64,000 bases of DNA from Bacteroidota bacterium. GTDB lineage: Bacteria > Bacteroidota > Ignavibacteria > Palsa-1295. The notes beneath the pieces were generated by a model. It was not told where the DNA came from. It worked only from the letters and a program-made list of their open reading frames with translations, and did no database searches. The stretch lies in assembly GCA_030706745.1 (NCBI GenBank), contig JAUZNX010000008.1:62001-126000 (forward strand). The letters run 5' to 3'. The position numbers and the translations under genes were made by a program. Below, piece by piece: positions 1 to 64,000 of the stretch; the stretch's first letter is position 1, and every line of letters begins with the position of its first letter.

Positions 1-1019
1 GGTGCTTCGACGTCGCCCGAATCATTCAATCGTACCTTCGATGATGGTAGTTTTTCAAGTGTTTCGAACAACGACTTAGTCGTCTGCGAATTGGAGCCGG
101 TAGGCATTGGTGGAGCAGCGGTGTTCAAGAAATCTGCTTCCGGCGTTGCGGAACGAAGTGCCATAATGGCCTCGTCCAGGAGCCTAAGATTTAGCGCAGA
201 GGCGTGCGGCAATGGCCGTACATGCGGTTGAATTTTAGAAAGTGGAGTTCGGATATTGTCCAATTCCTTCCTGATGACTTGTGCCGCACTCTCACTGTAA
301 CCGACCGAATCGAGCAGATCAGCAATCGTCGAGAGGGCATCCGAAATCGAGTCTTTCAGGTTATCGAGTTCCTGCACTCGCGATTTGGCGAGACCAGTCG
401 GCGAAATTTCAGTCGAATCCAATTGCCCACTCAGGGTATAGAGAGCCGATGTTGCAAGATCGACTAACGAGTCATTTCTATCATCCTGCAACACATGAAT
501 AGCATTGGGGGCTGAAATACGAGAATCATGAGTCGGCAGAAAGAAGCCACGAGGCCGAATGGGCGAATACTGCGGATCAAATCTATCCAACCCTGATTCG
601 AAATGCGCCGTCGAACTATTGCGCAGTTCTGACGCAGACTCATTATGCGCCTGTTCGGCGATTGCCTCGGTGTTTGAGAGATAAAAGAGTCCAGTCGCGC
701 CAATAGCGATTGAATTGTAGCTCAGTGCAGGATTAATCGAATAGAAGTTTGGAGCATATGAACTGCTGAATGTCACTTTGGATGCAGCACTCGGAAGCCA
801 GTCATAATTGAGATCCAGAGCTGGCAGCAGGATTTGGTCGGGGGCCGTCGTATCAAGACTTTGAACGTTATTCGTTGCCTCACCCCCGAGTCCGACCGAG
901 CCAGAGAATTGAGCTCGCGCAGCGGAAGACCCAGTGATAATCAAGAGCAGCAGGATGAGATGCCATCCTCTTCTGGGGTGGTTCTTCAAGATTGGGCGGG
1001 AAAAGAGGAGTTGCAACAC
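1..1019 (-). CDS. Secreted protein, C-terminus cut off by the window edge
   Basis: An open frame on the minus strand runs off the left edge; about 339 codons are visible. The first in-frame start after a TGA is GTG at 1019, and a TTG at 989 gives the tidier signal peptide start (MKNHPRRGWHLI). A hydrophobic stretch LILLLLIITGSSAARAQ follows, which reads as a Sec signal peptide ending in an Ala-X-Ala-type site. The mature part begins FSGSVGLGGEATNN and continues as polar, Ser/Asp-rich sequence resembling outer-membrane or surface proteins. I do not recognise a family. The start lies only a few bases after the stop of the kinase-like gene, so the two are probably cotranscribed. Function unknown. 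Confidence 0.6.
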   Translation of the reverse strand, partial: MLQLLFSRPILKNHPRRGWHLILLLLIITGSSAARAQFSGSVGLGGEATNNVQSLDTTAPDQILLPALDLNYDWLPSAASKVTFSSSYAPNFYSINPALSYNSIAIGATGLFYLSNTEAIAEQAHNESASELRNSSTAHFESGLDRFDPQYSPIRPRGFFLPTHDSRISAPNAIHVLQDDRNDSLVDLATSALYTLSGQLDSTEISPTGLAKSRVQELDNLKDSISDALSTIADLLDSVGYSESAAQVIRKELDNIRTPLSKIQPHVRPLPHASALNLRLLDEAIMALRSATPEADFLNTAAPPMPTGSNSQTTKSLFETLEKLPSSKVRLNDSGDVEA

Positions 1020-1022
1020 TCA

Positions 1023-1748
1023 CTAAGAAAAACGCATCATCGCATCATACAGTGCACCGAAGTGCGCGGGATCCAACTCTCCAAGTAAGAAATAAAGCGC
1101 CCACATCACGAAACCGATGGAGAGAGGCACAGATAGATTGTCATCCATACGCGAACGTGCACTGCTTGCCTCAGCAATGCCGCCTATGACAGCCGCGATC
1201 ATTGCGATGGCATATTCCATCAAGCCCGTACCCGCCTTTGGAGTGATAAGAATAACGATCCATGCAGTTACCACAAACGCAAGAGAGCCTTCAAGACTCT
1301 TGTCGAGAAACTTATGCTTGCCAAATTTCCGGCCAATCAGCGCGCTCGAAGCATCCGAGACGATCAAAATCGCAAAGGCTGTAATTGTGATCAACTTGGG
1401 AAACACAAGGACGCAAAACAGCGCGGCGATCATGACATAGGTCGCTCCACTCAGCAACCCGCTTTGGCGTTCATGGGGACGGATGATCCCACTAAACAGA
1501 CGATTAACCAGACGCTCGATCGGGCCAAAATAATGCCGGCCCATATCGGCGACAAAGGAAAGGACCGCAACTGGCACCAAGATCTCAAGCGCAGTAGTCC
1601 GACTCGCATAGTAATACATGATCGGAATCGAGAGCGATCCAATATGGATCAGCTTTCGAACGATCTCACTGCCGAAAGTGATCTGCCGTGCTTCCGGCGC
1701 GATGGAATTTGGTGTAGAAGCGATGATACTCGTTTCAATAATAGACAC
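1023..1748 (-). CDS. Phytol/dolichol kinase-like (CDP-alcohol or polyprenol kinase family) membrane protein
   Basis: A 241-residue integral membrane protein with about six hydrophobic segments. The motif around residues 132-154 (an Asp in SDASSALIGRKFG, then KSLEG) and the late motif MDDNLSVPL at 201-209 are what I know from the SEC59/VTE5/DGK1 group of CTP-dependent lipid kinases, relatives of phosphatidate cytidylyltransferase. RKLIHIG near residue 31 also fits. These enzymes phosphorylate a membrane lipid alcohol such as phytol, dolichol or diacylglycerol; which one is used here cannot be told from sequence alone. The downstream secreted protein starts within a few bases of its stop, suggesting an operon. 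A CdsA-type cytidylyltransferase is the main alternative. Confidence 0.75.
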   Translation of the reverse strand: MSIIETSIIASTPNSIAPEARQITFGSEIVRKLIHIGSLSIPIMYYYASRTTALEILVPVAVLSFVADMGRHYFGPIERLVNRLFSGIIRPHERQSGLLSGATYVMIAALFCVLVFPKLITITAFAILIVSDASSALIGRKFGKHKFLDKSLEGSLAFVVTAWIVILITPKAGTGLMEYAIAMIAAVIGGIAEASSARSRMDDNLSVPLSIGFVMWALYFLLGELDPAHFGALYDAMMRFS

Positions 1749-1808
1749 GTGTTTTGGATTTGCTTCAGTTCACCGAATAAGACGAATGCCGCGCAGCAGG
1801 TTCCCGCA

Positions 1809-2375
1809 TTAGGAAAGAACTCGAATATGGATCACCGGATGGATCTCCCGAAAGTTCGAAGGCATTCCATTCGGAGTGATCAAATGGGCCTCATCAAAGA
1901 ACCCAATGCCAGTCACTTCGATCCGAACGGGTTGTCTAATTTTAATACCCAGCAGACCCGGAGCGCCACAGATCCTATCGACGGCTAGTCGCGCCTCCGC
2001 AAATTGATCCCGATAGGATCGTGGAGCTTTGCCTGTCGTGTCTGGTATCTCCGCGATGATGTGGAGATGGGTCACCGGGTCTTCCAGCACCAGATGGTAA
2101 TCACCGTCGAATTCCCGTTTTGCAGCGATCAGGTTGGCGGTGACAGCAAATACCTGCCGCTCTGAAGGCAGGCGTGCAACCGACTCGTCAACCTTGGGTG
2201 CTGGAAGCGCACACTGTTCCTCGATGCTGCTTGGCATGACCTCCGCGGGCAGCGCCATCGAATCGGCCAGAGTCTTGACCTTCCAGCGCGGTGAATTGAC
2301 ATGCTCGTGAAGCTCGAAGCCGAGAAGCGTCGAGCCTCCCGCAAGGAGAAATGCTAGGGCCTTAATAATGTTCAT
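1809..2375 (-). CDS. OB-fold-like conserved protein of unknown function
   Basis: A 188-residue protein with a short hydrophobic N-terminus (residues 1-20), which could be a signal or anchor. The core at about 75-111 contains FDGDYHLVLEDP followed by IIAEIPD, and the C-terminus carries NFREIHPVIHI. This pair (a DGDYHLVL core plus a late ELHPV-like motif) belongs to a family of small bacterial proteins that I remember as OB-fold or nuclease-like domains without an assigned enzyme activity. It lies in the same direction as the lipid-kinase-like gene, 60 bases upstream, so cotranscription is plausible. Catalytic function is not supported. Confidence 0.65.
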   Translation of the reverse strand: MNIIKALAFLLAGGSTLLGFELHEHVNSPRWKVKTLADSMALPAEVMPSSIEEQCALPAPKVDESVARLPSERQVFAVTANLIAAKREFDGDYHLVLEDPVTHLHIIAEIPDTTGKAPRSYRDQFAEARLAVDRICGAPGLLGIKIRQPVRIEVTGIGFFDEAHLITPNGMPSNFREIHPVIHIRVLS

Positions 2376-2450
2376 TGGCCCATTCTAACAGCATGTCACC
2401 CAATCGCGTCACTGAAAAATCCGTCACGCGTTGAGATCATCGCTTTGCGG

Positions 2451-2771
2451 TCACCGACGCGATAACCGAAGTACCGTGCCCGAGCCTCGTGCGCTCGCAT
2501 AATCAATCGCCCGCTCAGCGAGCTCGAACTGATCGGAAACGATGGTCTGCGCCAGGCTTCGCGCCATGTCGGGGTTCGGGGCAAACGCTGCCAGTTCCGG
2601 ACCACTTGTCGCGGTCTGAACCCGGTTCATCAATACAGAGGAAGGGGAGAATCCAGATTGGGGCCGATCAGGATACATCATAAATTGTATGGCAAATGAT
2701 AAGATCAACAGCCGAACGTCCCCGCCTTTGCGAGAACCCATCAACGCCAATTTGAAAGCACCGAACTCCAT
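2451..2771 (-). CDS. Small hypothetical protein
   Basis: A 106-codon leftward frame starting at ATG 2771, 32 bases after the stop of the gene at 2804-3463. An internal ATG giving MGSRKGGDVRLL would place a short hydrophobic stretch (about LLILSFAIQFMMY) near the N-terminus, so it may be exported or anchored. The C-terminal half (PDMARSLAQTIVSDQF, then ELAERAIDYASARG) reads like a helical protein rather than random translation. No family is recognised. The position in line with neighbouring leftward genes is the main support; it could still be a chance frame. Confidence 0.4.
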   Translation of the reverse strand: MEFGAFKLALMGSRKGGDVRLLILSFAIQFMMYPDRPQSGFSPSSVLMNRVQTATSGPELAAFAPNPDMARSLAQTIVSDQFELAERAIDYASARGSGTVLRLSRR

Positions 2772-2803
2772 CCAAAGTGCCCGGAATTCGTTTCATCAGA
2801 AAA

Positions 2804-3463
2804 CTATCGCTCATACACCCGGTAACTGGTGACGCCATGCCGGTGCAGCCGCTTCACTCGAGCGGAGGCATTCCCGCTGGCCCGAAGGTCCGCGAGCCTC
2901 TCTTGCGCCTCCAATCCACTACTGGTGGTAAATGGCGAAGCTTGCACCTGATCGCTTCGCGCACCGCGCTTCGAAGCGATGCTGCTCGGCTGTGCTCCGC
3001 TCAGTGGTTCCTCACGCGGCGTGGCAAGCGCCTCAGGAGGCACTTGGCCGGGCGCTACCTGAGTTGGTGGCACCGGAGGTGTCGAGGCCTGCTCGGCCTC
3101 GCGACTCAGCAAATTCTGAACGGTATCAATTGACTTCGAACGCTCGGCTGACCCGCGCTGACGCTGTTCGAAACAACCTTTGCGAAACGTCAGGGTAATC
3201 CCGAGGCCGATTAGGAGCACTACCAAAATCGCCGCCATAAATCTGCCATTTGATTTTGGCTTTATTAGCACAGGGGCAATTACTGGAGCGGATGGCGAAA
3301 TTTCCTGAACACCTTCGGTCGCAGCAGCAGAGCTTGGCGTCGTAGCAACATACTCCCGATGTGTATCTCCCAGAATGCCTTCGACGGCTTCACGCGTCAT
3401 TCCGAACCGCTCCGCAAGATTGCGACTGGTCTCCTTGTTCGGCATGTTCGGGGCGTCTGACAT
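2804..3463 (-). CDS. Single-pass membrane protein with Pro/Ala-rich exterior
   Basis: A 219-residue protein. Residues 1-37 form a cytosolic segment that includes RNLAERFGMTREAVEGIL, which looks like a short helical or helix-turn-helix-like element. One clear transmembrane helix follows at about 75-93 (FMAAILVVLLIGLGITLTF). The remainder is a low-complexity Pro, Ala, Gln and Ser-rich region, as expected for a periplasmic linker, ending in a basic segment RVKRLHRHGVTSYRVYER. The layout resembles membrane-anchored regulators or SPOR-like envelope proteins, but no domain is certain. It is the first gene of the leftward group 1-3463. Confidence 0.55.
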   Translation of the reverse strand: MSDAPNMPNKETSRNLAERFGMTREAVEGILGDTHREYVATTPSSAAATEGVQEISPSAPVIAPVLIKPKSNGRFMAAILVVLLIGLGITLTFRKGCFEQRQRGSAERSKSIDTVQNLLSREAEQASTPPVPPTQVAPGQVPPEALATPREEPLSGAQPSSIASKRGARSDQVQASPFTTSSGLEAQERLADLRASGNASARVKRLHRHGVTSYRVYER

Positions 3464-3605
3464 AGCGAGTCCTAAACGGGGTGGTGGAAGTACTTAGTTC
3501 GCTGTGTCAATATGAATACCGTTCGCATTCTTTAGATATTGAATCCACTTCGGCGCACTGCCCATTTCGCGCTACTTTCGCTATTTGCCTCCTAAAATAG
3601 GTGCC

Positions 3606-3613
3606 CAAAGTTA
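3606..3613 (-). promoter_or_regulatory. Possible Bacteroidota-type -7 element
   Basis: Read on the minus strand the bases spell TAACTTTG, an exact match to the TAnnTTTG -7 consensus of Bacteroidota housekeeping promoters. It lies about 140 bases upstream of the start at 3463, in an AT-rich stretch. No convincing TTG/TTTG -33 element is present at the expected distance, so this is a weak call. Confidence 0.25.
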
Positions 3614-3853
3614 AAGTAATACTTTAATTCTCTCTTTTGAATTGTCATTTAATGAATGCCTTCTTCCAGCCAATCAATTGTCAATGAGCGAATTGCCTTG
3701 CATCCTCCTTCATCCCTCAGCCTTCATTCTACGTGCTTTTCTCCCAGCTTGGTGCCCCTCATAGCAGGAGTAACATAATACATCCAGAGCCCGAAAGCAA
3801 GAGCTTTCAAATATTTCCCGATTTTTTTTTGGCACGATCCGCCCGGTGTATTC

Positions 3854-3955
3854 GCGAGTTCTACTCGCCGCCCACCGCAGTGTGAGTGGCGCCATGGGTC
3901 GGCGAGTGCAACTCGCCGGTACACGACGGTAGGGACGTGCGCAGCACGTCCCTAC
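3854..3955. repeat. Cluster of three small palindromes
   Basis: Three inverted repeats with 3-base loops occur in about 100 bases: GCGAGT/ACTCGC (3854-3868), CGGCGAGT/ACTCGCCG (3900-3918) and a perfect 12-bp stem GTAGGGACGTGC/GCACGTCCCTAC (3929-3955). The first two share the GCGAGT core. No gene is convincing in 3464-3970, so this looks like repetitive intergenic DNA of the REP or small-hairpin kind. It leads directly into the first copy of the direct repeat that brackets arr. Confidence 0.7.
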
Positions 3956-3970
3956 GATCACCCGATTATC

Positions 3971-4102
3971 GCCATCGCGAGGAGGCCGAAGGCCGACGAA
4001 GCAATCCCCATCACGAAGTCAAACACAAAATCACAAACCGCTTCGCCGGGAATGTCGCCGCCCGACCTGGCGTTCGAATTCGAGTTCTATGCCCTCGACT
4101 CC
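3971..4102 (+). repeat. Direct repeat, copy 1 (left flank of arr)
   Basis: This stretch aligns to 4769-4910 over its whole length in the same orientation, with few mismatches and one roughly 11-base gap. Shared blocks include CGAGGAGGCCGAAGGC, GCAATCCCCA, CACGAAGTC, AACCGCTTCGCCGGGAAT and CCTCGACTCC. Sequences starting ATTGCGAGGAGGCCGAAGG are of the dispersed intergenic kind seen in many bacterial genomes. Confidence 0.85.
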
Positions 4103-4282
4103 TGAGTTCGAGTTCGCACCTGCGAACCCCGACACTCCCAGCCACGAAGTGACGACGCTCTTGGCGGACGCGAACGGGCAATTAGATAAGATTGCACGCA
4201 ACAAGAAACAACGATAAGCAGCACGGAACCTCACGCGAGGATGTGTAGTCCGTGAGGCGACACGCAATCAGATCATTGAGGA

Positions 4283-4708
4283 ATGAAACCCAAGACCCAG
4301 ACTAACGATTTGGACGACGGTCCATTTTATCACGGCACCAAAGCGGATTTGCAGCTCGGTGATTTGCTCACACCAGGGTTCAGGTCGAATTACAAACCTG
4401 AAGTGATAATGAACCACATCTATTTTACAGCTCTTTCTGATGGGGCTGGACTTGCCGCCGCCTTAGCCCCAGGTGATGGGCGCGAACGTGTGTATATCGT
4501 TGAACCGACAGGGGAGTTCGAGAATGACCCGAATGTTACTGACAAGAAATTTCCAGGCAATCCCACACGCTCATATCGCAGCAAAGCACCGGTGAAAATA
4601 GTTGGGGAAGTAACCGAGTGGGCAAGACGAAGTGCAGAAGAACTCCAAAAATGGCGCGAACGGCTGGCGAGCATCGCAGCCGATTCGAGAGCAGAAATCC
4701 TTAATTAG
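4283..4708 (+). CDS. arr: Rifampin ADP-ribosyltransferase (Arr family)
   Basis: A 141-residue protein with the hallmarks of Arr enzymes: GPFYHGTKADLQLGDLLTPG near residues 13-32, NHIYFTAL at about 44-51, VYIVEPTGEFENDPN at about 70-84 and KKFPGNPTRSYRS at about 88-100. Arr transfers ADP-ribose from NAD+ to the C23 hydroxyl of rifamycins, which inactivates them; the His, Tyr and Asp residues of the NAD site lie in these motifs. Length matches the family (about 140). The C-terminal tail after residue 110 is the least conserved part. The gene stands alone between two same-direction copies of a dispersed repeat, suggesting it arrived as a cassette. Whether its natural substrate is rifamycin is not shown; Arr homologues are also found in many environmental bacteria. 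Confidence 0.88.
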   Translation: MKPKTQTNDLDDGPFYHGTKADLQLGDLLTPGFRSNYKPEVIMNHIYFTALSDGAGLAAALAPGDGRERVYIVEPTGEFENDPNVTDKKFPGNPTRSYRSKAPVKIVGEVTEWARRSAEELQKWRERLASIAADSRAEILN

Positions 4709-4768
4709 GTTTGCACTATCTGGCATAGAGTTTTGCTACGCTCGCCTTCCAATTTGTCATTGCGATCC

Positions 4769-4910
4769 GTCATTGCGAGGAGGCCGAAGGCTGACGTCGC
4801 AATCCCCACCACGAAGTCCAACACCGAAATCCCAAATCGCGAAAACCGCTTCGCCGGGAATGCCACCGACCAACCCGGCGTTCGATTTCGCGTTCGGAGT
4901 CCTCGACTCC
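4769..4910 (+). repeat. Direct repeat, copy 2 (right flank of arr)
   Basis: Same-direction partner of 3971-4102. It begins 60 bases after the arr stop codon and ends 64 bases before the next gene. The interval 4709-4974 holds this repeat and no convincing gene. Confidence 0.85.
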
Positions 4911-4974
4911 CAGCATGCTAAGTAACGGACCACTTAGCATCAGGGTAACATCGAGGCACAAACAGACTCGCGTC

Positions 4975-5742
4975 ATGATGCGAACAATCCTGTTTCCCCC
5001 TTCGGTCACAATTCCAATTCTGTTACTGGCTGGTTTATCGTCGTGCGTGACAAATTATTTTGTCGACCCCGTTCCGACGCCCGTCTTTACCGCACCGTGG
5101 CAGGGGAGTGTTCAGGCAAACCTGTCGTCACATGGTAAGCTTTTTTTCGAAGCAGCCGGCTCTCTGCCATCCAATTTGGTTGTCGTGGCTTCGCGGGAGT
5201 CCTGGGGCCACGACCTAATCAACGACCAGGAGATGACGAGCATCGGCTTCGGTCAGTTTCGAGTGCGTGATCATTTGACATTACTCGCATTGGGAGGCTT
5301 TGGTGCCGGTTCGCAACGGACTGGACCGAATTACCTTGCACGCCTTTTCAATGTGCCGGCTCGACTAGTGGATGGAAGCAGCGATTTTCACAAGTACTTT
5401 CTCGAAGTTGAAGGGGCGACGACTGACTCAATAAATTTGTTTGGGTCAGCCAATCCAGTGTTGACGAGTTCACTTGGTTTCGGAGGACGCATTGAGTATC
5501 TCGATCGCTATCGCTTCAATCAAACCTCAAGAGTTGCACCGTCAACAGGATATTCGGACACTTCTGTCACGATTGAGAAAGACCCAAAGCACAGTCTGCA
5601 TCTCGATCTCGTTTCCTTTGTGAGCGTCGGCATTTCCTTCGTGCAGCTTTACGGCCAGATCCTTCTTTGCTTCCCGCTCTCCGGATACCGTGAGTACTTG
5701 GATTTCTTTGTCGCGACGGCTGGAGTACGCCTTGCGTTTTAG
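4975..5742 (+). CDS. Outer-membrane-type lipoprotein, unknown function
   Basis: From ATG 4975 (or 4978) the product is about 255 residues and begins MMRTILFPPSVTIPILLL followed by a lipobox-like AGLSSC with Cys at residue 24, so it is probably a lipoprotein. The longer frame back to 4915 would run towards the repeat and gives a worse N-terminus. The mature protein alternates polar and aromatic/hydrophobic residues in strand-like patterns (for example SIGFGQFRVRDHLTLLALGGFGAG, shown here in part as FGQFRVRDHLTLLA) and ends in Phe (TAGVRLAF), which is typical of outer-membrane beta-barrels. No family is recognised. A barrel or barrel-associated envelope role is inference from composition. Confidence 0.55.
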   Translation: MMRTILFPPSVTIPILLLAGLSSCVTNYFVDPVPTPVFTAPWQGSVQANLSSHGKLFFEAAGSLPSNLVVVASRESWGHDLINDQEMTSIGFGQFRVRDHLTLLALGGFGAGSQRTGPNYLARLFNVPARLVDGSSDFHKYFLEVEGATTDSINLFGSANPVLTSSLGFGGRIEYLDRYRFNQTSRVAPSTGYSDTSVTIEKDPKHSLHLDLVSFVSVGISFVQLYGQILLCFPLSGYREYLDFFVATAGVRLAF

Positions 5743-5839
5743 CGTGGCCAATGTTGATTTGCGATTTGAGTATTGATCAAGCCTTAAGAAGCGAAATATG
5801 CAAACTTCGTGCGGCAAGCACTGTTCGGGAAAGGACGAT

Positions 5840-6409
5840 ATGAGTGTCATGGTGCATAACGTTGGTGTGAAATCTCGAAGGTTCATCCTCTGCCTGATGT
5901 GGTTGATTCTCGCATCCTCGTATGCCCCCTGCCGCGCTCAGGTGGCTGATACGACCTTGCATCGTAGCAACCTGGCAGATTCAGTCGCCCGCGCTTCCTT
6001 CCAAGACTCTGTTTTCGGCGTTAGAAAAAACGATTCAGTCCTCCATGTTGGAGACATCGCGTTGCAGTTCCTTGCTGGTGAGGCGGCGTTTAATATCACT
6101 TCCTTTAGCTTGTGGGGCAACGATTATTACAGAATTTCCAGTGATAATAAGTTGGGGTCTCTTGGAATTATGGCGTCGCAGCTTACGGTGCCTCTGGCAA
6201 TTTACTTCACATCGGAATTGCTCGACTTGAAGGAAGGCTCCTTGCTTGGCAGTATCGGAGGTGCAGTTGGTGGAGCACTTCTTGTTAGTATCCCGATGCT
6301 GCTTCTGGTGCGGCCACCGACATATCTTTCCACCTATTTGATAGTTTCCCTTCCGATCATCACGATCGCTCAGTTGGTCTACGACCTCACGATGCGGGGA
6401 GTTAAGTAA
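5840..6409 (+). CDS. Exported membrane protein, unknown function
   Basis: Start chosen at ATG 5840 because AAGGA lies four bases upstream and the following residues form a signal peptide (RRFILCLMWLILASSYAPCRAQ). The 189-residue product has an Asp/Ser-rich segment and then three hydrophobic stretches: around LGIMASQLTVPLAIYF, GSIGGAVGGALLVSIPML and YLIVSLPIITIAQLVYD. It follows the lipoprotein gene by about 100 bases in the same direction, so both may be one transcription unit. No domain is recognised. Confidence 0.5.
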   Translation: MSVMVHNVGVKSRRFILCLMWLILASSYAPCRAQVADTTLHRSNLADSVARASFQDSVFGVRKNDSVLHVGDIALQFLAGEAAFNITSFSLWGNDYYRISSDNKLGSLGIMASQLTVPLAIYFTSELLDLKEGSLLGSIGGAVGGALLVSIPMLLLVRPPTYLSTYLIVSLPIITIAQLVYDLTMRGVK

Positions 6410-6427
6410 AGTCTGATATTATGTGAT

Positions 6428-6522
6428 GAGTCGATCTAAAAGATCGACTCCACAGCCGAGAACGGCTGTGCTACTTCGGGGCTGGACAGTATGGAAATTT
6501 GCTGTGTACCGGGTCATGACCC
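6428..6522. repeat. Palindromic intergenic element
   Basis: Consecutive hairpins: GAGTCGATCT/AGATCGACTC with loop AAA (6428-6450), CACAGCCG/CGGCTGTG with a 4-base loop (6451-6470), and the perfect palindrome GGGTCATGACCC (6511-6522). The first two abut exactly. It could act as a terminator for the gene ending at 6409, but there is no T-run, so I class it as a repeat. Confidence 0.65.
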
Positions 6523-6582
6523 ATCATGGGCACCTGCTTCCCGGCGGTGGGTGAGAGTTAACCGCTTCGGCAGTCCTAACTT

Positions 6583-6738
6583 CTAAGCACCTTCGAAAAG
6601 CAGGGCATAGACTTCCTGAATGTTTGCTTCGAGTTCGGGGAGGTCTTTAGCCTGAGAAAAGACACTGGGCACTTCGCGGAGTTGCCCAACGAGCCAGCCA
6701 TCTTCTTCCCAGTATTCGAGTGTAAAGTTGTGTTGCAT
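6583..6738 (-). CDS. HicB-like small protein (orphan antitoxin-type domain)
   Basis: From ATG 6738 the product is 51 residues, starting MQHNFTLEYWEEDGWLVGQL and continuing REVPSVFSQAKDLPELEANI. This fits the HicB fold: a beta strand, an acidic-Gly turn, a second strand with a P-x-(V/L)-x-S-(Q/G) turn, then the helix that in HicB reads T-x-E-E-A-x-x-N-I. HicB proteins neutralise the mRNA interferase HicA. No HicA frame is intact on either side. The C-terminal DNA-binding domain of longer HicB proteins is absent. It might be a stand-alone UPF0150-type protein rather than an active antitoxin. Confidence 0.55.
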   Translation of the reverse strand: MQHNFTLEYWEEDGWLVGQLREVPSVFSQAKDLPELEANIQEVYALLFEGA

Positions 6739-6864
6739 CGATAAACCAACGCCGCGCGGAACGAGGACTGTTCCAAAGCCATGAGGGCACAGTTGAATAC
6801 CAGCGCCCCCAATCCCCACAGACTTTTTCCCTCCCATCGCTGTTAGGGGGCCTCAAGAATACGT

Positions 6865-9627
6865 ATGGCAAAGAAAAAGACAGAAAAGAAGGCGAAAGAG
6901 ACCGTAGAACTCAAGGACGCGCCGCAGCCCGAGGTTGCGATGGCAATGGCCACGGCGGTCGAGGACATGGCCGTCCCGAGCGAGATCAAGCAGCCGGTGC
7001 TCGATGTGCCGGACCGCGTGCCCGTGCTCGCGCTCCGGGACGTGGTGATCTATCCCTACATGATTTTTCCGGTGCTGGTGGGTCGGGAGTCATCGCTGGG
7101 CGCGGTGAGTGCCGCGATGAGCCGCGAGCGTTACTTGTTTCTGGTCGCGCAACGCGATTCGTTACAGGACGATCCCCGTCCGTCTGCGCTGTATCAATTT
7201 GGCACGCTGGCCCGCATTGCGCGGATCATCCGCCTGCCCAACGGCCTGATGAAAGTCCTCGTCGATGGTCTGGAGCAAGCGATGGCCCTCGAGTACGAAA
7301 CGGCCGAGGGTCACATCGAGGCGAAGCTCACGCTGTTGCGCGCGACGGACGTCCCTGCACCCGAGCTCGAAGCGCTGACGCGCCACACGAGCGAGCTGTT
7401 CCGGCAATACGTCAAGCAGTCGCGCACGGTGCCGCAGGAAGTGCTGATGGCGTTCGAGAATATCTCCAGCACGGATAATGATGGTCCGCGCCGCAAGCTG
7501 TTCTATATCGCGGCACATCTGACGAAAGATTTGGAGAGTAAGCAGCACATACTCGAAATGACCGATGTGCGCGATCAGTATTTGCACTTAAGCGCACTGC
7601 TTGCCACGGAGCTTGACATCCTGAAGATCGAGCACGAGATCGACGAGAAAGTCCAGCAGACGATTCAGAAATCGCAGCGGAAGTATTTCCTGAGCGAGCA
7701 AATTCGCGTGCTGCAAAAAGAGCTGGGCGAGGACATCGAAGAGCAGCACCCCGAGCTTTCGAAGCTGACCGAGCAGTTGGACGCGGCGAATCTCCCGAAA
7801 GGGGCTCGCGCGCGCGCCGATGAAGAGTTGGAACGGCTTCGCAAGACTCCGCCGATGTCGCCCGAAGCGACCGTGATTCGGACGTATCTCGAATGGCTGG
7901 CGCAGGTGCCGTGGAAAAAGCGCACGCGCGACCATCTGAATATCGAGCACGTCCGCGAAGTTCTGGAGCGCGATCATTACGGTCTCGAAAAACCGAAAGA
8001 GCGCATCCTCGAACACATTGCGGTGCTAAACTTGGTCGAGAAGATGAAGGGACAGATCCTTTGCCTCGTCGGTCCGCCCGGCGTGGGGAAGACATCGCTC
8101 GCCCGCTCGATTGCGAGCGCGCTTGGCCGTGAGTTTATTCGCATCTCACTCGGCGGCGTGCGCGATGAAGCCGAAATTCGCGGCCATCGTCGCACGTATA
8201 TCGGCTCGATGCCTGGCAAGATCGTGCAGTCGATGAAGAAAGCCGGCGTGACGAACCCGCTTGTGCTACTCGATGAAGTCGATAAGATGTCGATGGATTT
8301 CCGTGGCGATCCAAGTTCTGCGTTGCTCGAAGTGCTCGATCCCGAGCAGAACAACACGTTCACCGATCATTACTTGGAAGTCGAGTACGATTTGAGTAAT
8401 GTCTTCTTCGTAACGACGGCGAACGTGCGGTATAACATCCCACTGCCGCTCGCCGACCGAATGGAGGTCATTGAGCTTCCCGGCTATTTGGAACACGACA
8501 AGTTGGAGATCGCGAAGCGGCACGTGATTCCGAATCAGTTGCGTGCGCATGGATTGCCAGAGGGCGCCGTGCAATTCGAAGATGCCGCGCTGCTCCGCAT
8601 CATTCGTCAATATACCGAAGAGGCTGGCGTTCGCAATCTCGTGCGACAGATCGCCCGCGTATGCCGCAAAGTCGCGCGCTCGATTGTGACCGATGCGTAC
8701 AAAGTCGCAACACCCGAGACGACACCGGTGACGAACGGCCACGCATCCGATGAAGTGCTCAGCACGGTTAAAGTATCCGAGCACGGCATTCTCAAGGTGG
8801 AGGATGATGGTGAGGCCGTTAAGGAGTTGGAGATCGAAGAGGTACCACAAGTGCGGCTAACGGTCCCCGAAGGTTTCAAAGTGGTCGTGACGCCAAAATC
8901 GCTCGAAGAATATCTTGGCGTGCCGAAGTATCTCACATCGAAGAACGAGCTCGGGCCAAAAGTAGGCGCCGTCATGGGTCTGGCGTGGACCAGCACCGGT
9001 GGCGATGTGCTACCGGTCGAAGCGGTGCTCATCGATGGTACAGAGCGATTGACACTCACCGGACAACTTGGCGACGTGATGAAGGAATCGGCACAGGCCG
9101 CGTTGACCTATATCCGCGCGCACCACAAAGAGTTGAAAGTCCCGGCGGATTTCTCGAAGCGCAAAGAGATTCACGTGCATTTGCCGGAAGGAGCGATTCC
9201 GAAGGATGGCCCATCTGCTGGTATTACGCTCATGATGGCGATGATCTCTGCCGTAACTGGCAAGCCGGTCCGCGGCGACATCGCAATGACTGGTGAGATC
9301 ACATTGCGCGGTAATGTGCTGGCCATCGGCGGATTGCAGGAGAAGCTGCTTTCCGCAAAGCGTGCCGGTATCAAAGCCGTTCTGATTCCTGCCGAGAACA
9401 TGCTCACGCTTTCGGAGATACCGAACCGCGTTAAGGACGGGCTGAATATTATCCCCATCTCGGTGGTAGATGAAGCTGTCCCGTTGGTGTTTGATCTCAA
9501 GACGCCGGCGGAGAAGCTCGCTGTTTCGAAGAAGGCTCAGGCGAAGCGAATTCCTTCTTTGCGTAAGAAGGCGTCACTAAGGCATACAGCCATTCCGAAA
9601 TCGAAGAAACGAAAGCCCGCGCGCTAA
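6865..9627 (+). CDS. lon: ATP-dependent Lon protease
   Basis: A 920-residue Lon (LonA type). The Lon N-terminal substrate-recognition domain begins around residue 50 ([16 protein letters not shown]), a coiled-coil segment follows, and the AAA+ module has Walker A GPPGVGKT at 403-410 and Walker B VLLDEVDK at about 466-473. The C-terminal protease domain carries the catalytic Ser784 in PKDGPSAG and Lys827 in LQEKLLSA, the 43-residue spacing seen in E. coli Lon. Lon degrades misfolded and regulatory proteins in the cytosol. Additions to the family length are a Lys/Glu-rich N-terminal tail, an acidic insert around 610-665 between the ATPase and protease domains, and a strongly basic C-terminal tail. 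Confidence 0.97.
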
Positions 9628-9636
9628 CGCACGGGC
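9615..9636. terminator. Hairpin between convergent lon and the T9SS BNR gene
   Basis: GCCCGCGCG, loop CTAA, CGCACGGGC with one C-A mismatch. It overlaps the lon stop codon and lies just before the end of the oppositely oriented gene at 9643, so it could serve both. The T-run is poor. Confidence 0.4.
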
Positions 9637-9642
9637 GGTCGT

Positions 9643-11508
9643 TTAATGAGTGATCGAGAATGCCCGTCGCACGAATCCCTGGCCGGATTCGAGATTGAGG
9701 TAGTAGGTCCCATTCGGCAAGCGAGTGGCATCGAACGCGAAATCATGCTCCCCGGCCTCAGAATTGCCGTCGAAGAGAGAGGCGATGGTCTCGCCCAGAA
9801 TGTTCGTGACGAGCAACCGGGTGTGCGCGCCTTCGGCCAACCGGAATCCGGTTTTGATCGATGCTTGCGCCGGATTCGGATAGGGTTCGATGAGCTCAAT
9901 TCCGCCGGTGATCGTTGTGGTGCGATCGGGTGTCACACCGCTCATTGTCACTGCTGGCAGCGTTCCTGCCGGAATGAAGCAAGCATAAATTCGGAGATTT
10001 CCATCATCGGTTCGGTCATCTGTCCAAACGGGGATGGTATAATATGGCGTTGCGAGCACCTGGGTGTATTCGCCAATGCCAAATCCGACTGACGGTCCTC
10101 CATTCTTATCTTGCACGTGTACGAAGTCCATCGGCTTTGCGGCGACCGGAGCATTGATCCAGGTCTGTCCCGCATCGAATGACTGCGCCATGTAATAGCG
10201 TGTGATCTGATTATTGGGGTCTTCCCGGCGATCATACCAGGTGACCGTAATCATTCCTCGTCCGTTGACTGCAATGCTCGGATAGAAATGATCGATCGGG
10301 TTATCCCAGACGGAATCTCGATTGACCCGAATCGTGTCACTCCAGGTTAGGCCGTTGTCTGTCGAGCGCGACAAATAGATGCAGTTGCCATGGCCCAGAT
10401 CATCCGTGGTGCCGAGGGCATTCCAGACCATGTAGAGATTTCCGGTCTTCGCAGTATCGATCGAGAGGTGGGGAGAGGGGTAGTTTCCATTCGTGCGAAT
10501 CCCCAATAGTAACTCTCCGGTGGCATCGGCCGATTGACCTGGAACGTCGGCATCGGCAATCTTCACTTCGGTCTTGAACGTCTTGCCGCCGTCCGAACTA
10601 TATGCATGGTAGATTCCGAAGGTCTGCAAGTCTGTCGAACCCATGAAGGTGACATGCACGCCTCCTTTCGCATCGACTCCGATACTGGTATACTGTACTT
10701 TGATGATGTCTGGTGAGGAAACCCGCACCGGTCGCTCCATCGAGTCAACGCCGGGAAGTTTGCGAGCCAACATCACACCCGGGCTGTCTTGGTTCAGCTT
10801 GGTCCACGCCACATAGAGCGTATTATGGTACGGGGAATTTGTGCGATCAACCGTAATCCATTGTTTGTCGTCGGGTCCCGACGAAGTATCGAGCGCGGTG
10901 TGATACACATCTACAAACTTCGTCCATGATGTCGTAACGGTCGGAGTTGCAGATCGCTGCCAGGTTTGTCCTCCATTGGTGGAGGATGCCCAGTACATCG
11001 CCCAATGGACCGTATCGTTTATCTGTCCGAACTGGTACGTATCGATCCAAGTCATGTAAACTTTGCCATCCGCATCGTATGCCAGAACGGGATCGCCACC
11101 GCCGGTAATAACCGGGGCGGGCGAGATACCCGTATTCGGCGTGAACGCACTCTTCAGCCAAGTCTGACCGAAGTTCTTCGTGTAGTAGATCGGCATGCCG
11201 AACGTGGTGCCATTGTGGATTGGCGAGATCACGATGTTTGTCGTATCGGCGGGGTTAACGGCTGCGTGGACTTCGGATTCCGGCGTGCTAGTGCTGATTC
11301 TGGCCTCGCCGATGGCCTCGGGCCTCATACTGCCAGACTTTTCGGTAGCCTCCGCTTGTGGAAAGGCCGATCGAGACTTTTCCTTTATCGCCTCCTCAAT
11401 CTCATGCGAACGATATGTGCGAAGCCGCTCGGGAGTAAGACGTGGTTGTTGAGCGGAAACAGTGGTCGCAAAAGCTAATCCACATAGAACTGCAAGTAGA
11501 GATTTCAT
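9643..11508 (-). CDS. T9SS-sorted BNR/sialidase-like repeat protein
   Basis: Start set at ATG 11508, giving MKSLLAVLCGLAFATTVSAQ, a clear signal peptide; the longer frame reads through a simple repeat. The 621-residue protein has Asp-box (BNR) type repeats, for example SSTNGGQTWQ, SSDGGKTFK, STDNGLTWSD and SFDAGQTWIN, which form a sialidase-like beta-propeller. The C-terminus (YPNPAQASIKTGF, then LPNGTYYLNLESGQG) is a type A T9SS sorting domain, so the protein is predicted to reach the cell surface. Catalytic sialidase residues were not identified, so a glycan-binding or structural role is equally likely. Its gene follows the membrane glycosyltransferase gene in the same direction. Confidence 0.8.
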   Translation of the reverse strand: MKSLLAVLCGLAFATTVSAQQPRLTPERLRTYRSHEIEEAIKEKSRSAFPQAEATEKSGSMRPEAIGEARISTSTPESEVHAAVNPADTTNIVISPIHNGTTFGMPIYYTKNFGQTWLKSAFTPNTGISPAPVITGGGDPVLAYDADGKVYMTWIDTYQFGQINDTVHWAMYWASSTNGGQTWQRSATPTVTTSWTKFVDVYHTALDTSSGPDDKQWITVDRTNSPYHNTLYVAWTKLNQDSPGVMLARKLPGVDSMERPVRVSSPDIIKVQYTSIGVDAKGGVHVTFMGSTDLQTFGIYHAYSSDGGKTFKTEVKIADADVPGQSADATGELLLGIRTNGNYPSPHLSIDTAKTGNLYMVWNALGTTDDLGHGNCIYLSRSTDNGLTWSDTIRVNRDSVWDNPIDHFYPSIAVNGRGMITVTWYDRREDPNNQITRYYMAQSFDAGQTWINAPVAAKPMDFVHVQDKNGGPSVGFGIGEYTQVLATPYYTIPVWTDDRTDDGNLRIYACFIPAGTLPAVTMSGVTPDRTTTITGGIELIEPYPNPAQASIKTGFRLAEGAHTRLLVTNILGETIASLFDGNSEAGEHDFAFDATRLPNGTYYLNLESGQGFVRRAFSITH

Positions 11509-11551
11509 AAGTAGAAAGAAACCCACAAAAAGTATCCGCAAGTGGCGATTC

Positions 11552-13090
11552 CTAATTCGTAATTCGTACTTCTTCATTCGTAATTCCATCCCGCCGCTTC
11601 ATAATCTGAATGCGACCCACCATACCGATAGAGTCGAAAAAGAGTTCGTCCCTCCGGCACATATCCGAAACGTCTTCTATGAAAGGCTTCCAGTCAGCAA
11701 TGTAGAGGATTTTCTCATTCCGGATATACCTCGGCAAACGACCTGCGATGTGAGTTGTCAGTGCCTCGGCATTCACTTTTCCATCCAGATTAATCACATT
11801 CGGCGATATGAAACTCGCGAGCCCGGATTGGAGCATCCCGATCTTGTCAGTCGGATGATTGGCCGCCCATTGTCCCATATCATAGAACTCCATTTGCCGG
11901 GATTTATCATACACGGCCCAATATCGATTCACACAAAACGCAAGTGAACCCAAGAGGAAGATGGCGGCCAACGTCCCGACAACGTGTCGCCGGATTGAGG
12001 TTGCCTCAGCGTACGCATCCAGAATTGCCGGCAGGGAAATCGCAACAAGAACAAGCCAGAGGATGCGCAGTGGCTGAAGGTACCGTGTGATAAAGTGTGG
12101 AAAGTGGAAGAAAAAAGTATAATAGATCGCGAGTACGCCGCAAAAGAGAGCGAAAGGAAGAAACTTGTGAACGGAGATTGATTCTTGAAGCCGTTGGCGC
12201 ACTCTTGTTTTCCACACAACAAGAAGAATCCCAGCACCAATTGCAAGTCCCGCCAGGATGCGTTCGGTCAGCGTCAGGCCGTCAGGCAGGTAGCCAAGTA
12301 CAAGTGCAATGTTCTCCAGGGTTTGAATCAGCCGCGAAATGCTGTCCTGAATCTGGCTGGGCCAGACTTGCCCGGCCTGACCGCTCGTCGGCATCATACT
12401 CCCAAAATAGAGAACGTTATATATCCACCATGGGCTGCTGATGAGGAATGCCATCAATCCAATCACAGCCCCGGACTGATAGCGCCGATGCCAAAAATCG
12501 AACGCAACAATGATTGCGGCAAGCAGAGCGGCATCGATTCTGGCAAGTGTCGCCAGACCCAACAACACTCCAAGAATGACCGGATAGTGCGGCCGCTCGA
12601 TGTACCACCACAGGACACCAAGGAGGCATAGCGAGTAGAGACTCGTCTCGAGCCCGTTCATTGTCTGATGGAAGAGAGAAATAGAGCAACTCCAAAGGAA
12701 TGCAGCGATGATGGGTGCCGTAAATTGCCGTTGGCTCTTGGCACCAGAAATAGCATGTGCTACGCTTGCTACCACGACGACCGAAGCGGCGGCGATCAGG
12801 CCATTGAGCACGACGGTCCATCGAACGGCGAGCCATGGGTCGCCTCCCGAAAGCCAAAAGAACGGTGTATAGAGCAAAACGATCAGCGGCTGGAAGCCAT
12901 TGGTCAGATGATGCCCGTCGACCGTTAGCCCGAGGCCGGCCGCGAGATTCCGAGCCACGGAAAGGACGTAGAAAGCATCGTCTCCATAGGTCCGCGCAAT
13001 TCCCACCGGTGGTCGAAAGGCGAGCGGAATTCGGAGAATGAGCGCGAAAAGAGCAAATGCGCCCACCCAAAGGTTTTCGCGGCGAGTCAT
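11552..13090 (-). CDS. GT39/PMT-like polytopic membrane glycosyltransferase
   Basis: About 512 residues from ATG 13090 (MTRRENLWVGAFALFALILR); an upstream frame to 13180 lacks membrane character at its start. The protein has ten or more hydrophobic segments. The first external loop carries TYGDDAFYVLSVARNLAAG, matching the Asp-containing loop of the C-type (GT39/GT83-like) glycosyltransferases that use polyprenyl-phosphate sugars, and a soluble C-terminal domain follows (about 430-512). Such enzymes glycosylate proteins or lipid carriers on the periplasmic side. The acceptor is unknown. The end of the gene falls within a short imperfect direct repeat (TTCGTAATTCGTA-type, 11543-11586) shared with the start region of the downstream gene. 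Confidence 0.7.
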   Translation of the reverse strand: MTRRENLWVGAFALFALILRIPLAFRPPVGIARTYGDDAFYVLSVARNLAAGLGLTVDGHHLTNGFQPLIVLLYTPFFWLSGGDPWLAVRWTVVLNGLIAAASVVVVASVAHAISGAKSQRQFTAPIIAAFLWSCSISLFHQTMNGLETSLYSLCLLGVLWWYIERPHYPVILGVLLGLATLARIDAALLAAIIVAFDFWHRRYQSGAVIGLMAFLISSPWWIYNVLYFGSMMPTSGQAGQVWPSQIQDSISRLIQTLENIALVLGYLPDGLTLTERILAGLAIGAGILLVVWKTRVRQRLQESISVHKFLPFALFCGVLAIYYTFFFHFPHFITRYLQPLRILWLVLVAISLPAILDAYAEATSIRRHVVGTLAAIFLLGSLAFCVNRYWAVYDKSRQMEFYDMGQWAANHPTDKIGMLQSGLASFISPNVINLDGKVNAEALTTHIAGRLPRYIRNEKILYIADWKPFIEDVSDMCRRDELFFDSIGMVGRIQIMKRRDGITNEEVRITN

Positions 13091-13310
13091 CGGCGTGAGG
13101 AGAACGGACTTATCCAATGTGCTCCTGCTACTGGAACAAAGGCGATATGATTCCCGTAAGGGCGCTGAAATTGGAATCATTTCGGGGTAGTGAGGCTTTG
13201 TGCTACCCGATTTTTGCGCAACAGCCGACTGTTCTTTTTGAAAATCTCGCGCCGTTGCGTTTTCTCATTTTTTGAACACACTCATTTAATTTTTCAATTT
13301 CGGAGACAAC

Positions 13311-13847
13311 ATGACAACATTTGTTCAACGCGTGGCTCTTATTGGTCTCGCCGTTCTTGGAATGAGCCTTAGCACGGGCACGAGCCTGCGAGCTCAGAAG
13401 ATGGGCGTGGTCGATGTACAGGCCGTCCTGAATAGCATGCCGGAAGTCGTGGCTGCAAACCAAAAGCTCGAGGCCCAGCGCCAGGTTTGGCTCGATACGC
13501 TCAAGACGATGCAGACACAGTATCAGGCTAAGCTCGATACCTACTCCAAGGTCGGAGAGACCGGCACGCCAGAATTCAAAAAGAAGGCTCAGGACGACCT
13601 GACGACGCTCCAGGAATCCTTCACCAAGTTCCAGACTGCGAAGTTTGGACAAGAGGGAGAACTCGCTCAAATTCAGCAGCAGTTGCTCAAGCCAATCTAC
13701 GAGAAGCTTCAGACGACGCTCGCCGCCTATGCGAAGAAGGACAAGCTCGAGATCATTTTCCAGAAATCGAGTACCGTCTATACTGCGGATGCCGTCGATA
13801 TCACCACCAAGTTCCAGGACTACCTGAAGGCACAGGCTGCGAAATAA
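13311..13847 (+). CDS. OmpH/Skp-family periplasmic chaperone (first copy)
   Basis: A 178-residue protein with a GGAG ribosome-binding site five bases before ATG, a signal peptide (about 1-28, ending LRAQ), and the OmpH layout: a short beta strand KMGVVDVQAVLNSMPE, then two long charged/Gln-rich helices (about 55-130) and a closing strand IIFQKSSTVYTADAVDIT. Skp-type proteins are trimeric chaperones that hold unfolded outer-membrane proteins in the periplasm. A second family member lies directly downstream after a strong terminator. Confidence 0.88.
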   Translation: MTTFVQRVALIGLAVLGMSLSTGTSLRAQKMGVVDVQAVLNSMPEVVAANQKLEAQRQVWLDTLKTMQTQYQAKLDTYSKVGETGTPEFKKKAQDDLTTLQESFTKFQTAKFGQEGELAQIQQQLLKPIYEKLQTTLAAYAKKDKLEIIFQKSSTVYTADAVDITTKFQDYLKAQAAK

Positions 13848-13893
13848 CTTCGCATCCCCAAGTACAAAACGCTTGGGTAAAGGGACTTTTTTC

Positions 13894-13930
13894 AGGGCGC
13901 GGCTGCTTTACTTATAAGCAGCCGCGCCCT
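13894..13930 (+). terminator. Strong hairpin terminator after the first ompH
   Basis: A perfect 15-bp GC-rich stem (AGGGCGCGGCTGCTT at 13894-13908 pairing with 13916-13930) with a 7-base loop, followed by CGTTATTT. It lies 47 bases after the stop codon. A T-run (ACTTTTTTC) precedes rather than follows the stem on the plus strand. Confidence 0.75.
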
Positions 13931-14030
13931 CGTTATTTCGGCTCGGATTAGAAACTGGCTTCCCGCTCACGCGTACGCGCGGAGCGCAGAGACAAACGAT
14001 CACAATGAACATAGACCAACCGAGCCTGCG

Positions 14031-14822
14031 ATGACGAAACTCCGATTCATCCTCCGTCTTTCTTCTCTTCTACTTTTCTGTGCCCTGCTACCCGGTCTTC
14101 CGCAACATGCCGAGGCGCAGACCAAAGTTGCCTATCTCGACGCCTCCAAGCTGCTCAAGCGCATGCCCGAGGCGAAAGACGCTGAGACCCGGATTGGGCA
14201 GTTGGTCGGCACCTGGACCAGGGAAGCCAATACCATGCAGAGTGAGATTGACCGAAAGCAATCGGACTACGATCGGCGCAAGCTCATCATGACCGATGCC
14301 GAGCGCAACGCCACCGAACTCGATCTGACGACCTTGCGCAAGCGGCTCGACGAGTATCGGCACTCCAAGTTCGATGAGAACGGAGGCGAGCTGTTCTCGC
14401 AACAGCAGCAACTCATGAAGCCTGCTTATGACAAACTCGCAAATGCGATCAAAGAAATTGCCGCTGAACTGGGATTCGATTATGTGATCGACCGGTCTTC
14501 GCGCGATGTCGTGCTGCTCTATACGAATTCAAAGTACGATCTGACGATTCCGGTCGCGCGAAAGTTGGGCATCGAGAACGAGCTGCTCTCAACGCCATTG
14601 ATCCAGCAAGGTAAGCCCGGCGCTCCAGCGACTCCTCCCGGTACGCAACCTGCTACCCCACCTGGCATGCAGCCCGGGACTACCCCCGGGACTCCGGTGC
14701 CTGGACAGAATCCGCTTCCGAATCCACAGGCACCGGGAATGCCGCAGCAACCCACTCAGCCGGGCTTTAATACAGGTGGGTATAACCCGGGCCAAACCCC
14801 ACCTCCACCGGGAAAGCATTGA
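14031..14822 (+). CDS. OmpH/Skp-family chaperone with Pro/Gly-rich tail (second copy)
   Basis: A 263-residue protein. A signal peptide (about 1-29, ending HAEAQ) is followed by the OmpH core: VAYLDASKLLKRMPEAKDAE, a long coiled coil (about 60-145), and a returning strand with IAAELGFDYVIDRSS. Beyond about residue 185 comes a low-complexity tail made of Pro, Gly, Thr and Gln (PGTQPATPPGMQPGTTPGTP and similar), which typical Skp lacks. The tail could be a flexible linker to the outer membrane or peptidoglycan. The next gene begins four bases after its stop, so the two are probably cotranscribed. Confidence 0.85.
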   Translation: MTKLRFILRLSSLLLFCALLPGLPQHAEAQTKVAYLDASKLLKRMPEAKDAETRIGQLVGTWTREANTMQSEIDRKQSDYDRRKLIMTDAERNATELDLTTLRKRLDEYRHSKFDENGGELFSQQQQLMKPAYDKLANAIKEIAAELGFDYVIDRSSRDVVLLYTNSKYDLTIPVARKLGIENELLSTPLIQQGKPGAPATPPGTQPATPPGMQPGTTPGTPVPGQNPLPNPQAPGMPQQPTQPGFNTGGYNPGQTPPPPGKH

Positions 14823-14826
14823 CGGC

Positions 14827-16671
14827 ATGCTGGACATGAAGAGTGCTGTGTCTGCCGCCCCCACGAGCGAGCCGATAGCAGTCTCTGAGGACTGCACTTC
14901 GGCCGAAAGCGTCCTCGAAGAGTACGTGGGTCGGGAGCTCCATGATGACGAGAGACATTCCGATTCTTCGGACCATGTACCGCATGGTCCGCTGCCAATT
15001 ATATTTGGCGTAACTGGCCACCGGGATCTCCTACCGGAGGACTATACAAAGATTCAGGATGAACTCCGCAAGCAGTTCGTGCAGATCTCGGCACATTATC
15101 CCTCTACGTCGTTTATCATGCTCTCGGGCCTCGCTGAAGGCGCCGACCGCGTGGCAGCGCATCTTGCGCTGGAGTTAGGACTGCGCTTGATCGCCGTTCT
15201 TCCGATGCCCCGTGAACTATACGAACTCGATTTCAAGGACGAGTCCTTACTCGAATTTCGCGAATTGCTCGATCGAGCAGAGCATGCTTTCGAGCTCCCG
15301 ATCATGGCGCCGCACACAACGAGCGACATCAGTAAGCGAGGGCCCGCGCGGGACATGCAGTACGCCCAGTTGGGCGCATATCTCGCGACCCATAGCCAGG
15401 TACTGATTGCGCTGTGGGATGGGGTGCAACGCAACCTTGTCGGCGGTACTTCGCAGGTCGTACAGTTTCGGCTGCAAGGTGTTCCCGAACCATTGGCCCC
15501 GCCCCATAGCGAACTGGACGCCCCGGAGAGCGGGCCCGTATTCCATATTGTGACACCACGCCGTGCGAATCAGGAAACCGTGGGTCGTCCGTTCTCCGTC
15601 CAACGATTGTATCCACCCGGATTTGCATCGCTGGCCGAAGCTGAGCAGGCCCAACGCGATATTCATGAGCGCATGGAGATGTTCAACAAGGATGCGATCC
15701 GGTACGCGCATGAACTGAAGGAGCATACCCACCAAAGCAAGGACTATCTGTTTCCATCGCATCTTCAGCACATGCTCTCGCCGATGCTCAGGCAAATACT
15801 CGATTTTTACGCGATTGCTGACGTGTTGAGTCAGCGGTTCCAGAAACGGACCTTACTTGCCATGCAGGTGATGCTCGGGTTCTTCTTCATGGCGGCCTTC
15901 TTTTTCGAATTGTATGCGGGCCCATTGCCGTTGGAGGGCGTGATGGTCATGTACCTCGTCATGTTCTTCCTGATCTTTCTTGTCGTCAAGTGGGCATCGG
16001 CGCGTGGCTATCAGGTTAAGTATCTCGATTATCGCGCGCTGGCGGAAGGCCTACGAGTCCAGTTTTTTTGGAAGCTTGCCGGCCTCAAGGATTCCGTCGC
16101 GGATTACTACATGCGTAAGCAAAAGAGCGAACTCGACTGGATCCGGAATGCCGTCCGCAGCTCGATGACCGAGACCTCCGCGATTGCAAAGCTGGACGAT
16201 GCCACGCCGGAAGTCGAACGCGAACGCCTCTCGAGGGTCCTGCAGTATTGGGTCGAGGATCAGGCGCGATATTTTGCAAAGGCCGCACATCGCAATCACG
16301 ACTGGCATCATAAAGCGGACCGCTGGATCACTACGCTCTTCGGGCTTGGACTCGCCCTTGGCGTCGTGCAAATCCTCATCGGCGAAGCGAACGTCTATCT
16401 CCTTCTGGCCGTCGCGATGTTACCAGTCGGTGCAGCGATGCTTCACAGTTATTTGCAGCGCAATGCTGTTTCCGAACATGCCAAACAATACGATCGGATG
16501 AGCGTGTTTTATCATCGGGCGAAAACGCACCTGGAGGATTTGTTGGCGGCTGGCGCATTCGAACGTGCGCGTATCTTCATTGCCGAATTGGGCCGCGAGG
16601 CGTTGACCGAAAATGGGGATTGGATCCTCACCCACCGCGAGCGCCCGCTCGAGGTGCCAAAAGGGTCGTAG
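14827..16671 (+). CDS. SLOG-domain protein with four C-terminal membrane helices (SLOG-SLATT-like)
   Basis: About 614 residues from ATG 14827 (MLDMKSAV); a longer frame would overlap the second ompH gene. The N-terminal half is a Rossmann-like SLOG/LOG domain: IIFGVTGHRDL at about 59-68, LSGLAEGADRVAAH at 99-112 and GGTSQVV at about 206-212, which form a nucleotide-ligand pocket in this superfamily. The C-terminal half has helices at about 343-363, 371-390, 500-518 and 521-541 with the intervening segment QFFWKLAGLKDSVADYYMRK typical of SLOG-associated 2TM (SLATT-like) effector proteins. Members are predicted to sense a nucleotide signal and open or form a membrane pore, sometimes in defence systems. 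No CD-NTase partner is nearby, so that role is inference only. Confidence 0.65.
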   Translation: MLDMKSAVSAAPTSEPIAVSEDCTSAESVLEEYVGRELHDDERHSDSSDHVPHGPLPIIFGVTGHRDLLPEDYTKIQDELRKQFVQISAHYPSTSFIMLSGLAEGADRVAAHLALELGLRLIAVLPMPRELYELDFKDESLLEFRELLDRAEHAFELPIMAPHTTSDISKRGPARDMQYAQLGAYLATHSQVLIALWDGVQRNLVGGTSQVVQFRLQGVPEPLAPPHSELDAPESGPVFHIVTPRRANQETVGRPFSVQRLYPPGFASLAEAEQAQRDIHERMEMFNKDAIRYAHELKEHTHQSKDYLFPSHLQHMLSPMLRQILDFYAIADVLSQRFQKRTLLAMQVMLGFFFMAAFFFELYAGPLPLEGVMVMYLVMFFLIFLVVKWASARGYQVKYLDYRALAEGLRVQFFWKLAGLKDSVADYYMRKQKSELDWIRNAVRSSMTETSAIAKLDDATPEVERERLSRVLQYWVEDQARYFAKAAHRNHDWHHKADRWITTLFGLGLALGVVQILIGEANVYLLLAVAMLPVGAAMLHSYLQRNAVSEHAKQYDRMSVFYHRAKTHLEDLLAAGAFERARIFIAELGREALTENGDWILTHRERPLEVPKGS

Positions 16672-16687
16672 TTTTGCCGGATATTCT

Positions 16688-18760
16688 ATGACGAATGAAA
16701 ATCAACGACCGGAGGATATCTTGAGAAACGCCTGTCGCCGGGTTCGTCGAGTATTGCTGCTTGCTCTGCTGGCCGTAATCTCCACGGAAGTCCGGGCTCA
16801 GGTTCCACCGATTTATATTGGCGGCGGCTTGACGGGTGCGTTCAATCTGCACGAGTTGAACTTGCCGGTGTATCGCAACGATACGATCTGTGGCATTTTC
16901 CAAAGCGGGACGAGTATCTTACCAAGCGGCTTTCTGACTTACGAGCGACCGCTGGGAGCGCCAAGCATTTCGTTTTGGATCGCGCCACGGCTGCACTTCT
17001 CGAGCCTCGGCGCGCTCATCACCACGCCGGCTACAGATAATGCCAATATGCGGGATGTCTCCAAGGTGGATAGTCCATTGGTCGCGACATCGCGGGTCCA
17101 TCATCTGGATGCGAGTATTCTTGCGCTCGGACTCGATTTCTTCTTCAAATATCCTCTCACTGCGCGGTTGTTCCTGATCGGCGGACCCAGCGCGAGCTAT
17201 CTGCTCCGACGTGACGCAACGCGAACGGAAATCATTACTGATCCGCCGGGCGCAGTATTTTCAAATGGCTCCGGCACGCGCACGCTCGAGAGCGGACAGA
17301 TCGCGAACAGCAACAGCATCATAGCATCGGCAACGCTTGGTGCCTCGATCGATCTGCCGCTATCCCCAAAGGTTGTTCTGGCGCCCGAACTTTCATTTAC
17401 CTATCCCATCACGAGTATCCGTTCCGATTACTCTTGGCGGATTATGTCCGTGACACTCGGAGCCGCAATCAAATTCAATGTCGCGCACGAGCAAGAACTG
17501 GCCGTAATCCATCACGAACCACCACCACCACCTCCTCCTCCGGAAAAACCGAAGAGTGAAATCACGGGGACTATCCATATTGCCGGCGTCGCGCGTGATT
17601 CAGTGGGCAACGAGCACGAATTCGCCGAACCGCAGTTGCGAGTGGAGGAATTTGCGCGCCGCGAAGCATATCCAACCCTGAATTACGTGTTCTTCAGCGA
17701 TGGCAGTGCAATCATCCCCACGCGCTATCACCAACTGAGGGCTTCCGACGCCGCAAGCTTCGATCCCAAGAGTCTTTCCGGAAAGACATCATTGGAAGTA
17801 TATCATGAGGCGCTCAATATCGTTGGGTACCGGATGCGACAAAATCCAACGACAACGATTACCCTGACCGGTACCAATGCAATGGCCGGCACTGAGGCCG
17901 CGATGAGTTCGCTCGCGCGGGATCGGGCGGAAACCGTAAGAAATTATCTTGCGAGCGTTTGGACTATCGATCCAAAGCGAATTCAAATTGCTACGGAAGG
18001 TCTGCCAAAGAATGCGTCTGGCAGTAGCACGAACGATGGTGCCGACGAGAACCGACGAGTCGAAATCACTTCGAACGATCCTGGCTTCCTCGATCCACTT
18101 ACCGTGGAGACGGTAGACCGCACGATGAATCCGCCGAAAATACGGATGCGCGCGACGGAATCCTCCCGCTATCCGCTGGTGCAAAACGACGTACTGCTTA
18201 CACAAGGCAGCCGGGAGTTCGTCCACTTCAATGGCGCGCTTCCCGTGCAGGACTGGACGCCAGTTCAAACCGATCTTCCCCGCACCGATACACCGCTTGT
18301 GGCTACCATGAGGCTCAAAGACGATCAAGGTGCGACCTTTGAGGCCAGCGACACAGCCCACGTCGAGCTTGTCACCATCAAACACAAACGCGAGGAGCGC
18401 GTGCTGGATAAGATCATCGAGCACTACAATCTCATTACATTCGATTTTGACAAGTCGGATTTGGACGACCGGTCTCGCCGGATCATCCGCGAGATCGCTT
18501 CTTCCATCACGCCGAACGATAAGATTGTCATCCTGGGCTATACAGATCTGACAGGGGAGCGCACGCACAACCTTCAACTTTCCGAGATACGAGCGAAGAA
18601 TGTCGAGTCCGCTCTCCGTGATGCTTTGGGCTCGCATACCACCTCGGTGGAGTTCCAAACACGCGGCGAGGGGATGATCAACCTCATCGACAATCATTTG
18701 CCAGAGGGCCGGTTCCTTTCGCGGACTGTCTTCGTCGAACTCCAGAAACCTGTCGAGTGA
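16688..18760 (+). CDS. Outer-membrane protein with two OmpA-type peptidoglycan-binding domains
   Basis: About 690 residues from ATG 16688. A signal peptide (RRVLLLALLAVISTEVRAQ) precedes a barrel-like N-terminal region (about 30-275), then a Pro run (PPPPPPPP) and two separate OmpA-like domains. The first (about 330-455) has YVFFSDGSAIIP and RDRAETVRNYL, with DGADENRRVEI at its end; the second (about 560-680) has LITFDFDKSDLDD, YTDLTGERTHNLQLSEIRA and FLSRTVFVEL. OmpA domains bind diaminopimelate in peptidoglycan, so this protein probably links outer membrane and wall, perhaps at two sites. It follows the SLOG-like gene by 16 bases, so they may be one transcript. Confidence 0.85.
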   Translation: MTNENQRPEDILRNACRRVRRVLLLALLAVISTEVRAQVPPIYIGGGLTGAFNLHELNLPVYRNDTICGIFQSGTSILPSGFLTYERPLGAPSISFWIAPRLHFSSLGALITTPATDNANMRDVSKVDSPLVATSRVHHLDASILALGLDFFFKYPLTARLFLIGGPSASYLLRRDATRTEIITDPPGAVFSNGSGTRTLESGQIANSNSIIASATLGASIDLPLSPKVVLAPELSFTYPITSIRSDYSWRIMSVTLGAAIKFNVAHEQELAVIHHEPPPPPPPPEKPKSEITGTIHIAGVARDSVGNEHEFAEPQLRVEEFARREAYPTLNYVFFSDGSAIIPTRYHQLRASDAASFDPKSLSGKTSLEVYHEALNIVGYRMRQNPTTTITLTGTNAMAGTEAAMSSLARDRAETVRNYLASVWTIDPKRIQIATEGLPKNASGSSTNDGADENRRVEITSNDPGFLDPLTVETVDRTMNPPKIRMRATESSRYPLVQNDVLLTQGSREFVHFNGALPVQDWTPVQTDLPRTDTPLVATMRLKDDQGATFEASDTAHVELVTIKHKREERVLDKIIEHYNLITFDFDKSDLDDRSRRIIREIASSITPNDKIVILGYTDLTGERTHNLQLSEIRAKNVESALRDALGSHTTSVEFQTRGEGMINLIDNHLPEGRFLSRTVFVELQKPVE

Positions 18761-18907
18761 CCTCGTGGGTGCTTAGAGCGTCTGAGATCCATTTGTCGTG
18801 AATGTGTCAATGTTGTGTGGCGCTCGCACGATTTCGTATGGGGTGGAACAATCCAGCGCCGGCGGGTGTCGCTAGTGCGTCGCGCTGTTCTTATTAATTT
18901 CGATCTG

Positions 18908-21900
18908 ATGCTTGTCCGATTGTTGTCTCGCTATTCGCCGATTATCTTGATGGCAGTACTGGTTTCGCGCCAGGCTGATGCCTCCTGGACCAAGCTTCAT
19001 CCCGTTCCGGGAAATGATCCCATTACTGCATCCTGGTTTTTCGATCCGATGAACGGATTTATCGGCTATCAGATCCAATCAGTCACGCCTGTGCTCCGGA
19101 CCTCCGATGGTGGCCAGAACTGGCGTGCTGTCACATTCAAGCCTGCGCTGACTGTTGGCAAGACCCATCGGGTCACCGATATCTGGTTTCGTGATTCATT
19201 GACCGGCTGGATGACGATGGATTGGCAGCATGACCTGACCGATGGGGTGCTCTGGCACTCGACCGATGGCGGTGCGACCTGGGTGCAAATCACCACGGTA
19301 ACGTCCATGCAATCGCCAGGTTGTGTGTGGCAGACGCCTGCAGAGACCATTGTTACTGAATCAAATGGACTGGGTATTTGGAGGTCAACCGATTCTGGAG
19401 CGACGTGGACTACGCAAGGCACGCGGCTGAATGGCCTCGGATTTATCAATAGTCTGGTCGGAGCATGCACCGCGGATCAAAATCATTATTTCCTCTATAC
19501 TGCTGATGGAGGGATCAACTGGACCCAGCCAAGTGTACCGAATAACTTTTTGCATGAAGCTTGGAGTGTCTATCCATGGCGAAAGGGTGGGATGTTCATC
19601 GCAGTGCCAGAGGATAGTATTCCGGGTGGTGGATCCTTCGTTTACAGAACCAAGCCCTTTTATCCCGGCCTGTGGACGAGAGGGGCGACGAAGCTTCCGT
19701 TTCGAACTACCGGCCACATTGCTGGTGTCGATAATCTTATCTATATCCAGAACTCTGGTACGATTCCCGGAGCGGATTCCGGCTTGTATCGTTCGCTGGA
19801 TACCGGCAACACGTGGAAGAGCGTTGGCGGGCCCAATGAGGATTGCGACACACGGTTTTCTGTGACGGGATGCGGAGACGTGGTGTATGCATTCGATAAC
19901 TACGGCAACATCTATAAGACCATCGATGGCGGAGATGGATATCAAATTCCGCAGTGCGTCTTTATTGATAAAGATACGCTTCGGCCGATGGTCTCGGCCA
20001 TTTGTGATTCTACTCGGAACACCTACTGGCTGCATAACACGAATTACGGGGCGATCTTTATTCAGGACCTGCGCATCATCGATACAGTCCGAACGCCATG
20101 GAAGACCTCGGCGGTGTTTTTCGACAGCATTCCAACACCCTACTGGGTAATCAATCCGAAGGATTCGGTTTCGCTGGATCTGGGCTGGCGGCCGATCCGG
20201 ATGATGGATTCGACCGCTTCAGATAGCGCCATTCTCCGTGTGATCTATTTCACAACCTACCTGAACCGGTTCGACACGGTGTTTTTGCCGGTTAAGTTGC
20301 GGGCATTTTCCAATTCGGCACAGTACTCACTCAGCACGAGTGCCGTGCGTGCAGATTCCATCTCGCCTTGCTATGCATATGATACTGTGCTTTCTATTAC
20401 CAATCTTGGCTGTGACACGCTACGTCTGACCAAGGCACAGCTTTCGATTCTGTCTGCCTGGTCGATCACTGACACATCTGGAAAACAGCTCACACTTCCG
20501 GCAATTATTGCCCCAAACACCAGCTTCCGATTCCGACTTGGCGCATTGCCGAATGGTTTGAAGTCTATTTCGGACTCTCTGCAGTTAAAGATGCACTTCC
20601 AGGGACGCGACACGAATGAGAAGATTAGACTCGAACTTTCGGGGCGGTACACGTCGCCGCTCACGTCACTTTTGCCCATGCAATTCGATTCCCTCGCGAC
20701 TTGCGTGAGCATGGATAGCACCGTCTCGATTACCAACTCGGGCTGCGACAAACTCGATATTACACAAGTGGATCTCAATGGTGCGGACTGGTCGTTGCTC
20801 GATACCAACGGTCAATCGATTGCATTTCCCATCTCCGTTCTGCCGGGCACTCATAATGTGTTCAAGATCCGATTTGCACCGAAGGTGATCGGCCAGAAGC
20901 ACGGGACGCTGACGCTCCATATCAAGTATCTCGACTCAGCGAGTACTGTCACGATGCAACTCGATGGCACGGGCGTCGATGCCGGTAGCTTTTCATACGC
21001 GAGAGCGTTCGATTTCGGCGCCGTCTCGGTCTGCTCGTATTACGATACGACGGTTATTTTCCGCAATACATCGTGCAGCGCCATTACACTGCAAAGTCTT
21101 CAGATCGGCAATGGTTTTACGCTTCTTGATGCTGGCATGCTGCCCGCAACGGTTGCAGAGGGGAGCGGGCTCGCACTGCACATCCGATTTAAGCCTTCGG
21201 ACAAAAGCGTCAAAAGCGGCCAGGCCATTATTCGATACTTAATGGATGGTACCTACATCGATGATACCATCGCGCTCGTCGGTACGGGTACCTCCGGTAC
21301 CTCGACTTTGGAATCGAAGTCTCCACTGACGGCGCAGAGCTTCACACCAAGAACCGAGTGCGATCACACAGATTCTGTATCGTTCGTTCTATTCAATAGC
21401 GGCTGTGATACAACCCGCGTCACTGCTCTGAGCTTTGATGGCACGCTTGCACCAACGTTCCGGGCTACTGCAAACAAGCTGTTGCCGGCCACGATCATCG
21501 GTACGGATTCCCTTCGTATCACGCTTGGTATTGCGCAACTTGTCGAAGGGTCATACTCGGGAAATCTGCATATCCAGTTCATTCTTTCCGATCGTTCAGT
21601 GCATGATTCTCTTGTGCCGGTGACTCTCACGGTATCGCGCGGTCCGCGTTCAATGAAAATGGAAACCACAGCGATCGCATTCGGAACGATCAGCGCGTGT
21701 ACGCCACGCGATACGGTCATTGTGTATTCCGATACGGGTTGCGCCGCGATCACGATTTTTGCCCGCGACATTGCTGGTACCGGCTTCACACTCAGCAAGC
21801 AGGGGATCGATCCCATCGTGCTCAAGCCGGGCGAGAGCGACACGCTTCACGTTCATTACGATGGCTCCGTTTCCGGGCCAATTCAGGCTACTGTTACTGT

Positions 21901-22723
21901 CAGTTCGAACTCGGATGTCAATCCTATTCGGACCGTAACGGTCAGCGCCACGTCTTTGCCATCCGAGAGCATCAACTTCGTGCTCAAGGTGTCGAAGACG
22001 CCGGTACTGGCCGGTGAGCAACTAATAGTGGGACTCTATCCGGATCGCAATGTGAGTATTGCGGCGATCACTTCACTTTCGGGTGTGCTCGATTATTATG
22101 ACGATGCCTTCGAAAGTATAGTCGCGCCATCCTCGATGGCGGGCACGACGCTGGCCTGGAACAGTGTGCGCATCGGGCGTCACAACCGGTCGTCGTTTCA
22201 GGTTTCAAATGCGAGAGGTTTTCAATTCGATACGACCATTCCCGTACTTTCAATACCTCTCGTTGCGGTGGTTGCCGATTCCGTTGGTGGCGACATTTTC
22301 GTGGACTCGCTTCGGATGAGTGGCGCCACTCCAAATGCTGCGGATTGTGTCGAATCGAATATGCTCGCTTCAGTGCAAACAGGCCTTACCATCCAGTGTA
22401 ACGACAGCCTGCTGATCGGAACGTTACGGAACGAGCCGCTCCTGCTCATCGCGCCGCCAAAGCCAAATCCGGTTACGGCACAAACGGGCTTTACAGCCGA
22501 CCTGGATCTTCGCGCCGCCTGCGATGGACGCGCCGAAATTTCCGTGAGTGATGCATTGGGTCGATCGGTCTCGAAGCAAAGTATTGCGATAGCCGGCAGG
22601 AATCCGGCTGAGCTAACACTCAATCTCAATGCGTTTCCTGCCGGGACATACTATTACGCAATCACATTTACGTCAGCCAACGGTGCCTTCCGGAAGATGG
22701 GATCGCTGGTACTAATGCGATAG
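18908..22723 (+). CDS. Giant T9SS surface protein: Ycf48/BNR-like propeller plus anchor-D-like repeats
   Basis: About 1271 residues from ATG 18908 (MLVRLLSRYSPIILMAVLVS, a signal-peptide-like start). Residues roughly 25-360 are repeats of the kind TSDGGQNWR, STDGGATWVQ, STDSGATWTT and TADGGINWTQ, as in Ycf48/BNR propellers. Then come several Ig-like units of about 110 residues, each with Cys-Asp-containing starts (SITNLGCDTL, SITNSGCDKL, FRNTSCSAIT, LFNSGCDTTR) resembling choice-of-anchor-D/HYDIN-type domains. A cohesin-like segment (about 1040-1150) and a C-terminal T9SS sorting domain (PKPNPVTAQTGFTADLDL, then AGTYYYAITF) close the protein. It is a paralogue of the next gene. Confidence 0.8.
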   Translation: MLVRLLSRYSPIILMAVLVSRQADASWTKLHPVPGNDPITASWFFDPMNGFIGYQIQSVTPVLRTSDGGQNWRAVTFKPALTVGKTHRVTDIWFRDSLTGWMTMDWQHDLTDGVLWHSTDGGATWVQITTVTSMQSPGCVWQTPAETIVTESNGLGIWRSTDSGATWTTQGTRLNGLGFINSLVGACTADQNHYFLYTADGGINWTQPSVPNNFLHEAWSVYPWRKGGMFIAVPEDSIPGGGSFVYRTKPFYPGLWTRGATKLPFRTTGHIAGVDNLIYIQNSGTIPGADSGLYRSLDTGNTWKSVGGPNEDCDTRFSVTGCGDVVYAFDNYGNIYKTIDGGDGYQIPQCVFIDKDTLRPMVSAICDSTRNTYWLHNTNYGAIFIQDLRIIDTVRTPWKTSAVFFDSIPTPYWVINPKDSVSLDLGWRPIRMMDSTASDSAILRVIYFTTYLNRFDTVFLPVKLRAFSNSAQYSLSTSAVRADSISPCYAYDTVLSITNLGCDTLRLTKAQLSILSAWSITDTSGKQLTLPAIIAPNTSFRFRLGALPNGLKSISDSLQLKMHFQGRDTNEKIRLELSGRYTSPLTSLLPMQFDSLATCVSMDSTVSITNSGCDKLDITQVDLNGADWSLLDTNGQSIAFPISVLPGTHNVFKIRFAPKVIGQKHGTLTLHIKYLDSASTVTMQLDGTGVDAGSFSYARAFDFGAVSVCSYYDTTVIFRNTSCSAITLQSLQIGNGFTLLDAGMLPATVAEGSGLALHIRFKPSDKSVKSGQAIIRYLMDGTYIDDTIALVGTGTSGTSTLESKSPLTAQSFTPRTECDHTDSVSFVLFNSGCDTTRVTALSFDGTLAPTFRATANKLLPATIIGTDSLRITLGIAQLVEGSYSGNLHIQFILSDRSVHDSLVPVTLTVSRGPRSMKMETTAIAFGTISACTPRDTVIVYSDTGCAAITIFARDIAGTGFTLSKQGIDPIVLKPGESDTLHVHYDGSVSGPIQATVTVSSNSDVNPIRTVTVSATSLPSESINFVLKVSKTPVLAGEQLIVGLYPDRNVSIAAITSLSGVLDYYDDAFESIVAPSSMAGTTLAWNSVRIGRHNRSSFQVSNARGFQFDTTIPVLSIPLVAVVADSVGGDIFVDSLRMSGATPNAADCVESNMLASVQTGLTIQCNDSLLIGTLRNEPLLLIAPPKPNPVTAQTGFTADLDLRAACDGRAEISVSDALGRSVSKQSIAIAGRNPAELTLNLNAFPAGTYYYAITFTSANGAFRKMGSLVLMR

Positions 22724-22785
22724 CGCATGATGTAACTTTTTGTCTATCGAAGGGTTATAAAGGCGTCTTTATAACTCTTTCGTAA

Positions 22786-25206
22786 ATGAGGATTCCCTTC
22801 TCGATCGGTCGCAATGCAATCGTATTTTTGGCGATCCTGTTCGCCGCGTTCCATCCCACAGATGCTTACGCGCAGTGGACCCAAATTGCCACGTTTCCCC
22901 GGCCCATCAAATGTGCGTTCTTTTTCGATGAACTCAATGGATTCATCGGCTTCGGTGGAAGCACGAATCCAATCCTTCGGACGACCGATGGCGGAGCAAC
23001 CTGGTCTTCTGTTTCAGTGCCAAGCGGTGGGTTCTCGGCAGTGGATGATATTTGGTTTCGGGACCATCTGGACGGATGGGCTGCACTGGAGATCGAGCAA
23101 AGCGATCAGTATTTGTGGCATACAACCGATGGCGGGTTGACTTGGACGGCACTCAACCAGTCCTTCGCGGTTAAATCAGTGCGCGAAACAAGCCACGCAC
23201 TCTCGATTGCCGATGATGCAGTCGACATCTCCCTCGATGGCGGAGCCCACTTCATCCCGCGGATGCCCACCCATTATTATGGTCTTGGATTTGTGGATGA
23301 TTTGCATGGCGTGGCATCGCCATATCAACTTCCACAACTGGCTTATACATCCGATGGGGGCCAGACCTGGCAGGTATCGGCCACAACATTCAATCCGCCA
23401 TTCGAGGCATGGGGAGTCACCGGGTTTCCTGGCACTCCAGACTTCTTCGCGGTCGGCGAGGACTTAGCGAATAATGGCTCTCGAGTAATCCATTCCAGTG
23501 ACTATGGTGTAAACTGGACGGTACTAAATACACTTCCATTCCGAGCCGTTGGCGATATTCAAACCAGCGGCGGCGCGCTTTTCTTCCAATCACAGACAAC
23601 AGCCATCCAACCGGGTTTGTATCGATCAATCGATCGTGGAGCAAACTGGGCATATATTGGCGGTCCTGCAAATGATTTTGATCACCGCTTTGCCGTTACG
23701 AGTTGCGGGAGTGTGATTTACGCTTTCGATAACAGCGGCGGAGTATACAAGACGACGAACGGCGGCGATGGACTGGTGCTCGGAGCACAATTTGCCACCA
23801 CACTTTCCACGGGCGCAATTACGTTCGCCGCGCGGCGCGACTGCGGGCCGCTTGACTCCATCTCATTCGAAATCTGGAATCCCGGATGCGATACGCTGAC
23901 CGTGGAGAGCGCCTCACTCGAAGGAAATATCAGTCCGGCACTGGTAAGCTGGGCCGACTCAACATTGCCAAGCCGTATTGTTGGGTACAAGCTCGGAGTT
24001 ACCGTTGCGATTGCAGACCTCCTCGCGGGTTCGTACAACGGCTCGTTCCGTATCCGCTACCACTTCGCTGATGGCGTGACACACGATACACTGATTCCAG
24101 TCGCGGCTCTGATCACGAAAGCCGTGCCACAGCTCGCGATCGATTCCAACGCGATGGAGCTTGGCATCGTCCATGCCTGCGCCACGCGCGATACGATTAT
24201 CCATTTCAAGAACACGGGGTGTATTCCTGTGAATATAATGGGATGGAATCTCTCGCAATGGGATAGAAACTTCAATGTGTTTGGGTCAGGAAAGTATCCG
24301 CCGTTTCCGCTTGCTCCGGGCGATTCCGATTCGGTCCATGTCACGTTCAATGGCCTCGTGCCCGGCATTGCGTATGACACAGTGATCTTCTTCGCCGGGG
24401 TGGCTCCGGATTCGACCTGGCGCATTCCCGTGAGTGTCACAGTTCCCGTTGTCGATTCGGTGAGCTTCCGCCTGACCATGCAAAGTGCGATTGCGAGTGG
24501 TGAGCACGTATGCGGCGACATCTTGCCGGACCGTAACTTTCGAGGTAAGGGGTTGACCTCTATCTCCGGCAGACTCATTTTCCCGACCGACAATTTTGAT
24601 CTCGAACAAGCAACAGCGTCGTCAGGTTTGACGATCACGCAGCAGACGCCCTACACATCTGGACGCAATACCATTGTGCCCTTCAATCTGACTGGCTCGG
24701 GCGATCTGTCATTGGATTCAACATTCCCCATCGCACACTTTTGCCTACGCGCGACACTAACCGATACAAACGACTTCCGCGTCACGCTCGATTCAGTCCT
24801 GCTGAATGGCGGCGACCCGACCTATGCACGTTGCACGCTCGCCACAAATGGCTCCGTGACTCAGTCCACACTTGCGCTGGCATGTGCTGATAGTTTGTTG
24901 ATTGGTAAGATGGGAGGGAAGACGCTTTTGCTCGTGGCACCCGCCAGACCAAATCCGGTGACAGGGGAGAATGACTACTCCACCTCGCTGCACCTGCAAA
25001 CGGCGGAAAACGGTACGGCCAAAGTCCAGATATGGGACGCACTCGGTCGGCTCGTCTCACAGGATGAGATTGTCATAGAGAGGGGATCGCACGATTATCA
25101 CTTGAAGCTTGCGAATGCTCCCTCGGGCCGATATTCGTATGTGGTGCGGTTCATCTCGGCACATGGCGAGAGCCGGGCGAGGGGATCGGTGGTGGTGATG
25201 AGGTGA
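22786..25206 (+). CDS. T9SS surface protein, shorter paralogue of the upstream giant protein
   Basis: 806 residues. It has a signal peptide (ending TDAYAQ), then a Ycf48/BNR-like propeller (TTDGGATWSS, TSDGGQTWQV, SIDRGANWAY), two anchor-D-like domains with the same Cys spacing (EIWNPGCDTL, HFKNTGCIPV), a cohesin-like unit (SGEHVCGDILPDRNFRG onwards) and a T9SS type A sorting domain (ARPNPVTGENDYSTSLHL, then SGRYSYVVRF). Domain order and many local motifs match the upstream protein, with fewer anchor-D repeats, so the pair arose by tandem duplication and repeat loss or gain. The function at the surface is unknown. Confidence 0.8.
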   Translation: MRIPFSIGRNAIVFLAILFAAFHPTDAYAQWTQIATFPRPIKCAFFFDELNGFIGFGGSTNPILRTTDGGATWSSVSVPSGGFSAVDDIWFRDHLDGWAALEIEQSDQYLWHTTDGGLTWTALNQSFAVKSVRETSHALSIADDAVDISLDGGAHFIPRMPTHYYGLGFVDDLHGVASPYQLPQLAYTSDGGQTWQVSATTFNPPFEAWGVTGFPGTPDFFAVGEDLANNGSRVIHSSDYGVNWTVLNTLPFRAVGDIQTSGGALFFQSQTTAIQPGLYRSIDRGANWAYIGGPANDFDHRFAVTSCGSVIYAFDNSGGVYKTTNGGDGLVLGAQFATTLSTGAITFAARRDCGPLDSISFEIWNPGCDTLTVESASLEGNISPALVSWADSTLPSRIVGYKLGVTVAIADLLAGSYNGSFRIRYHFADGVTHDTLIPVAALITKAVPQLAIDSNAMELGIVHACATRDTIIHFKNTGCIPVNIMGWNLSQWDRNFNVFGSGKYPPFPLAPGDSDSVHVTFNGLVPGIAYDTVIFFAGVAPDSTWRIPVSVTVPVVDSVSFRLTMQSAIASGEHVCGDILPDRNFRGKGLTSISGRLIFPTDNFDLEQATASSGLTITQQTPYTSGRNTIVPFNLTGSGDLSLDSTFPIAHFCLRATLTDTNDFRVTLDSVLLNGGDPTYARCTLATNGSVTQSTLALACADSLLIGKMGGKTLLLVAPARPNPVTGENDYSTSLHLQTAENGTAKVQIWDALGRLVSQDEIVIERGSHDYHLKLANAPSGRYSYVVRFISAHGESRARGSVVVMR

Positions 25207-25249
25207 GGGCGGGTGTAACAAAATGGGATTCAGAGTGTTCTTAGCCCAG

Positions 25250-26452
25250 ATGAAGATCCGATTCGCCATCGTTTCGATCGGATTGGTGTTCCTTTGTGGG
25301 ACGTTGGTATCCTGTTCCCATGAAGTGATTTCTCCGAATGACGCTATCAAACGGGTCGCGTCAATAACTCCCGATTCGGTTTATGTTCCGGTCCAAACAC
25401 CAACCACTTTCACGGCCGATTTCCCATCGCTGAAATCGTTAGGTCAGTACATTATTGCGTGGGACGCGGACTCTGTGTCGAGTGACATGTGGAATTCGAC
25501 TTCGTTTTCACTCTCATTCAGATCCGCCGGCAGGCACCTCATTCGTGCTATCCTTAAAGACCCGAGCCATGTTTCCCGCGATTCTGCCAGCGCATCCGCG
25601 CTTGTAACCATGATTCCCATCGGGCTCTCGACCACGGCTCCTTCGACCGTCGCCCTAAGTCCAGTTACTTTTACCGCGACTTACAACTTCTTTGGAGGCA
25701 GTACACATCTGATTTGGGACTTTGGCGACGGTACTCCAACAGTGGATACCACCTCCAATACCATCACGCATGGTTTTGCGGCACTCGGCACAATATGGGT
25801 AAAGGCCAGTCTTTTCAAGGACTCGATCTTGCTGGGTTCGGATTCGATTTCCGAGAACGTCACGGCACCTCCAGGCTTAACTCTGTCGGCGTTCTCACAA
25901 TTTCATCGAGCAACAACAATCTTCGTTGGTCGTGGGTCCTGGTCTGCAGCCTGTTACGATGCACCACCGTTCAGTTTTACTCAGGATTCGCTCATTTGGA
26001 ATGAAAATCAGTTCCATCACTCCACTTCTCATTCAACGAGCAGCAACTCATTTGATCCCAATAGTCATTCATCGAATAGTAGTAGCTCGCGTGATAACGA
26101 AGGTATTAGCGGCACAGTTGCGATGGATGCCATGTCGATAGACAGTGCCTACGCATTTTACAATTATGATGAATCGAACATAACTACTAATGCGGATGGT
26201 CAGCGATTTGGAAGTTCGCAGGGAGGTGCCGCGGCCTTGTGGATAAACTCGTTGCGCTTAGAGTTTTTCACTCCTGATTCTGCAAGATTCTCGAGTGTTG
26301 GTCCATCGACCCAGTACCATGTTGCGCCGGGAGCCGGTTGTTGGTGGTCAGACGCAAAAGGTAGTAGTCAATGCCGGAAACAATACGAAGAAACTGATTG
26401 GAATAGCAAATCGCCAGTCCCTGCTGTCATTGTGATGTTCTACCGAAAGTAG
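25250..26452 (+). CDS. PKD-domain lipoprotein
   Basis: About 400 residues from ATG 25250 (MKIRFAIVSIGLVFLCGTLVSC); the lipobox LVSC puts the lipidated Cys at residue 22. The region around 155-200 has HLIWDFGDGTPTVDT, the PKD-domain signature, and an earlier unit at about 45-110 is similar but degenerate. A Ser/His/Asn-rich low-complexity segment lies around residues 258-285, before a C-terminal domain that I cannot classify. It follows the two T9SS genes in the same direction. PKD domains usually mediate binding or spacing in surface proteins. Confidence 0.65.
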   Translation: MKIRFAIVSIGLVFLCGTLVSCSHEVISPNDAIKRVASITPDSVYVPVQTPTTFTADFPSLKSLGQYIIAWDADSVSSDMWNSTSFSLSFRSAGRHLIRAILKDPSHVSRDSASASALVTMIPIGLSTTAPSTVALSPVTFTATYNFFGGSTHLIWDFGDGTPTVDTTSNTITHGFAALGTIWVKASLFKDSILLGSDSISENVTAPPGLTLSAFSQFHRATTIFVGRGSWSAACYDAPPFSFTQDSLIWNENQFHHSTSHSTSSNSFDPNSHSSNSSSSRDNEGISGTVAMDAMSIDSAYAFYNYDESNITTNADGQRFGSSQGGAAALWINSLRLEFFTPDSARFSSVGPSTQYHVAPGAGCWWSDAKGSSQCRKQYEETDWNSKSPVPAVIVMFYRK

Positions 26453-26534
26453 TATTCTTATAAACAGGTCCAATTTCCGTTCCAAGGATAGCTCTCGGGA
26501 CATTCTCCACCCGGCTGGCGTTTAGCGGCCCGTC

Positions 26535-27608
26535 ATGGACTTGCTCGACAAGCTTACTCAGGTACACCAGCGGTTCGAAGCGATGGAGCGGGAGTTGGAA
26601 GACCCCGCCGTCAATTCGGATATGGACAAGCTGCGCACCCTTTCGAAAGAACGGCGCGGGTTGGAGCCAGTGGAAGCCGCCTACCTGAAATATTCGCGTT
26701 TGCGCCGCGATCTGGACGGTGCTCGCGATCTGCTAAAAGAGACCCGTGACCCAGAAATGCGTGCTATGGCCGAAGAGGAGATGAGGGGCCTTGAGGAAAA
26801 GCGCGTGTCGATGGAGGAGGAAATTAAGTTTCTGCTCATTCCTCCTGATCCCAATGACTCGCGCGATTCGATCGTCGAAATCCGCGCCGGCACCGGCGGC
26901 GATGAGGCCGGACTTTTCGCTGGCGATCTCTTCCGGATGTACTCCCGATTTGCGGAGCTGAAGGGATGGAAGCTCGAAGTCATCGACGCGAACGAAGGCA
27001 GTATGGGTGGCTACAAGGAGATTGTGTTCTCACTTTCGGGCACTGATGTCTATGCCAAAATGAAGTTCGAGTCCGGTGTGCACCGCGTGCAACGCGTGCC
27101 GGCGACGGAGACTCAGGGTCGCGTCCATACCAGTGCGGCGACGGTGGCGGTATTGCCGGAGGTCGAAGAAGTCGATATCGAGATCAATCCAAATGATGTC
27201 CGCACGGATATTTTCCGCTCCGGTGGTAAAGGCGGACAGAACGTCAACAAGGTCGAGACTGCGGTTCGGCTCACCCATATCCCGACGGGGATCGTGGTCA
27301 GTTGTCAGGAAGAGCGAAGCCAACTGAAGAACCGGAACAAGGCGATGAAAGTCCTTCGCGCGCGGATTTACGAGAAACGGCAGCGTGAAGCGGAAGAGAA
27401 GTATGCCGCGGAACGCCGCTCGAAGATCGGCTCTGGTGATCGGTCGGAGAAGATCCGCACCTACAACTTTCCCCAAAACCGCCTTACCGATCACAGGATC
27501 AATCTCACGATTTACAATCTTGCGGGCGTTATGGAGGGCGACCTCGACGAGATCATCGAGGGATTGCGCCTGGCCGAGCGGGCGGAGAAGCTGGCGCAAG
27601 TTTCCTAA
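26535..27608 (+). CDS. prfA: Peptide chain release factor 1
   Basis: 357 residues, the usual RF1 length. The tripeptide anticodon motif PAT is present in [19 protein letters not shown] (about residues 185-203), marking it as RF1 (UAA/UAG) rather than RF2. The catalytic loop GGQ lies in [20 protein letters not shown] (about 230-249); its Gln is the usual target of PrmC methylation. It releases finished polypeptides from the ribosome. No prmC gene adjoins. The gene stands between surface-protein genes without an obvious operon partner. Confidence 0.97.
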
Positions 27609-27618
27609 ACCATGATTG

Positions 27619-27776
27619 CGCGGACGATTTTTAGGATTGATGCTTGACGCCCGATTGATTTCAGGAAGTAACACGGGGATGCTTGTGTTATAGGGGTCCG
27701 AACTCCACCAGGACGGCCTTCGAAAAGTCCGAAGAATCGTCCGCGTAATCCGCTTTAATCCGCGTAATCCAGGTTC
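27619..27776. repeat. Intergenic inverted repeat with a tandem AATCCGCGT-type element
   Basis: CGCGGACGATT at 27619-27629 is the exact reverse complement of AATCGTCCGCG at 27735-27745. The right arm runs into a short tandem motif (CCGCGTAATCCGCTTTAATC and a second CCGCGTAATCC, 27741-27772). The element fills the gap between prfA and the LarA-like gene, and ends just before its start. Confidence 0.65.
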
Positions 27777-27782
27777 GCACCA

Positions 27783-29066
27783 ATGCACTTTTACTACACC
27801 TACTACCCAAAGGTCCGCGAAATCGAAATCCCCGACGCCAATCTAATTGGGGTCTATGGCCCGCTCGAAACCGCACATCCGGATCGCGAGAAGATCCTCC
27901 GCGACGCGTTCGAGAGCCCGGTCAATAGCCCGCGCCTCGAAGAACTTGCCACTCCGGAAGACCGCGTGCTGATCGTGCTTGACGATGGGCTCGAGCCTAC
28001 GCCTACGGTCTTCCCATTTTACCATGTCGTTCAGGCGCTTCATGCGGCCGGCGTGCCGGATGCGAATGTGTCAGTTCTTATTGCCAATGGTGGCCATCGC
28101 GCATCTACCGGTGCCGAAGTGGACCGAAAAATCGGGGCCGAGATGCATCGGAGATTCGCCGTCTATCAATCTGCGCTCAACGCGCGGGATGATAGTTGGC
28201 ACACGTTCGGGACTGCACGAACCGAAGGCGGAGTCACGAGCGTCATAGCCGACAGACGACTTCGAGATGCCTCACTAATTGTTGGCATTGGAGGGACGTA
28301 TCCCTCTCGTTTCAAAGGATTTACGGGTGGCGGCTCACTTGTTTTCCCAGGTCTTGCCAACGAAAGCACACGGGGAGAAATATGTCTGGAATCCGCTGAA
28401 CAGCCATCGATTGACGTGCTTGGCCATGCGGACAATCCGGGCAGAAAGCTTGTCCGAAGTCTACTCCAGTTTATCCCGGCCTTCAAGTTTTGCGTGGATG
28501 TAGTGGTGGACAGGACACTCACGACCGTTGCCTGCATCGCGGGCTCGCCTCAGAGTGTTTATCGCGTCAGCGCGGATGTCGCCGCCCGCATGACGAACTT
28601 CACGATTCCTGAAAAAGCGGATATCGTCGTGATCGATCCTCATCCCTTTGACACGAATATTTTCCAGGCCGCGAATGCATTATATGCGTCACTCGGTGTC
28701 CTGAAGGAAGGCGGGGAGATCATTTGCGTCGCGCCATTGAACGAGGCAATTTCGGCGCTATCTGGCGAATTGGCCAAGCAGTGTACGAAGACGCGCGAAG
28801 GACTCATTGCAAGTAGCCGTTCAGGCGACCTATCCCACCATCCGCAAACCGGCGCTAGGCTCGCGGCCATTCGTGAAGTCATTGATGTTGCGTCGCGTAT
28901 AACGTTCGTCACAAATGGTGCTGGCACGGATGATCCCGCCAAATTCGGATTTGCATGTACCAACGATGCTCAGGCGGCGCTGAATGATGCTCTGGCGAGA
29001 AAAGGCGCCAGCGCTCGGGTTGCGCTCATCTCGCACGGTGGGCTGGCAGTACCGAGAGTGGCCTGA
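27783..29066 (+). CDS. LarA-family (DUF2088) protein with altered nickel-pincer site
   Basis: 427 residues. The fold is that of LarA, the nickel-pincer-dependent lactate racemase, and its homologues: DRVLIVLDDGLEPTPT at about 60-75, an IANGGHRASTG segment with His105 (the LarA His108 position) and SRFKGFTGGGSLVFPGLANE at about 175-194. In LarA the last motif normally reads PHxxAGFSGGAK, giving a His and the Lys that holds the cofactor, with a further His about 16 residues on. Here the His and Lys positions are occupied by non-His residues and Ser, and no following His is seen, so nickel-pincer chemistry is doubtful. No larB/C/E genes adjoin. It may be a structural or altered-substrate homologue. 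Confidence 0.75.
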   Translation: MHFYYTYYPKVREIEIPDANLIGVYGPLETAHPDREKILRDAFESPVNSPRLEELATPEDRVLIVLDDGLEPTPTVFPFYHVVQALHAAGVPDANVSVLIANGGHRASTGAEVDRKIGAEMHRRFAVYQSALNARDDSWHTFGTARTEGGVTSVIADRRLRDASLIVGIGGTYPSRFKGFTGGGSLVFPGLANESTRGEICLESAEQPSIDVLGHADNPGRKLVRSLLQFIPAFKFCVDVVVDRTLTTVACIAGSPQSVYRVSADVAARMTNFTIPEKADIVVIDPHPFDTNIFQAANALYASLGVLKEGGEIICVAPLNEAISALSGELAKQCTKTREGLIASSRSGDLSHHPQTGARLAAIREVIDVASRITFVTNGAGTDDPAKFGFACTNDAQAALNDALARKGASARVALISHGGLAVPRVA

Positions 29067-29082
29067 AACGTTCGGCTTCGGC

Positions 29083-31761
29083 CTATCGCTGGAGAGCCAA
29101 AGGAATTACCGATCTCCCCGAAGGCAATTCGATGGCTAGCCGATAGCTGCCATTCGGCAGTTGAGGCACGGTAAATGTTCGCTGCCGAGGTCCGGATAGC
29201 AAGATCGTGCGAAGGACCTCTTGACCGATTGCATTGTAGAGCACTGCGGGGACGCTGCCAAGAGCATCGGGTAAGCCAGCGACCGAGAGTGACAGTTGAT
29301 CCAGCGGATTCGGAAAGATCGCGAGACTCTCGCTCGCTGTGAGCGGTGCTACGCCTTGGAAGTAGTCGGCAGACCCGGAAAGTGGGCGCAAAGTAAAATT
29401 GTCCGGGCCGAAACTACTTTCTACGGCACTGTCGTCCCAGCCCTCATTGACGAATCGAATGGTGTGAGTTCCAGCTGCCAGATAGATATTGGGCAGGATG
29501 GTCGAGTCGCGATAAATCGTCCCCCAGGGCACGTCCAAGAACCAATCATGGGAGCCGAGGTCTGTGGAATCAATGTAGGTACGGTAAATACCGTAGCGGT
29601 CTCCGATCGTGCTAAAAACGGTCGTTGAAAATGTATCAGCAAATGGCACGGCAAATTGAAACGCAAAGACTTTCCCTCGCTCATGGTATGAATAGCAGAA
29701 CTCGATTGTGCCCTGACTCCAGTGCTTGCCAGAAAGAGAAATGTAGCTGTATGTAGCCTCGTCTTTGCCCTCAATTACAGGCAACATTTCGAATTCGAAA
29801 TTGAGGGTTCGCGTCACAAACAGTGTGGAGTCGGCAATGACCGAGGCACCTGTTGCCCGTAACATCCTAACGGAATATCGTCCTTGCGGAACCCACGGGA
29901 GGTGTGTCTTAAGCCGAACGACGCCGTCAGAATCAGCCATGATGCTTGGCATTTGCTGAAAGAGTGTATCTCCGAGGAGCAAAGAGAGTCGTTCATGGGA
30001 CAAAAATCCATAGGCGCGGAGTTCTATGGAGTCCCGTTCTCCGAATACGCGGCCAGCGGTATCCTGAATGTAGAACAATTTTGGTGCTCCAAGGACTGTA
30101 ATCGGCTCTGGTTTCACAATCCCATTGAGCGAGAGTGTATGATCACTGATTCTCCAATTTGAAGGTACCATGAGTCGAATGAGAATCGAACCGTCCGCTT
30201 GACTTTTGCCTCGATAAATCGTATCCGCGTCGAGCATCAAGACCAACGCTGTATCCGGCGTAAAGCCCGCGCCGGTGATGGTCCATTGGTTGCCAGCGGT
30301 GATGGTATCATTGGAGTCATAGAAGGGCGTCCAGCGCTGGTAATAAAATGCGGTTGTGCGATAGGTTTGGGTATAATCCTCTCGAAATCCATGGCCGAAA
30401 TCAATATCCATGGACTTCGCATAGTTATAGGGCGCATTAATATGGAAGCGATACATCGTGTAGCACCAATTTGGACAACCTCGAAAGGGGTATGAGAAGG
30501 ACGGCGGAGGAATCGGAGGCTGGGCTTGAGAGGTGTCAAGGTAATACCAGCCGCCATCACAATAGTCTTCCGTGCCAGTATAATGCAGCGAGGCTCCCCG
30601 GACGTCATAAGGCAACGAGTCCACCATGAGATAGCCATCACCTTCCATGAAATTTGGAGAAGCCAAATGCGCATTTGGAAAATTAAAGATTGCACCGACA
30701 TACCGCCCTGTGCCTTTCGTATGCAGCAGCGGGTGGAAGACAGTATATGGAATGTCTGTCGTCACGTGGTATTGAGTGCTAAAGTATCCCAACGAGGAAT
30801 TCCAGATTGTATCACGATAGGCAATGTTGCCATCCAATTGCACGCTTGTTGAATTGCCATTGGTAATAGAAATGAGTGCATTTACCTTGAATGGCATGGG
30901 AAAGGATAGATCCAGAGTCCCGTTTGCGGAATCGACTAAAATGCGGAAGGCATGAACCGGATGCGCACCCAAGGCGATGCCGAACAGATCCGCAAGCGGA
31001 AGATCAACGCTTGGTGCTGGGCAGTTGTCCCAATGAATCGAAAACCTGAGACGTTGTAGTAGAGCGGTATCGAGGGCATCAAAGTGAAAATGAATGTTTT
31101 GGATATAACCGGGACCTCGCAGATTGGCAAGAATAAGTGTGTCGCCGGCGGCGACCTTAGTTAAAAAGGAAACCGATCTGCCCGATGGCCATGGATTGGA
31201 TCTCCAATAATTCGCATCTGCCGCTTTTAGATATCCATCAAATTCGTTGCTTCCCAATCGTGGCAATTGATTGGCATCGATGTGTTGCCATTCTGCATTC
31301 CTTATCGGCCATTCTCCATCGTGAGTCCAGCGAAAATTATGACGGTAAGGGATCTGTGTTTCAAGTACCTCGGCACCGGCGGAGGCGGTATCGAAGGGCG
31401 GGCCGATCAGCCCATGCAAGGATGTAAAAAACTCGGTCGTTGTGCCTTCGATCAAAACCGAGTCATCTACCCATAGTTTCATCCTTGTTCTAGGTGGAAT
31501 AATGCCATTCGGGTACACCGCCCATAGATGTCGCAGAATACCCGCTCCGGTATCGCCTGCCAATATAACGTACCCATCCAAGTCCTTCGGCCCATCATAC
31601 CGTCCAACGAGTGTTCGCAGTATACTCCCGCTATCTGGTCCACCCAAATCAGCAATCGCAAGCGGTTCATTTATCCGGCGGTAGGGATCCAGCGTTTGAG
31701 CGTTGACGTCGAAGGCTGCGAACGACATAAGAGCGACCACCAAGTACACTCGGAATAGCAT
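29083..31761 (-). CDS. DUF2961/GH172-like T9SS-secreted protein (first of a tandem pair)
   Basis: About 892 residues from ATG 31761 (MLFRVYLVVALMSFAAFDVNAQ, a signal peptide). The N-terminal half matches the DUF2961 domain: GAGILRHLWAVYPNG, DLFGIALG, LSFPMPFKVNALISI, and the signature GTEDYCDGGWYYL preceded by FMEGDGYLMVDSLPYD. DUF2961 proteins include the GH172 family (difructose anhydride and arabinofuranan-active enzymes), whose catalytic acids lie near the GTED motif. After it come Ig-like spacer regions and a T9SS sorting domain (IFPNPLDQLSLSVAGL, then LPNGSYRLAIELPSG). The substrate is not predictable; a cell-surface or secreted glycan enzyme is plausible. Confidence 0.75.
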   Translation of the reverse strand: MLFRVYLVVALMSFAAFDVNAQTLDPYRRINEPLAIADLGGPDSGSILRTLVGRYDGPKDLDGYVILAGDTGAGILRHLWAVYPNGIIPPRTRMKLWVDDSVLIEGTTTEFFTSLHGLIGPPFDTASAGAEVLETQIPYRHNFRWTHDGEWPIRNAEWQHIDANQLPRLGSNEFDGYLKAADANYWRSNPWPSGRSVSFLTKVAAGDTLILANLRGPGYIQNIHFHFDALDTALLQRLRFSIHWDNCPAPSVDLPLADLFGIALGAHPVHAFRILVDSANGTLDLSFPMPFKVNALISITNGNSTSVQLDGNIAYRDTIWNSSLGYFSTQYHVTTDIPYTVFHPLLHTKGTGRYVGAIFNFPNAHLASPNFMEGDGYLMVDSLPYDVRGASLHYTGTEDYCDGGWYYLDTSQAQPPIPPPSFSYPFRGCPNWCYTMYRFHINAPYNYAKSMDIDFGHGFREDYTQTYRTTAFYYQRWTPFYDSNDTITAGNQWTITGAGFTPDTALVLMLDADTIYRGKSQADGSILIRLMVPSNWRISDHTLSLNGIVKPEPITVLGAPKLFYIQDTAGRVFGERDSIELRAYGFLSHERLSLLLGDTLFQQMPSIMADSDGVVRLKTHLPWVPQGRYSVRMLRATGASVIADSTLFVTRTLNFEFEMLPVIEGKDEATYSYISLSGKHWSQGTIEFCYSYHERGKVFAFQFAVPFADTFSTTVFSTIGDRYGIYRTYIDSTDLGSHDWFLDVPWGTIYRDSTILPNIYLAAGTHTIRFVNEGWDDSAVESSFGPDNFTLRPLSGSADYFQGVAPLTASESLAIFPNPLDQLSLSVAGLPDALGSVPAVLYNAIGQEVLRTILLSGPRQRTFTVPQLPNGSYRLAIELPSGRSVIPLALQR

Positions 31762-31908
31762 GATATCCTGACAAGTTGACGAAATTCGAAGTTGCGAATT
31801 TGACTGTGCTTTGACAACGATTGTGGGCTCAGTGTTAAATCGAATTGCCTGGCACCGATCGTGCACCGCGATTCAGATGTTCCGCAATTAGCTTGCGTCT
31901 ACTGGGCA

Positions 31909-34560
31909 TTAACGCAAAAGCACCAAAGGTAGCAGTCTAGTCTGCGCTGGCATTTCTATCGCTATCCAATATCGGCCGTTAATGAGAGGAGGTATCGTGA
32001 GGGTTCGTGGACCGCTTGTCGAGAGTAGAATCCCACGATGGACTGGTGAGCCAAGGTCATCAAAGACAGTGATCGGGATACGGTCGAGAGAATCGGGCAA
32101 ACCCGCGATCGAAAGGCTCTCCTTATCCAGCGGATTTGGGAAAATCGAGATTTCTTCGGTTGGTACTGATGGGAGCACACTCTGGAAATAGCCTCCGAAG
32201 CGTGAAATTGGCGTAAGCGTGAAATGATCTGGTGCAATGCTATTCTCCACGGCGCTGTCATCCCAGCCTTCGCTAACAAATCGGATTGTGTGGAGTCCGG
32301 CTGTGAGATAGGTATTTGGAAGCAAAGTAGAATCGGGAAAGACAATGCCCCATGGCATATTCAAATACCAATCATGGGAGCCGAGGTCCGTTGAATCGAT
32401 GAACGTGCGATAGATACCATACCGGTTTCCGATTGTACTGAACACTTCTGTGGAGAATGTGTCTGCATACGGTACAACAAAATTAAATGCCACAGTCCTG
32501 CCGAGCTCGTGGTTCCCATAACAGAATTGAATTGCTCCCTGGCTCCAGTGTTTGCCATAAATTGAAATATAGCTGTAACCGGAATTTTCGTTACCCTCAA
32601 CCTGAGGCAACCCTTCGAATTCGTAGTTAATAGTTCTTGTGACGAACAATGAGGAATCGGAAATTACTGAGGAGCCGGTCGAGCGTAGTAATTTCACAGA
32701 ATGGCGACCTTGTGGAACCCAAGGGAGATGCGTAATCAGTCGCACAACGCCATCAGAATCCGCGACGACATGCGGAGTCTGTTTGAACACACTATCTCCG
32801 AGGAGAAGCGTAAGTTGTTCACCAGACTTAAAGCCATATGCCCGAAGCTGAATCGAATCAGATTCGCCAAACATGCGGCCCGCGCTATCCTGAATGTACA
32901 ATAATTTTGGAAGACTCAGGACTGTGATTCGCTCTGGCTTAAGTATTCCATTGACGGCAAGTGTGTGGTCACCAATCGTCCACGACGCTGGGACCACTAG
33001 CTTGAATGCAATCCTCCCATCGGATTCTGCTTTGCCTTGATAAATCGTATCCGAATCGAGAACCGCCGCGATGCTCGTGTCCGGCGCAAACCCCGATCCA
33101 GTGATAGTCCAGATATTGCCGGCTGTGATCGTGTCAGAGGATGGATAAAAGGGCGTCCATTGCTGGTAGTAAAATCCAACAGTTCGGTAGGTAGTGGTAA
33201 AATCATCGTAAAATCCATGGCCGAAATCGACATCAATCGAACGCGAAAAGTTATACGGCGCATTAACGTGAAATCGGTAAACAGTGGTTGGCCATTGGGG
33301 GCAGCCTCGAAATGGCAGGGAAAACGGAACCATCGACAAGAGTGTATCCATTGGCGTGAAGAAATACCATCCTGAATTGCTATAGTCCTCGATTCCATCA
33401 TAGTGCGTCGAGATCCCCGGAAAATCATAGGGGAGGGAGTCTACCACAACGTAAGCATCGCCCTCTAAATACGAAGGCCACGCGTGAGGATAGGGGACAT
33501 CGAGCAGTGCTCCAACGAACCGCCCTTTACCTTTAGCGTGGAGGACTGGTTGCATTATGTGATATGCAATTTCTGGGGTAACATGAAACTGCGCGCCCAA
33601 ATATCCCCACGATGAGCACCATGCAGTATCCTGATGGGTTATAGCTCCACTAAGATCGATAGGGTTCTCGCTGAGATTTACAACCGCAATGCGGGCGTTC
33701 ACCTTAAAAGGCATTGGGAAGGTAAGATTGTAGCTTCCAGCCGCAGTATCGACCGAGATGAACATCGAATGAATGTCCTTTCCACCGGAGGAGACGCCGA
33801 ACAGATCTGAGAGAAGCATTGACACACTAGAACTCGGTGAATAATCCCAATAGATATTTATCCAGAGATGATCAAGTAATGTTGCCTTAGCCGCTGGGAC
33901 TGACAAATGAATCTGCTCGAGATATGCTGGTCCTGAGAGATTCACAACAACTGCGGTATCGCCTGGGGACACATGGAGATTGAAATTCGTCGGGCTTATC
34001 CTTTTGTACCGGTTAGAACTTCCGTATTTTGCAGTTGCAGTCAAATGATCCGCTGCCAGTTCGGGGCTTCCTAGGCGTGGTAATGCTGTCCTCGAAGTAT
34101 CGACATGCTGCCAGATGGCACAACTCCAATGCCATTCCCCGTGGTGAGTCCATCGAAAATTTCGACGAAAGGGAATTTGCACTTCGCAGACCTCCGCGCC
34201 GGAAGAAGCAGTATCGAAAGGCGCTGAAATGAGCCCATGTGGTAGGGTAAAAAAATCTCTGACCGAGCCATGGACGAGCAACGAGTCATCGACCCATAGT
34301 TCCATGGTGTCTGTGTTGGGATCTGCCCCGTTGCTGTATACTGCCCACAGACTACGAATGATCCCCGACCCGGTATCGGAAGCTTCGAGCGTGTCGGTGC
34401 CGGTCTTGAAAGCTACCAGATTACTTCCGCTGTCCGCCCCACCGAGATCAGCGATCGCAAGCGGGTCGTTGATGCGACGATAAGGATCCAACGTTTGTGC
34501 TGAGGCTTGGTACCCTAACGCGAGAAGACCAATAACGAGAAGACAGCAGCGAAGAATCAT
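31909..34560 (-). CDS. DUF2961/GH172-like T9SS-secreted protein (second of a tandem pair)
   Basis: About 883 residues from ATG 34560 (MILRCCLLVIGLLALGYQAS, a signal peptide). It aligns with the preceding protein along its whole length: both begin QTLDPYRRIN, carry the DUF2961 segments (GSGIIRSLWAVYSNG, LTFPMPFKVNARIAV, YLEGDAYVVVDSLPYD) and the T9SS end (IFPNPLDKESLSIAGL). The GTEDY motif of the first copy reads GIEDYSNSGWYFF here, keeping Glu-Asp but changing Thr to Ile. The two copies have diverged considerably, so the duplication is old. The copy order suggests one transcript, with 147 bases between them. Confidence 0.75.
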   Translation of the reverse strand: MILRCCLLVIGLLALGYQASAQTLDPYRRINDPLAIADLGGADSGSNLVAFKTGTDTLEASDTGSGIIRSLWAVYSNGADPNTDTMELWVDDSLLVHGSVRDFFTLPHGLISAPFDTASSGAEVCEVQIPFRRNFRWTHHGEWHWSCAIWQHVDTSRTALPRLGSPELAADHLTATAKYGSSNRYKRISPTNFNLHVSPGDTAVVVNLSGPAYLEQIHLSVPAAKATLLDHLWINIYWDYSPSSSVSMLLSDLFGVSSGGKDIHSMFISVDTAAGSYNLTFPMPFKVNARIAVVNLSENPIDLSGAITHQDTAWCSSWGYLGAQFHVTPEIAYHIMQPVLHAKGKGRFVGALLDVPYPHAWPSYLEGDAYVVVDSLPYDFPGISTHYDGIEDYSNSGWYFFTPMDTLLSMVPFSLPFRGCPQWPTTVYRFHVNAPYNFSRSIDVDFGHGFYDDFTTTYRTVGFYYQQWTPFYPSSDTITAGNIWTITGSGFAPDTSIAAVLDSDTIYQGKAESDGRIAFKLVVPASWTIGDHTLAVNGILKPERITVLSLPKLLYIQDSAGRMFGESDSIQLRAYGFKSGEQLTLLLGDSVFKQTPHVVADSDGVVRLITHLPWVPQGRHSVKLLRSTGSSVISDSSLFVTRTINYEFEGLPQVEGNENSGYSYISIYGKHWSQGAIQFCYGNHELGRTVAFNFVVPYADTFSTEVFSTIGNRYGIYRTFIDSTDLGSHDWYLNMPWGIVFPDSTLLPNTYLTAGLHTIRFVSEGWDDSAVENSIAPDHFTLTPISRFGGYFQSVLPSVPTEEISIFPNPLDKESLSIAGLPDSLDRIPITVFDDLGSPVHRGILLSTSGPRTLTIPPLINGRYWIAIEMPAQTRLLPLVLLR

Positions 34561-34639
34561 GTGTGCTTTCAGCAAAATGCAAAAATACGAAGGATAGCCA
34601 TACTGCCTCAAGGCATAAATTACTGACCATTCCGGGCCT

Positions 34640-35401
34640 TCAACCCTTCTTCAAAAACCTCGCAATACCCTTGCGGGTGTCCTCGGTCCCACGGGCCAGC
34701 GCATTCATCGAGGCCGCATATTCCAGGCCAGCCTCGAGACTCATACCATGCTGCGCGGCGAGGAGGGACTTGGTGAGCGCAATAGCACTTGGGGAGTTCT
34801 TCGCGACTTGCAGCGCATACTCTTGCACGGACGCCTCGAGTGTGGCACAGGGCACCACATATTGCGCGAGTCCCAAAGAATACGCATCTTCGGCGGTAAT
34901 ACGTCGCGCTGATAGCAGAAGTTCACGCGCGTGTTGCTCGCCAATCTTACGGACCAAAAACACCGAGACGAGCGCCGGAATGAAGCCAATGGCCGTTTCT
35001 GTGTAGCCAAATTGTGAATCATCAGCCGCGAAGATTACATCGCAGACCGTGGCCAGTCCGCAACCGCCGGCAAGAGCCGCGCCATGGACTTGCGCGATGG
35101 TGAACTTTGGGAAGGTGTATATCTTCCACAGGAGGTCGCGCAACGCACGCGAGTCCGCGAGATTCTCCTCCGGGCCATTATCGGCAATCTTCTGGAGATA
35201 CGCGAGATCAGCTCCGGCGCTGAAGGTATTGCCTTGACCTGTCAAGATCACGACGCGGACGTCCGGGTCGCTGGCAAGTTCGTCGAACGCCTGCGACAGC
35301 TCGCGCATAAGCTCCGGCGAGAGCGCATTGCGCTTCGTCTCACGTGTCATGGTGATGGTGGCGAGGGGATGGCTCCGGGTAATTGTGAGTAGTTCAGACA
35401 T
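34640..35401 (-). CDS. Enoyl-CoA hydratase/isomerase family protein
   Basis: 253 residues, a complete crotonase-fold protein. Oxyanion-hole segments are FSAGADLAYLQ (about 61-71) and VHGAALAGGCGLATVCD (about 104-120). The usual second catalytic Glu is present in FGYTETAIGFIPALVS, but the first Glu position is Asp (in FAADDSQFG), as in the methylglutaconyl-CoA hydratase/AUH side of the family. It probably hydrates a short branched or straight enoyl-CoA in fatty-acid or leucine breakdown. No other beta-oxidation gene adjoins. It starts 27 bases after the neighbouring GNAT gene ends. Confidence 0.85.
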   Translation of the reverse strand: MSELLTITRSHPLATITMTRETKRNALSPELMRELSQAFDELASDPDVRVVILTGQGNTFSAGADLAYLQKIADNGPEENLADSRALRDLLWKIYTFPKFTIAQVHGAALAGGCGLATVCDVIFAADDSQFGYTETAIGFIPALVSVFLVRKIGEQHARELLLSARRITAEDAYSLGLAQYVVPCATLEASVQEYALQVAKNSPSAIALTKSLLAAQHGMSLEAGLEYAASMNALARGTEDTRKGIARFLKKG

Positions 35402-35428
35402 GATGGGTATCAGACGTGCCCGAAGTTA

Positions 35429-36001
35429 TTAGAGTTCTCGATACCACAAGAACTGAATCTCATCAGGCAATGTGGGATATGCCCCAGGGTGAACAGAGCG
35501 AAGTCTGCAGCCCATCCGCTGGTAGAAATTGCATGCAGCGACGTTGATGTCTTGCGTCTCTACTTTAATCTCGCGGCAGCCGTGAGTGAGCGACCAGTTC
35601 AGCGCTTCGACAAAGAGAGTCGAGCCAACCCCACGGCGTCGGTAGCCCGGATCGACGCGAATATCCCACATCACAGAGAGGTCGGAGCGTCCTTCGAGCA
35701 TGTCAACTCCGATAGTGTCGAAGGCGATAATGGCGCCGCCAACTCGCTTCGCTCCATCGGATGCAGAAATCATGACCCAATTTGAAAGATCGAATCGAGA
35801 AGCCCAATCGCGGGGATCTTCGTCGTTATCATAGTCCTTCAAATAGGGTTGCGCTATGGGCTGTTCGACCAACACCCAACTCGGTGTCTCGCCGGAAGTC
35901 GGCCGGGGAATGTACCTAGACTCGACTCGGAAGGCCATCGGGACTAAGCAATACTCCTCTATACTCTTGGCGGTTGCGGCCTGCGTTTGGACGACAATCA
36001 T
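35429..36001 (-). CDS. GNAT acetyltransferase resembling streptothricin acetyltransferase (Sat)
   Basis: 190 residues. The acetyl-CoA pyrophosphate loop is DPGYRRRGVGSTLFVEALNW (about 127-146), and the next motif KVETQDINVAACNFYQRMGC closely matches the LETQDxNVxACxFYxxxGF block of Sat proteins, which N-acetylate the beta-lysine of streptothricin. The first 100 residues are less typical and carry an acidic YDNDEDPRDW segment. The substrate is unknown; many environmental homologues modify other amines. It lies 9 bases beyond a 48-residue membrane protein gene, in the leftward ispG group. Confidence 0.65.
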   Translation of the reverse strand: MIVVQTQAATAKSIEEYCLVPMAFRVESRYIPRPTSGETPSWVLVEQPIAQPYLKDYDNDEDPRDWASRFDLSNWVMISASDGAKRVGGAIIAFDTIGVDMLEGRSDLSVMWDIRVDPGYRRRGVGSTLFVEALNWSLTHGCREIKVETQDINVAACNFYQRMGCRLRSVHPGAYPTLPDEIQFLWYREL

Positions 36002-36010
36002 TGTTTCCGA

Positions 36011-36157
36011 TCAATCGCCGCCGTGCGCGATGAAGTTGATCTCGATTGCAGCAAAGACAGCGAACGCAACACTGATCCAGATCAGCCGTCCACGTTTGGA
36101 GGGCAACAGTTGAGTGACTACCGACCCGATCAGCGCGCCGAGCGTGATCTTGAACAT
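36011..36157 (-). CDS. 48-residue membrane microprotein coupled to ispG
   Basis: Too short for ordinary gene callers: ATG at 36157, stop TGA at 36011-36013, 48 codons. The product starts MFKITLGALIGSVVTQLLPS and continues KRGRLIWISVAFAVFAAIEI before ending NFIAHGGD. Two hydrophobic segments flank a KRGR turn, the arrangement of a small two-helix hairpin membrane protein with its loop inside. The start lies one base after the ispG stop region, so translation is probably coupled to ispG, and the GNAT start follows about 9 bases after its stop. Function unknown. Confidence 0.6.
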   Translation of the reverse strand: MFKITLGALIGSVVTQLLPSKRGRLIWISVAFAVFAAIEINFIAHGGD

Positions 36158-36158
36158 A

Positions 36159-37271
36159 TCATCCCGCGAAGTTCGTCACTTCCTCGATCAGTGTGGCGAC
36201 AATATCTTCTTCCTTGATGCGGCGAATCATCACGCCCTTGCGGTAGAGAATGCCGACACCCTTGCCGGCGGCAATACCGATGTCCGCTTCCGAGGCTTCG
36301 CCGGGACCGTTCACGACGCATCCCAGCAGCGCGACCTTCACCGGCTTCTTGATGTGCGCGACCGCCGCCTCCAACTCGCGTGTTACTTTGAACAAATCGA
36401 TCTCCAGACGCCCGCAGGTGGGGCAGGCGATGATCTCGACATTGCGCGAGGCAAGGCCAAGCGTGCGAAGAATTTCTTTTCCAGTCTCGATTTCCTTCTC
36501 CGGTTCGTCGGTAAGCGAAACGCGGATCGTATCGCCGATCCCCTCGGCGAGCATCGTGCCGATACCCACGGCAGACTTGATCGATCCCACGCGAGTCGTG
36601 CCCGCTTCAGTCACGCCAAGATGCAGCGGGTAATCGGTGCGCGCCGCAACTAACCGATACGCCTCGATCATGAGCCGCACATCCGTGGATTTTACACTGA
36701 TGATGACATCCTGGAAGTCAAAGTCCTCGCAAATCTTTACATGCCGCATGGCTGACTCGTAGAGCGCCTCGGCAGTTGGGTACCCATGCTTATCGAGAAT
36801 GTCTTTTTCGAGCGAGCCCGAGTTCACGCCGATCCGAATCGGAATGCGCTTCTCTTTGGCTTTGCCCAAAACCTCGTGGATGCGTTCGATCTTGCCGATG
36901 TTGCCCGGATTCAGCCGCACCTTTGCGACATTGCCTTCGATCGCTTTGAGCGCAAAGACGTGGTTGAAATGGATGTCGGCAACCACGGGAATATTCGATT
37001 GCCGGACGATCTCGCCGATCGCTTCAGCGGCTTCCCAATCGTTAACCGTGACGCGTGCAATGTCGCAGCCGGCTTCCTCCATACGTTTGATCTGGGCGAC
37101 CGTCGCATCAATATCGCCGGTCTTGGTCTTCGTCATAGACTGCACCGAAATGGGTGCGCCATCGCCAACCGGGATCGAGCCGATCATCACGAGGCGAGAC
37201 TTTCGGCGTGCCTGATGTGGGTCTTCGGAGTGCCCGTTCCGTTGCGAAACAATGGGAAGGATATCTTCCAT
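36159..37271 (-). CDS. ispG: 4-hydroxy-3-methylbut-2-en-1-yl diphosphate synthase
   Basis: 370 residues, the E. coli-like one-domain-plus-cluster form without the long insertion of plant and some Bacteroidota enzymes. The TIM barrel begins at RKSRLVMIGSIPVGDGAPIS (about 23-42), with substrate-binding VNDWEAAEAIGEIVR and GVNSGSLEKDIL. The [4Fe-4S] ligands are Cys283 and Cys286 (IIACPTCGRLE) and Cys318 (LGCVVNGPGEA), with Glu325 following. It reductively converts methylerythritol cyclodiphosphate to HMBPP in the MEP isoprenoid pathway. The one-domain form in this lineage is worth noting. Confidence 0.96.
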   Translation of the reverse strand: MEDILPIVSQRNGHSEDPHQARRKSRLVMIGSIPVGDGAPISVQSMTKTKTGDIDATVAQIKRMEEAGCDIARVTVNDWEAAEAIGEIVRQSNIPVVADIHFNHVFALKAIEGNVAKVRLNPGNIGKIERIHEVLGKAKEKRIPIRIGVNSGSLEKDILDKHGYPTAEALYESAMRHVKICEDFDFQDVIISVKSTDVRLMIEAYRLVAARTDYPLHLGVTEAGTTRVGSIKSAVGIGTMLAEGIGDTIRVSLTDEPEKEIETGKEILRTLGLASRNVEIIACPTCGRLEIDLFKVTRELEAAVAHIKKPVKVALLGCVVNGPGEASEADIGIAAGKGVGILYRKGVMIRRIKEEDIVATLIEEVTNFAG

Positions 37272-37302
37272 GCTGTATAAGTTGAACTCGTACTTTTGTC
37301 TT

Positions 37303-38298
37303 CTATTTCCGCTCTTCCATTCTTCGCGATGCTTCGAAGAGGATGTCGCGCTCCTCGGTCGTTAGATTCTGGTAACCGGTGGCAGCGATCTTGTCGAGAA
37401 TGCGGTCGATCTCTTCTTGGGTGATCGTCCGCGCTTTCTTGACGTCTGCTTGCGTCGTGGTCGTATCTGCCGGGTGGCCATTGATATCGCGATACTCCGC
37501 ATCGACGGCGGTCCCTTGCGTGCGAGCCCGTGGCCGGCCAAAAAAGCCGGTGCCACTCCGTGGAGCACTCGGCTGCGCACCTTGCCATGCACTGGTGCCT
37601 TGTGGGGATTGCCTCCGCATCCGGAGCAAATGTCCGCCAGTTGTGATCAGAATGTAAACAATGCCGGTCACCGCACCACCTAAATGCGCCAGATGACTAA
37701 TGTTATCTCCTCCGTTATAGGTCATGTAGAGTTCGAGCGCCATATAGCCGGCAACAAAGAACTTCGCAGGAATGCCGATGAAAAACAGCGGGAAGAAATA
37801 AATTGGACGGTTTGGAAACATGAGGCCGAAGGCGACAAGCACGCCGAAGATCGCACCCGATGCGCCAATCAACGGTCCCCCCTCGGCGCCGAAGAAACCC
37901 GAGAGCATCAGATGCGAAGCCGCACCGCCCAAACCGCAGATCAAATAGTAGGTGATGAATTTCTTCGTGCCCCAGGCATTCTCGACTTCAACCCCGAACA
38001 TCCAGAGGGCCAGCATGTTGAACAGGATGTGCGTGAACCCCTCATGCAAAAACATGTAGCTGACGAGCTGCCAGGGATAGAAGAAATGCGAATCCGGCGG
38101 CCACAGAGCCAGATATTGCAGAATGAAGGACGAGAGGGACTCATGCCCTGCCATGTGGAATGCTCCGAAGAGCATTTGAAATAGGAATACTCCGCCATTG
38201 GCAATCAGAAGGAATTTGATTGCCGGTGGGAAGAACGAAAAGCCGCCAAAGCCTCTCGGCATTTGCGGTCGCTGCTGCTGTTGCGGTGTCCAAGCCAT
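37303..38298 (-). CDS. Rhomboid-family intramembrane serine protease
   Basis: 331 residues with six to seven membrane helices. The catalytic Ser147 lies in LIGASGAIFG and the general-base His205 in SHLAHLGGAV; the HxxxN motif HILFN (90-94) forms the oxyanion region. The enzyme cuts transmembrane segments of substrate proteins. Beyond residue 235 is a Pro/Arg/Gln-rich linker and a helical C-terminal module, ITQEEIDRILDKIAATGYQN and LTTEERDILFEASRR, which is common in FCB-group rhomboids. The N-terminus is Gln/Pro-rich. It lies 31 bases from the ispG start in the same direction. Confidence 0.93.
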   Translation of the reverse strand: MAWTPQQQQRPQMPRGFGGFSFFPPAIKFLLIANGGVFLFQMLFGAFHMAGHESLSSFILQYLALWPPDSHFFYPWQLVSYMFLHEGFTHILFNMLALWMFGVEVENAWGTKKFITYYLICGLGGAASHLMLSGFFGAEGGPLIGASGAIFGVLVAFGLMFPNRPIYFFPLFFIGIPAKFFVAGYMALELYMTYNGGDNISHLAHLGGAVTGIVYILITTGGHLLRMRRQSPQGTSAWQGAQPSAPRSGTGFFGRPRARTQGTAVDAEYRDINGHPADTTTTQADVKKARTITQEEIDRILDKIAATGYQNLTTEERDILFEASRRMEERK

Positions 38299-38620
38299 TA
38301 ACTACGCATTCCTATCTGTTCCAACGGAGCGTCGGCGCTCGAGCCGGGTCACTCGAGCGGGTGGGCGCTCCACATTTCATCCAACACGGCTTTCGCCAGA
38401 TTCGCGCCTCATTCGCATTGCAGCGCGATAGAGCTTTACGAATGGCACTTCGGGTGTTTCAGAGAGCACTCTTTTCCTAATGAGTTCGACTTCACTTAGG
38501 ACAAGACGATCATCTACCGCAAATGTTGCTTTGTCAACCTCCAGCCGAGCCGGGTGGGTGAGTCTGGGTTCACTCAATTCGTCATGACTTTCGGCAATGG
38601 GGAAGAGCACAGAAACTAAA
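38299..38620. other. Intergenic region without a confident gene
   Basis: Upstream of the rhomboid gene. A leftward 84-codon frame (38377-38631) has plausible composition late in its length (for example VELIRKRVLSETPEVP) but its start lies inside the terminator hairpin at 38621, so I do not call it. No other structure was seen. Confidence 0.4.
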
Positions 38621-38654
38621 GACCCTTGCAACCGCTTCGCGGCGCAAGGGTCTT
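38621..38654 (-). terminator. Terminator of the large IgGFc-like T9SS gene
   Basis: A 10-bp stem: AGACCCTTGC (38621-38630) pairs with GCAAGGGTCT (38645-38654). On the minus strand the hairpin is followed by TTTAGTTTC. It sits 45 bases beyond the stop codon at 38699. Confidence 0.75.
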
Positions 38655-38698
38655 CAGCTTCTGTTTCGTTACCTCTAAAGTGTTAGGATCTGTTTTCG

Positions 38699-41600
38699 CT
38701 ACCGCTGCAACACAAACTCTCTCGTCCTCACGGTCTGACCATCTGTCAGACGGCAGAAGTAGGTACCGGAAGGCAGATCGCTCGCTGAAAGTGTGGCATC
38801 GTACGATCCAGGCTGCACGGCGACCTTATCGGCAATGCGGCGCACTTCATTGCCCATCACATCGAAGATGGAAATCGAAATGACAGCCGGAGCCGCGACC
38901 GAATAGCCAATTTTCGCGAAGTCATGCGCAGGATTCGGTCGGATGTCCCGAATAATAGGCGGAATTGTGCCATTCGTGAGCATGTATTGGATCGACTTCG
39001 TCCCGCAAACCGGATCGAGCTGGAATGTCGCGCCAATCGTGGTATCGGCTGCATAGCACAATGGCGTTGAGTCTTTATCGAGCCAGACGGCATTGGCCAG
39101 CCCGATTGCTGTCGTATCGCTCTTGCTCACCATGACCCGAAGGTTCAGCGTGGCCAGTGTGGTCTGCCCACCGAGCGGCGAGCTCGAAAGCAGAGTGAAG
39201 GTCCGCGTTTCCATGTCGGTGGCCGGATTATAAACCGGATTGGATGCGACAACCGGCGGCGTGACCGATATATACTGGAACAGATCGCGCTTCCAGCTCA
39301 CATCGACACGGTAGCCATAGGCCCCCTGGGTGCCATTATCCGGAGTATTGAAGTCGATCGCGTTATCGATGACTATTGGGACCGCAAGCGTATGATCAGG
39401 GAGCGCCTGATAGGCGGCTGGCGTCGAGGCCATCGCGCCAATGGCGAATGTGCGCCGGACTCCGACGCCAGTGCCCTGCAATAGCACGGTTTCCGTCCAA
39501 AGGCTGTCGGTCCCATCGACCTTTTTACCTTTAAGGTTCAAGGTCAATGCTGCCTGCCGGACGCCATGAGCCATCGGTGTGAAGCGGATGGGGATATAAA
39601 GGGTATCGTGCGGATTCACATTCGCGGAATTGAATCCACCCGGTATTCCGAAATCCCCCGGATTCTTCCAGTCACTCGTCGCGTCAATCGTGGCAGAGAG
39701 TACTGTGATCGTGTCCAAGCTTCCGGTATTGACAAAGAAGGCAGTCTGCTGGTTCGTCCCGCAGGGCCCGCCGGCCACAGCGACGTAGGTCTTTGGATGT
39801 GTCGTCCCATTTGAAGTGTCGCCAACGTTATAGAACTTGGCAACAAGCGCGAGGGAGGAGTTTTCACATCCACTCGTGCCCTGGACCTGCGCGGTATACG
39901 TGCGCGTCTCGGAACCCGTAGCTGTGATGGTCACGATTTGCTGCGCGCCGGGAGCAATGGTATATGGTGGCAATGGCAACAAGGTAAAAGCGCCAGCATC
40001 TGCTCCGGAAACATTGTAGGAGCCGATGGTGAGTGGTGCATTGCCCGAGTTGGTGATCGTGAAGCTGCTGGTGGTGCTGTGGCCAATTCGTCCGTAGCCG
40101 AGATCGATCGAGCTCGGCGCAAACGCGATGCGCGGCGTCACCAATTGCGCCGTGATTGCAAGTGTAGGTTGCGGACTTGGCGCTGCTGCGTATGCTACGA
40201 CCGTCGCGTGTCGCGGTGTAAAATCGTATCCATTCAGGAGCGAATGGAATTGAATCTCTAGCGGCACCTCATTCTCATTCCCCATTCCCGGATCAAGAAC
40301 GAACGGGAATGACTTCGTAGGAACAGTCAGTGTAAAGTACTTCGCATCTGGGCCCGCCAGTCCAATGGAATCGATGACCTGACCCTTTGCGAAATTGTTA
40401 TACAACGTGTCCCGTAGCAGTGTATCAGTACAGCCGATGCTAAAGGTCTTGTCGTACGATGTCAGTTTGGCGCCGGCCGGCAGTGCGAGCCCCGTCAGCA
40501 GTGAGGTATCCTTGATGGAATGTTGGAATTTTGCGGTATTGAGATTTGCAAAGATCACGTGGCCGGAGAACGTCCCCCATGATTTCGGATGGAAGCAATA
40601 CAGGACGTCCACGCTTTGGCCGGGCGGAATGACGATCGGAAACTTCTGATTTGGATCGATCGAGAAATTCGGATCGGTCACTAAATCCTGGCTCGTGATT
40701 GTGAGCGTCGCCTTGCCGGGGTTGCGAAGCGTAAGCTGTTTGCAGAGGGTCTGGCCACTATCGACCTCGCCGAAATTGACATCGCTGGCATAAATCAGCG
40801 GTGTAATTCCCGTGCCCTTCAGAAGATACTGATATGTGGCACATTGGGAGAGAAGGCGTAACGTATCGGTCGAAACGACGCCGGTATCGACTGCTTGAAA
40901 ACAGAGCGAGAGCGTTGTTGTCGCGGCCGCATGGACCGGCGATAGTCTCCTCGGACTAACGGTGAAATTGCCGCCCTGCGCGATTCCATCGATCGAATCG
41001 GACTCCGCCATGAAATCACCGGCCGCAAGGTTCGTAAGGGTCAGCGTCATGCAGCTATCGGTTCCAACCGGGATGGCACCAAAGTCATACGTTGGGGCCG
41101 GCGTGACCGAAATCTTCGGTGCGTAGTAGTGGTATTGGTAAACCGTGTCGTTGCCTGCGCGATCGACGGTAAAGATTGCGGCGTATGCATCCTGCGTCGG
41201 ATCCACCACGGAGAGCTTTGCTACGGTCGTGCTATCGCCAACGATGAAACCGGGATCGGGCGTCAGCGAATAATTATACGAGGGCGTGTCCCAGCGGGCA
41301 TCACCGGCATCGGTGATGAGCGCGATATACGCAAGGCGGGTATCATCGAACGAGAATCCGTTTGTAATTCTCCTCGGTTCGAAGAAACGGAGCGTGTAGG
41401 TCCCGCACGTGCTATCGAGTATCTTCACAAGCGGCGGAAGTGTATCGGGCGAAATGATATTCTGGGCCATACCGGTCGGCCAGCCATAACCCTCATAGAG
41501 TGAGAAGCCATATTGGTATGCGCCAAATGGTACCGGTCCTTTGGCAACGTAATCGACGTTCGAGCCTCCAAGCAGGAGGACGCGATACCCACCCATGACC

Positions 41601-42850
41601 GGGTTTGTGTTGGGGAATTGCGCGTGACCGGCAAACTGAGAGTTGCCGGTGCCGAGCGGCTGTCCGTTGATTGTGATCTTCTTGATCGAATCATCGCGCG
41701 CGATGAAGGTCACATAGTTATTGAACGTCCCACTTTTTGCCGGTGTGGGCGTCCGAAAGATCATTTCCTTTTCGAACTGTTGCTGCGGCGTAAAGAGGAC
41801 CATAAAGGGATCTGCCGTGCCCGGGTCACCATTGTAACCCTGCGAATACGAATACTGCGTAACGATAAACTTCTTGTGGTTAACAGATGTGTAGACCGTC
41901 GGATCGGTGACCAGTTCATCGTCCACGACATCGCCGGCATTCAGATAGTAGGTGCCATTGGGACCATTGCTCTTGTATGTAATCTGATTGCCATCTTCTC
42001 CGGAAATGATGCGAATAAAATCGCCGCAGGCCGTGCGGCCAGCCATCGGCATATCGAAGTATTGCGTTCCCCACTTATCGACGGGCGGGAGCATCTCGAG
42101 AAAGTGATCGGCCGAACGCACCCAATCGGTTGGTACGGATGAGATCTCATGACCGGTCATAACCGCGACGGGGCGGGAGGTCGTGATGCTCGTGCCGGAG
42201 AGATCGTTCGCTCCGATGTCGTTGCCAGGGGATTGAACGAGGTATGTCTGTCCCCGGCTCAGCGTGAAGGTCCATGGCACTCCGGCCAAATGTCCGCCGC
42301 GCGTATCGGATTTGGGCGTAATCGTGACGTTGGTATTATCGTAGGGCGCGACGATCAAAAACTCGCCATGGGTATTTCCGCTAAATACTCCATCGGGATA
42401 ATTCACCGTGTAATACTGTGTCCCGTAGGAAGTAATGGGCAACCCGAGGAATCCATCCGGAGACCCTCCGATACAGGAGGTGCATGTCCAAACCGAATAT
42501 CCATACAGCGTGATGGGATTGGTGCTCGTCACATGCACCGCTCCATCCGGTGTAATCGTCTCGCTCTTAGACGTCAGCGCCCTGCCATCAAGTGGAAGAT
42601 CTTTGATCTCGTTCGGAGCCAGGATGTAGCTCGTAGTTGAAGTGCCGATCGACACGGACACTTTATTCTTCGTCCCCGTAGCGATAAATAGCCGCATCTG
42701 GGCGGCATACGCGCCGAGTGCAGGATCCCCATTGGGCATAAAGCCGACCCAATAGTCGGTGCCGGAGGATGAGATGCCCTGCGCGCTTAATTGGCAGGTG
42801 ACAGTGGAGAGAAGGACGACTGCGGTGAAAAGTCGAACCAAATATTTCAT
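38699..42850 (-). CDS. Giant T9SS surface protein with IgGFc-binding-like N-terminal domain
   Basis: 1383 residues. A signal peptide (MKYLVRLFTAVVLLSTVTC, QLSAQ) is followed by an IgGFc-binding-protein N-terminal-like domain of about 430 residues: SSGTDYWVGFMPNGDP, NKVSVSIGTSTTSYILAPNE, SVWTCTSCIGGSPDGFLGLP, SVNHKKFIVTQYSY. Several anchor-D-like repeats follow (for example YDFGAIPVGTDSCMTLTLTN, INFGEVDSGQTLCKQLTLRN in outline), then a cohesin-like unit and a T9SS sorting domain (IRPNPAHDFAKIGYSV, ASDLPSGTYFCRLTDGQT). Such proteins are predicted adhesins or large surface structural proteins. A clear terminator follows. Confidence 0.78.
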   Translation of the reverse strand: MKYLVRLFTAVVLLSTVTCQLSAQGISSSGTDYWVGFMPNGDPALGAYAAQMRLFIATGTKNKVSVSIGTSTTSYILAPNEIKDLPLDGRALTSKSETITPDGAVHVTSTNPITLYGYSVWTCTSCIGGSPDGFLGLPITSYGTQYYTVNYPDGVFSGNTHGEFLIVAPYDNTNVTITPKSDTRGGHLAGVPWTFTLSRGQTYLVQSPGNDIGANDLSGTSITTSRPVAVMTGHEISSVPTDWVRSADHFLEMLPPVDKWGTQYFDMPMAGRTACGDFIRIISGEDGNQITYKSNGPNGTYYLNAGDVVDDELVTDPTVYTSVNHKKFIVTQYSYSQGYNGDPGTADPFMVLFTPQQQFEKEMIFRTPTPAKSGTFNNYVTFIARDDSIKKITINGQPLGTGNSQFAGHAQFPNTNPVMGGYRVLLLGGSNVDYVAKGPVPFGAYQYGFSLYEGYGWPTGMAQNIISPDTLPPLVKILDSTCGTYTLRFFEPRRITNGFSFDDTRLAYIALITDAGDARWDTPSYNYSLTPDPGFIVGDSTTVAKLSVVDPTQDAYAAIFTVDRAGNDTVYQYHYYAPKISVTPAPTYDFGAIPVGTDSCMTLTLTNLAAGDFMAESDSIDGIAQGGNFTVSPRRLSPVHAAATTTLSLCFQAVDTGVVSTDTLRLLSQCATYQYLLKGTGITPLIYASDVNFGEVDSGQTLCKQLTLRNPGKATLTITSQDLVTDPNFSIDPNQKFPIVIPPGQSVDVLYCFHPKSWGTFSGHVIFANLNTAKFQHSIKDTSLLTGLALPAGAKLTSYDKTFSIGCTDTLLRDTLYNNFAKGQVIDSIGLAGPDAKYFTLTVPTKSFPFVLDPGMGNENEVPLEIQFHSLLNGYDFTPRHATVVAYAAAPSPQPTLAITAQLVTPRIAFAPSSIDLGYGRIGHSTTSSFTITNSGNAPLTIGSYNVSGADAGAFTLLPLPPYTIAPGAQQIVTITATGSETRTYTAQVQGTSGCENSSLALVAKFYNVGDTSNGTTHPKTYVAVAGGPCGTNQQTAFFVNTGSLDTITVLSATIDATSDWKNPGDFGIPGGFNSANVNPHDTLYIPIRFTPMAHGVRQAALTLNLKGKKVDGTDSLWTETVLLQGTGVGVRRTFAIGAMASTPAAYQALPDHTLAVPIVIDNAIDFNTPDNGTQGAYGYRVDVSWKRDLFQYISVTPPVVASNPVYNPATDMETRTFTLLSSSPLGGQTTLATLNLRVMVSKSDTTAIGLANAVWLDKDSTPLCYAADTTIGATFQLDPVCGTKSIQYMLTNGTIPPIIRDIRPNPAHDFAKIGYSVAAPAVISISIFDVMGNEVRRIADKVAVQPGSYDATLSASDLPSGTYFCRLTDGQTVRTREFVLQR

Positions 42851-43202
42851 AACGGACCTCAGTAAAAAACAACCGGGTTGCGCACCCTTGCGGTTAACAC
42901 GTCGTGGCGGGTTAACGAGAAAAAAAATCGGATTACCTCAACGTAATCATGATGAACAGTTAATTGAGAAGACAATTCGTTCCATGAATCCGAACCCCGC
43001 CGCAGGCTCTCATGCTGCACGCTTGCAAGGAGTGTCCCCGTTTGCAAATGATCCGTTTTTTTCTTCGTATATTAGCGGCGGTTTCCTCGGACGACGCTCG
43101 TCCCGACGCCCGCTCTGGCCCCATTTCGCGTTCCCGCCAGCCCTGACACCGGCTCCCTCCGCCCGTTCCGATTCATTCAAACATTACATTTTGCGTGTAT
43201 GC
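42851..43202. other. Intergenic region between divergent T9SS genes
   Basis: It should contain the promoter of the leftward gene starting at 42850 and the beginning of the rightward locus. A candidate -10-like TATATT occurs near 43060, but no -35 element with usual spacing could be fixed. No confident gene was found. Confidence 0.4.
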
Positions 43203-43281
43203 TAATAGTCACACTCGGTACCACGCGCGCGTCAGCACGTCGTTCGGCGAATCGAGGGCGATTAAGCTTGTGAAAGAATGA
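43203..43281 (+). pseudogene. Remnant of a T9SS sorting-domain 3' end
   Basis: In one frame the sequence reads RYHARVSTSFGESRAIKLVK followed by Glu and a TGA stop. This is the C-terminal strand pair of a T9SS type A sorting domain, ending in the same IKLVKE as the gene just downstream (RTIKLVKE). There is no gene body upstream to match. The TGA overlaps the ATG of the next gene (ATGA at 43278-43281), so it is either a leftover of a deleted gene or a copied gene end. Confidence 0.5.
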
Positions 43282-44348
43282 TAGCACTTCTTACACTCCT
43301 GCTCGTGTGCCCGGGAGCGCTGCTTCCGGGCTATGCGGCGATTGCCAAGCCGACGATATACCACTTCGCCGCACTCGGTACGGTCGAAAATCGAGCCTTT
43401 GCTCAGGCCGCGACAGCAGTTCCGGACTCGGCCCATTGCTATTCTCAATTGAATTGGTCGGGTGGCGTGATGGGATCAAAACGAATCGACAAGTCCCTCT
43501 TGTCGGTCGATACCATGCTCAACTGCGACTCGATGTTTCATATGCTCGATATTTATGGTGAGCAAGGCCCGCGTCAGCGGGAATACGATTCGGCAAAATC
43601 GTTTATTCTGCAATGTCCCGAGAATCACATGGTTTCCTGGGCTTTCGGCAATATTATAGCGGGAGCGCAGGGTTTGCAACTGAAGGACACAGCCATCTGG
43701 ACTGAAACGCGAGCTTGGCTCGAATCTGTGCTCTATTTGAATACGACAGACCCAGCTTACTTCTGCCAATGCGTTGAGGCCCTTGCCCAATGCCTCGGGT
43801 CGCTTCACGATACAACCGAGCAGCTGATGTGGAAAGATCAGAATCGCAGCCTTGCTGTGATCCGGTGGATGCTTCTAAACGATCCTTGCGACATGCCGAA
43901 CCTTCGCTTCCTATACAATAATACCCGCCGCTCGCAATACGAACAATGGCTCAACGACACGACCGTTCCTTATGATACCACGCTCCCTTCCATGCAGGAT
44001 CTTGGTTTAGACTCACTTCTAGCGATCCACTTTAAGTACGCCTGGGTGCCGAGCGGCGGGGATTTTGGGAAGCACGTGTCGTCGTACTCGGTTTCGGAGA
44101 ACCCGCTGCACGACCTAACGACGCTTCGGTTCGATCTCTCGGACGCGGAGTACGTGCGCGTGGAGGTGTTCGATGTGATGGGCAACAACACGCCGTGCCC
44201 ATCGCTTCAAAAGACGGGGGATGGCTTGTTCGAATCGGGCCAGCACCAAATCCCAATCGACTTCTCGCGCTGCGCCTCTGGCACGTACTATCTCCGCATC
44301 ACGCTCGGCACCGGTGAGGTGCGAACGATTAAGCTTGTAAAAGAGTAG
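43278..44348 (+). CDS. T9SS-sorted protein, unknown function
   Basis: 356 residues from ATG 43278, which overlaps the remnant stop. The N-terminus MIALLTLLLVCPGALLPGYA is hydrophobic and signal-like. The body is rich in paired Cys and in Asp/Trp, with helical sections such as TRAWLESVLYLNTTDPAYF and the segment PDSAHCYSQLNWSGG; no domain is recognised. A T9SS sorting domain closes it: SENPLHDLTTLRFDLSD, then ASGTYYLRITLGTGEV ending TIKLVKE. A terminator-promoter cassette follows the stop codon. Confidence 0.7.
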   Translation: MIALLTLLLVCPGALLPGYAAIAKPTIYHFAALGTVENRAFAQAATAVPDSAHCYSQLNWSGGVMGSKRIDKSLLSVDTMLNCDSMFHMLDIYGEQGPRQREYDSAKSFILQCPENHMVSWAFGNIIAGAQGLQLKDTAIWTETRAWLESVLYLNTTDPAYFCQCVEALAQCLGSLHDTTEQLMWKDQNRSLAVIRWMLLNDPCDMPNLRFLYNNTRRSQYEQWLNDTTVPYDTTLPSMQDLGLDSLLAIHFKYAWVPSGGDFGKHVSSYSVSENPLHDLTTLRFDLSDAEYVRVEVFDVMGNNTPCPSLQKTGDGLFESGQHQIPIDFSRCASGTYYLRITLGTGEVRTIKLVKE

Positions 44349-44386
44349 CAGACCTCAACATCGGCGCCGGAAATGCTCCGGCGAAA

Positions 44387-44416
44387 AATCGCCCCTCCCG
44401 AGAGAGGGGCGATTTG
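44387..44416 (+). terminator. Rho-independent terminator, cassette copy A
   Basis: A perfect 12-bp stem, AAATCGCCCCTC (44387-44398) with 44405-44416, a 6-base loop, and GCTTTTTGG after it. It lies 38 bases past the stop of the T9SS gene. A smaller hairpin (CGCCGGA/TCCGGCG) precedes it. Confidence 0.88.
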
Positions 44417-44485
44417 CTTTTTGGAGTACTTCCTCCGGCTGAATTGAGGCTTCCATGAATTCTTCTGCCGCACGAAGGTTTTTCT

Positions 44486-44514
44486 TGCATTCGCGGTTTC
44501 GCCGACGTATATTG
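44486..44514 (+). promoter_or_regulatory. Putative promoter in cassette A (TTGCAT-17-TATATT)
   Basis: TTGCAT at 44486-44491 and TATATT at 44509-44514 are separated by 17 bases, ideal sigma-70-like spacing. The same pair and spacing are kept in copy B. It lies about 230 bases ahead of the Cys-rich protein gene at 44746, so it probably drives that gene. Confidence 0.5.
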
Positions 44515-44745
44515 CTTGTGGGTTCAGGGGCACCTATTGCTCATTAGAAAAAATGACAATTGAACGGTCTCGCATGGGCGACCCTCGAAATTGAGTCAAA
44601 AATGAGGCATTGTCCGATGCGGCACCAAACGGTGTCATGCTGATTCAGAAGCGTCCTTTGGTGCGGCAGTCCCGCCAGGCCCGCTCGTTTTCACAATCAT
44701 AGTGGCTTCATGTGCCGGTGATCCCACGATAAATGAGGTTATACC

Positions 44746-45285
44746 ATGAATAGCTCGATTGGTTTGCTTCGCAGGACTTTCGTCCTTGCCATCTTCTGCC
44801 TGATCGCATCGGCCTTGTCCACCACTGTTGCTTCCGGGCAAACGCCTAATTGCTTTACCGTTACAACGAGCACGGCAACTCAGAGCTGCGCAAGCGGATC
44901 GTGTTCCGATCCACTACCGTGCTCACACTGCATTAAGGTTACGATTTGCAACATTTGCCCTAACCTATCGATTAGCTCTATTCAGATTACATGCAATAGC
45001 GATAATAACGGGAATTGTCGCAGCTATTGCCCGGATTCAAATTGCGTGAACCATGGCTGCCCAACGTGCCCGGGCGATGTCGGAAATTATTGCAGTTGGC
45101 AAGGACCACGGTCGATGGACGCCGTTGATCCGAACGATCCAAACTTTCCGACGAGCAGTGCCCTTCAGTATGGAGACTGCATGACCTTCACGATCTGCGA
45201 ATCCATACTTGTTGAGCATTATACCATATCCTGCACTGGTAATTGTGGAATTGTTCCTTGCGTGTCCGTCCCAATCACTTTTTAG
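44746..45285 (+). CDS. Small secreted cysteine-rich protein
   Basis: 179 residues. A GAGG ribosome-binding site lies seven bases before ATG. A signal peptide (about 1-31, ending VASGQ) leads to a mature part with 19 Cys in about 148 residues, spaced in CxxC and CxC-like groups (SCASGSCSDPLPCSHC, GNCRSYCPDSNCVNHGCPTC). Short strand motifs KVTICNIC and TFTICESI repeat, suggesting a duplicated disulfide-rich module. No family is recognised, and no sorting domain is present, so release or association with the T9SS-linked neighbours is a guess. Confidence 0.65.
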   Translation: MNSSIGLLRRTFVLAIFCLIASALSTTVASGQTPNCFTVTTSTATQSCASGSCSDPLPCSHCIKVTICNICPNLSISSIQITCNSDNNGNCRSYCPDSNCVNHGCPTCPGDVGNYCSWQGPRSMDAVDPNDPNFPTSSALQYGDCMTFTICESILVEHYTISCTGNCGIVPCVSVPITF

Positions 45286-45385
45286 AGAGTTATTACATTC
45301 CGGAATCATAAAGAGACTGAAACCGGTTGCGGTCACTGGTCCATTGCGATTCGGCAATGGGCCAGGCCGACTAACGTCGATCATC

Positions 45386-47215
45386 ATGCGCTCAACATCC
45401 CTCTTCGTTTCAGCCGCGATTCTACATTTGCTTCCCTGTTTAGCTGGCGCTCAAACGCCACCCAAGGTCGAGTGGCAGCATTGCTATGGCGGATCAGGCT
45501 TTGAAAATTTCGAAAGTTCTAGCTATTTCGAAAGTCAAGGCATTCTCTCTGACCATATGGTCGTTCGCACTCGAGACGGAGGATATGCCTTTGTTGCACT
45601 GACGGAATCGAACGATGGCGATGTCAGCGGAAATCATACGGGCTTTACGGGCTTTCAGAACATTCCGTCACAAGATTTTTGGTTAGTCAAGACAGATATC
45701 CTGGGTAAGATTCAGTGGCAAAAATGCTTTGGAGGAACGTCTGAGGACGGTCCACAGTGCTTAATTCGAACTTCCGATGGAGGTTTCGCTATGTGCGGCC
45801 TTACTTTGTCACACGACAGCGATGTAACCGATCCTTATCCTGAAACGATATCCCCAAATCCTGTAAGTGGAGCGAAATCCCCTAAAGTAGAAGGCTGGGT
45901 AGTCAAGACGGATTCGATGGGAGTGAAGGAGTGGGCGCACTGCATTGGATCGCATACAGGCGATGAATACTTCAACTCTATCATTGAAGTTCCGGATGGC
46001 TTCCTCGTTGTCGGATCGTCTAATGCGAATGAAGAAGATTGGCAGTCCCATACTAACTATTATGATAATGGTGTTGATCCTTTCACTATGGGTACTTGGG
46101 ATGCATTGATTGTGAAGCTCAATTCGAAGGGTGAGGATCAATGGCACAGGCTCCTGGGCGGGGTTGGTTATGAGGAGGCGACATCCGTCGTCACCGTTCC
46201 CGGTGGCGGGTATATCTTTGCGGGTAATACTAACTCGCCCGATAGTGGATACCTCACTGGTCCTCACGGCAACGTACCCACTCCTCACGGCGACGTAACC
46301 GGTCTGCATCTCGATCCTAAAATCTGGGGATCCGACGTGTGGGTGGTCAGACTCGATTCCGTTGCGCGGATCGTCTGGCAAAAATGCTATGGGGGGTTCT
46401 CCTACGACATGGCAAATTGTATTCTGAATATCCCTGACGGTTTCCTCGTCGCCGGCTGGACGAATTCAAACGATGGCGATGTCATCGGGCAGCATGGACA
46501 TGGGGACGGCTGGATCTTTGCGATTGACACGAATGGCATGATGCTACACCAAGTCTGTCTGGGTGGCTCCGATTCCGATGTTATTCGTTCCGTGATTCGG
46601 ACCGCAGACGGCAATTTCGTGTTCGCGGGCAGCACGATTTCTACCGATGGCGACGTCTCCGGTCTCCATCGTGGTTCAGTGGACTCCGCGGATGGGTGGG
46701 TCGGCGAGTTGTCGCCCGACCTAACGCTCCTCTGGCAGAAATGCTTAGGTGGCACTGCAAGGGATGGCTTCGGTACCGTCATCGAAACAGAGGACCATGG
46801 GTTTTTGCTGAACGGGTCGACCGAAACAGCAAACAATGGTGATGTAAGTGGGAATCATGCTGGCAAGGGCACAGGCGGCGCCCCGAATCGCGTCTCCGAT
46901 GTTTGGAATGTGAAATTGCGAAACCCAGCAGCGAACGTTGAAAGAGAAATTGCTCTTGCTTCAACGCACGATCTGTATCCGAATCCGGCCCAGACCGAAG
47001 TATATTTGGATATAGACGGCACTACTCCACTCCGCAAGATTCAGTTTTACTCATCGTTCGGAATGGAGGTGTTTCCGGAGTACCACGTCCAGGGCACCAG
47101 AGCCATCATTACTGTTACGGATCTCCCCGCCGGTGTGTACGTGGCCAGAGTCACATCCGCGAACGCTCTCGCCGGCACCAGCGAAGTGCAGACGGTTAAG
47201 TTAGTGAAGGAATAA
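45386..47215 (+). CDS. T9SS-sorted protein with W-x-K-C-x-GG / DGDVSGxH repeats
   Basis: About 609 residues from ATG 45386 (MRSTSLFVSAAILHLLPC, LAGAQ signal peptide). The body consists of about eight repeats of roughly 60-70 residues of the form W-(Q/A)-(K/H)-C-(F/Y/L)-GG, then a DGG or PDGF turn and SNDGDVSGNH-like acidic loop (for example WQKCFGGTSEDG, SNDGDVIGQHGHG). Such repeats are widespread in Bacteroidota secreted proteins and probably form a beta-propeller. The C-terminus is a T9SS domain (LYPNPAQTEVYLDIDG, AGVYVARVTS, VKLVKE). It starts 101 bases after the Cys-rich gene ends. Confidence 0.8.
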   Translation: MRSTSLFVSAAILHLLPCLAGAQTPPKVEWQHCYGGSGFENFESSSYFESQGILSDHMVVRTRDGGYAFVALTESNDGDVSGNHTGFTGFQNIPSQDFWLVKTDILGKIQWQKCFGGTSEDGPQCLIRTSDGGFAMCGLTLSHDSDVTDPYPETISPNPVSGAKSPKVEGWVVKTDSMGVKEWAHCIGSHTGDEYFNSIIEVPDGFLVVGSSNANEEDWQSHTNYYDNGVDPFTMGTWDALIVKLNSKGEDQWHRLLGGVGYEEATSVVTVPGGGYIFAGNTNSPDSGYLTGPHGNVPTPHGDVTGLHLDPKIWGSDVWVVRLDSVARIVWQKCYGGFSYDMANCILNIPDGFLVAGWTNSNDGDVIGQHGHGDGWIFAIDTNGMMLHQVCLGGSDSDVIRSVIRTADGNFVFAGSTISTDGDVSGLHRGSVDSADGWVGELSPDLTLLWQKCLGGTARDGFGTVIETEDHGFLLNGSTETANNGDVSGNHAGKGTGGAPNRVSDVWNVKLRNPAANVEREIALASTHDLYPNPAQTEVYLDIDGTTPLRKIQFYSSFGMEVFPEYHVQGTRAIITVTDLPAGVYVARVTSANALAGTSEVQTVKLVKE

Positions 47216-47256
47216 GGGCCTCATCATCGGACGCCGCGAATGCTCCGGCGAACAAC

Positions 47257-47286
47257 AAATCGTCCCTTCCGAGAGTGGGACGATTT
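47257..47286 (+). terminator. Rho-independent terminator, cassette copy B
   Basis: Stem AAATCGTCCC (47257-47266) with GGGACGATTT (47277-47286), followed by GTTTTTTCGGG. The stem differs from copy A in several paired bases, and pairing is kept, so the hairpin itself seems under selection. Confidence 0.85.
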
Positions 47287-47334
47287 GTTTTTTCGGGAGC
47301 TTCCATGAATTCTTCTGCCGCGCAAAGATTTTTC

Positions 47335-47363
47335 TTGCACTCGGGGTTTCTGTGACGTATATT
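47335..47363 (+). promoter_or_regulatory. Putative promoter in cassette B (TTGCAC-17-TATATT)
   Basis: TTGCAC at 47335-47340 and TATATT at 47358-47363, with the same 17-base spacer as copy A. No clear rightward gene follows before the oppositely oriented PASTA gene. Confidence 0.4.
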
Positions 47364-47396
47364 GCTGGTGAGGTCACAGGCACCTATTTGCTCATT

Positions 47397-47646
47397 GACA
47401 AGAGAGATTCTTAGCCAACTGGAGAACAGCATTCCGATGGGTCTCTTGGCTTCGCATCATGCGATCCTTCATTGCGCTACGCTTCGTTCAGGATGACGTG
47501 GTCAGGGATGAAGAGGAGAGGGCGTTCATTAAATGACAACTCAAAAGAGAGAAGTCATTCATGAAAGAAATAGGAGTAAATGGCGAAACCGGCTCGAAAA
47601 CGGCAGTGATTATGAATATGAAATCCAAAAAACAAAATCCGAATGG
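47397..47646. other. Intergenic region after cassette B
   Basis: It holds a piece resembling dispersed repeats (CATTGCGCTACGCTTCGTTC, followed by AGGATGACG, around 47470-47500). A 64-codon plus-strand frame (47533-47727) overlaps the end of the PASTA gene and is rich in Lys/Arg/Glu; I do not call it. Confidence 0.4.
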
Positions 47647-48474
47647 TTAGTGTCCATTCCCCTCGGGGGGCACGACCTGCCCGCCACGTGCGACGAAGAG
47701 ATCGACGGTCGCGCCCTCGTTGACTAAGTCGCCCGGTTGCGGATATTGATCGAGCACTGCGTTTTCGGGCGTGCCATTCTGGTAATTGACCTTACCGACT
47801 TCAAGCTGAACAGACTTCAACTTTTCGAGAGCCGAGGCAAGCGACATGTTTTTAAGATCGGGTACCGGCACTCGGCCCAGCAATGGGCCTTCCGAAACGA
47901 CGACGCTTACGGGGGCGCTTGTCGATGTATGAGCGCCGGGTGCGGGAGTCTGCTGGAAGACCGTCCCGTTCTTGGCACTGTCGGAATAAGCATAGGTCAC
48001 ATTGTTTAGCGACATATTCGCCTTCAGCAGCGCCATTTTCGCGTCGCGGAGCGACTTGCCACGTAAGTCTGGTGCGATGGCCATTTCCTTACCGCCTGAG
48101 ATCACGAGATAGACTTTGCGACCGGGTTTGGTCTCTTCTCCGCCTTCGGGTGTTTGGCGGATGATTGTTCCTTCCGGTATTTTATCGTCGAACCGGACTT
48201 CATACTCGATAGGCTCGTAGTCCGCGGCCTTGAGCCGTGCGATGCCGGTATCCTTCTTCATCCCGACGACGGCGGGCACGGTCGCGACCGATCCACTCTT
48301 GACATAGAGCGGCATGATGACAACATCGAGGAGAACGACGAGGACGAAGAAGCCGACGATAGCAATGCCGGAAATGACAACCCATCGTCTCCGGTAGAAG
48401 GCGAGTTTTTCCCCGAACCCCATTGGCGGCTGCAATGGGGGAGTTGGATCGCTGATCGTGTGCTCTTCAGTCAT
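47647..48474 (-). CDS. Membrane-anchored protein with three PASTA domains
   Basis: About 275 residues from ATG 48474 (MTEEHTISDPTPPLQPPMGF); a longer frame to 48561 adds unconvincing sequence. A short cytosolic N-terminus precedes a transmembrane helix (WVVISGIAIVGFFVLVVLLD, about 32-51) and three PASTA units of about 65-70 residues, with typical starts TVPAVVGMKKDTGIARLKAA, APDLRGKSLRDAKMALLKAN and VPDLKNMSLASALEKLKSVQ. PASTA domains bind peptidoglycan stems or beta-lactam-like ligands and normally follow a PknB kinase or a PBP2x transpeptidase. Neither is fused here, so this may be a wall-sensing or assembly partner. It is divergent from the next gene. Confidence 0.88.
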   Translation of the reverse strand: MTEEHTISDPTPPLQPPMGFGEKLAFYRRRWVVISGIAIVGFFVLVVLLDVVIMPLYVKSGSVATVPAVVGMKKDTGIARLKAADYEPIEYEVRFDDKIPEGTIIRQTPEGGEETKPGRKVYLVISGGKEMAIAPDLRGKSLRDAKMALLKANMSLNNVTYAYSDSAKNGTVFQQTPAPGAHTSTSAPVSVVVSEGPLLGRVPVPDLKNMSLASALEKLKSVQLEVGKVNYQNGTPENAVLDQYPQPGDLVNEGATVDLFVARGGQVVPPEGNGH

Positions 48475-48574
48475 CGAACGGGCAACATCACTGAATTGGA
48501 TTTCATGCCTTCGATTGCTTTGCGGGCCGGTTCTCAGAAACCATATTGAGCATTTTCGCACTTAGACTTCGAGT

Positions 48575-49000
48575 ATGCCATCGAAAGCCGCACAGATTAT
48601 CGCCTATCTCTCCGTTCTCGTCGTATCGGTCCTTTTGCACCGATTCGTCTATGCGAATCTGCGGCGTGTTCTCTTGCGCGATTATCCAAAGTCCGGCCAG
48701 AAATTGACGCGCTTGAGCCGAATCCTCTTCGTTGTGATGGACTCGCCGTTCCTGTATCTCTACTTCCGGGGTATGATGCCGCAGCATGTTGTCGTCGCAA
48801 CGACGTGGCTGCTCTATCCATTCGCAGTCTGGCAATCGATCATGCTGTTGTGGGCTGCGATTCTCATGCCGTTCGCGATGTGGCGAAGGACAGGTGCCTT
48901 TGGACTACTCCGGCTTCGTGAGAAGGTACGCATAGATCGAGAAGGTGGGGAAGTCGATGTCGTTAATTATGATTCGTCGTTGGAGGTCGTTACGGAATGA
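48575..49000 (+). CDS. Small polytopic membrane protein preceding a metallophosphoesterase
   Basis: 141 residues with three to four hydrophobic segments (AAQIIAYLSVLVVSVLLHRF, FVVMDSPFLYLYFRG, TTWLLYPFAVWQSIMLL, WAAILMPFAMW) and a charged C-terminus (LREKVRIDREGGEVDVVNY). Its stop overlaps the ATG of the metallophosphoesterase by four bases (ATGA). In many bacteria this class of metallophosphoesterase has an N-terminal membrane domain of similar size, so this looks like a split version of that arrangement. Function is inferred from position only. Confidence 0.6.
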   Translation: MPSKAAQIIAYLSVLVVSVLLHRFVYANLRRVLLRDYPKSGQKLTRLSRILFVVMDSPFLYLYFRGMMPQHVVVATTWLLYPFAVWQSIMLLWAAILMPFAMWRRTGAFGLLRLREKVRIDREGGEVDVVNYDSSLEVVTE

Positions 49001-49959
49001 ATGTAGCTGATAAGAATCTGAGTTTGGAACAAGAAGAAGGGTTGGTCGTGCCTGAACCAAGTGCGGGTTCAGGACGCAGCTTTTCACGCCGCGCGTTTTT
49101 GCATTCCAGCATCCTGGGCGTCAGCGGGCTCGCACTTGCCAGTTGCACGCGTGGGATTATGGACCGCAATGAGATCGAGATCACCCACCGGACGTTTCAC
49201 ATTCCGAATCTCCCAGCGGAGTGGGATGGCAAGACCATCACGTTCCTCAGTGACATTCATTCGGGTCCATTCATGGATGTGGACGATCTCAAGCGAGTCG
49301 TCAAAACAACCAATGAGTTGAATAGCGATCTGATTGTGATGCCAGGTGATTTCGTCACATCGAGCACCAGCGAACTTCCGCCATTGCTCGAGGCCATGTC
49401 AGAGCTTCGGGCGCCAATGGGCGTGTTTGCGTGTACGGGTAATCATGATTATTATGCCGGCGTGGACGACGTGAGCCGGGGCGTGGAGGACACACCGATT
49501 CAGATGCTCCGCAACAGCAACGCGAAGCTCATGATCAATGGTCAGCCACTGTATCTTATTGGCGTGGATGATGATGATGCCAAGGATGTCACCCGATATG
49601 TCGAGGGCCATGCGGCTCCGCATATCGAAGCCGCATACCATGGAGTGCCCGAAAATGCGGCATCCGTCCTTATGTGTCACAAGCCGTATCATTTCGAGTC
49701 GTTCGCCAAAACGAATGTGGGCCTGATGCTAAGTGGCCACACGCATGGTGGACAGATCGTACTTGGCCGGATCGGCGAGACCGTTATGGCATTCAGCACG
49801 ATCGCATCGAAATACGTCGAAGGTATTTACCTGCCGCGCGAGTCGAGATCGCAAACGCAGATGTACGTCTCACGTGGTATCGGGGTGGTTGGCTTGCCAA
49901 TCCGGATTAACTGCCCGCCGGAGATTACAAGGATCACACTGGCTCGCCCCGTGGTTTAA
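48997..49959 (+). CDS. Tat-exported, membrane-associated metallophosphoesterase (YkuE/YaeI-like)
   Basis: 320 residues. A twin-arginine signal SRRAFLHSSILGVSGLALAS leads to a Cys at about 43, which may be lipidated. The metallophosphoesterase motifs follow in order: FLSDIHSGPF (D-x-H), VMPGDFVTS (GD), CTGNHDYYAG (GNHD), MCHKPYHF (H) and LSGHTHGGQIVLG (GHTH). These hold a di-metal centre, and Tat export fits cofactor loading before transport. YkuE-type relatives act on lipid or wall phosphoesters such as UDP-2,3-diacylglucosamine-like substrates. It is coupled to the upstream membrane protein gene. Confidence 0.88.
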   Translation: MNVADKNLSLEQEEGLVVPEPSAGSGRSFSRRAFLHSSILGVSGLALASCTRGIMDRNEIEITHRTFHIPNLPAEWDGKTITFLSDIHSGPFMDVDDLKRVVKTTNELNSDLIVMPGDFVTSSTSELPPLLEAMSELRAPMGVFACTGNHDYYAGVDDVSRGVEDTPIQMLRNSNAKLMINGQPLYLIGVDDDDAKDVTRYVEGHAAPHIEAAYHGVPENAASVLMCHKPYHFESFAKTNVGLMLSGHTHGGQIVLGRIGETVMAFSTIASKYVEGIYLPRESRSQTQMYVSRGIGVVGLPIRINCPPEITRITLARPVV

Positions 49960-50106
49960 TTGAATTGCGAATACGTCCCTGACCCAGCTTTAGCACTATC
50001 CCGCGAATGAAGCGATTCCCGGCTTCACTTTTCCGGCGATCATGCTGTTGAGCGACGGAATTTCACGACGCCGCTCGATACCAACATACTCTTCCTCTGC
50101 GACACT

Positions 50107-50580
50107 ATGACACGCCGCCCGCATATCACCATATATACCGATGGGGCCTGTTCCGGCAATCCGGGACCGGGCGGATTTGGTGCCGTCCTTCTGGATAGTG
50201 AAGGTCGGCGCCGCGAACTCTCGCAAGGGTTTAAGAATACAACCAATAACCGCATGGAGTTACGCGGCGTGATTGCGGCGCTCGAAGCTTTAAAAATGCC
50301 GTGCGATGTGACACTCTACACTGATTCGCAGTATGTGGTCAATGCGTTCAATAAAGGCTGGCTGGTGTCCTGGCAAAAGAAAGGCTGGCGCAAGGCGGAT
50401 AAATCGCCCGTGCTGAATATCGATCTCTGGCAACGGCTCCTGCCGCTTACGAACGAGCATAACGTCGAGTTCAAGTGGACCAAAGGCCATGCCGGTGACC
50501 GCGAGAACGAGCGTTGCGATGAGCTTGCCGTTCAGGCCACACAAATGCCGGGCTTGCTTGAAGATCGTCCTGCCGTTTAG
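50107..50580 (+). CDS. rnhA: Ribonuclease HI
   Basis: 157 residues, the normal RNase HI length. The catalytic acids are Asp12 (IYTDGACSGNPGPGG), Glu51 (NNRMELRGVI), Asp73 (YTDSQYV) and Asp138 (ENERCDELA). The basic handle region WQKKGWRKADKSPV is present, so this is the E. coli-like form. It degrades the RNA strand of RNA-DNA hybrids, such as R-loops and primer remains. It stands alone; a roughly 150-base gap precedes it. Confidence 0.96.
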   Translation: MTRRPHITIYTDGACSGNPGPGGFGAVLLDSEGRRRELSQGFKNTTNNRMELRGVIAALEALKMPCDVTLYTDSQYVVNAFNKGWLVSWQKKGWRKADKSPVLNIDLWQRLLPLTNEHNVEFKWTKGHAGDRENERCDELAVQATQMPGLLEDRPAV

Positions 50581-50662
50581 TGTGGAGCTGTCTTCCACAC
50601 AATTCTTCATGTCAAAGCGGGCTATGCAGTAATACTCCACGTACACTGCATCAAATCTCTGT

Positions 50663-51910
50663 TCAGATTTCCGCCAGTACAATATCTGACTTCTTCATTC
50701 GTCCAAGTTGCGGCACCAGTATGGCGGTGCCGATAACGACGCCAATCGTCATAAGTCCGCCGAAGATGACTGAGGGCACCAGGCCCATCAGCTTTGCCGC
50801 GAGTCCCGACTCGAAGCCGCCGATCTCGTTCGATGAGCCAATGAACATGGAGTTGATCGCGGAGACGCGGCCGCGCATTGAATCGGGTGTGAGCGATTGC
50901 AGGATGGTGAAGCGCGCGACTACACTGACGTTATCAAGCGCACCACTCACGACGAGCATCGCCACCGAAAGATAGAAATTCCGCGAGAGTCCGAAGATGA
51001 TGATCGCGACGCCGAATCCGGCTACGGCAAAGAGCAGACTCCGTCCAAAATGATCGCCGATGGGCCGGGCAATGAGGATTGCCGCCATGAGCACCGCGCC
51101 GATTGAAGGCGCGGCACGCATCATCCCGTATGCTTCGGGACCGACGTGCAGCACATCGCTGGCGAATACTGGCAGCAAGGAAACCGCACCACCGAACAGG
51201 ACGGCAAACAGATCGAGAGAAATCGCGCTAAGCAACAGGGGAGTGTCGAACACGAACCGGAAACCAGCCTTGACGCTTTTGATCACCGATTCACCACGAA
51301 GCTGATTCGCATTGTGTGGCGCCTGAACCCTCGCAATCGCCAGGAGGGCGGCCGCGAGCAGCACAACCACGCTTGCATAGGATGCCGTAACGCCAGCAAA
51401 GCCATACATTACGCCGCCGATTGCAGGACCGATGATCGCCGCGGTTTGCCACGTTGTACTGTTCCATGTCGCAGCGTTGGCATAGAGATGTTTCGGCACC
51501 AGTTGCGTGCCGAAGCTCGTCGCGGCCGGCGTGAGAAAGCCATGCGGAATGCCGCCGAAGAAGATCGTAAGATAGACCGGCCATGCGCCATACGCGGCGA
51601 ACCATGTGGTGCTCGTCGAAAGATAGCATAGCATGACCGCTGCCAACGCCATGACGGCGATGGACCAGATGGTGATGCGCTTACGTGAGTGACGGTCGGC
51701 GACGTAGCCGCCATAGATTGCGAAGCCAATGGCAGGGATGGCTTCGGCGAGTCCCGTGAGGCCCAGTGCTAGCGGATCGTGTGTCAGCGCATACACATGC
51801 CAGCCGACGACGACGACTTGGATTTGCAAGCCCAAGGTGAGCAAAAATCGAAAGATCTGAAACGAGCGGTAATCAGGAATTTTGAGAACAGCATAGCGGT
51901 CATGCAGCAT
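50663..51910 (-). CDS. MFS transporter (EntS/MFS_3-like exporter)
   Basis: 415 residues with 12 predicted membrane helices. The cytosolic loop motif GYVADRHSRKRITIWS after helix 2 (about 66-81) is the conserved MFS motif A, and the second half repeats a weaker version (ARPIGDHFGRSLLFAVAG). The start MLHDRYAVLKIPDYRSFQIF and the two-half pattern resemble the enterobactin-exporter/multidrug MFS_3 group. The substrate is unknown. Its 5' end is part of a short direct repeat whose second copy lies 430 bases upstream. Confidence 0.85.
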   Translation of the reverse strand: MLHDRYAVLKIPDYRSFQIFRFLLTLGLQIQVVVVGWHVYALTHDPLALGLTGLAEAIPAIGFAIYGGYVADRHSRKRITIWSIAVMALAAVMLCYLSTSTTWFAAYGAWPVYLTIFFGGIPHGFLTPAATSFGTQLVPKHLYANAATWNSTTWQTAAIIGPAIGGVMYGFAGVTASYASVVVLLAAALLAIARVQAPHNANQLRGESVIKSVKAGFRFVFDTPLLLSAISLDLFAVLFGGAVSLLPVFASDVLHVGPEAYGMMRAAPSIGAVLMAAILIARPIGDHFGRSLLFAVAGFGVAIIIFGLSRNFYLSVAMLVVSGALDNVSVVARFTILQSLTPDSMRGRVSAINSMFIGSSNEIGGFESGLAAKLMGLVPSVIFGGLMTIGVVIGTAILVPQLGRMKKSDIVLAEI

Positions 51911-51957
51911 GGTGACAGGAGACTAAGAATCGCGGACGAAGATTCCCACCAGGGCGT
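51875..51957 (+). repeat. Direct repeat, copy 1 (covers the MFS gene start)
   Basis: Aligns without gaps to 52310-52390: both begin AGGAATT(T/C)TGAGAAC, share GCATAGC(G/A)GTC and end with CGAAGATTCCCA plus a (G)GTC/CGTC tail. Copy 1 contains the first codons of the MFS gene (minus strand) and its upstream region. Confidence 0.75.
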
Positions 51958-51973
51958 CCGTATCTTTGCATTC

Positions 51974-52282
51974 ATGTCTATTTGGGATAATCTGAAGTGG
52001 CGGGGCGGCGAGGATGACCCGGACTTCTGGGACCGAGTTGATGCCGGAAGAGAACTTGCGCCGGAGGTGGATGCTCAGGAGCATAACTTACACGATGAAG
52101 TCCACTCGATGGACCGTGAACTCGCAGTCGCCCGAGCAATGTACGGCCTTAGTCGTACCCGTGACGGTGTGATGTGGGAGAAACTGCAGCAAATGCAAAT
52201 GCTGCTCGAGGAGAAGAAGGAGCAACTCCGCGAGACCCAACGGAAGCTAGCGCTGATTGGGGATGGGACGGAGACCGCCTAA
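51974..52282 (+). CDS. Small acidic coiled-coil protein
   Basis: About 102 residues from ATG 51974 (MSIWDNLKWRGGEDDPDFWD). The C-terminal half is strongly helical and charged (VMWEKLQQMQMLLEEKKEQL, then RETQRKLALI), a likely coiled coil; the N-terminus is acidic and Trp-rich. No family is recognised. The gene lies divergently from the MFS gene, and between the two copies of the direct repeat 51875-51957/52310-52390. Its function is unknown, and so is any link to the transporter. Confidence 0.55.
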   Translation: MSIWDNLKWRGGEDDPDFWDRVDAGRELAPEVDAQEHNLHDEVHSMDRELAVARAMYGLSRTRDGVMWEKLQQMQMLLEEKKEQLRETQRKLALIGDGTETA

Positions 52283-52309
52283 CGAGACTCAGAAGTGAGA
52301 GGCAAATAG

Positions 52310-52390
52310 GAATTCTGAGAACGGCATAGCAGTCGTTCGACGTGCGCCGCTTAGATGGAGAATCGGAGGCGAAGATTCCCAAGGCCCCGG
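52310..52390 (+). repeat. Direct repeat, copy 2 (decayed MFS gene start)
   Basis: On the minus strand this copy still encodes NDCYAVLRIPICLSLLS, similar to HDRYAVLKIPDYRSFQIF of the intact MFS protein, but the start codon is gone and the frame runs into unrelated sequence. It is therefore a remnant of a duplicated MFS 5' end. Confidence 0.6.
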
Positions 52391-52493
52391 TCAAGAGTTA
52401 TAATGGGATGCAAGATGGCTTGTGCTTCCCAGTGTTTGAGAATTCGGTCTTGAAGGGTTTATCGCTGAAGAGCGGAAGGGAGACAGTTTGAAT

Positions 52494-54512
52494 TCACACA
52501 AAAAGCGAGAGCCAGGATTTAGTCCATTCCGATTCTTTGTGGGCAGTGCAAACTTCTTTTGGCAACGGCAACGCGAGGATCGATCCACCTTCTTTCCAAA
52601 CTATTCTTTTCTCATCAAGTTCGCTCAGATACTCATCAAATTGCCTTGATGTACTACCAAAGCTTGCTGATATCCGATCGAAAACTTTCTCGACATGAGT
52701 GGGTGCAGATTCGCACGCAAGAAAGACGAAAGAGGTGGGCTCATCCAATTCATACTGCCGCACTTCAGAAAATCGAGAATCCACGATGTGAACTCGCCCA
52801 TCATGCACGGAATGCGAGAGTTCAACAAAGCGACTGCGATGCAGCGACTTCCAATGCTCTACCTGGAATACGATCTGCTTGTAAATCGTCCTGAGTTCCG
52901 GGCTGTACTCGAAATTGCGATCGAAATAGTATGCATAATCATCAAGCGACAGCCCTGACTCGGCAAGGTACGCCTGCGAGAATACTGTGTCATAACAAGG
53001 GTGGTGCTTCGCTTGCGTCATGATGCCGAACTTTCCCGGGCTCACCTGCAATGGGGCAAAACGTGTTACGACAGTGTAGGTGCGTGCCACTGGAGGGGTG
53101 AGATGATACAACCGTGGGATACGCTCTGCCATTTCGAAGTAGTCTTCTACCGAATCGTTTGGCAGTCCATAGAGGAGGTTGTAGTCTACAACCAGCCGAT
53201 TGATGTAGGATGCCCTGAGGAGACTCACATTGTCGATGGCACGCACCCCCTTGTTCATCGCCTGCAAAACTTTGGTTGAGAAGGATTCGATGCCTGGTTG
53301 GACTTCGGTGAAGCCGGCTTCCGTGAGTAACCGGACTCGTTCCGGAGGATGATTTGCTTTCATCTCCCCCTTAAGGTCAAACTTTGGTCGATGCTGAGCA
53401 AGCAGAGGCAACAGTTCGGTGTAATACCTCTTTGGCATGATGTAGTCGGAGAAGTGAAACGAATGACTTCCATACATATTTCGCATCTCCTCGAGCATGC
53501 TAAGGATTTGCTGGGGAGGTTTGAAACGGTATTTTAGTGTCTCATCGTCAATGCCGCAGAACATACAATGCTTCACTTGCCCCCACCAACATCCTCGCGA
53601 ACTTTCCACCGGCAAAATCTTAGATGCGATGCGAATCTGATCGACCTGCTGGATATCTTCAAGATCGTCAAACCAATCAGAGTAGTCTGGTACTGGGCTC
53701 TCGGCAAGATCTATCTTTGGAGCTCGCAAGACAATCCGCCGCGGTGATGTCTTTGTGGCAGCAGCAGCAAGAAGTGGCGCGTGCAGCATCTCCAGTGGCA
53801 TGATTGCTGACGACTCTCCATCGTGACCCACCGTGCCAGCAGGCTCTCCATGCTGGAGTAAAAGGCAGTCGAGTTCTTCTCTTCCGCGTAGGACCGCTTG
53901 AGCAATATCGACGACCGCTTTCTCCCCATCTCCTGTCACGATCGCATCGAGCCAATCAAAGCTCGCTGCAACTGTCGTGGCTGACCGTCCTTCCAATGCA
54001 TAGCCGCCGAGAACAATGGTGAGGTCGGGTTGAATTTGCTTCAGTATTTTGGCAAGGGCGATCGACGCAATGGTTTGATCGAACATGCAAGTGAAACCGA
54101 CCATCGCTGGGGAGGAGGCGAGAATTCTCTCAGCGCAAAGTGATAGAAATGCCGGGACGACCTCGTGACGCACACCAAAGAAGAGGTCCACCATTTCCTC
54201 CGCTGTCCCATATTTGATATTTCGTTTCTCTTCGACGTATTTCTCGGCCTGCTCGACTAGCCGCTTGATTTGAACTTCGTCGCATTCAGGATCGAGCGCC
54301 CCGGAGAATAGGAATTCGTTGATACCCCAGCACCCCGCGAGAAACTCGTAGGTGGCCAGCGATACCCACCGAAGCAGGCGCGGGGAGGCATGGAAGACTT
54401 TCCCGCGTATTCCATTTTGATTGAGGCATGCCTTGAGAACCCCGAGTCCGAGCGAGGGCTGGGAGACAGGCCCCCAAGGCATGCTAACTAGAACGACATC
54501 TACTTCACCCAC
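52494..54512 (-). CDS. B12-binding radical SAM RiPP maturase (C-methyltransferase type)
   Basis: About 672 residues from GTG 54512, 32 bases after the precursor stop; longer frames reach into the precursor gene. The N-terminal cobalamin-binding domain starts VDVVLVSMPWGPVSQPSLGL, with IVLGGYALEG and IVTGDGEKAV later. The radical SAM core has the unusual spacing CWWGQVKHCMFC (Cys308, Cys316, Cys319; CX7CX2C) in ESSRGCWWGQ, and later QPGIESFSTKVLQAMNKGV, LLYGLPNDSVEDY and VVTRFAPLQVSPGKFGI. This set is what I know from TIGR03975, a family tied to RiPP precursors, where B12-radical SAM enzymes methylate unactivated carbons. The methyl target is not shown. It is the only modifying enzyme in the cluster. 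Confidence 0.82.
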   Translation of the reverse strand: MGEVDVVLVSMPWGPVSQPSLGLGVLKACLNQNGIRGKVFHASPRLLRWVSLATYEFLAGCWGINEFLFSGALDPECDEVQIKRLVEQAEKYVEEKRNIKYGTAEEMVDLFFGVRHEVVPAFLSLCAERILASSPAMVGFTCMFDQTIASIALAKILKQIQPDLTIVLGGYALEGRSATTVAASFDWLDAIVTGDGEKAVVDIAQAVLRGREELDCLLLQHGEPAGTVGHDGESSAIMPLEMLHAPLLAAAATKTSPRRIVLRAPKIDLAESPVPDYSDWFDDLEDIQQVDQIRIASKILPVESSRGCWWGQVKHCMFCGIDDETLKYRFKPPQQILSMLEEMRNMYGSHSFHFSDYIMPKRYYTELLPLLAQHRPKFDLKGEMKANHPPERVRLLTEAGFTEVQPGIESFSTKVLQAMNKGVRAIDNVSLLRASYINRLVVDYNLLYGLPNDSVEDYFEMAERIPRLYHLTPPVARTYTVVTRFAPLQVSPGKFGIMTQAKHHPCYDTVFSQAYLAESGLSLDDYAYYFDRNFEYSPELRTIYKQIVFQVEHWKSLHRSRFVELSHSVHDGRVHIVDSRFSEVRQYELDEPTSFVFLACESAPTHVEKVFDRISASFGSTSRQFDEYLSELDEKRIVWKEGGSILALPLPKEVCTAHKESEWTKSWLSLFV

Positions 54513-54544
54513 GCGAGCTGTGTTTGAAAGTAAGAACTGTCCCC

Positions 54545-55030
54545 TCAGAGCGTGATTCGGCCGGAATGATCGATGATGATATGTTGTCGCATTAAGTCTC
54601 CCTCTCTTGGTACCTCCAAAACGAGGATTAGAACGATGACTGCCACGCAAACCACATCTACGCTGTCCGAAACCGCCCCTCCACCCGATGCACCGCTTGC
54701 GAAGCCGGCTGCATGCTTTACGGCATTGGCCGCTGAGTCGGATAGATGGATATTGAGTTTCTTCGCTGCTCCGGCAGGGTCTGAGGCAAATTCCTTGATG
54801 TATCGGCCATCGGCGACCACGGCGTTATACGCCTTAAGGGCAGCTTCAGAATCCGCAGTGCTAACCTTGAAGTTCGCCTTGTGGGCAGCATCCAAAGCAT
54901 GCTTTACGGAAGCGGCAAGCGCTTTCGATGAGGTGATCAGTTGCTTAGCCTTTCCCAGGTTCGTCTTCTGGTACTCCTCTGGAAAGAGAGGTTCAGCCAG
55001 AGATAGTCTTCCCATTTGAAGTGTTGGCAT
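54545..55030 (-). CDS. Candidate RiPP precursor peptide with long leader and hydrophobic core
   Basis: About 161 residues from ATG 55030 (a GTG at 55033 is also possible). The leader (to about residue 115) is helical, with DPAGAAKKLNIHLSDSAANA at about 83-102 recalling the 'DPxxxxxxxGIxLs' segment of NHLP- and Nif11-type leaders. Then comes FASGASGGGAVSDS, with a triple Gly that could be a cleavage site, and a core VDVVCVAVIVLILVLEV followed by a polar tail REGDLMRQHIIIDHSGRITL. The core is nearly all beta-branched or aliphatic residues with one Cys. The gene directly precedes the radical SAM maturase in the same direction. I do not recognise it as a named precursor family. Confidence 0.7.
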   Translation of the reverse strand: MPTLQMGRLSLAEPLFPEEYQKTNLGKAKQLITSSKALAASVKHALDAAHKANFKVSTADSEAALKAYNAVVADGRYIKEFASDPAGAAKKLNIHLSDSAANAVKHAAGFASGASGGGAVSDSVDVVCVAVIVLILVLEVPREGDLMRQHIIIDHSGRITL

Positions 55031-55039
55031 CACTATATT

Positions 55040-55044
55040 CTCCT
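55040..55044 (-). promoter_or_regulatory. Ribosome-binding site of the precursor gene
   Basis: AGGAG on the minus strand, six bases before a GTG (55033) and nine before ATG (55030). Both starts are usable; the better ribosome-binding site than most genes here suggests strong translation, as expected for a precursor peptide. Confidence 0.55.
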
Positions 55045-55191
55045 ATGGTATTATTGAGAACGAAACGGCCTACTCTGTTCAGGATTTTCGGCTACCTCCG
55101 TTCGGACCGCAGGCCCGAGTGAACATTGGCGAAACTAGCGCGCGCATGTCCGATTCCACCCCGACAAAACCACGACAATCGCGGCAGCTGG

Positions 55192-55479
55192 TCACGCGGT
55201 GGCGAGATACTCTTGCAGCCAGCCGCCGTGGAGATCGAGCTTGCGCCGAATGCGACAGCGATAGCGTTCGACACTGGCCTCGCGGATGCAGAGAATCTCG
55301 GCGATTCTCCAGCTTGGCAGCATGGCCATGACGAGCGCAGCAACGCGGCGTTCCATTGGTGTGAGCATGGGGTAGCGTTCGGCGACCTCATGAAGATTTT
55401 GAGCGTAGAAGCCCCCCGAAGCGAGTTCGGCCTGCTCCCACGCAATGTGCCGTTTTGCACGGCTTCGGCGTTTGGTCAT
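55192..55479 (-). CDS. LuxR-type (GerE) HTH regulator, stand-alone domain
   Basis: 95 residues. The C-terminal 65 residues match the LuxR/GerE HTH: LTPMERRVAALVMAMLPSW, RIAEILCIREASVERYRCRI, RRKLDL. The usual receiver or ligand-binding domain is missing; the N-terminus is only a basic stretch (MTKRRSRAKRH) and a short helix. It probably controls the downstream precursor and maturase genes, 160 bases away in the same direction, although the target is inferred from position. Effector sensing, if any, must lie in another protein. Confidence 0.75.
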   Translation of the reverse strand: MTKRRSRAKRHIAWEQAELASGGFYAQNLHEVAERYPMLTPMERRVAALVMAMLPSWRIAEILCIREASVERYRCRIRRKLDLHGGWLQEYLATA

Positions 55480-55858
55480 GTTCGAGATCAGAACTTCTCC
55501 AGTGAAGTGGAGAATGGAAGACCCGTTTGGGGCAAATTAGTGTATCCTCCGGCCTAAGGACCGAATGGACGTGGCAAACATACGACAGCAATGCGAAAAG
55601 CAACCCCACGAAAAACCCACGGTTTTGTAACAAAAGCGCATTCTATCAGCATAATTTATGATTTTCATCTCCGAAGCCATTATATTGTTCGTGAGATGAT
55701 GGGCACCCATGATGGGAAAGGATGCTGGATAAGGGATGAACGATGCGGGTGCACGGGAAGAATAGCATTCTGTCTTATGGACAAAAAGCTGTAAGTCTAT
55801 ATATCGCAATGAAGTTCATGAAGTACAAACGCTCGCGCGCGAAAGGAACAGCGAAATA
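55480..55858. other. Divergent control region of the RiPP cluster and LD-carboxypeptidase gene
   Basis: An AT-rich stretch (55620-55700, with AATTTATGATT and TATATTGTTC) lies between the leftward regulator and the rightward peptidase gene. I could not fix promoter elements. Short frames here (for example 55591-55794) have no coding signs. Confidence 0.4.
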
Positions 55859-56854
55859 ATGGCTGTCATTAAGGCAAGTGCACTTCGTCCCGGAGATGTG
55901 ATTGGCATTGTCGCTCCGGCAAGTCCTCCGAGATCTGCGGAGCGAGTTGAACGCTCAGTTCGGTATTTCGAGCGGTTGGGGTATCGGGTCGAAGTGGGGA
56001 AGCATTTGACGCCGATCCAAGCAACCCTCTCCGGTAAATCGGACCGGGCTCAGACTCAGTTGAATGATTATCTCGCAGCTTCGGACAAAGATAGGGTCAG
56101 CGACCTTCATGCGATGTTTCGCGCAAAGCGAGTGAAGGCGATGTTCTATCATCGCGGTGGATATGGCTCAATACGACTGCTGGATCGAATTGACTATGAC
56201 CTAATCCGGCAAAATCCAAAGATCATCGTTGGCTATTCCGATGCGACCTCGCTCTTTGCCGCGCTGAATAAGAAAGCTGGGCTTGCTTCATGCTTTTTTG
56301 GTCCAATGCCAGGGGTCGATCTCTGGGATGATGTCGATCCGTTTGCTGAGGAAAATTTCTGGCGCGCAATGACGAGTACCAAGCCAATCGGCAATTTACC
56401 GATGGCTGAAAGTGAAGGCGCATCAGTGAACATGGTCAAGTCGGTTGTCGAGGGCCGAATGATTGGTGGAAATCTCACGGTCTTTTGCAGCCTGATGGGA
56501 ACGCCATATCAACCGAGTTTTCGGAATGCTATTCCATTTTTGGAGGAGATCGATGAGAAGCCTCGAAGAGTCGATGCCCATTTCGCGCATTTGCGGCTCG
56601 CGGGTTTATGGAGTCAATCGAAAGCGGTGCTGCTCGGTCAGTTTACCAACTGCAATGTCGATGCTGATGCGCCGACCCGAACCCTGAATGAGATTCTTAT
56701 CGATTATTTCGGTACGCTAAAGATACCAGTTGTCAGCGGCTTGCCATTCGGTCACGAAGCAAGAAAATGGACGCTGCCATGGGGCGCGAAGCTAAGAGTT
56801 GCACAGCGGAAGGGACGCAACGTGATCTCCGTTTTGGATAGCGCGTTGGAGTGA
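55859..56854 (+). CDS. LD-carboxypeptidase (peptidase family S66)
   Basis: 331 residues. The catalytic Ser127 lies in VGYSDATSLFAAL, Glu230 in FLEEIDEKPRRVD and His299 in LPFGHEARKW, the Ser-Glu-His triad of S66 enzymes. The N-terminal start GDVIGIVAPASPP is also typical. These cytosolic enzymes remove the terminal D-Ala from recycled murein tetrapeptides (LdcA); relatives cut microcin-like peptides (MccF). The peptidoglycan-recycling role is the default. It is transcribed away from the RiPP cluster, so a self-immunity function is possible but not supported. Confidence 0.9.
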   Translation: MAVIKASALRPGDVIGIVAPASPPRSAERVERSVRYFERLGYRVEVGKHLTPIQATLSGKSDRAQTQLNDYLAASDKDRVSDLHAMFRAKRVKAMFYHRGGYGSIRLLDRIDYDLIRQNPKIIVGYSDATSLFAALNKKAGLASCFFGPMPGVDLWDDVDPFAEENFWRAMTSTKPIGNLPMAESEGASVNMVKSVVEGRMIGGNLTVFCSLMGTPYQPSFRNAIPFLEEIDEKPRRVDAHFAHLRLAGLWSQSKAVLLGQFTNCNVDADAPTRTLNEILIDYFGTLKIPVVSGLPFGHEARKWTLPWGAKLRVAQRKGRNVISVLDSALE

Positions 56855-56855
56855 A

Positions 56856-57197
56856 TCAGCTTTTTGTTGGGCGATTGTAGAGTGCGCGAAGTTCGTTCTT
56901 CGCACGTTCCAGTATGGCTTTACGACGAGCCGAGAGGTTCTTACCGGCGCGATTGATATAGAAGTTGAGCATTGACATTGCCGATCGAAACGCCGTAGTC
57001 TTCCTTCGCGAACTTCGCTCGGCAGAACGCTTAAGGGAAATGGCAATCGCTCGCGCCGAGATCTTCTTGAAGACTTCTGGCTCAAGATCGAGCGCATTGC
57101 TCTCTTTGGTTACTCGGCCAGACCAACGGGATGATTTTATCGAAGGCATGATCATTCTGGCAATGTGTTCGTCGCGATCGTTTGAATACAACGACAA
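56856..57197 (-). CDS. DUF3175 family protein
   Basis: 113 residues. The family signature runs through the whole protein: WSGRVTKESNALDLEPEVF, then AIAISLKRSAERSSRRKTTA, FRSAMSMLNFYINRAGKNLS and ARRKAILERAKNELRALY. The family is small, basic and widespread, and no function is known; a nucleic-acid-associated role has been guessed from its basic helices. Its stop lies one base after the LD-carboxypeptidase stop on the opposite strand, so the two genes are convergent. Confidence 0.85.
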   Translation of the reverse strand: MSLYSNDRDEHIARMIMPSIKSSRWSGRVTKESNALDLEPEVFKKISARAIAISLKRSAERSSRRKTTAFRSAMSMLNFYINRAGKNLSARRKAILERAKNELRALYNRPTKS

Positions 57198-57244
57198 TCA
57201 ACATGCCGCTCAGAGGATGTCAGGCATAGTGCATTATCGTAGAG

Positions 57245-58099
57245 TTATTCGCCATCGACATGGGTAAGTTGAGAAGCCGACCGAACACTGTGCCGCACTG
57301 GCTCGAATCGGTCGCGCCTTGGGATATATTGCCAGGTTCGAGCAGGACGGACTGCAGTCTCAAGACCAATCTGATATTCCTGATCGCTGGCCGAAAGCAT
57401 TAAACGCGAATCGTTCTGGCTGAGGGTAATCGAAGTGCCATACAACGGACGGAACGGGAAATGGGTAAATGCGCGGAGCCAGGGAAGCGAGGGGGTCAGA
57501 TCGTTGACAATGAGTCCTTCAGGCTTATTCTGAAACGTGAAGACACCAGCCAAACCAAATTGATGGACTCGATAGGTACTATCATATCCTCCACTATTTG
57601 TTGTCACTTTGGCATCACCACCTTCCTGGAAGAGCACAATGGAGCGGCGGCCAACCATGGCAGTCTTGAAGGAAAGTTGATCGTAAGTCGCCTCCCATGG
57701 TCTCGAACGCCAGACCTGATTTGGTGCCCCATGTTCGAGACGATACGCGGCAAAGACATTGGAGGAGAGCCTCCAAGTCCACTGGGTCGTGAATCCAACC
57801 AGTACAAAGCGAATACCGTCCTGCTCGACGATGGTGTACACCGCTTTTTTGAGGAGCGGAACTTGGGATCGATGTTCGCCTCGCTTCATCTGTCGCAAAG
57901 GGAAAACGGCCGCGAGAAACCACTCGATCCGATGAGTCTCGTGATTCGAAAGCCTAATACTTTCTCCGCTGATGCACGATTCGAGTCCGGAGAATTGGAC
58001 GCGGTCAGGACGGGAGGCCAAGGCAGGAGAATTAGCAATGCCCAGAGCCAAAAGAAGAAGGAGCGAATATCGAATATGTAACATAAGAACCATAAACAT
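57245..58099 (-). CDS. Exported protein of unknown function
   Basis: About 284 residues from ATG 58099 (MFMVLMLHIRYSLLLLLALG, a signal-like start); the frame extends to 58165, but that leader is polar. The mature part has repeated aromatic-plus-polar strands (RFVLVGFTTQWTWRLSSN, YDQLSFKTAMVGRRSIVLFQ) and a Gly-rich turn GGDAKVTTNSGGYDSTY, suggesting a beta-rich periplasmic or surface protein. No domain is recognised. It follows the DUF3175 gene in the same direction. Confidence 0.5.
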   Translation of the reverse strand: MFMVLMLHIRYSLLLLLALGIANSPALASRPDRVQFSGLESCISGESIRLSNHETHRIEWFLAAVFPLRQMKRGEHRSQVPLLKKAVYTIVEQDGIRFVLVGFTTQWTWRLSSNVFAAYRLEHGAPNQVWRSRPWEATYDQLSFKTAMVGRRSIVLFQEGGDAKVTTNSGGYDSTYRVHQFGLAGVFTFQNKPEGLIVNDLTPSLPWLRAFTHFPFRPLYGTSITLSQNDSRLMLSASDQEYQIGLETAVRPARTWQYIPRRDRFEPVRHSVRSASQLTHVDGE

Positions 58100-58285
58100 A
58101 CGCAATTTCTGGTCAGAATGCAAGGCCTGGGACAAATATCCAGCGAATTGCGATGTTTTTCGCAATTATGAATTCGAGCAACAGTTCAATTGGTCCATGC
58201 TTGAGCTTCACGAAGGCATTCATCTTGCATTAGGCGCTGGTGGGCGCTCCGATGAAACGAAGCGGCAATTACCTTAATCTAATTT

Positions 58286-59335
58286 ATGCAACGTAACACT
58301 CAATCGTTTTTCCTAATGGGGCTGCTAGCTGCCTTTATTGTTAGCACTGGCTGCCAGACTTCAACGACTCCGCCGGTCGTGGCGCCATCGTCATATGTGG
58401 TATCCGTGTTAACCGCAAACACATCGGGCTATGGCGCTACAAATCTTGATACCAATATGCAGGACGCCTGGGGGCTCGCTTTCAATGCTGCCAGAGGCTA
58501 TCCGTGGGTCGCAAATCGGGCGAGTGGGACAACGACGATCTATGATTCGCTTGGGGTCCCGAAGACAACAGTCTATAAGGTCAATGGCCCCGGCGGGGCG
58601 AAAGGTAGCCCAACCGGAATCGTAATCAATACCGAACCCGGTTCATTTGCAGTTCAGAATGCAGGCACGAATGCCACGTGGATATTTTCGGAGTTGAATG
58701 GCGTGCTTGCCGCAATCGCCGCAGGCTCGAGCGTTGATAGCACTTACGTCGTAGCGGATCGGTCAAGTAGTTCTAGTTTTACGGGACTGGCGCTGGTAAC
58801 AGGCAATGCAGGACCGATGCTCTATGCACCGAACATCAAGAATGGATCGCTTGATCAATTCGATCAGAACTTCAATCGCATTAAGCAAATCAGCGATCCG
58901 TATCCTGGATACACGCCTTTCAATGCAGTGCTGATCGATACTCAGATGTTTGTGACGCATGCAAAGATGAGCGGCGGATTTGTCGGCGTTGGTGCTGGCA
59001 ATGGAGGATATGTCGATATCTATGATATGAACGGCAACTATGAGAAAAATCTGATTTCCAGTGATTCACTTGATGAGCCATGGGGTGTGGCAATAGCCCC
59101 GAGCACCTTTGGAAGTAATAGCGGTAAACTGCTTGTCGCGAATTTTGGCGACGGTAGGATCAATGTCTACGATCGCTCAACCGGAGCGCGAGTAGGATAT
59201 CTCAATGATGCCTCGGGGACGCCGATCGTAATTCCGGGATTGTGGGCTCTGGTAGTATTTAACGGATCGCTTTATTATACTTCCGGACCAAATCTTGGGA
59301 AAGATGGGGAATTTGGGAAGATCACCGCTCGGTAG
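58286..59335 (+). CDS. TIGR03118-like beta-propeller lipoprotein
   Basis: 349 residues. The N-terminus has a lipobox, IVSTGC, with Cys at about 23, and a Thr/Pro-rich linker. The following propeller carries MQDAWGLAFNAARGYPWVAN, GSPTGIVINTEPGSFAVQNA, and a final LLVANFGDGRINVYDRSTGA with IVIPGLWALVVFNGSLYYTS, a set I recall from the TIGR03118 family of secreted NHL-like propellers. The function is not known. It faces away from the gene at 57245. Confidence 0.78.
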   Translation: MQRNTQSFFLMGLLAAFIVSTGCQTSTTPPVVAPSSYVVSVLTANTSGYGATNLDTNMQDAWGLAFNAARGYPWVANRASGTTTIYDSLGVPKTTVYKVNGPGGAKGSPTGIVINTEPGSFAVQNAGTNATWIFSELNGVLAAIAAGSSVDSTYVVADRSSSSSFTGLALVTGNAGPMLYAPNIKNGSLDQFDQNFNRIKQISDPYPGYTPFNAVLIDTQMFVTHAKMSGGFVGVGAGNGGYVDIYDMNGNYEKNLISSDSLDEPWGVAIAPSTFGSNSGKLLVANFGDGRINVYDRSTGARVGYLNDASGTPIVIPGLWALVVFNGSLYYTSGPNLGKDGEFGKITAR

Positions 59336-59384
59336 CACTATGCAGGAGAGAGAGCGGGTATCCACACTCCGGATACCGCTCCGG

Positions 59385-60080
59385 CTATCCGTGAGTAATC
59401 TGTTCTACTTGTTGGTGCATGAAGTACGGACCATTCCAGCCAAAACTCAGGCGGAGAAAGTAGCCTATTTCAGGCGAGTACCAGTAAGTGAATGCATTTT
59501 TGTAATCGATACCATCTTCACTACGAATCTCGACTGCGCGAAGTTTGATGCAATCGAAGACTTTTCCAGAGACAGAGACAGTATCATTGCCGAGTACTTC
59601 CAACTCGCGTCGATGCATCAGCGTCCAGGGTCTCTGGGAGTTCTTGAAATAGACTTCGCGAACCGGTTTGGTTTTTAGCACCTTACCAGGTTGAAGGCTG
59701 AAGGGCAGCCATTCCCAGGAGGGCATGCTCGAATCGCGTTCCAGATGATGCAGGACATAGAGATCGCCATTCTTCGCAAATGAGATGAATGTCGTATCCG
59801 GGTGGAGCGGGCCAAGCAGCACAATACAGTTGGATCGACCATGCGCTTTGACACCGGCTGCAACCACGACCTGCTCGTCCGGTACCATTGGTGACATTGC
59901 GATACTATCCGGTACCAGCCGATCGCTGGAATCTTTGACGTAGTAGATATTAAAGAACCTTGTCCCGATGGCGGGAATCTCAAATCGGGGAGTGTTACCG
60001 TTTGACCGGGCGATCCCGGCGATGACAAACAGAAATACTGAAATGGCAAGAACCCGCGCGAGAAGTACAGTTGATCTCAT
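59385..60080 (-). CDS. Exported protein of unknown function
   Basis: 231 residues. A signal peptide (VLAISVFLFVIAGIARS) precedes a compact domain with WTLMHRRELEVLGNDTVSVS, FDCIKLRAVEIRSEDG and FTYWYSPEIGYFLRLSF. The late YWYSPEIGYF-like motif is seen in periplasmic proteins of the DUF3108/YbbW-like kind that end 'TYWYSPxxGxV'; I regard that only as a resemblance. It lies in the same direction as the nucleotidyltransferase fusion, 71 bases after it. Confidence 0.5.
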   Translation of the reverse strand: MRSTVLLARVLAISVFLFVIAGIARSNGNTPRFEIPAIGTRFFNIYYVKDSSDRLVPDSIAMSPMVPDEQVVVAAGVKAHGRSNCIVLLGPLHPDTTFISFAKNGDLYVLHHLERDSSMPSWEWLPFSLQPGKVLKTKPVREVYFKNSQRPWTLMHRRELEVLGNDTVSVSGKVFDCIKLRAVEIRSEDGIDYKNAFTYWYSPEIGYFLRLSFGWNGPYFMHQQVEQITHG

Positions 60081-60151
60081 ACGAGTCTGCTAAGTACAAT
60101 TGTGCTACTTCGCGTTCCAGGCTCAACGGAAGAGGGCGTTCTTGTAGAGAC

Positions 60152-62671
60152 TCACTCTCCCGATCCGCGCCACTGTTCAACAAGTCCAGCATATTTCCGA
60201 GCAAGGTCCTTCGCCGCATGCTCAGTCCTGGCATCTGCCAAAACGGAGCAATATGGCCGTTCCTTGTCTGGAAGCACGAGTACCCAGGAGTCGCCAAAAT
60301 CGGGATAGAACTTGATACCGTCAATAAGCACCTTTTTCATGGAGTGTGCATGATCCATTGTGTGGCGCATGACCTTGCCGAACTCGTCCGGTTTGCAAAA
60401 AACTTCTGAGCGAGCCTGAGCATGATGCGGCATGTCGCGAGCGACATCACCAAGGTTTCTATCGAGCACCGCAAGCATTTCGAGCGTTTTAGCGACGGTA
60501 AACATCCCATCGACCGCGAAAAAATAATCGGTAAAGATTGCCCCGCCTAAAGTGCCTCCGACGAATGCTACGCCATCTTCGCTGGCAGCACGCATCATGT
60601 CCGCATGGGTATTTTTCGTATAGATCAGTTCGGCGCCATAATTTTGGGCGAGCTCTTCTACTTCGCTAGTCGCGGAAATTGGCACGGCGATTTTCTGAAC
60701 GGTACGACCACGCTTTGCTTCGCTCTCGAAAAGCAGTTTTGTCAGGAGTGTGAGCAAAGCATTGTTTGTATACATCTGTCCATCCTCGTCCACAACCGCA
60801 ACTCGTTCGCCGCCGGCATCCAGCACGAACCCAATCTGATAGCCCAAGGACTTAACGACGTTGGCCAAATGCCGCATGGAGCGTTCAAATTCCTCGCGGC
60901 CTCGCGTCAATCGGGTCGGCTCCAAATATGCATTGATGGATACCACTTCACTTCCCAACATGCCCAGAATATTTGGAAATATCGTTGAGGCGATGCCATT
61001 GGCATAGTCAATGGCTAGCTTGAAGTGCGAGCGGGATATGAGATCGACATCGAGCGCGTTCGTAAACCGCTTCGTGTAGATTTCGCCGGTATGCGCTGGA
61101 AATTCAATGTTGCCGACTTTGTCGAAGGGCGCCCGCGGAAAATCCTCTCCAAAGAAATACCGCTCAATTGATTTGCCTTTATTCGACGGCAGATCGTATC
61201 CACCGGAATCGAAGAAAATCATGTCGGAACGTCGGCGATCGATTGGATTCTTGCGAACGTGGATGCCAGCGGAGTGACGGGCATCGCGAAGATGATGTCG
61301 TGTAAGCGGGATTGGAGTCTGTTGCATATCGACTACGATTGCGCCCGCACTCATCACACCACTTGTCAGTGCGCGTGAAAGAACTCGCGAGCCGGGATCG
61401 GAGTCACGGCTGATTACAATTCGCTGACCGAGACCAGCCAGCGCCCCGACTGAAGCGCCGATCTTCGCAGCAAGTTCGGGAATCAGCTCGATATTTGAAA
61501 GACCACTAATGCGTGAGTTTGTAAATAGCTCTCGATTCCAAGCGTCCTCCCAAACGAGACTTGTCGAAAGTTTGGAACCGGCCTCAACCCGTTTGCCGGG
61601 CCAAAGTTTGACATTCGGCAACACCTCCGCATTCTCCCCGATTTGAGTGCCTTCGCCAATGAAGACATTCTCTTGTATAATGGCGAGTGCGCCCACCACA
61701 ACGTTGCTACATGCGACAGAGTGACTTACGTGTGCCTTCCGTCCGATGCGAACACCATCCCATAAGACGGAATTCTCGATTGTCGCACCAGATTCGACAT
61801 GGCAATTGGCACCAATGATCGCATTCGTAAGCCGCGCACCAGGCTCGATTCTGGCGCCATGAGCGATCAGATTCGATCCACGAAATGTCGCGCCTTCGGT
61901 AACTGATTCTGGTTCGGCCATGAGGCCGTTTTGCGATTCGACGGGCAGAGTAATCCTGACCAGTCCGGCCAACGCATCCATGTGGGCCTCATGGTATTCG
62001 CTGAGATTGCCGACATCTCGCCAATAGCCGTTTGCAATATAGCCGGCCAGCGCGCCCTTCTTCGGCAAGAGAGCAGGGAAAAGCTCTTTGCTAAAATCGA
62101 ACTCCCGCTTATATGGAATCTCGGCGAATGCTTCGCGCTCGAGGATGTAAATTCCGGTATTGATCGTATCTGAAAAGACCTCGCCAAGCGAAGGCTTTTC
62201 CAGAAATCGAACAATATCCTGATCGGGGTTCGTCATCACAATCCCATACTGGAGGGGATTCTTAACATGGGTCAGTACAATGGTCGCTAATGCATGTTTA
62301 TTTTCGTGGAATGCGATTGCAGCCGTGAGATCGAAGTCGGTTAGGACGTCTCCTGAGATCACGAGAATTCGATCGGTGATTCCAAGTTGTTCCGTTGCAT
62401 TACGAACAGAGCCCGCCGTGCCAAAATCTGCCTCGGCGCGAATGTAGTTCATTGTGACGCCGAACTTCGAGCCATCTCCAAAGTAGGAAGTGATGGCGTC
62501 CGGATGATAATAGAGGAGCGAGGTCTGGTCTGTCATGCCGTGTTTGGCGAGAAGCCGGACGATATGCTCCATCATTGGCCGGTTCATCATCGGGACCATG
62601 GGCTTCGGTAAGTTCATCGTCAGAGGTCGGAGCCGGGTTCCAAATCCGCCCGCCATAATTATCGCTTTCAC
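60152..62671 (-). CDS. Sugar-1-phosphate guanylyltransferase / phosphomannomutase-like fusion
   Basis: 839 residues in three parts. Residues 1-230 are a GT-A nucleotidyltransferase (MKAIIMAGGFGTRLRPLTMN, LPKPMVPMMNRPM). Residues about 250-375 are a left-handed beta-helix with hexapeptides (IGANCHVESGATIENSVLW). The C-terminal part is a phosphoglucomutase/phosphomannomutase module, with DVDLISRSHFKLAIDYANG and VLDAGGERVAVVDEDG. Where active mutases have the phosphoserine loop ASHNP, this has AGIHVRKNP, so no serine is available. This fused form occurs in several phyla and is usually annotated as mannose-1-phosphate guanylyltransferase. The mutase half is likely regulatory or has another role. 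Confidence 0.82.
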   Translation of the reverse strand: MKAIIMAGGFGTRLRPLTMNLPKPMVPMMNRPMMEHIVRLLAKHGMTDQTSLLYYHPDAITSYFGDGSKFGVTMNYIRAEADFGTAGSVRNATEQLGITDRILVISGDVLTDFDLTAAIAFHENKHALATIVLTHVKNPLQYGIVMTNPDQDIVRFLEKPSLGEVFSDTINTGIYILEREAFAEIPYKREFDFSKELFPALLPKKGALAGYIANGYWRDVGNLSEYHEAHMDALAGLVRITLPVESQNGLMAEPESVTEGATFRGSNLIAHGARIEPGARLTNAIIGANCHVESGATIENSVLWDGVRIGRKAHVSHSVACSNVVVGALAIIQENVFIGEGTQIGENAEVLPNVKLWPGKRVEAGSKLSTSLVWEDAWNRELFTNSRISGLSNIELIPELAAKIGASVGALAGLGQRIVISRDSDPGSRVLSRALTSGVMSAGAIVVDMQQTPIPLTRHHLRDARHSAGIHVRKNPIDRRRSDMIFFDSGGYDLPSNKGKSIERYFFGEDFPRAPFDKVGNIEFPAHTGEIYTKRFTNALDVDLISRSHFKLAIDYANGIASTIFPNILGMLGSEVVSINAYLEPTRLTRGREEFERSMRHLANVVKSLGYQIGFVLDAGGERVAVVDEDGQMYTNNALLTLLTKLLFESEAKRGRTVQKIAVPISATSEVEELAQNYGAELIYTKNTHADMMRAASEDGVAFVGGTLGGAIFTDYFFAVDGMFTVAKTLEMLAVLDRNLGDVARDMPHHAQARSEVFCKPDEFGKVMRHTMDHAHSMKKVLIDGIKFYPDFGDSWVLVLPDKERPYCSVLADARTEHAAKDLARKYAGLVEQWRGSGE

Positions 62672-62815
62672 TTCGTATCTTTCCCTATTGTTTATTCGCT
62701 AATCCCCAGAACAAAAATAGGGCGAAAGAAAGCTGTCGCTGCAATATTCTCCGAATTCCAGGAATGAGTAGCTCAAATAGCTTGCTCAAAGAATAGCAAA
62801 ATTCATTATTTAACT

Positions 62816-62847
62816 CTTGCATTTCGGATTGGAAATGATTAACTTTG
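62816..62847 (+). promoter_or_regulatory. Bacteroidota-type promoter upstream of the fibre-like gene
   Basis: CTTG at 62816-62819 and TAACTTTG at 62840-62847, separated by 20 bases, fit the -33 TTTG / -7 TAnnTTTG pattern. The start of transcription would be near 62853, leaving a roughly 210-base leader before ATG 63065. The rest of 62672-63064 shows no gene. Confidence 0.5.
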
Positions 62848-63064
62848 CCAGTATAGTTTTCAGCGGATGACCGCGTACATTCGGTCGAGCCGCAGTTTTT
62901 TAGTTTTGCCCGGTGCCTTCAGCCCCACCCTGAGGATCTCTGAGCATGTTTGCATGACGTGGCCTCTTGGGCTTGGTCATGTAGTGTTAGTTGATGTTTA
63001 GTAATTGCCACGGTTTCATGGAGCGCTCTGATTGCGCACTATGCCGCCACAGCTCAATTCACAA

Positions 63065-64000
63065 ATGAAGAAGATCAACGTTTGTCTCTGTGCGATTTCC
63101 ATCGCATTGGTTGTATTGCAGCCCGTTTCGAGTCGGTCTCAGTCAAGTGCCGCAGCAGTGAATGCCGATATTCCGCATGCTATAAGTTATCAGGGCATGC
63201 TGCTCGCATCGGACGGGACTGCCCTCAATGGGCTCCAGAGGATCACGGTCCGGCTGTATGCCGATGCAATCGGCAAGCAGCTTGTGTGGGAGGATGAATT
63301 TCTTTCGACTGTCGACCATGGAGTTTTCGACTTATCGCTTGGCTCGAACAAGCCCTTGCCGGAATCCGCCAGGTTAGGCGTTCCGCTCTGGCTTGCGATC
63401 AAAGTGGGGGAATCCGATGAACTGCGGCCGATGACGCAGCTTTCCACATCCCCATATGCATTGAATGTTGCCAACGGCTCGATCACCGCCGCGAAGATGG
63501 GGACGGATTACGTTGGATCGATCTCGGTCAATGGCCAGCACGTCAGCAGCCGCGGCTCTGATGTGAATTTTGTTGCCGGTGATGGCTTGACATTGGCGTT
63601 CGATCCGACCAGCAACGCCGTTCTTATGCGTAGCGCCACGCCTGTAAGTTCGAAAGGAGCTGCATCTCAGAATCAGAATCAGGATCTCGATATGAACGGT
63701 CACAATATTCTGAATGCCCCGACCTACATGGCGGGCATCGCCAGCACCACTTCTGGTGCAATTCGAATGTACAATAGTGCAAGTAGCAACTATGCCACGA
63801 TCGTTTCAGCATCACAGGGAGGCAATCGGACGTACACAATTCCGGATGCTGGTGCGAATGCCACTTTTGTAATGCAGACGGGTAGTCAGACCATCAGTGG
63901 GCTAAAGACATTTTCCGTTGGGGCGACGATGGGCGGCGATGTTAACATGTCGAGCAATCACATCACCAGCCTTGCGGCCCCGTCGGCCACCTCGGATGCT
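63065..64000 (+). CDS. Secreted fibre-like protein, C-terminus cut off by the window edge
   Basis: 312 codons are visible. ATG 63065 leads a signal peptide (INVCLCAISIALVVLQPVSS) and then an N-terminal domain starting ISYQGMLLASDGTALNGLQ with ITVRLYADAIGKQLVWEDEF and PLWLAIKVGESDELRPM, a domain common at the start of Bacteroidota and phage-tail-fibre-like proteins. From about residue 140 the sequence is Ser/Asn/Ala-rich and repetitive (DLDMNGHNILNAPTYMAGIA, GDVNMSSNHITSLAAPS), with the 'DMNxHxIxNLxxP' repeat of trimeric fibres. Phage-tail and surface-fibre origins cannot be told apart here. No other phage gene is present. Confidence 0.7.
   Translation, partial: MKKINVCLCAISIALVVLQPVSSRSQSSAAAVNADIPHAISYQGMLLASDGTALNGLQRITVRLYADAIGKQLVWEDEFLSTVDHGVFDLSLGSNKPLPESARLGVPLWLAIKVGESDELRPMTQLSTSPYALNVANGSITAAKMGTDYVGSISVNGQHVSSRGSDVNFVAGDGLTLAFDPTSNAVLMRSATPVSSKGAASQNQNQDLDMNGHNILNAPTYMAGIASTTSGAIRMYNSASSNYATIVSASQGGNRTYTIPDAGANATFVMQTGSQTISGLKTFSVGATMGGDVNMSSNHITSLAAPSATSDA

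Follow-up and report, generated by a model that had tools for sequence, protein, structure and literature searches.

Introduction

The active site of alphaFFase1, a GH172 enzyme, is described as lying between two protomers, the neighbour giving Tyr187 together with Asn31 and Asp33 for a Ca ion (PMC8605356). In that account Glu270 is suggested as the acid/base and Glu291 as the nucleophile. Changes of Asp292 leave about 0.1–1.4% of the activity, Y187A leaves 0.7% and 3.2% on two substrates, and Y187F leaves 90.3% and 30.7% (PMC8605356). A form with 1.5 DUF2961 domains is described for DgGH172b. In solution this protein is reported to be dimeric and to act weakly on pNP-alpha-D-Araf, less on LAM and not at all on pilin oligosaccharides (PMC10115798). 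Among the variants of DgGH172c given in the same source D225A is listed and the adjacent D255 is then discussed; D225A may be a misprint for D255A. The relation of GH172 to the viral double jelly-roll capsid proteins has also been published (PMC8812541), and two xanthan modules, PspCBM84 and MiCBMx, are discussed in PMC10049358.

The GH172 family and its 1.5-domain form are thus already known. What is added here is a test on sequences of how the 1.5 form can work, which puts the residues lent by the neighbour in X, the extra jelly roll at the N-terminus, rather than in the middle jelly roll. The passages covered in a search of the GH172 literature give no account of X completing the site of a partner.

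Results

Two adjoining GH172-type genes

The window (the whole 64,000-nucleotide stretch of DNA that was analysed) contains two GH172-type genes on the reverse strand, as are all features within them given below. P1 (892 aa, motif GTEDY) occupies 29083..31761, with its stop at 29083 and its likely start ATG at 31761 as read from the ORF, and its upstream paralogue P2 (883 aa, motif GIEDY) occupies 31909..34560. They lie head to tail with a gap of 147 bases. Both match PF11175 (DUF2961) well above the cut-off of 27 bits (130.2 for P1 and 123 for P2), and they are 57% identical across 897 aligned columns. The earlier note's description of two adjoining, paralogous but diverged DUF2961/GH172-like proteins is borne out, as is its reading of GTEDY in the one and GIEDY in the other, both seen in the ORFs. 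The N-terminus of each protein resembles a signal peptide whose last letters are AQ (read by eye), in keeping with the secreted character claimed for them. A search of the genome gave no third DUF2961 match.

After the signal-peptide-like start of each chain come X, DUF2961 (jelly rolls JR1 and JR2) and a pair of Ig-like repeats, followed by a MiXBM-like module and, last, a T9SS-like tail. The double jelly roll, consisting of the middle JR1 and the catalytic JR2, was located by Pfam and alignment, and in P1 also by fold (30322..31194 in P1; 33148..34011 in P2). The Ig-like repeats of P1 (29797..30312) match each other with an hhalign E of 9e-12 and their strands are seen in the model; those of P2 (32623..33138) were placed by alignment to P1. 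The model of P1 has a mean pLDDT of 77.4 and a pTM of 0.64, from 17 sequences. Among the matches listed in the fold searches, to which the conclusions are limited, four solved GH172 entries superpose on it with Z of 27.4–28.2 and rmsd of 2.4–2.8 over 268–278 residues, spanning about residues 177–479, and Foldseek likewise places GH172 entries first.

Homologues and the window clade

Homologues were collected in part by scanning contigs with the pattern EDYx[DN][GSA][GA]W[WYF], the best 80 of 365 being kept. A total of 117 were aligned, and one without coverage of both catalytic sites was dropped, leaving 116. A first scan using P2 alone found no relative. The relatives include the MAGs Bacteroidetes bacterium Centralia_MAG_339 and Ignavibacteriae bacterium palsa_1295. 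Of the 13 genomes in the same family-level group, 12 have DUF2961 and the one without it is 67% complete, and 5,716 bacterial homologues have been counted (n = 5,716; PMC8812541); the earlier note's description of a rare family is not supported. In 296 genomes of the phylum a search with P2 gives some match in 30 and a match over most of the length in four.

P1 and P2 belong to a clade of 19 proteins (the window clade), with 15 others from the same family-level group and two more, L025 and L058. Its members share a common domain order, with L015 and L017 incomplete: L015 is split by a frameshift and was counted by the piece carrying the catalytic domain, and L017 is without its start. L015 and L070 (G003:C9) are a homologue split into two overlapping frames, either through a frameshift or through an error of sequencing; 7% contamination is listed for this genome (G003).

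X is a homologue of jelly roll 1

X occupies 31228..31698 in P1 and 34045..34497 in P2, where the Ca-loop region is shorter than in P1. P1 X was assigned by hhalign, profile and fold, and P2 X by alignment and profile. Pfam gives no match in the N-terminal 150 residues of P1, where X lies. X matches JR1 of the same clade by hhalign (E 3.9e-6, probability 87%), and a profile made from 53 X domains finds the N-terminal jelly roll in all four solved GH172 sequences, with E from 1e-19 to 3.6e-13. PF11175 itself is found at E <= 0.1 in 37 of the 53 X domains. Modelled alone, P1 X has a pLDDT of 86.5 and its top four fold matches are GH172 entries (Z 7.9–10.3), followed by Sulfolobus polyhedral virus 1 (Z 6.9). 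Because the aligned ranges extend beyond JR1, the fold alone does not tell which GH172 jelly roll X corresponds to; the profile does.

With an X match well upstream of the nucleophile as the rule, the 116 homologues divide into 65 of the 1.5 form and 51 of the ordinary form. From their sequences P1 and P2 fit the published 1.5 DUF2961 form. No 1.5 form is found among the sequence matches with solved structures, which are four GH172 sequences of 374–460 residues.

Just after the signal peptide the window clade has the consensus DPYxRxxDPRAIARLxGPDS (31600–31700 in P1; 34400–34500 in P2), which is not seen in the other 1.5-form rows displayed.

The catalytic residues are kept in both proteins

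By alignment, with the alphaFFase1 numbering fitted to the printed alignment and counted by hand, the acid/base position (Glu270) is Glu373 in P1 (30643..30645) and Glu366 in P2 (33463..33465), and the nucleophile position (Glu291) is Glu398 in P1 (30568..30570) and Glu391 in P2 (33388..33390). The nucleophile is followed by Asp399 in P1 and Asp392 in P2. Among homologues covering both sites 115 have Glu at the E270 position and one has Asp there, and E291 and D292 are kept in 116/116, although in the scanned set these two (and W298 partly) are fixed by construction because of the pattern EDYx[DN][GSA][GA]W[WYF]. All three positions are kept in 40/40 homologues that were not fetched through the EDY pattern, and both Glu and the Asp are invariant in 19/19 members of the window clade, including P2, while the surrounding residues vary. 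A check for loss of the paired Glu, as the earlier note had advised, found none lost in either protein, with the adjacent Asp also kept.

The same note had given weight to the changed signature motif. The residue before the nucleophile is T in 67 of the 116 homologues, S in 19, L in 18, G and A in five each and I in two; in the subset of 40 free of the EDY pattern the counts are T 23, G 5, L 5, S 3, A 2 and I 2. GIEDY also occurs in L025, a member of another family-level group. The change from GTEDY to GIEDY was rejected as a functional signal on these grounds, and judged from the alignment the T-to-I change is ordinary variation.

Residues lent by the neighbour are found in X

Scored with the X profile, JR1 of ordinary forms has a median of 85.1 bits (18.0–111.1) and the middle jelly roll of 1.5 forms 22.3 bits (0–40.7), a comparison that is free of the bias to which X itself largely owes its 148.7 bits, since the 53 sequences behind the profile are themselves X domains. 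The loop motif [ST]xDx(2-4)NxD, which we take from its place in 4kq7 to hold Asn31 and Asp33, is present in 34/51 ordinary JR1 domains. Among the 1.5 forms X has it in 41/65 (41/46 when the window clade is set aside) and the middle jelly roll in 1/65. The place of Tyr187 is occupied by Y or F in 50/51 ordinary JR1 domains and in 60/65 X domains. The middle jelly roll could not be aligned at this place by profile in 56/65 1.5 forms; in the alignment of the clade it has no Y, F or W there in 17/17 rows. On this sequence evidence it is most likely X, and not the middle jelly roll, that completes JR2 of the partner chain.

The sugar pocket is changed in the window clade

The loop motif is found in X of none of the 19 members of the window clade. 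Trp267 is likewise kept in 0/19, compared with 33/51 ordinary forms and 12/46 other 1.5 forms. At the Tyr187 place, X of the clade has Y in eight, F in six, W in two, I in two and V in one. P1 has Ile and P2 has Trp, the two closest orthologues of P1 having Ile and Val, and in the middle jelly roll the same place is Asp in P1 and Ser in P2. A changed pocket together with a preserved catalytic centre suggests another sugar. To judge by these residues, the changed pocket argues that the substrate is not simply that of the characterised enzymes.

GH183 is not matched in 13 genomes, while the same search finds it in 6/148 genomes of the phylum. No GH32 match is found in nine genomes of the family-level group, and G016, of the same class, has one. 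SusD is not matched in seven genomes of the genus; G007 has one match just above the cut-off, and G014 and G016 have matches.

A putative carbohydrate-binding module and a T9SS-like tail

The module preceding the tail lies at 29368..29811 in P1, identified by fold and profile, and at 32194..32637 in P2, which is a member of the profile and aligns to P1. Residues 651–794 of P1 superpose on MiXBM (7ehg) with Z 20.0 and rmsd 1.8 over 131 residues. The next matches are a Paenibacillus xanthan lyase (6f2p, Z 18.9) and a Paenibacillus xylanase (13.4), and then CBM35 and CBM6 entries. A profile of the module finds 7ehg (E 2.8e-11) and 6f2p (E 1.6e-7), and Pfam gives no convincing match to it (best E 0.042). 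The identity to MiXBM is about 20%. Taken together, the likeness of this putative carbohydrate-binding module to MiXBM points weakly to an acidic exopolysaccharide. By a hand count the same module is present in 19 further distinct GH172 ORFs outside the clade (L005, L026–L029, L031 and others), several of which are ordinary single-DUF2961 forms of about 650 aa.

Both proteins end in a T9SS type A-like tail. That of P1 (29086..29328), found by the TIGR04183 scan, scores 16.7 bits (E 0.0053) when scanned alone, under the cut-off of 23, and in the whole-protein Pfam scan 12.3 against 27. That of P2 (31912..32154) was placed by alignment to P1 and by the result for the clade; a whole-protein Pfam scan gives no tail match in P2. 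TIGR04183 is found at E <= 0.1 in 16/17 tails of the clade, the best with E 1.6e-9. SprA is present in the genome (697.9 bits), which has at least 150 sorting tails above the cut-off (150 of 254 candidates scored); the list of these 150 includes neither P1 nor P2. The earlier note's assignment of both proteins to T9SS is plausible from the sequences, but the signal is weaker than it claimed.

Genomic neighbourhood

Thirteen proteins of the window were compared with ORFs of at least 200 aa in 17 homologue loci, some of which are ended by contig ends. Besides the homologues of P1 and P2, only matches of 22–28% to three repeat-rich surface proteins were found, in 5/17 loci. The lactate-racemase-like, enoyl-CoA hydratase, ispG, prfA and rhomboid neighbours are matched in none of the 17 loci; a GNAT neighbour of 190 aa may escape this search with its ORF limit of 200 aa. 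The lactate-racemase (LarA) family protein (27783–29066, forward strand) faces P1 and ends 16 bases from its stop. It falls below the NCBIfam LarA subfamily cut-offs listed, the best being LarAH6 with 170 of 500 bits. A 1,383 aa protein (38699–42850, reverse strand) combines an IgGFc-binding domain with ASH/HYDIN-like Ig repeats and has a T9SS tail above cut-off, and proteins with BNR and sortilin-like repeats, one with a T9SS tail, are encoded at 9643–11589 (reverse strand) and 18815–25206 (forward strand).

P2 is the faster-changing copy

Changes unique to P2 outnumber those unique to P1, by 121 to 70 when compared with L014 and by 120 to 78 with L013. The unevenness is greatest in the middle jelly roll, where P2 has 31 against nine in P1, and 31 against 14 respectively. 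P2 has Ser, Leu and Gln at three columns that are constant in the other rows, and Asp at the T288 position. By these sequence comparisons P2 is the faster-changing copy. Between P1 and P2 pN is 0.27 and pS 0.76, so that amino-acid sites change much less than silent sites; dating of the duplication by silent sites was rejected, as these are saturated.

In G006, another species of the genus, a decayed tandem copy lies upstream of the full-length gene. It keeps the signal peptide and X and then jumps to the tail, with the last 50 residues in another frame (L053:634-1339 (G006:C84)); the contig has a coverage of 1.45, because of which an assembly fault is possible. G005 has a single gene of this type at that place. 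A copy of the P2 type seems to be dispensable in places, though P2 itself is intact with its catalytic residues.

P1 and P2 are sisters in the tree of the whole length (100/99). In the tree of X alone, P2 groups with the G006 remnant (97/95) and P1 stands next to that pair (92/91), while a grouping of P1 with P2 alone is rejected (p-AU 0.047). By these groupings the genes were probably duplicated before the two species separated. Despite such an early duplication P1 resembles P2 more closely than it does L013 and L014, which gene conversion might explain.

Discussion

A model for the 1.5 form

The sequence establishes the domains of P1 and P2, their catalytic residues, the homology of X to JR1 and, for the clade, that both Trp267 and the N-x-D loop motif are lacking. 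On this basis we consider P1 and P2 to be secreted retaining furanosidases of the 1.5 DUF2961 form with changed specificity, X completing the site of the partner, a reading to which we give a probability of roughly 60%. Its remaining parts, namely the dimer, the completion of the site by X, the catalytic activity and the T9SS sorting, we infer. Several observations count against it: the window clade has neither the loop motif in X nor Trp267; P1 has Ile and P2 Trp at the Tyr187 place of X, where Y187A costs alphaFFase1 nearly all its activity; and DgGH172b, the characterised 1.5 form, acted weakly or not at all on several substrates.

The two proteins would be anomer-retaining furanoside hydrolases of the GH172 kind, secreted from the cell, with the catalytic pair (Glu373 as acid/base and Glu398 as nucleophile in P1) located in JR2. 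In ordinary GH172 trimers JR1 of the neighbour completes the JR2 site. In the 1.5 form two chains would pair into a ring of six jelly rolls, with X of one chain completing JR2 of the other. The middle JR1 would have turned into a filler, giving two active sites per dimer and not three. The module would keep the enzyme attached to a polysaccharide, which could be an acidic exopolysaccharide and of which the enzyme might trim an alpha-furanoside-like end. For the 1.5 form as a whole, which is common (65/116 homologues), the model's prediction is that each dimer has two sites and that X lies at its interface.

A special case of this arrangement would be a preferred heterodimer of P1 and P2, each X completing the site of the other and creating a new specificity, while the module holds on to an acidic, xanthan-like exopolysaccharide. 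The half-sites would then be unequal: P1 has GTEDY but Ile at the Tyr187 place of its X, while P2 has Trp there but a shortened loop and, close to the nucleophile, Asp and Ile. We regard this version as highly improbable.

P2, or both copies, might instead be secreted glycan-binding proteins that do not cleave, the catalytic domain acting as a lectin-like scaffold beside the module. The greater number of unique changes in P2, with Ser, Leu and Gln at otherwise constant columns, its Asp at the T288 position and its shorter Ca loop would all be consistent with such a role, and so would the internal deletion of the P2-type copy in G006 and the lack of Trp267 and the loop motif throughout the window clade. 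Yet both Glu and the Asp are invariant in 19/19 members of that clade, P2 included, and pN is 0.27 against a pS of 0.76 between the copies, which makes a purely binding role unlikely, though one to be taken seriously. A double jelly-roll fold also recalls viral capsids, and capsomer-like rings with a structural role within a surface layer could be imagined: STIV (Z 14.1), FLiP (13.2) and PM2 (12.7) appear among the fold matches, but below GH172 entries that are far stronger (Z 27.4–28.2), and with the catalytic residues kept in 19/19 a role of this kind is scarcely credible.

The alternative closest to the characterised enzymes takes P1 and P2 for exo-alpha-D-arabinofuranosidases or difructose-anhydride enzymes of the ordinary kind, with arabinan or fructan as substrate, a target that the earlier note had raised. 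They share family and catalytic residues with the characterised GH172 enzymes, and the best match of P1 is an exo-alpha-D-arabinofuranosidase. Against this, neither Trp267 nor the loop motif is kept, and P1 and P2 also lack a Tyr or Phe at position 187; that same enzyme (8ic8) does not appear for P2 at E <= 1; and there is no match to GH183 in the 13 genomes searched, to GH32 in the nine of the group or to SusD in the seven of the genus, while G007 has one SusD match just above the cut-off. As the pocket differs from that of the characterised enzymes, an arabinan- or fructan-like target is distinctly unlikely. The members of the window clade are secreted GH172 proteins whose pocket has changed and whose module is related to a xanthan-binding one, which makes the clade a reasonable place to seek a new furanosidase specificity.

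Comparison with known systems

P1 and P2 share with alphaFFase1 (BBDE_2040, PDB 7V1V, Bifidobacterium dentium) the DUF2961 double jelly roll and the equivalents of Glu270, Glu291 and Asp292. They differ in that alphaFFase1 has one DUF2961 per chain and is described as a hexamer (PMC8605356), and in that its Trp267 and the Tyr at 187 are kept in neither P1 nor P2. The best sequence match listed for P1 is 8ic8, the exo-alpha-D-arabinofuranosidase of Microbacterium arabinogalactanolyticum (E 1.6e-13; Z 28.2), a chain of 378 residues with one DUF2961. The module before the tail is alike in profile and fold to MiXBM (7ehg) and to the module of 6f2p; the latter belongs to a xanthan lyase without GH172, whereas P1 and P2 are of the GH172 type. 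In architecture the nearest system is DgGH172b (HMPREF9455_02471) of Dysgonomonas gadei, compared here through its published description (PMC10115798), which like P1 and P2 has one and a half DUF2961 together with GH172. DgGH172b is about 73 kDa, from a theoretical dimer mass of 146,512 Da (PMC10115798), and to the arrangement described for it P1 and P2 add the Ig repeats, the MiXBM-like module and the T9SS-like tail.
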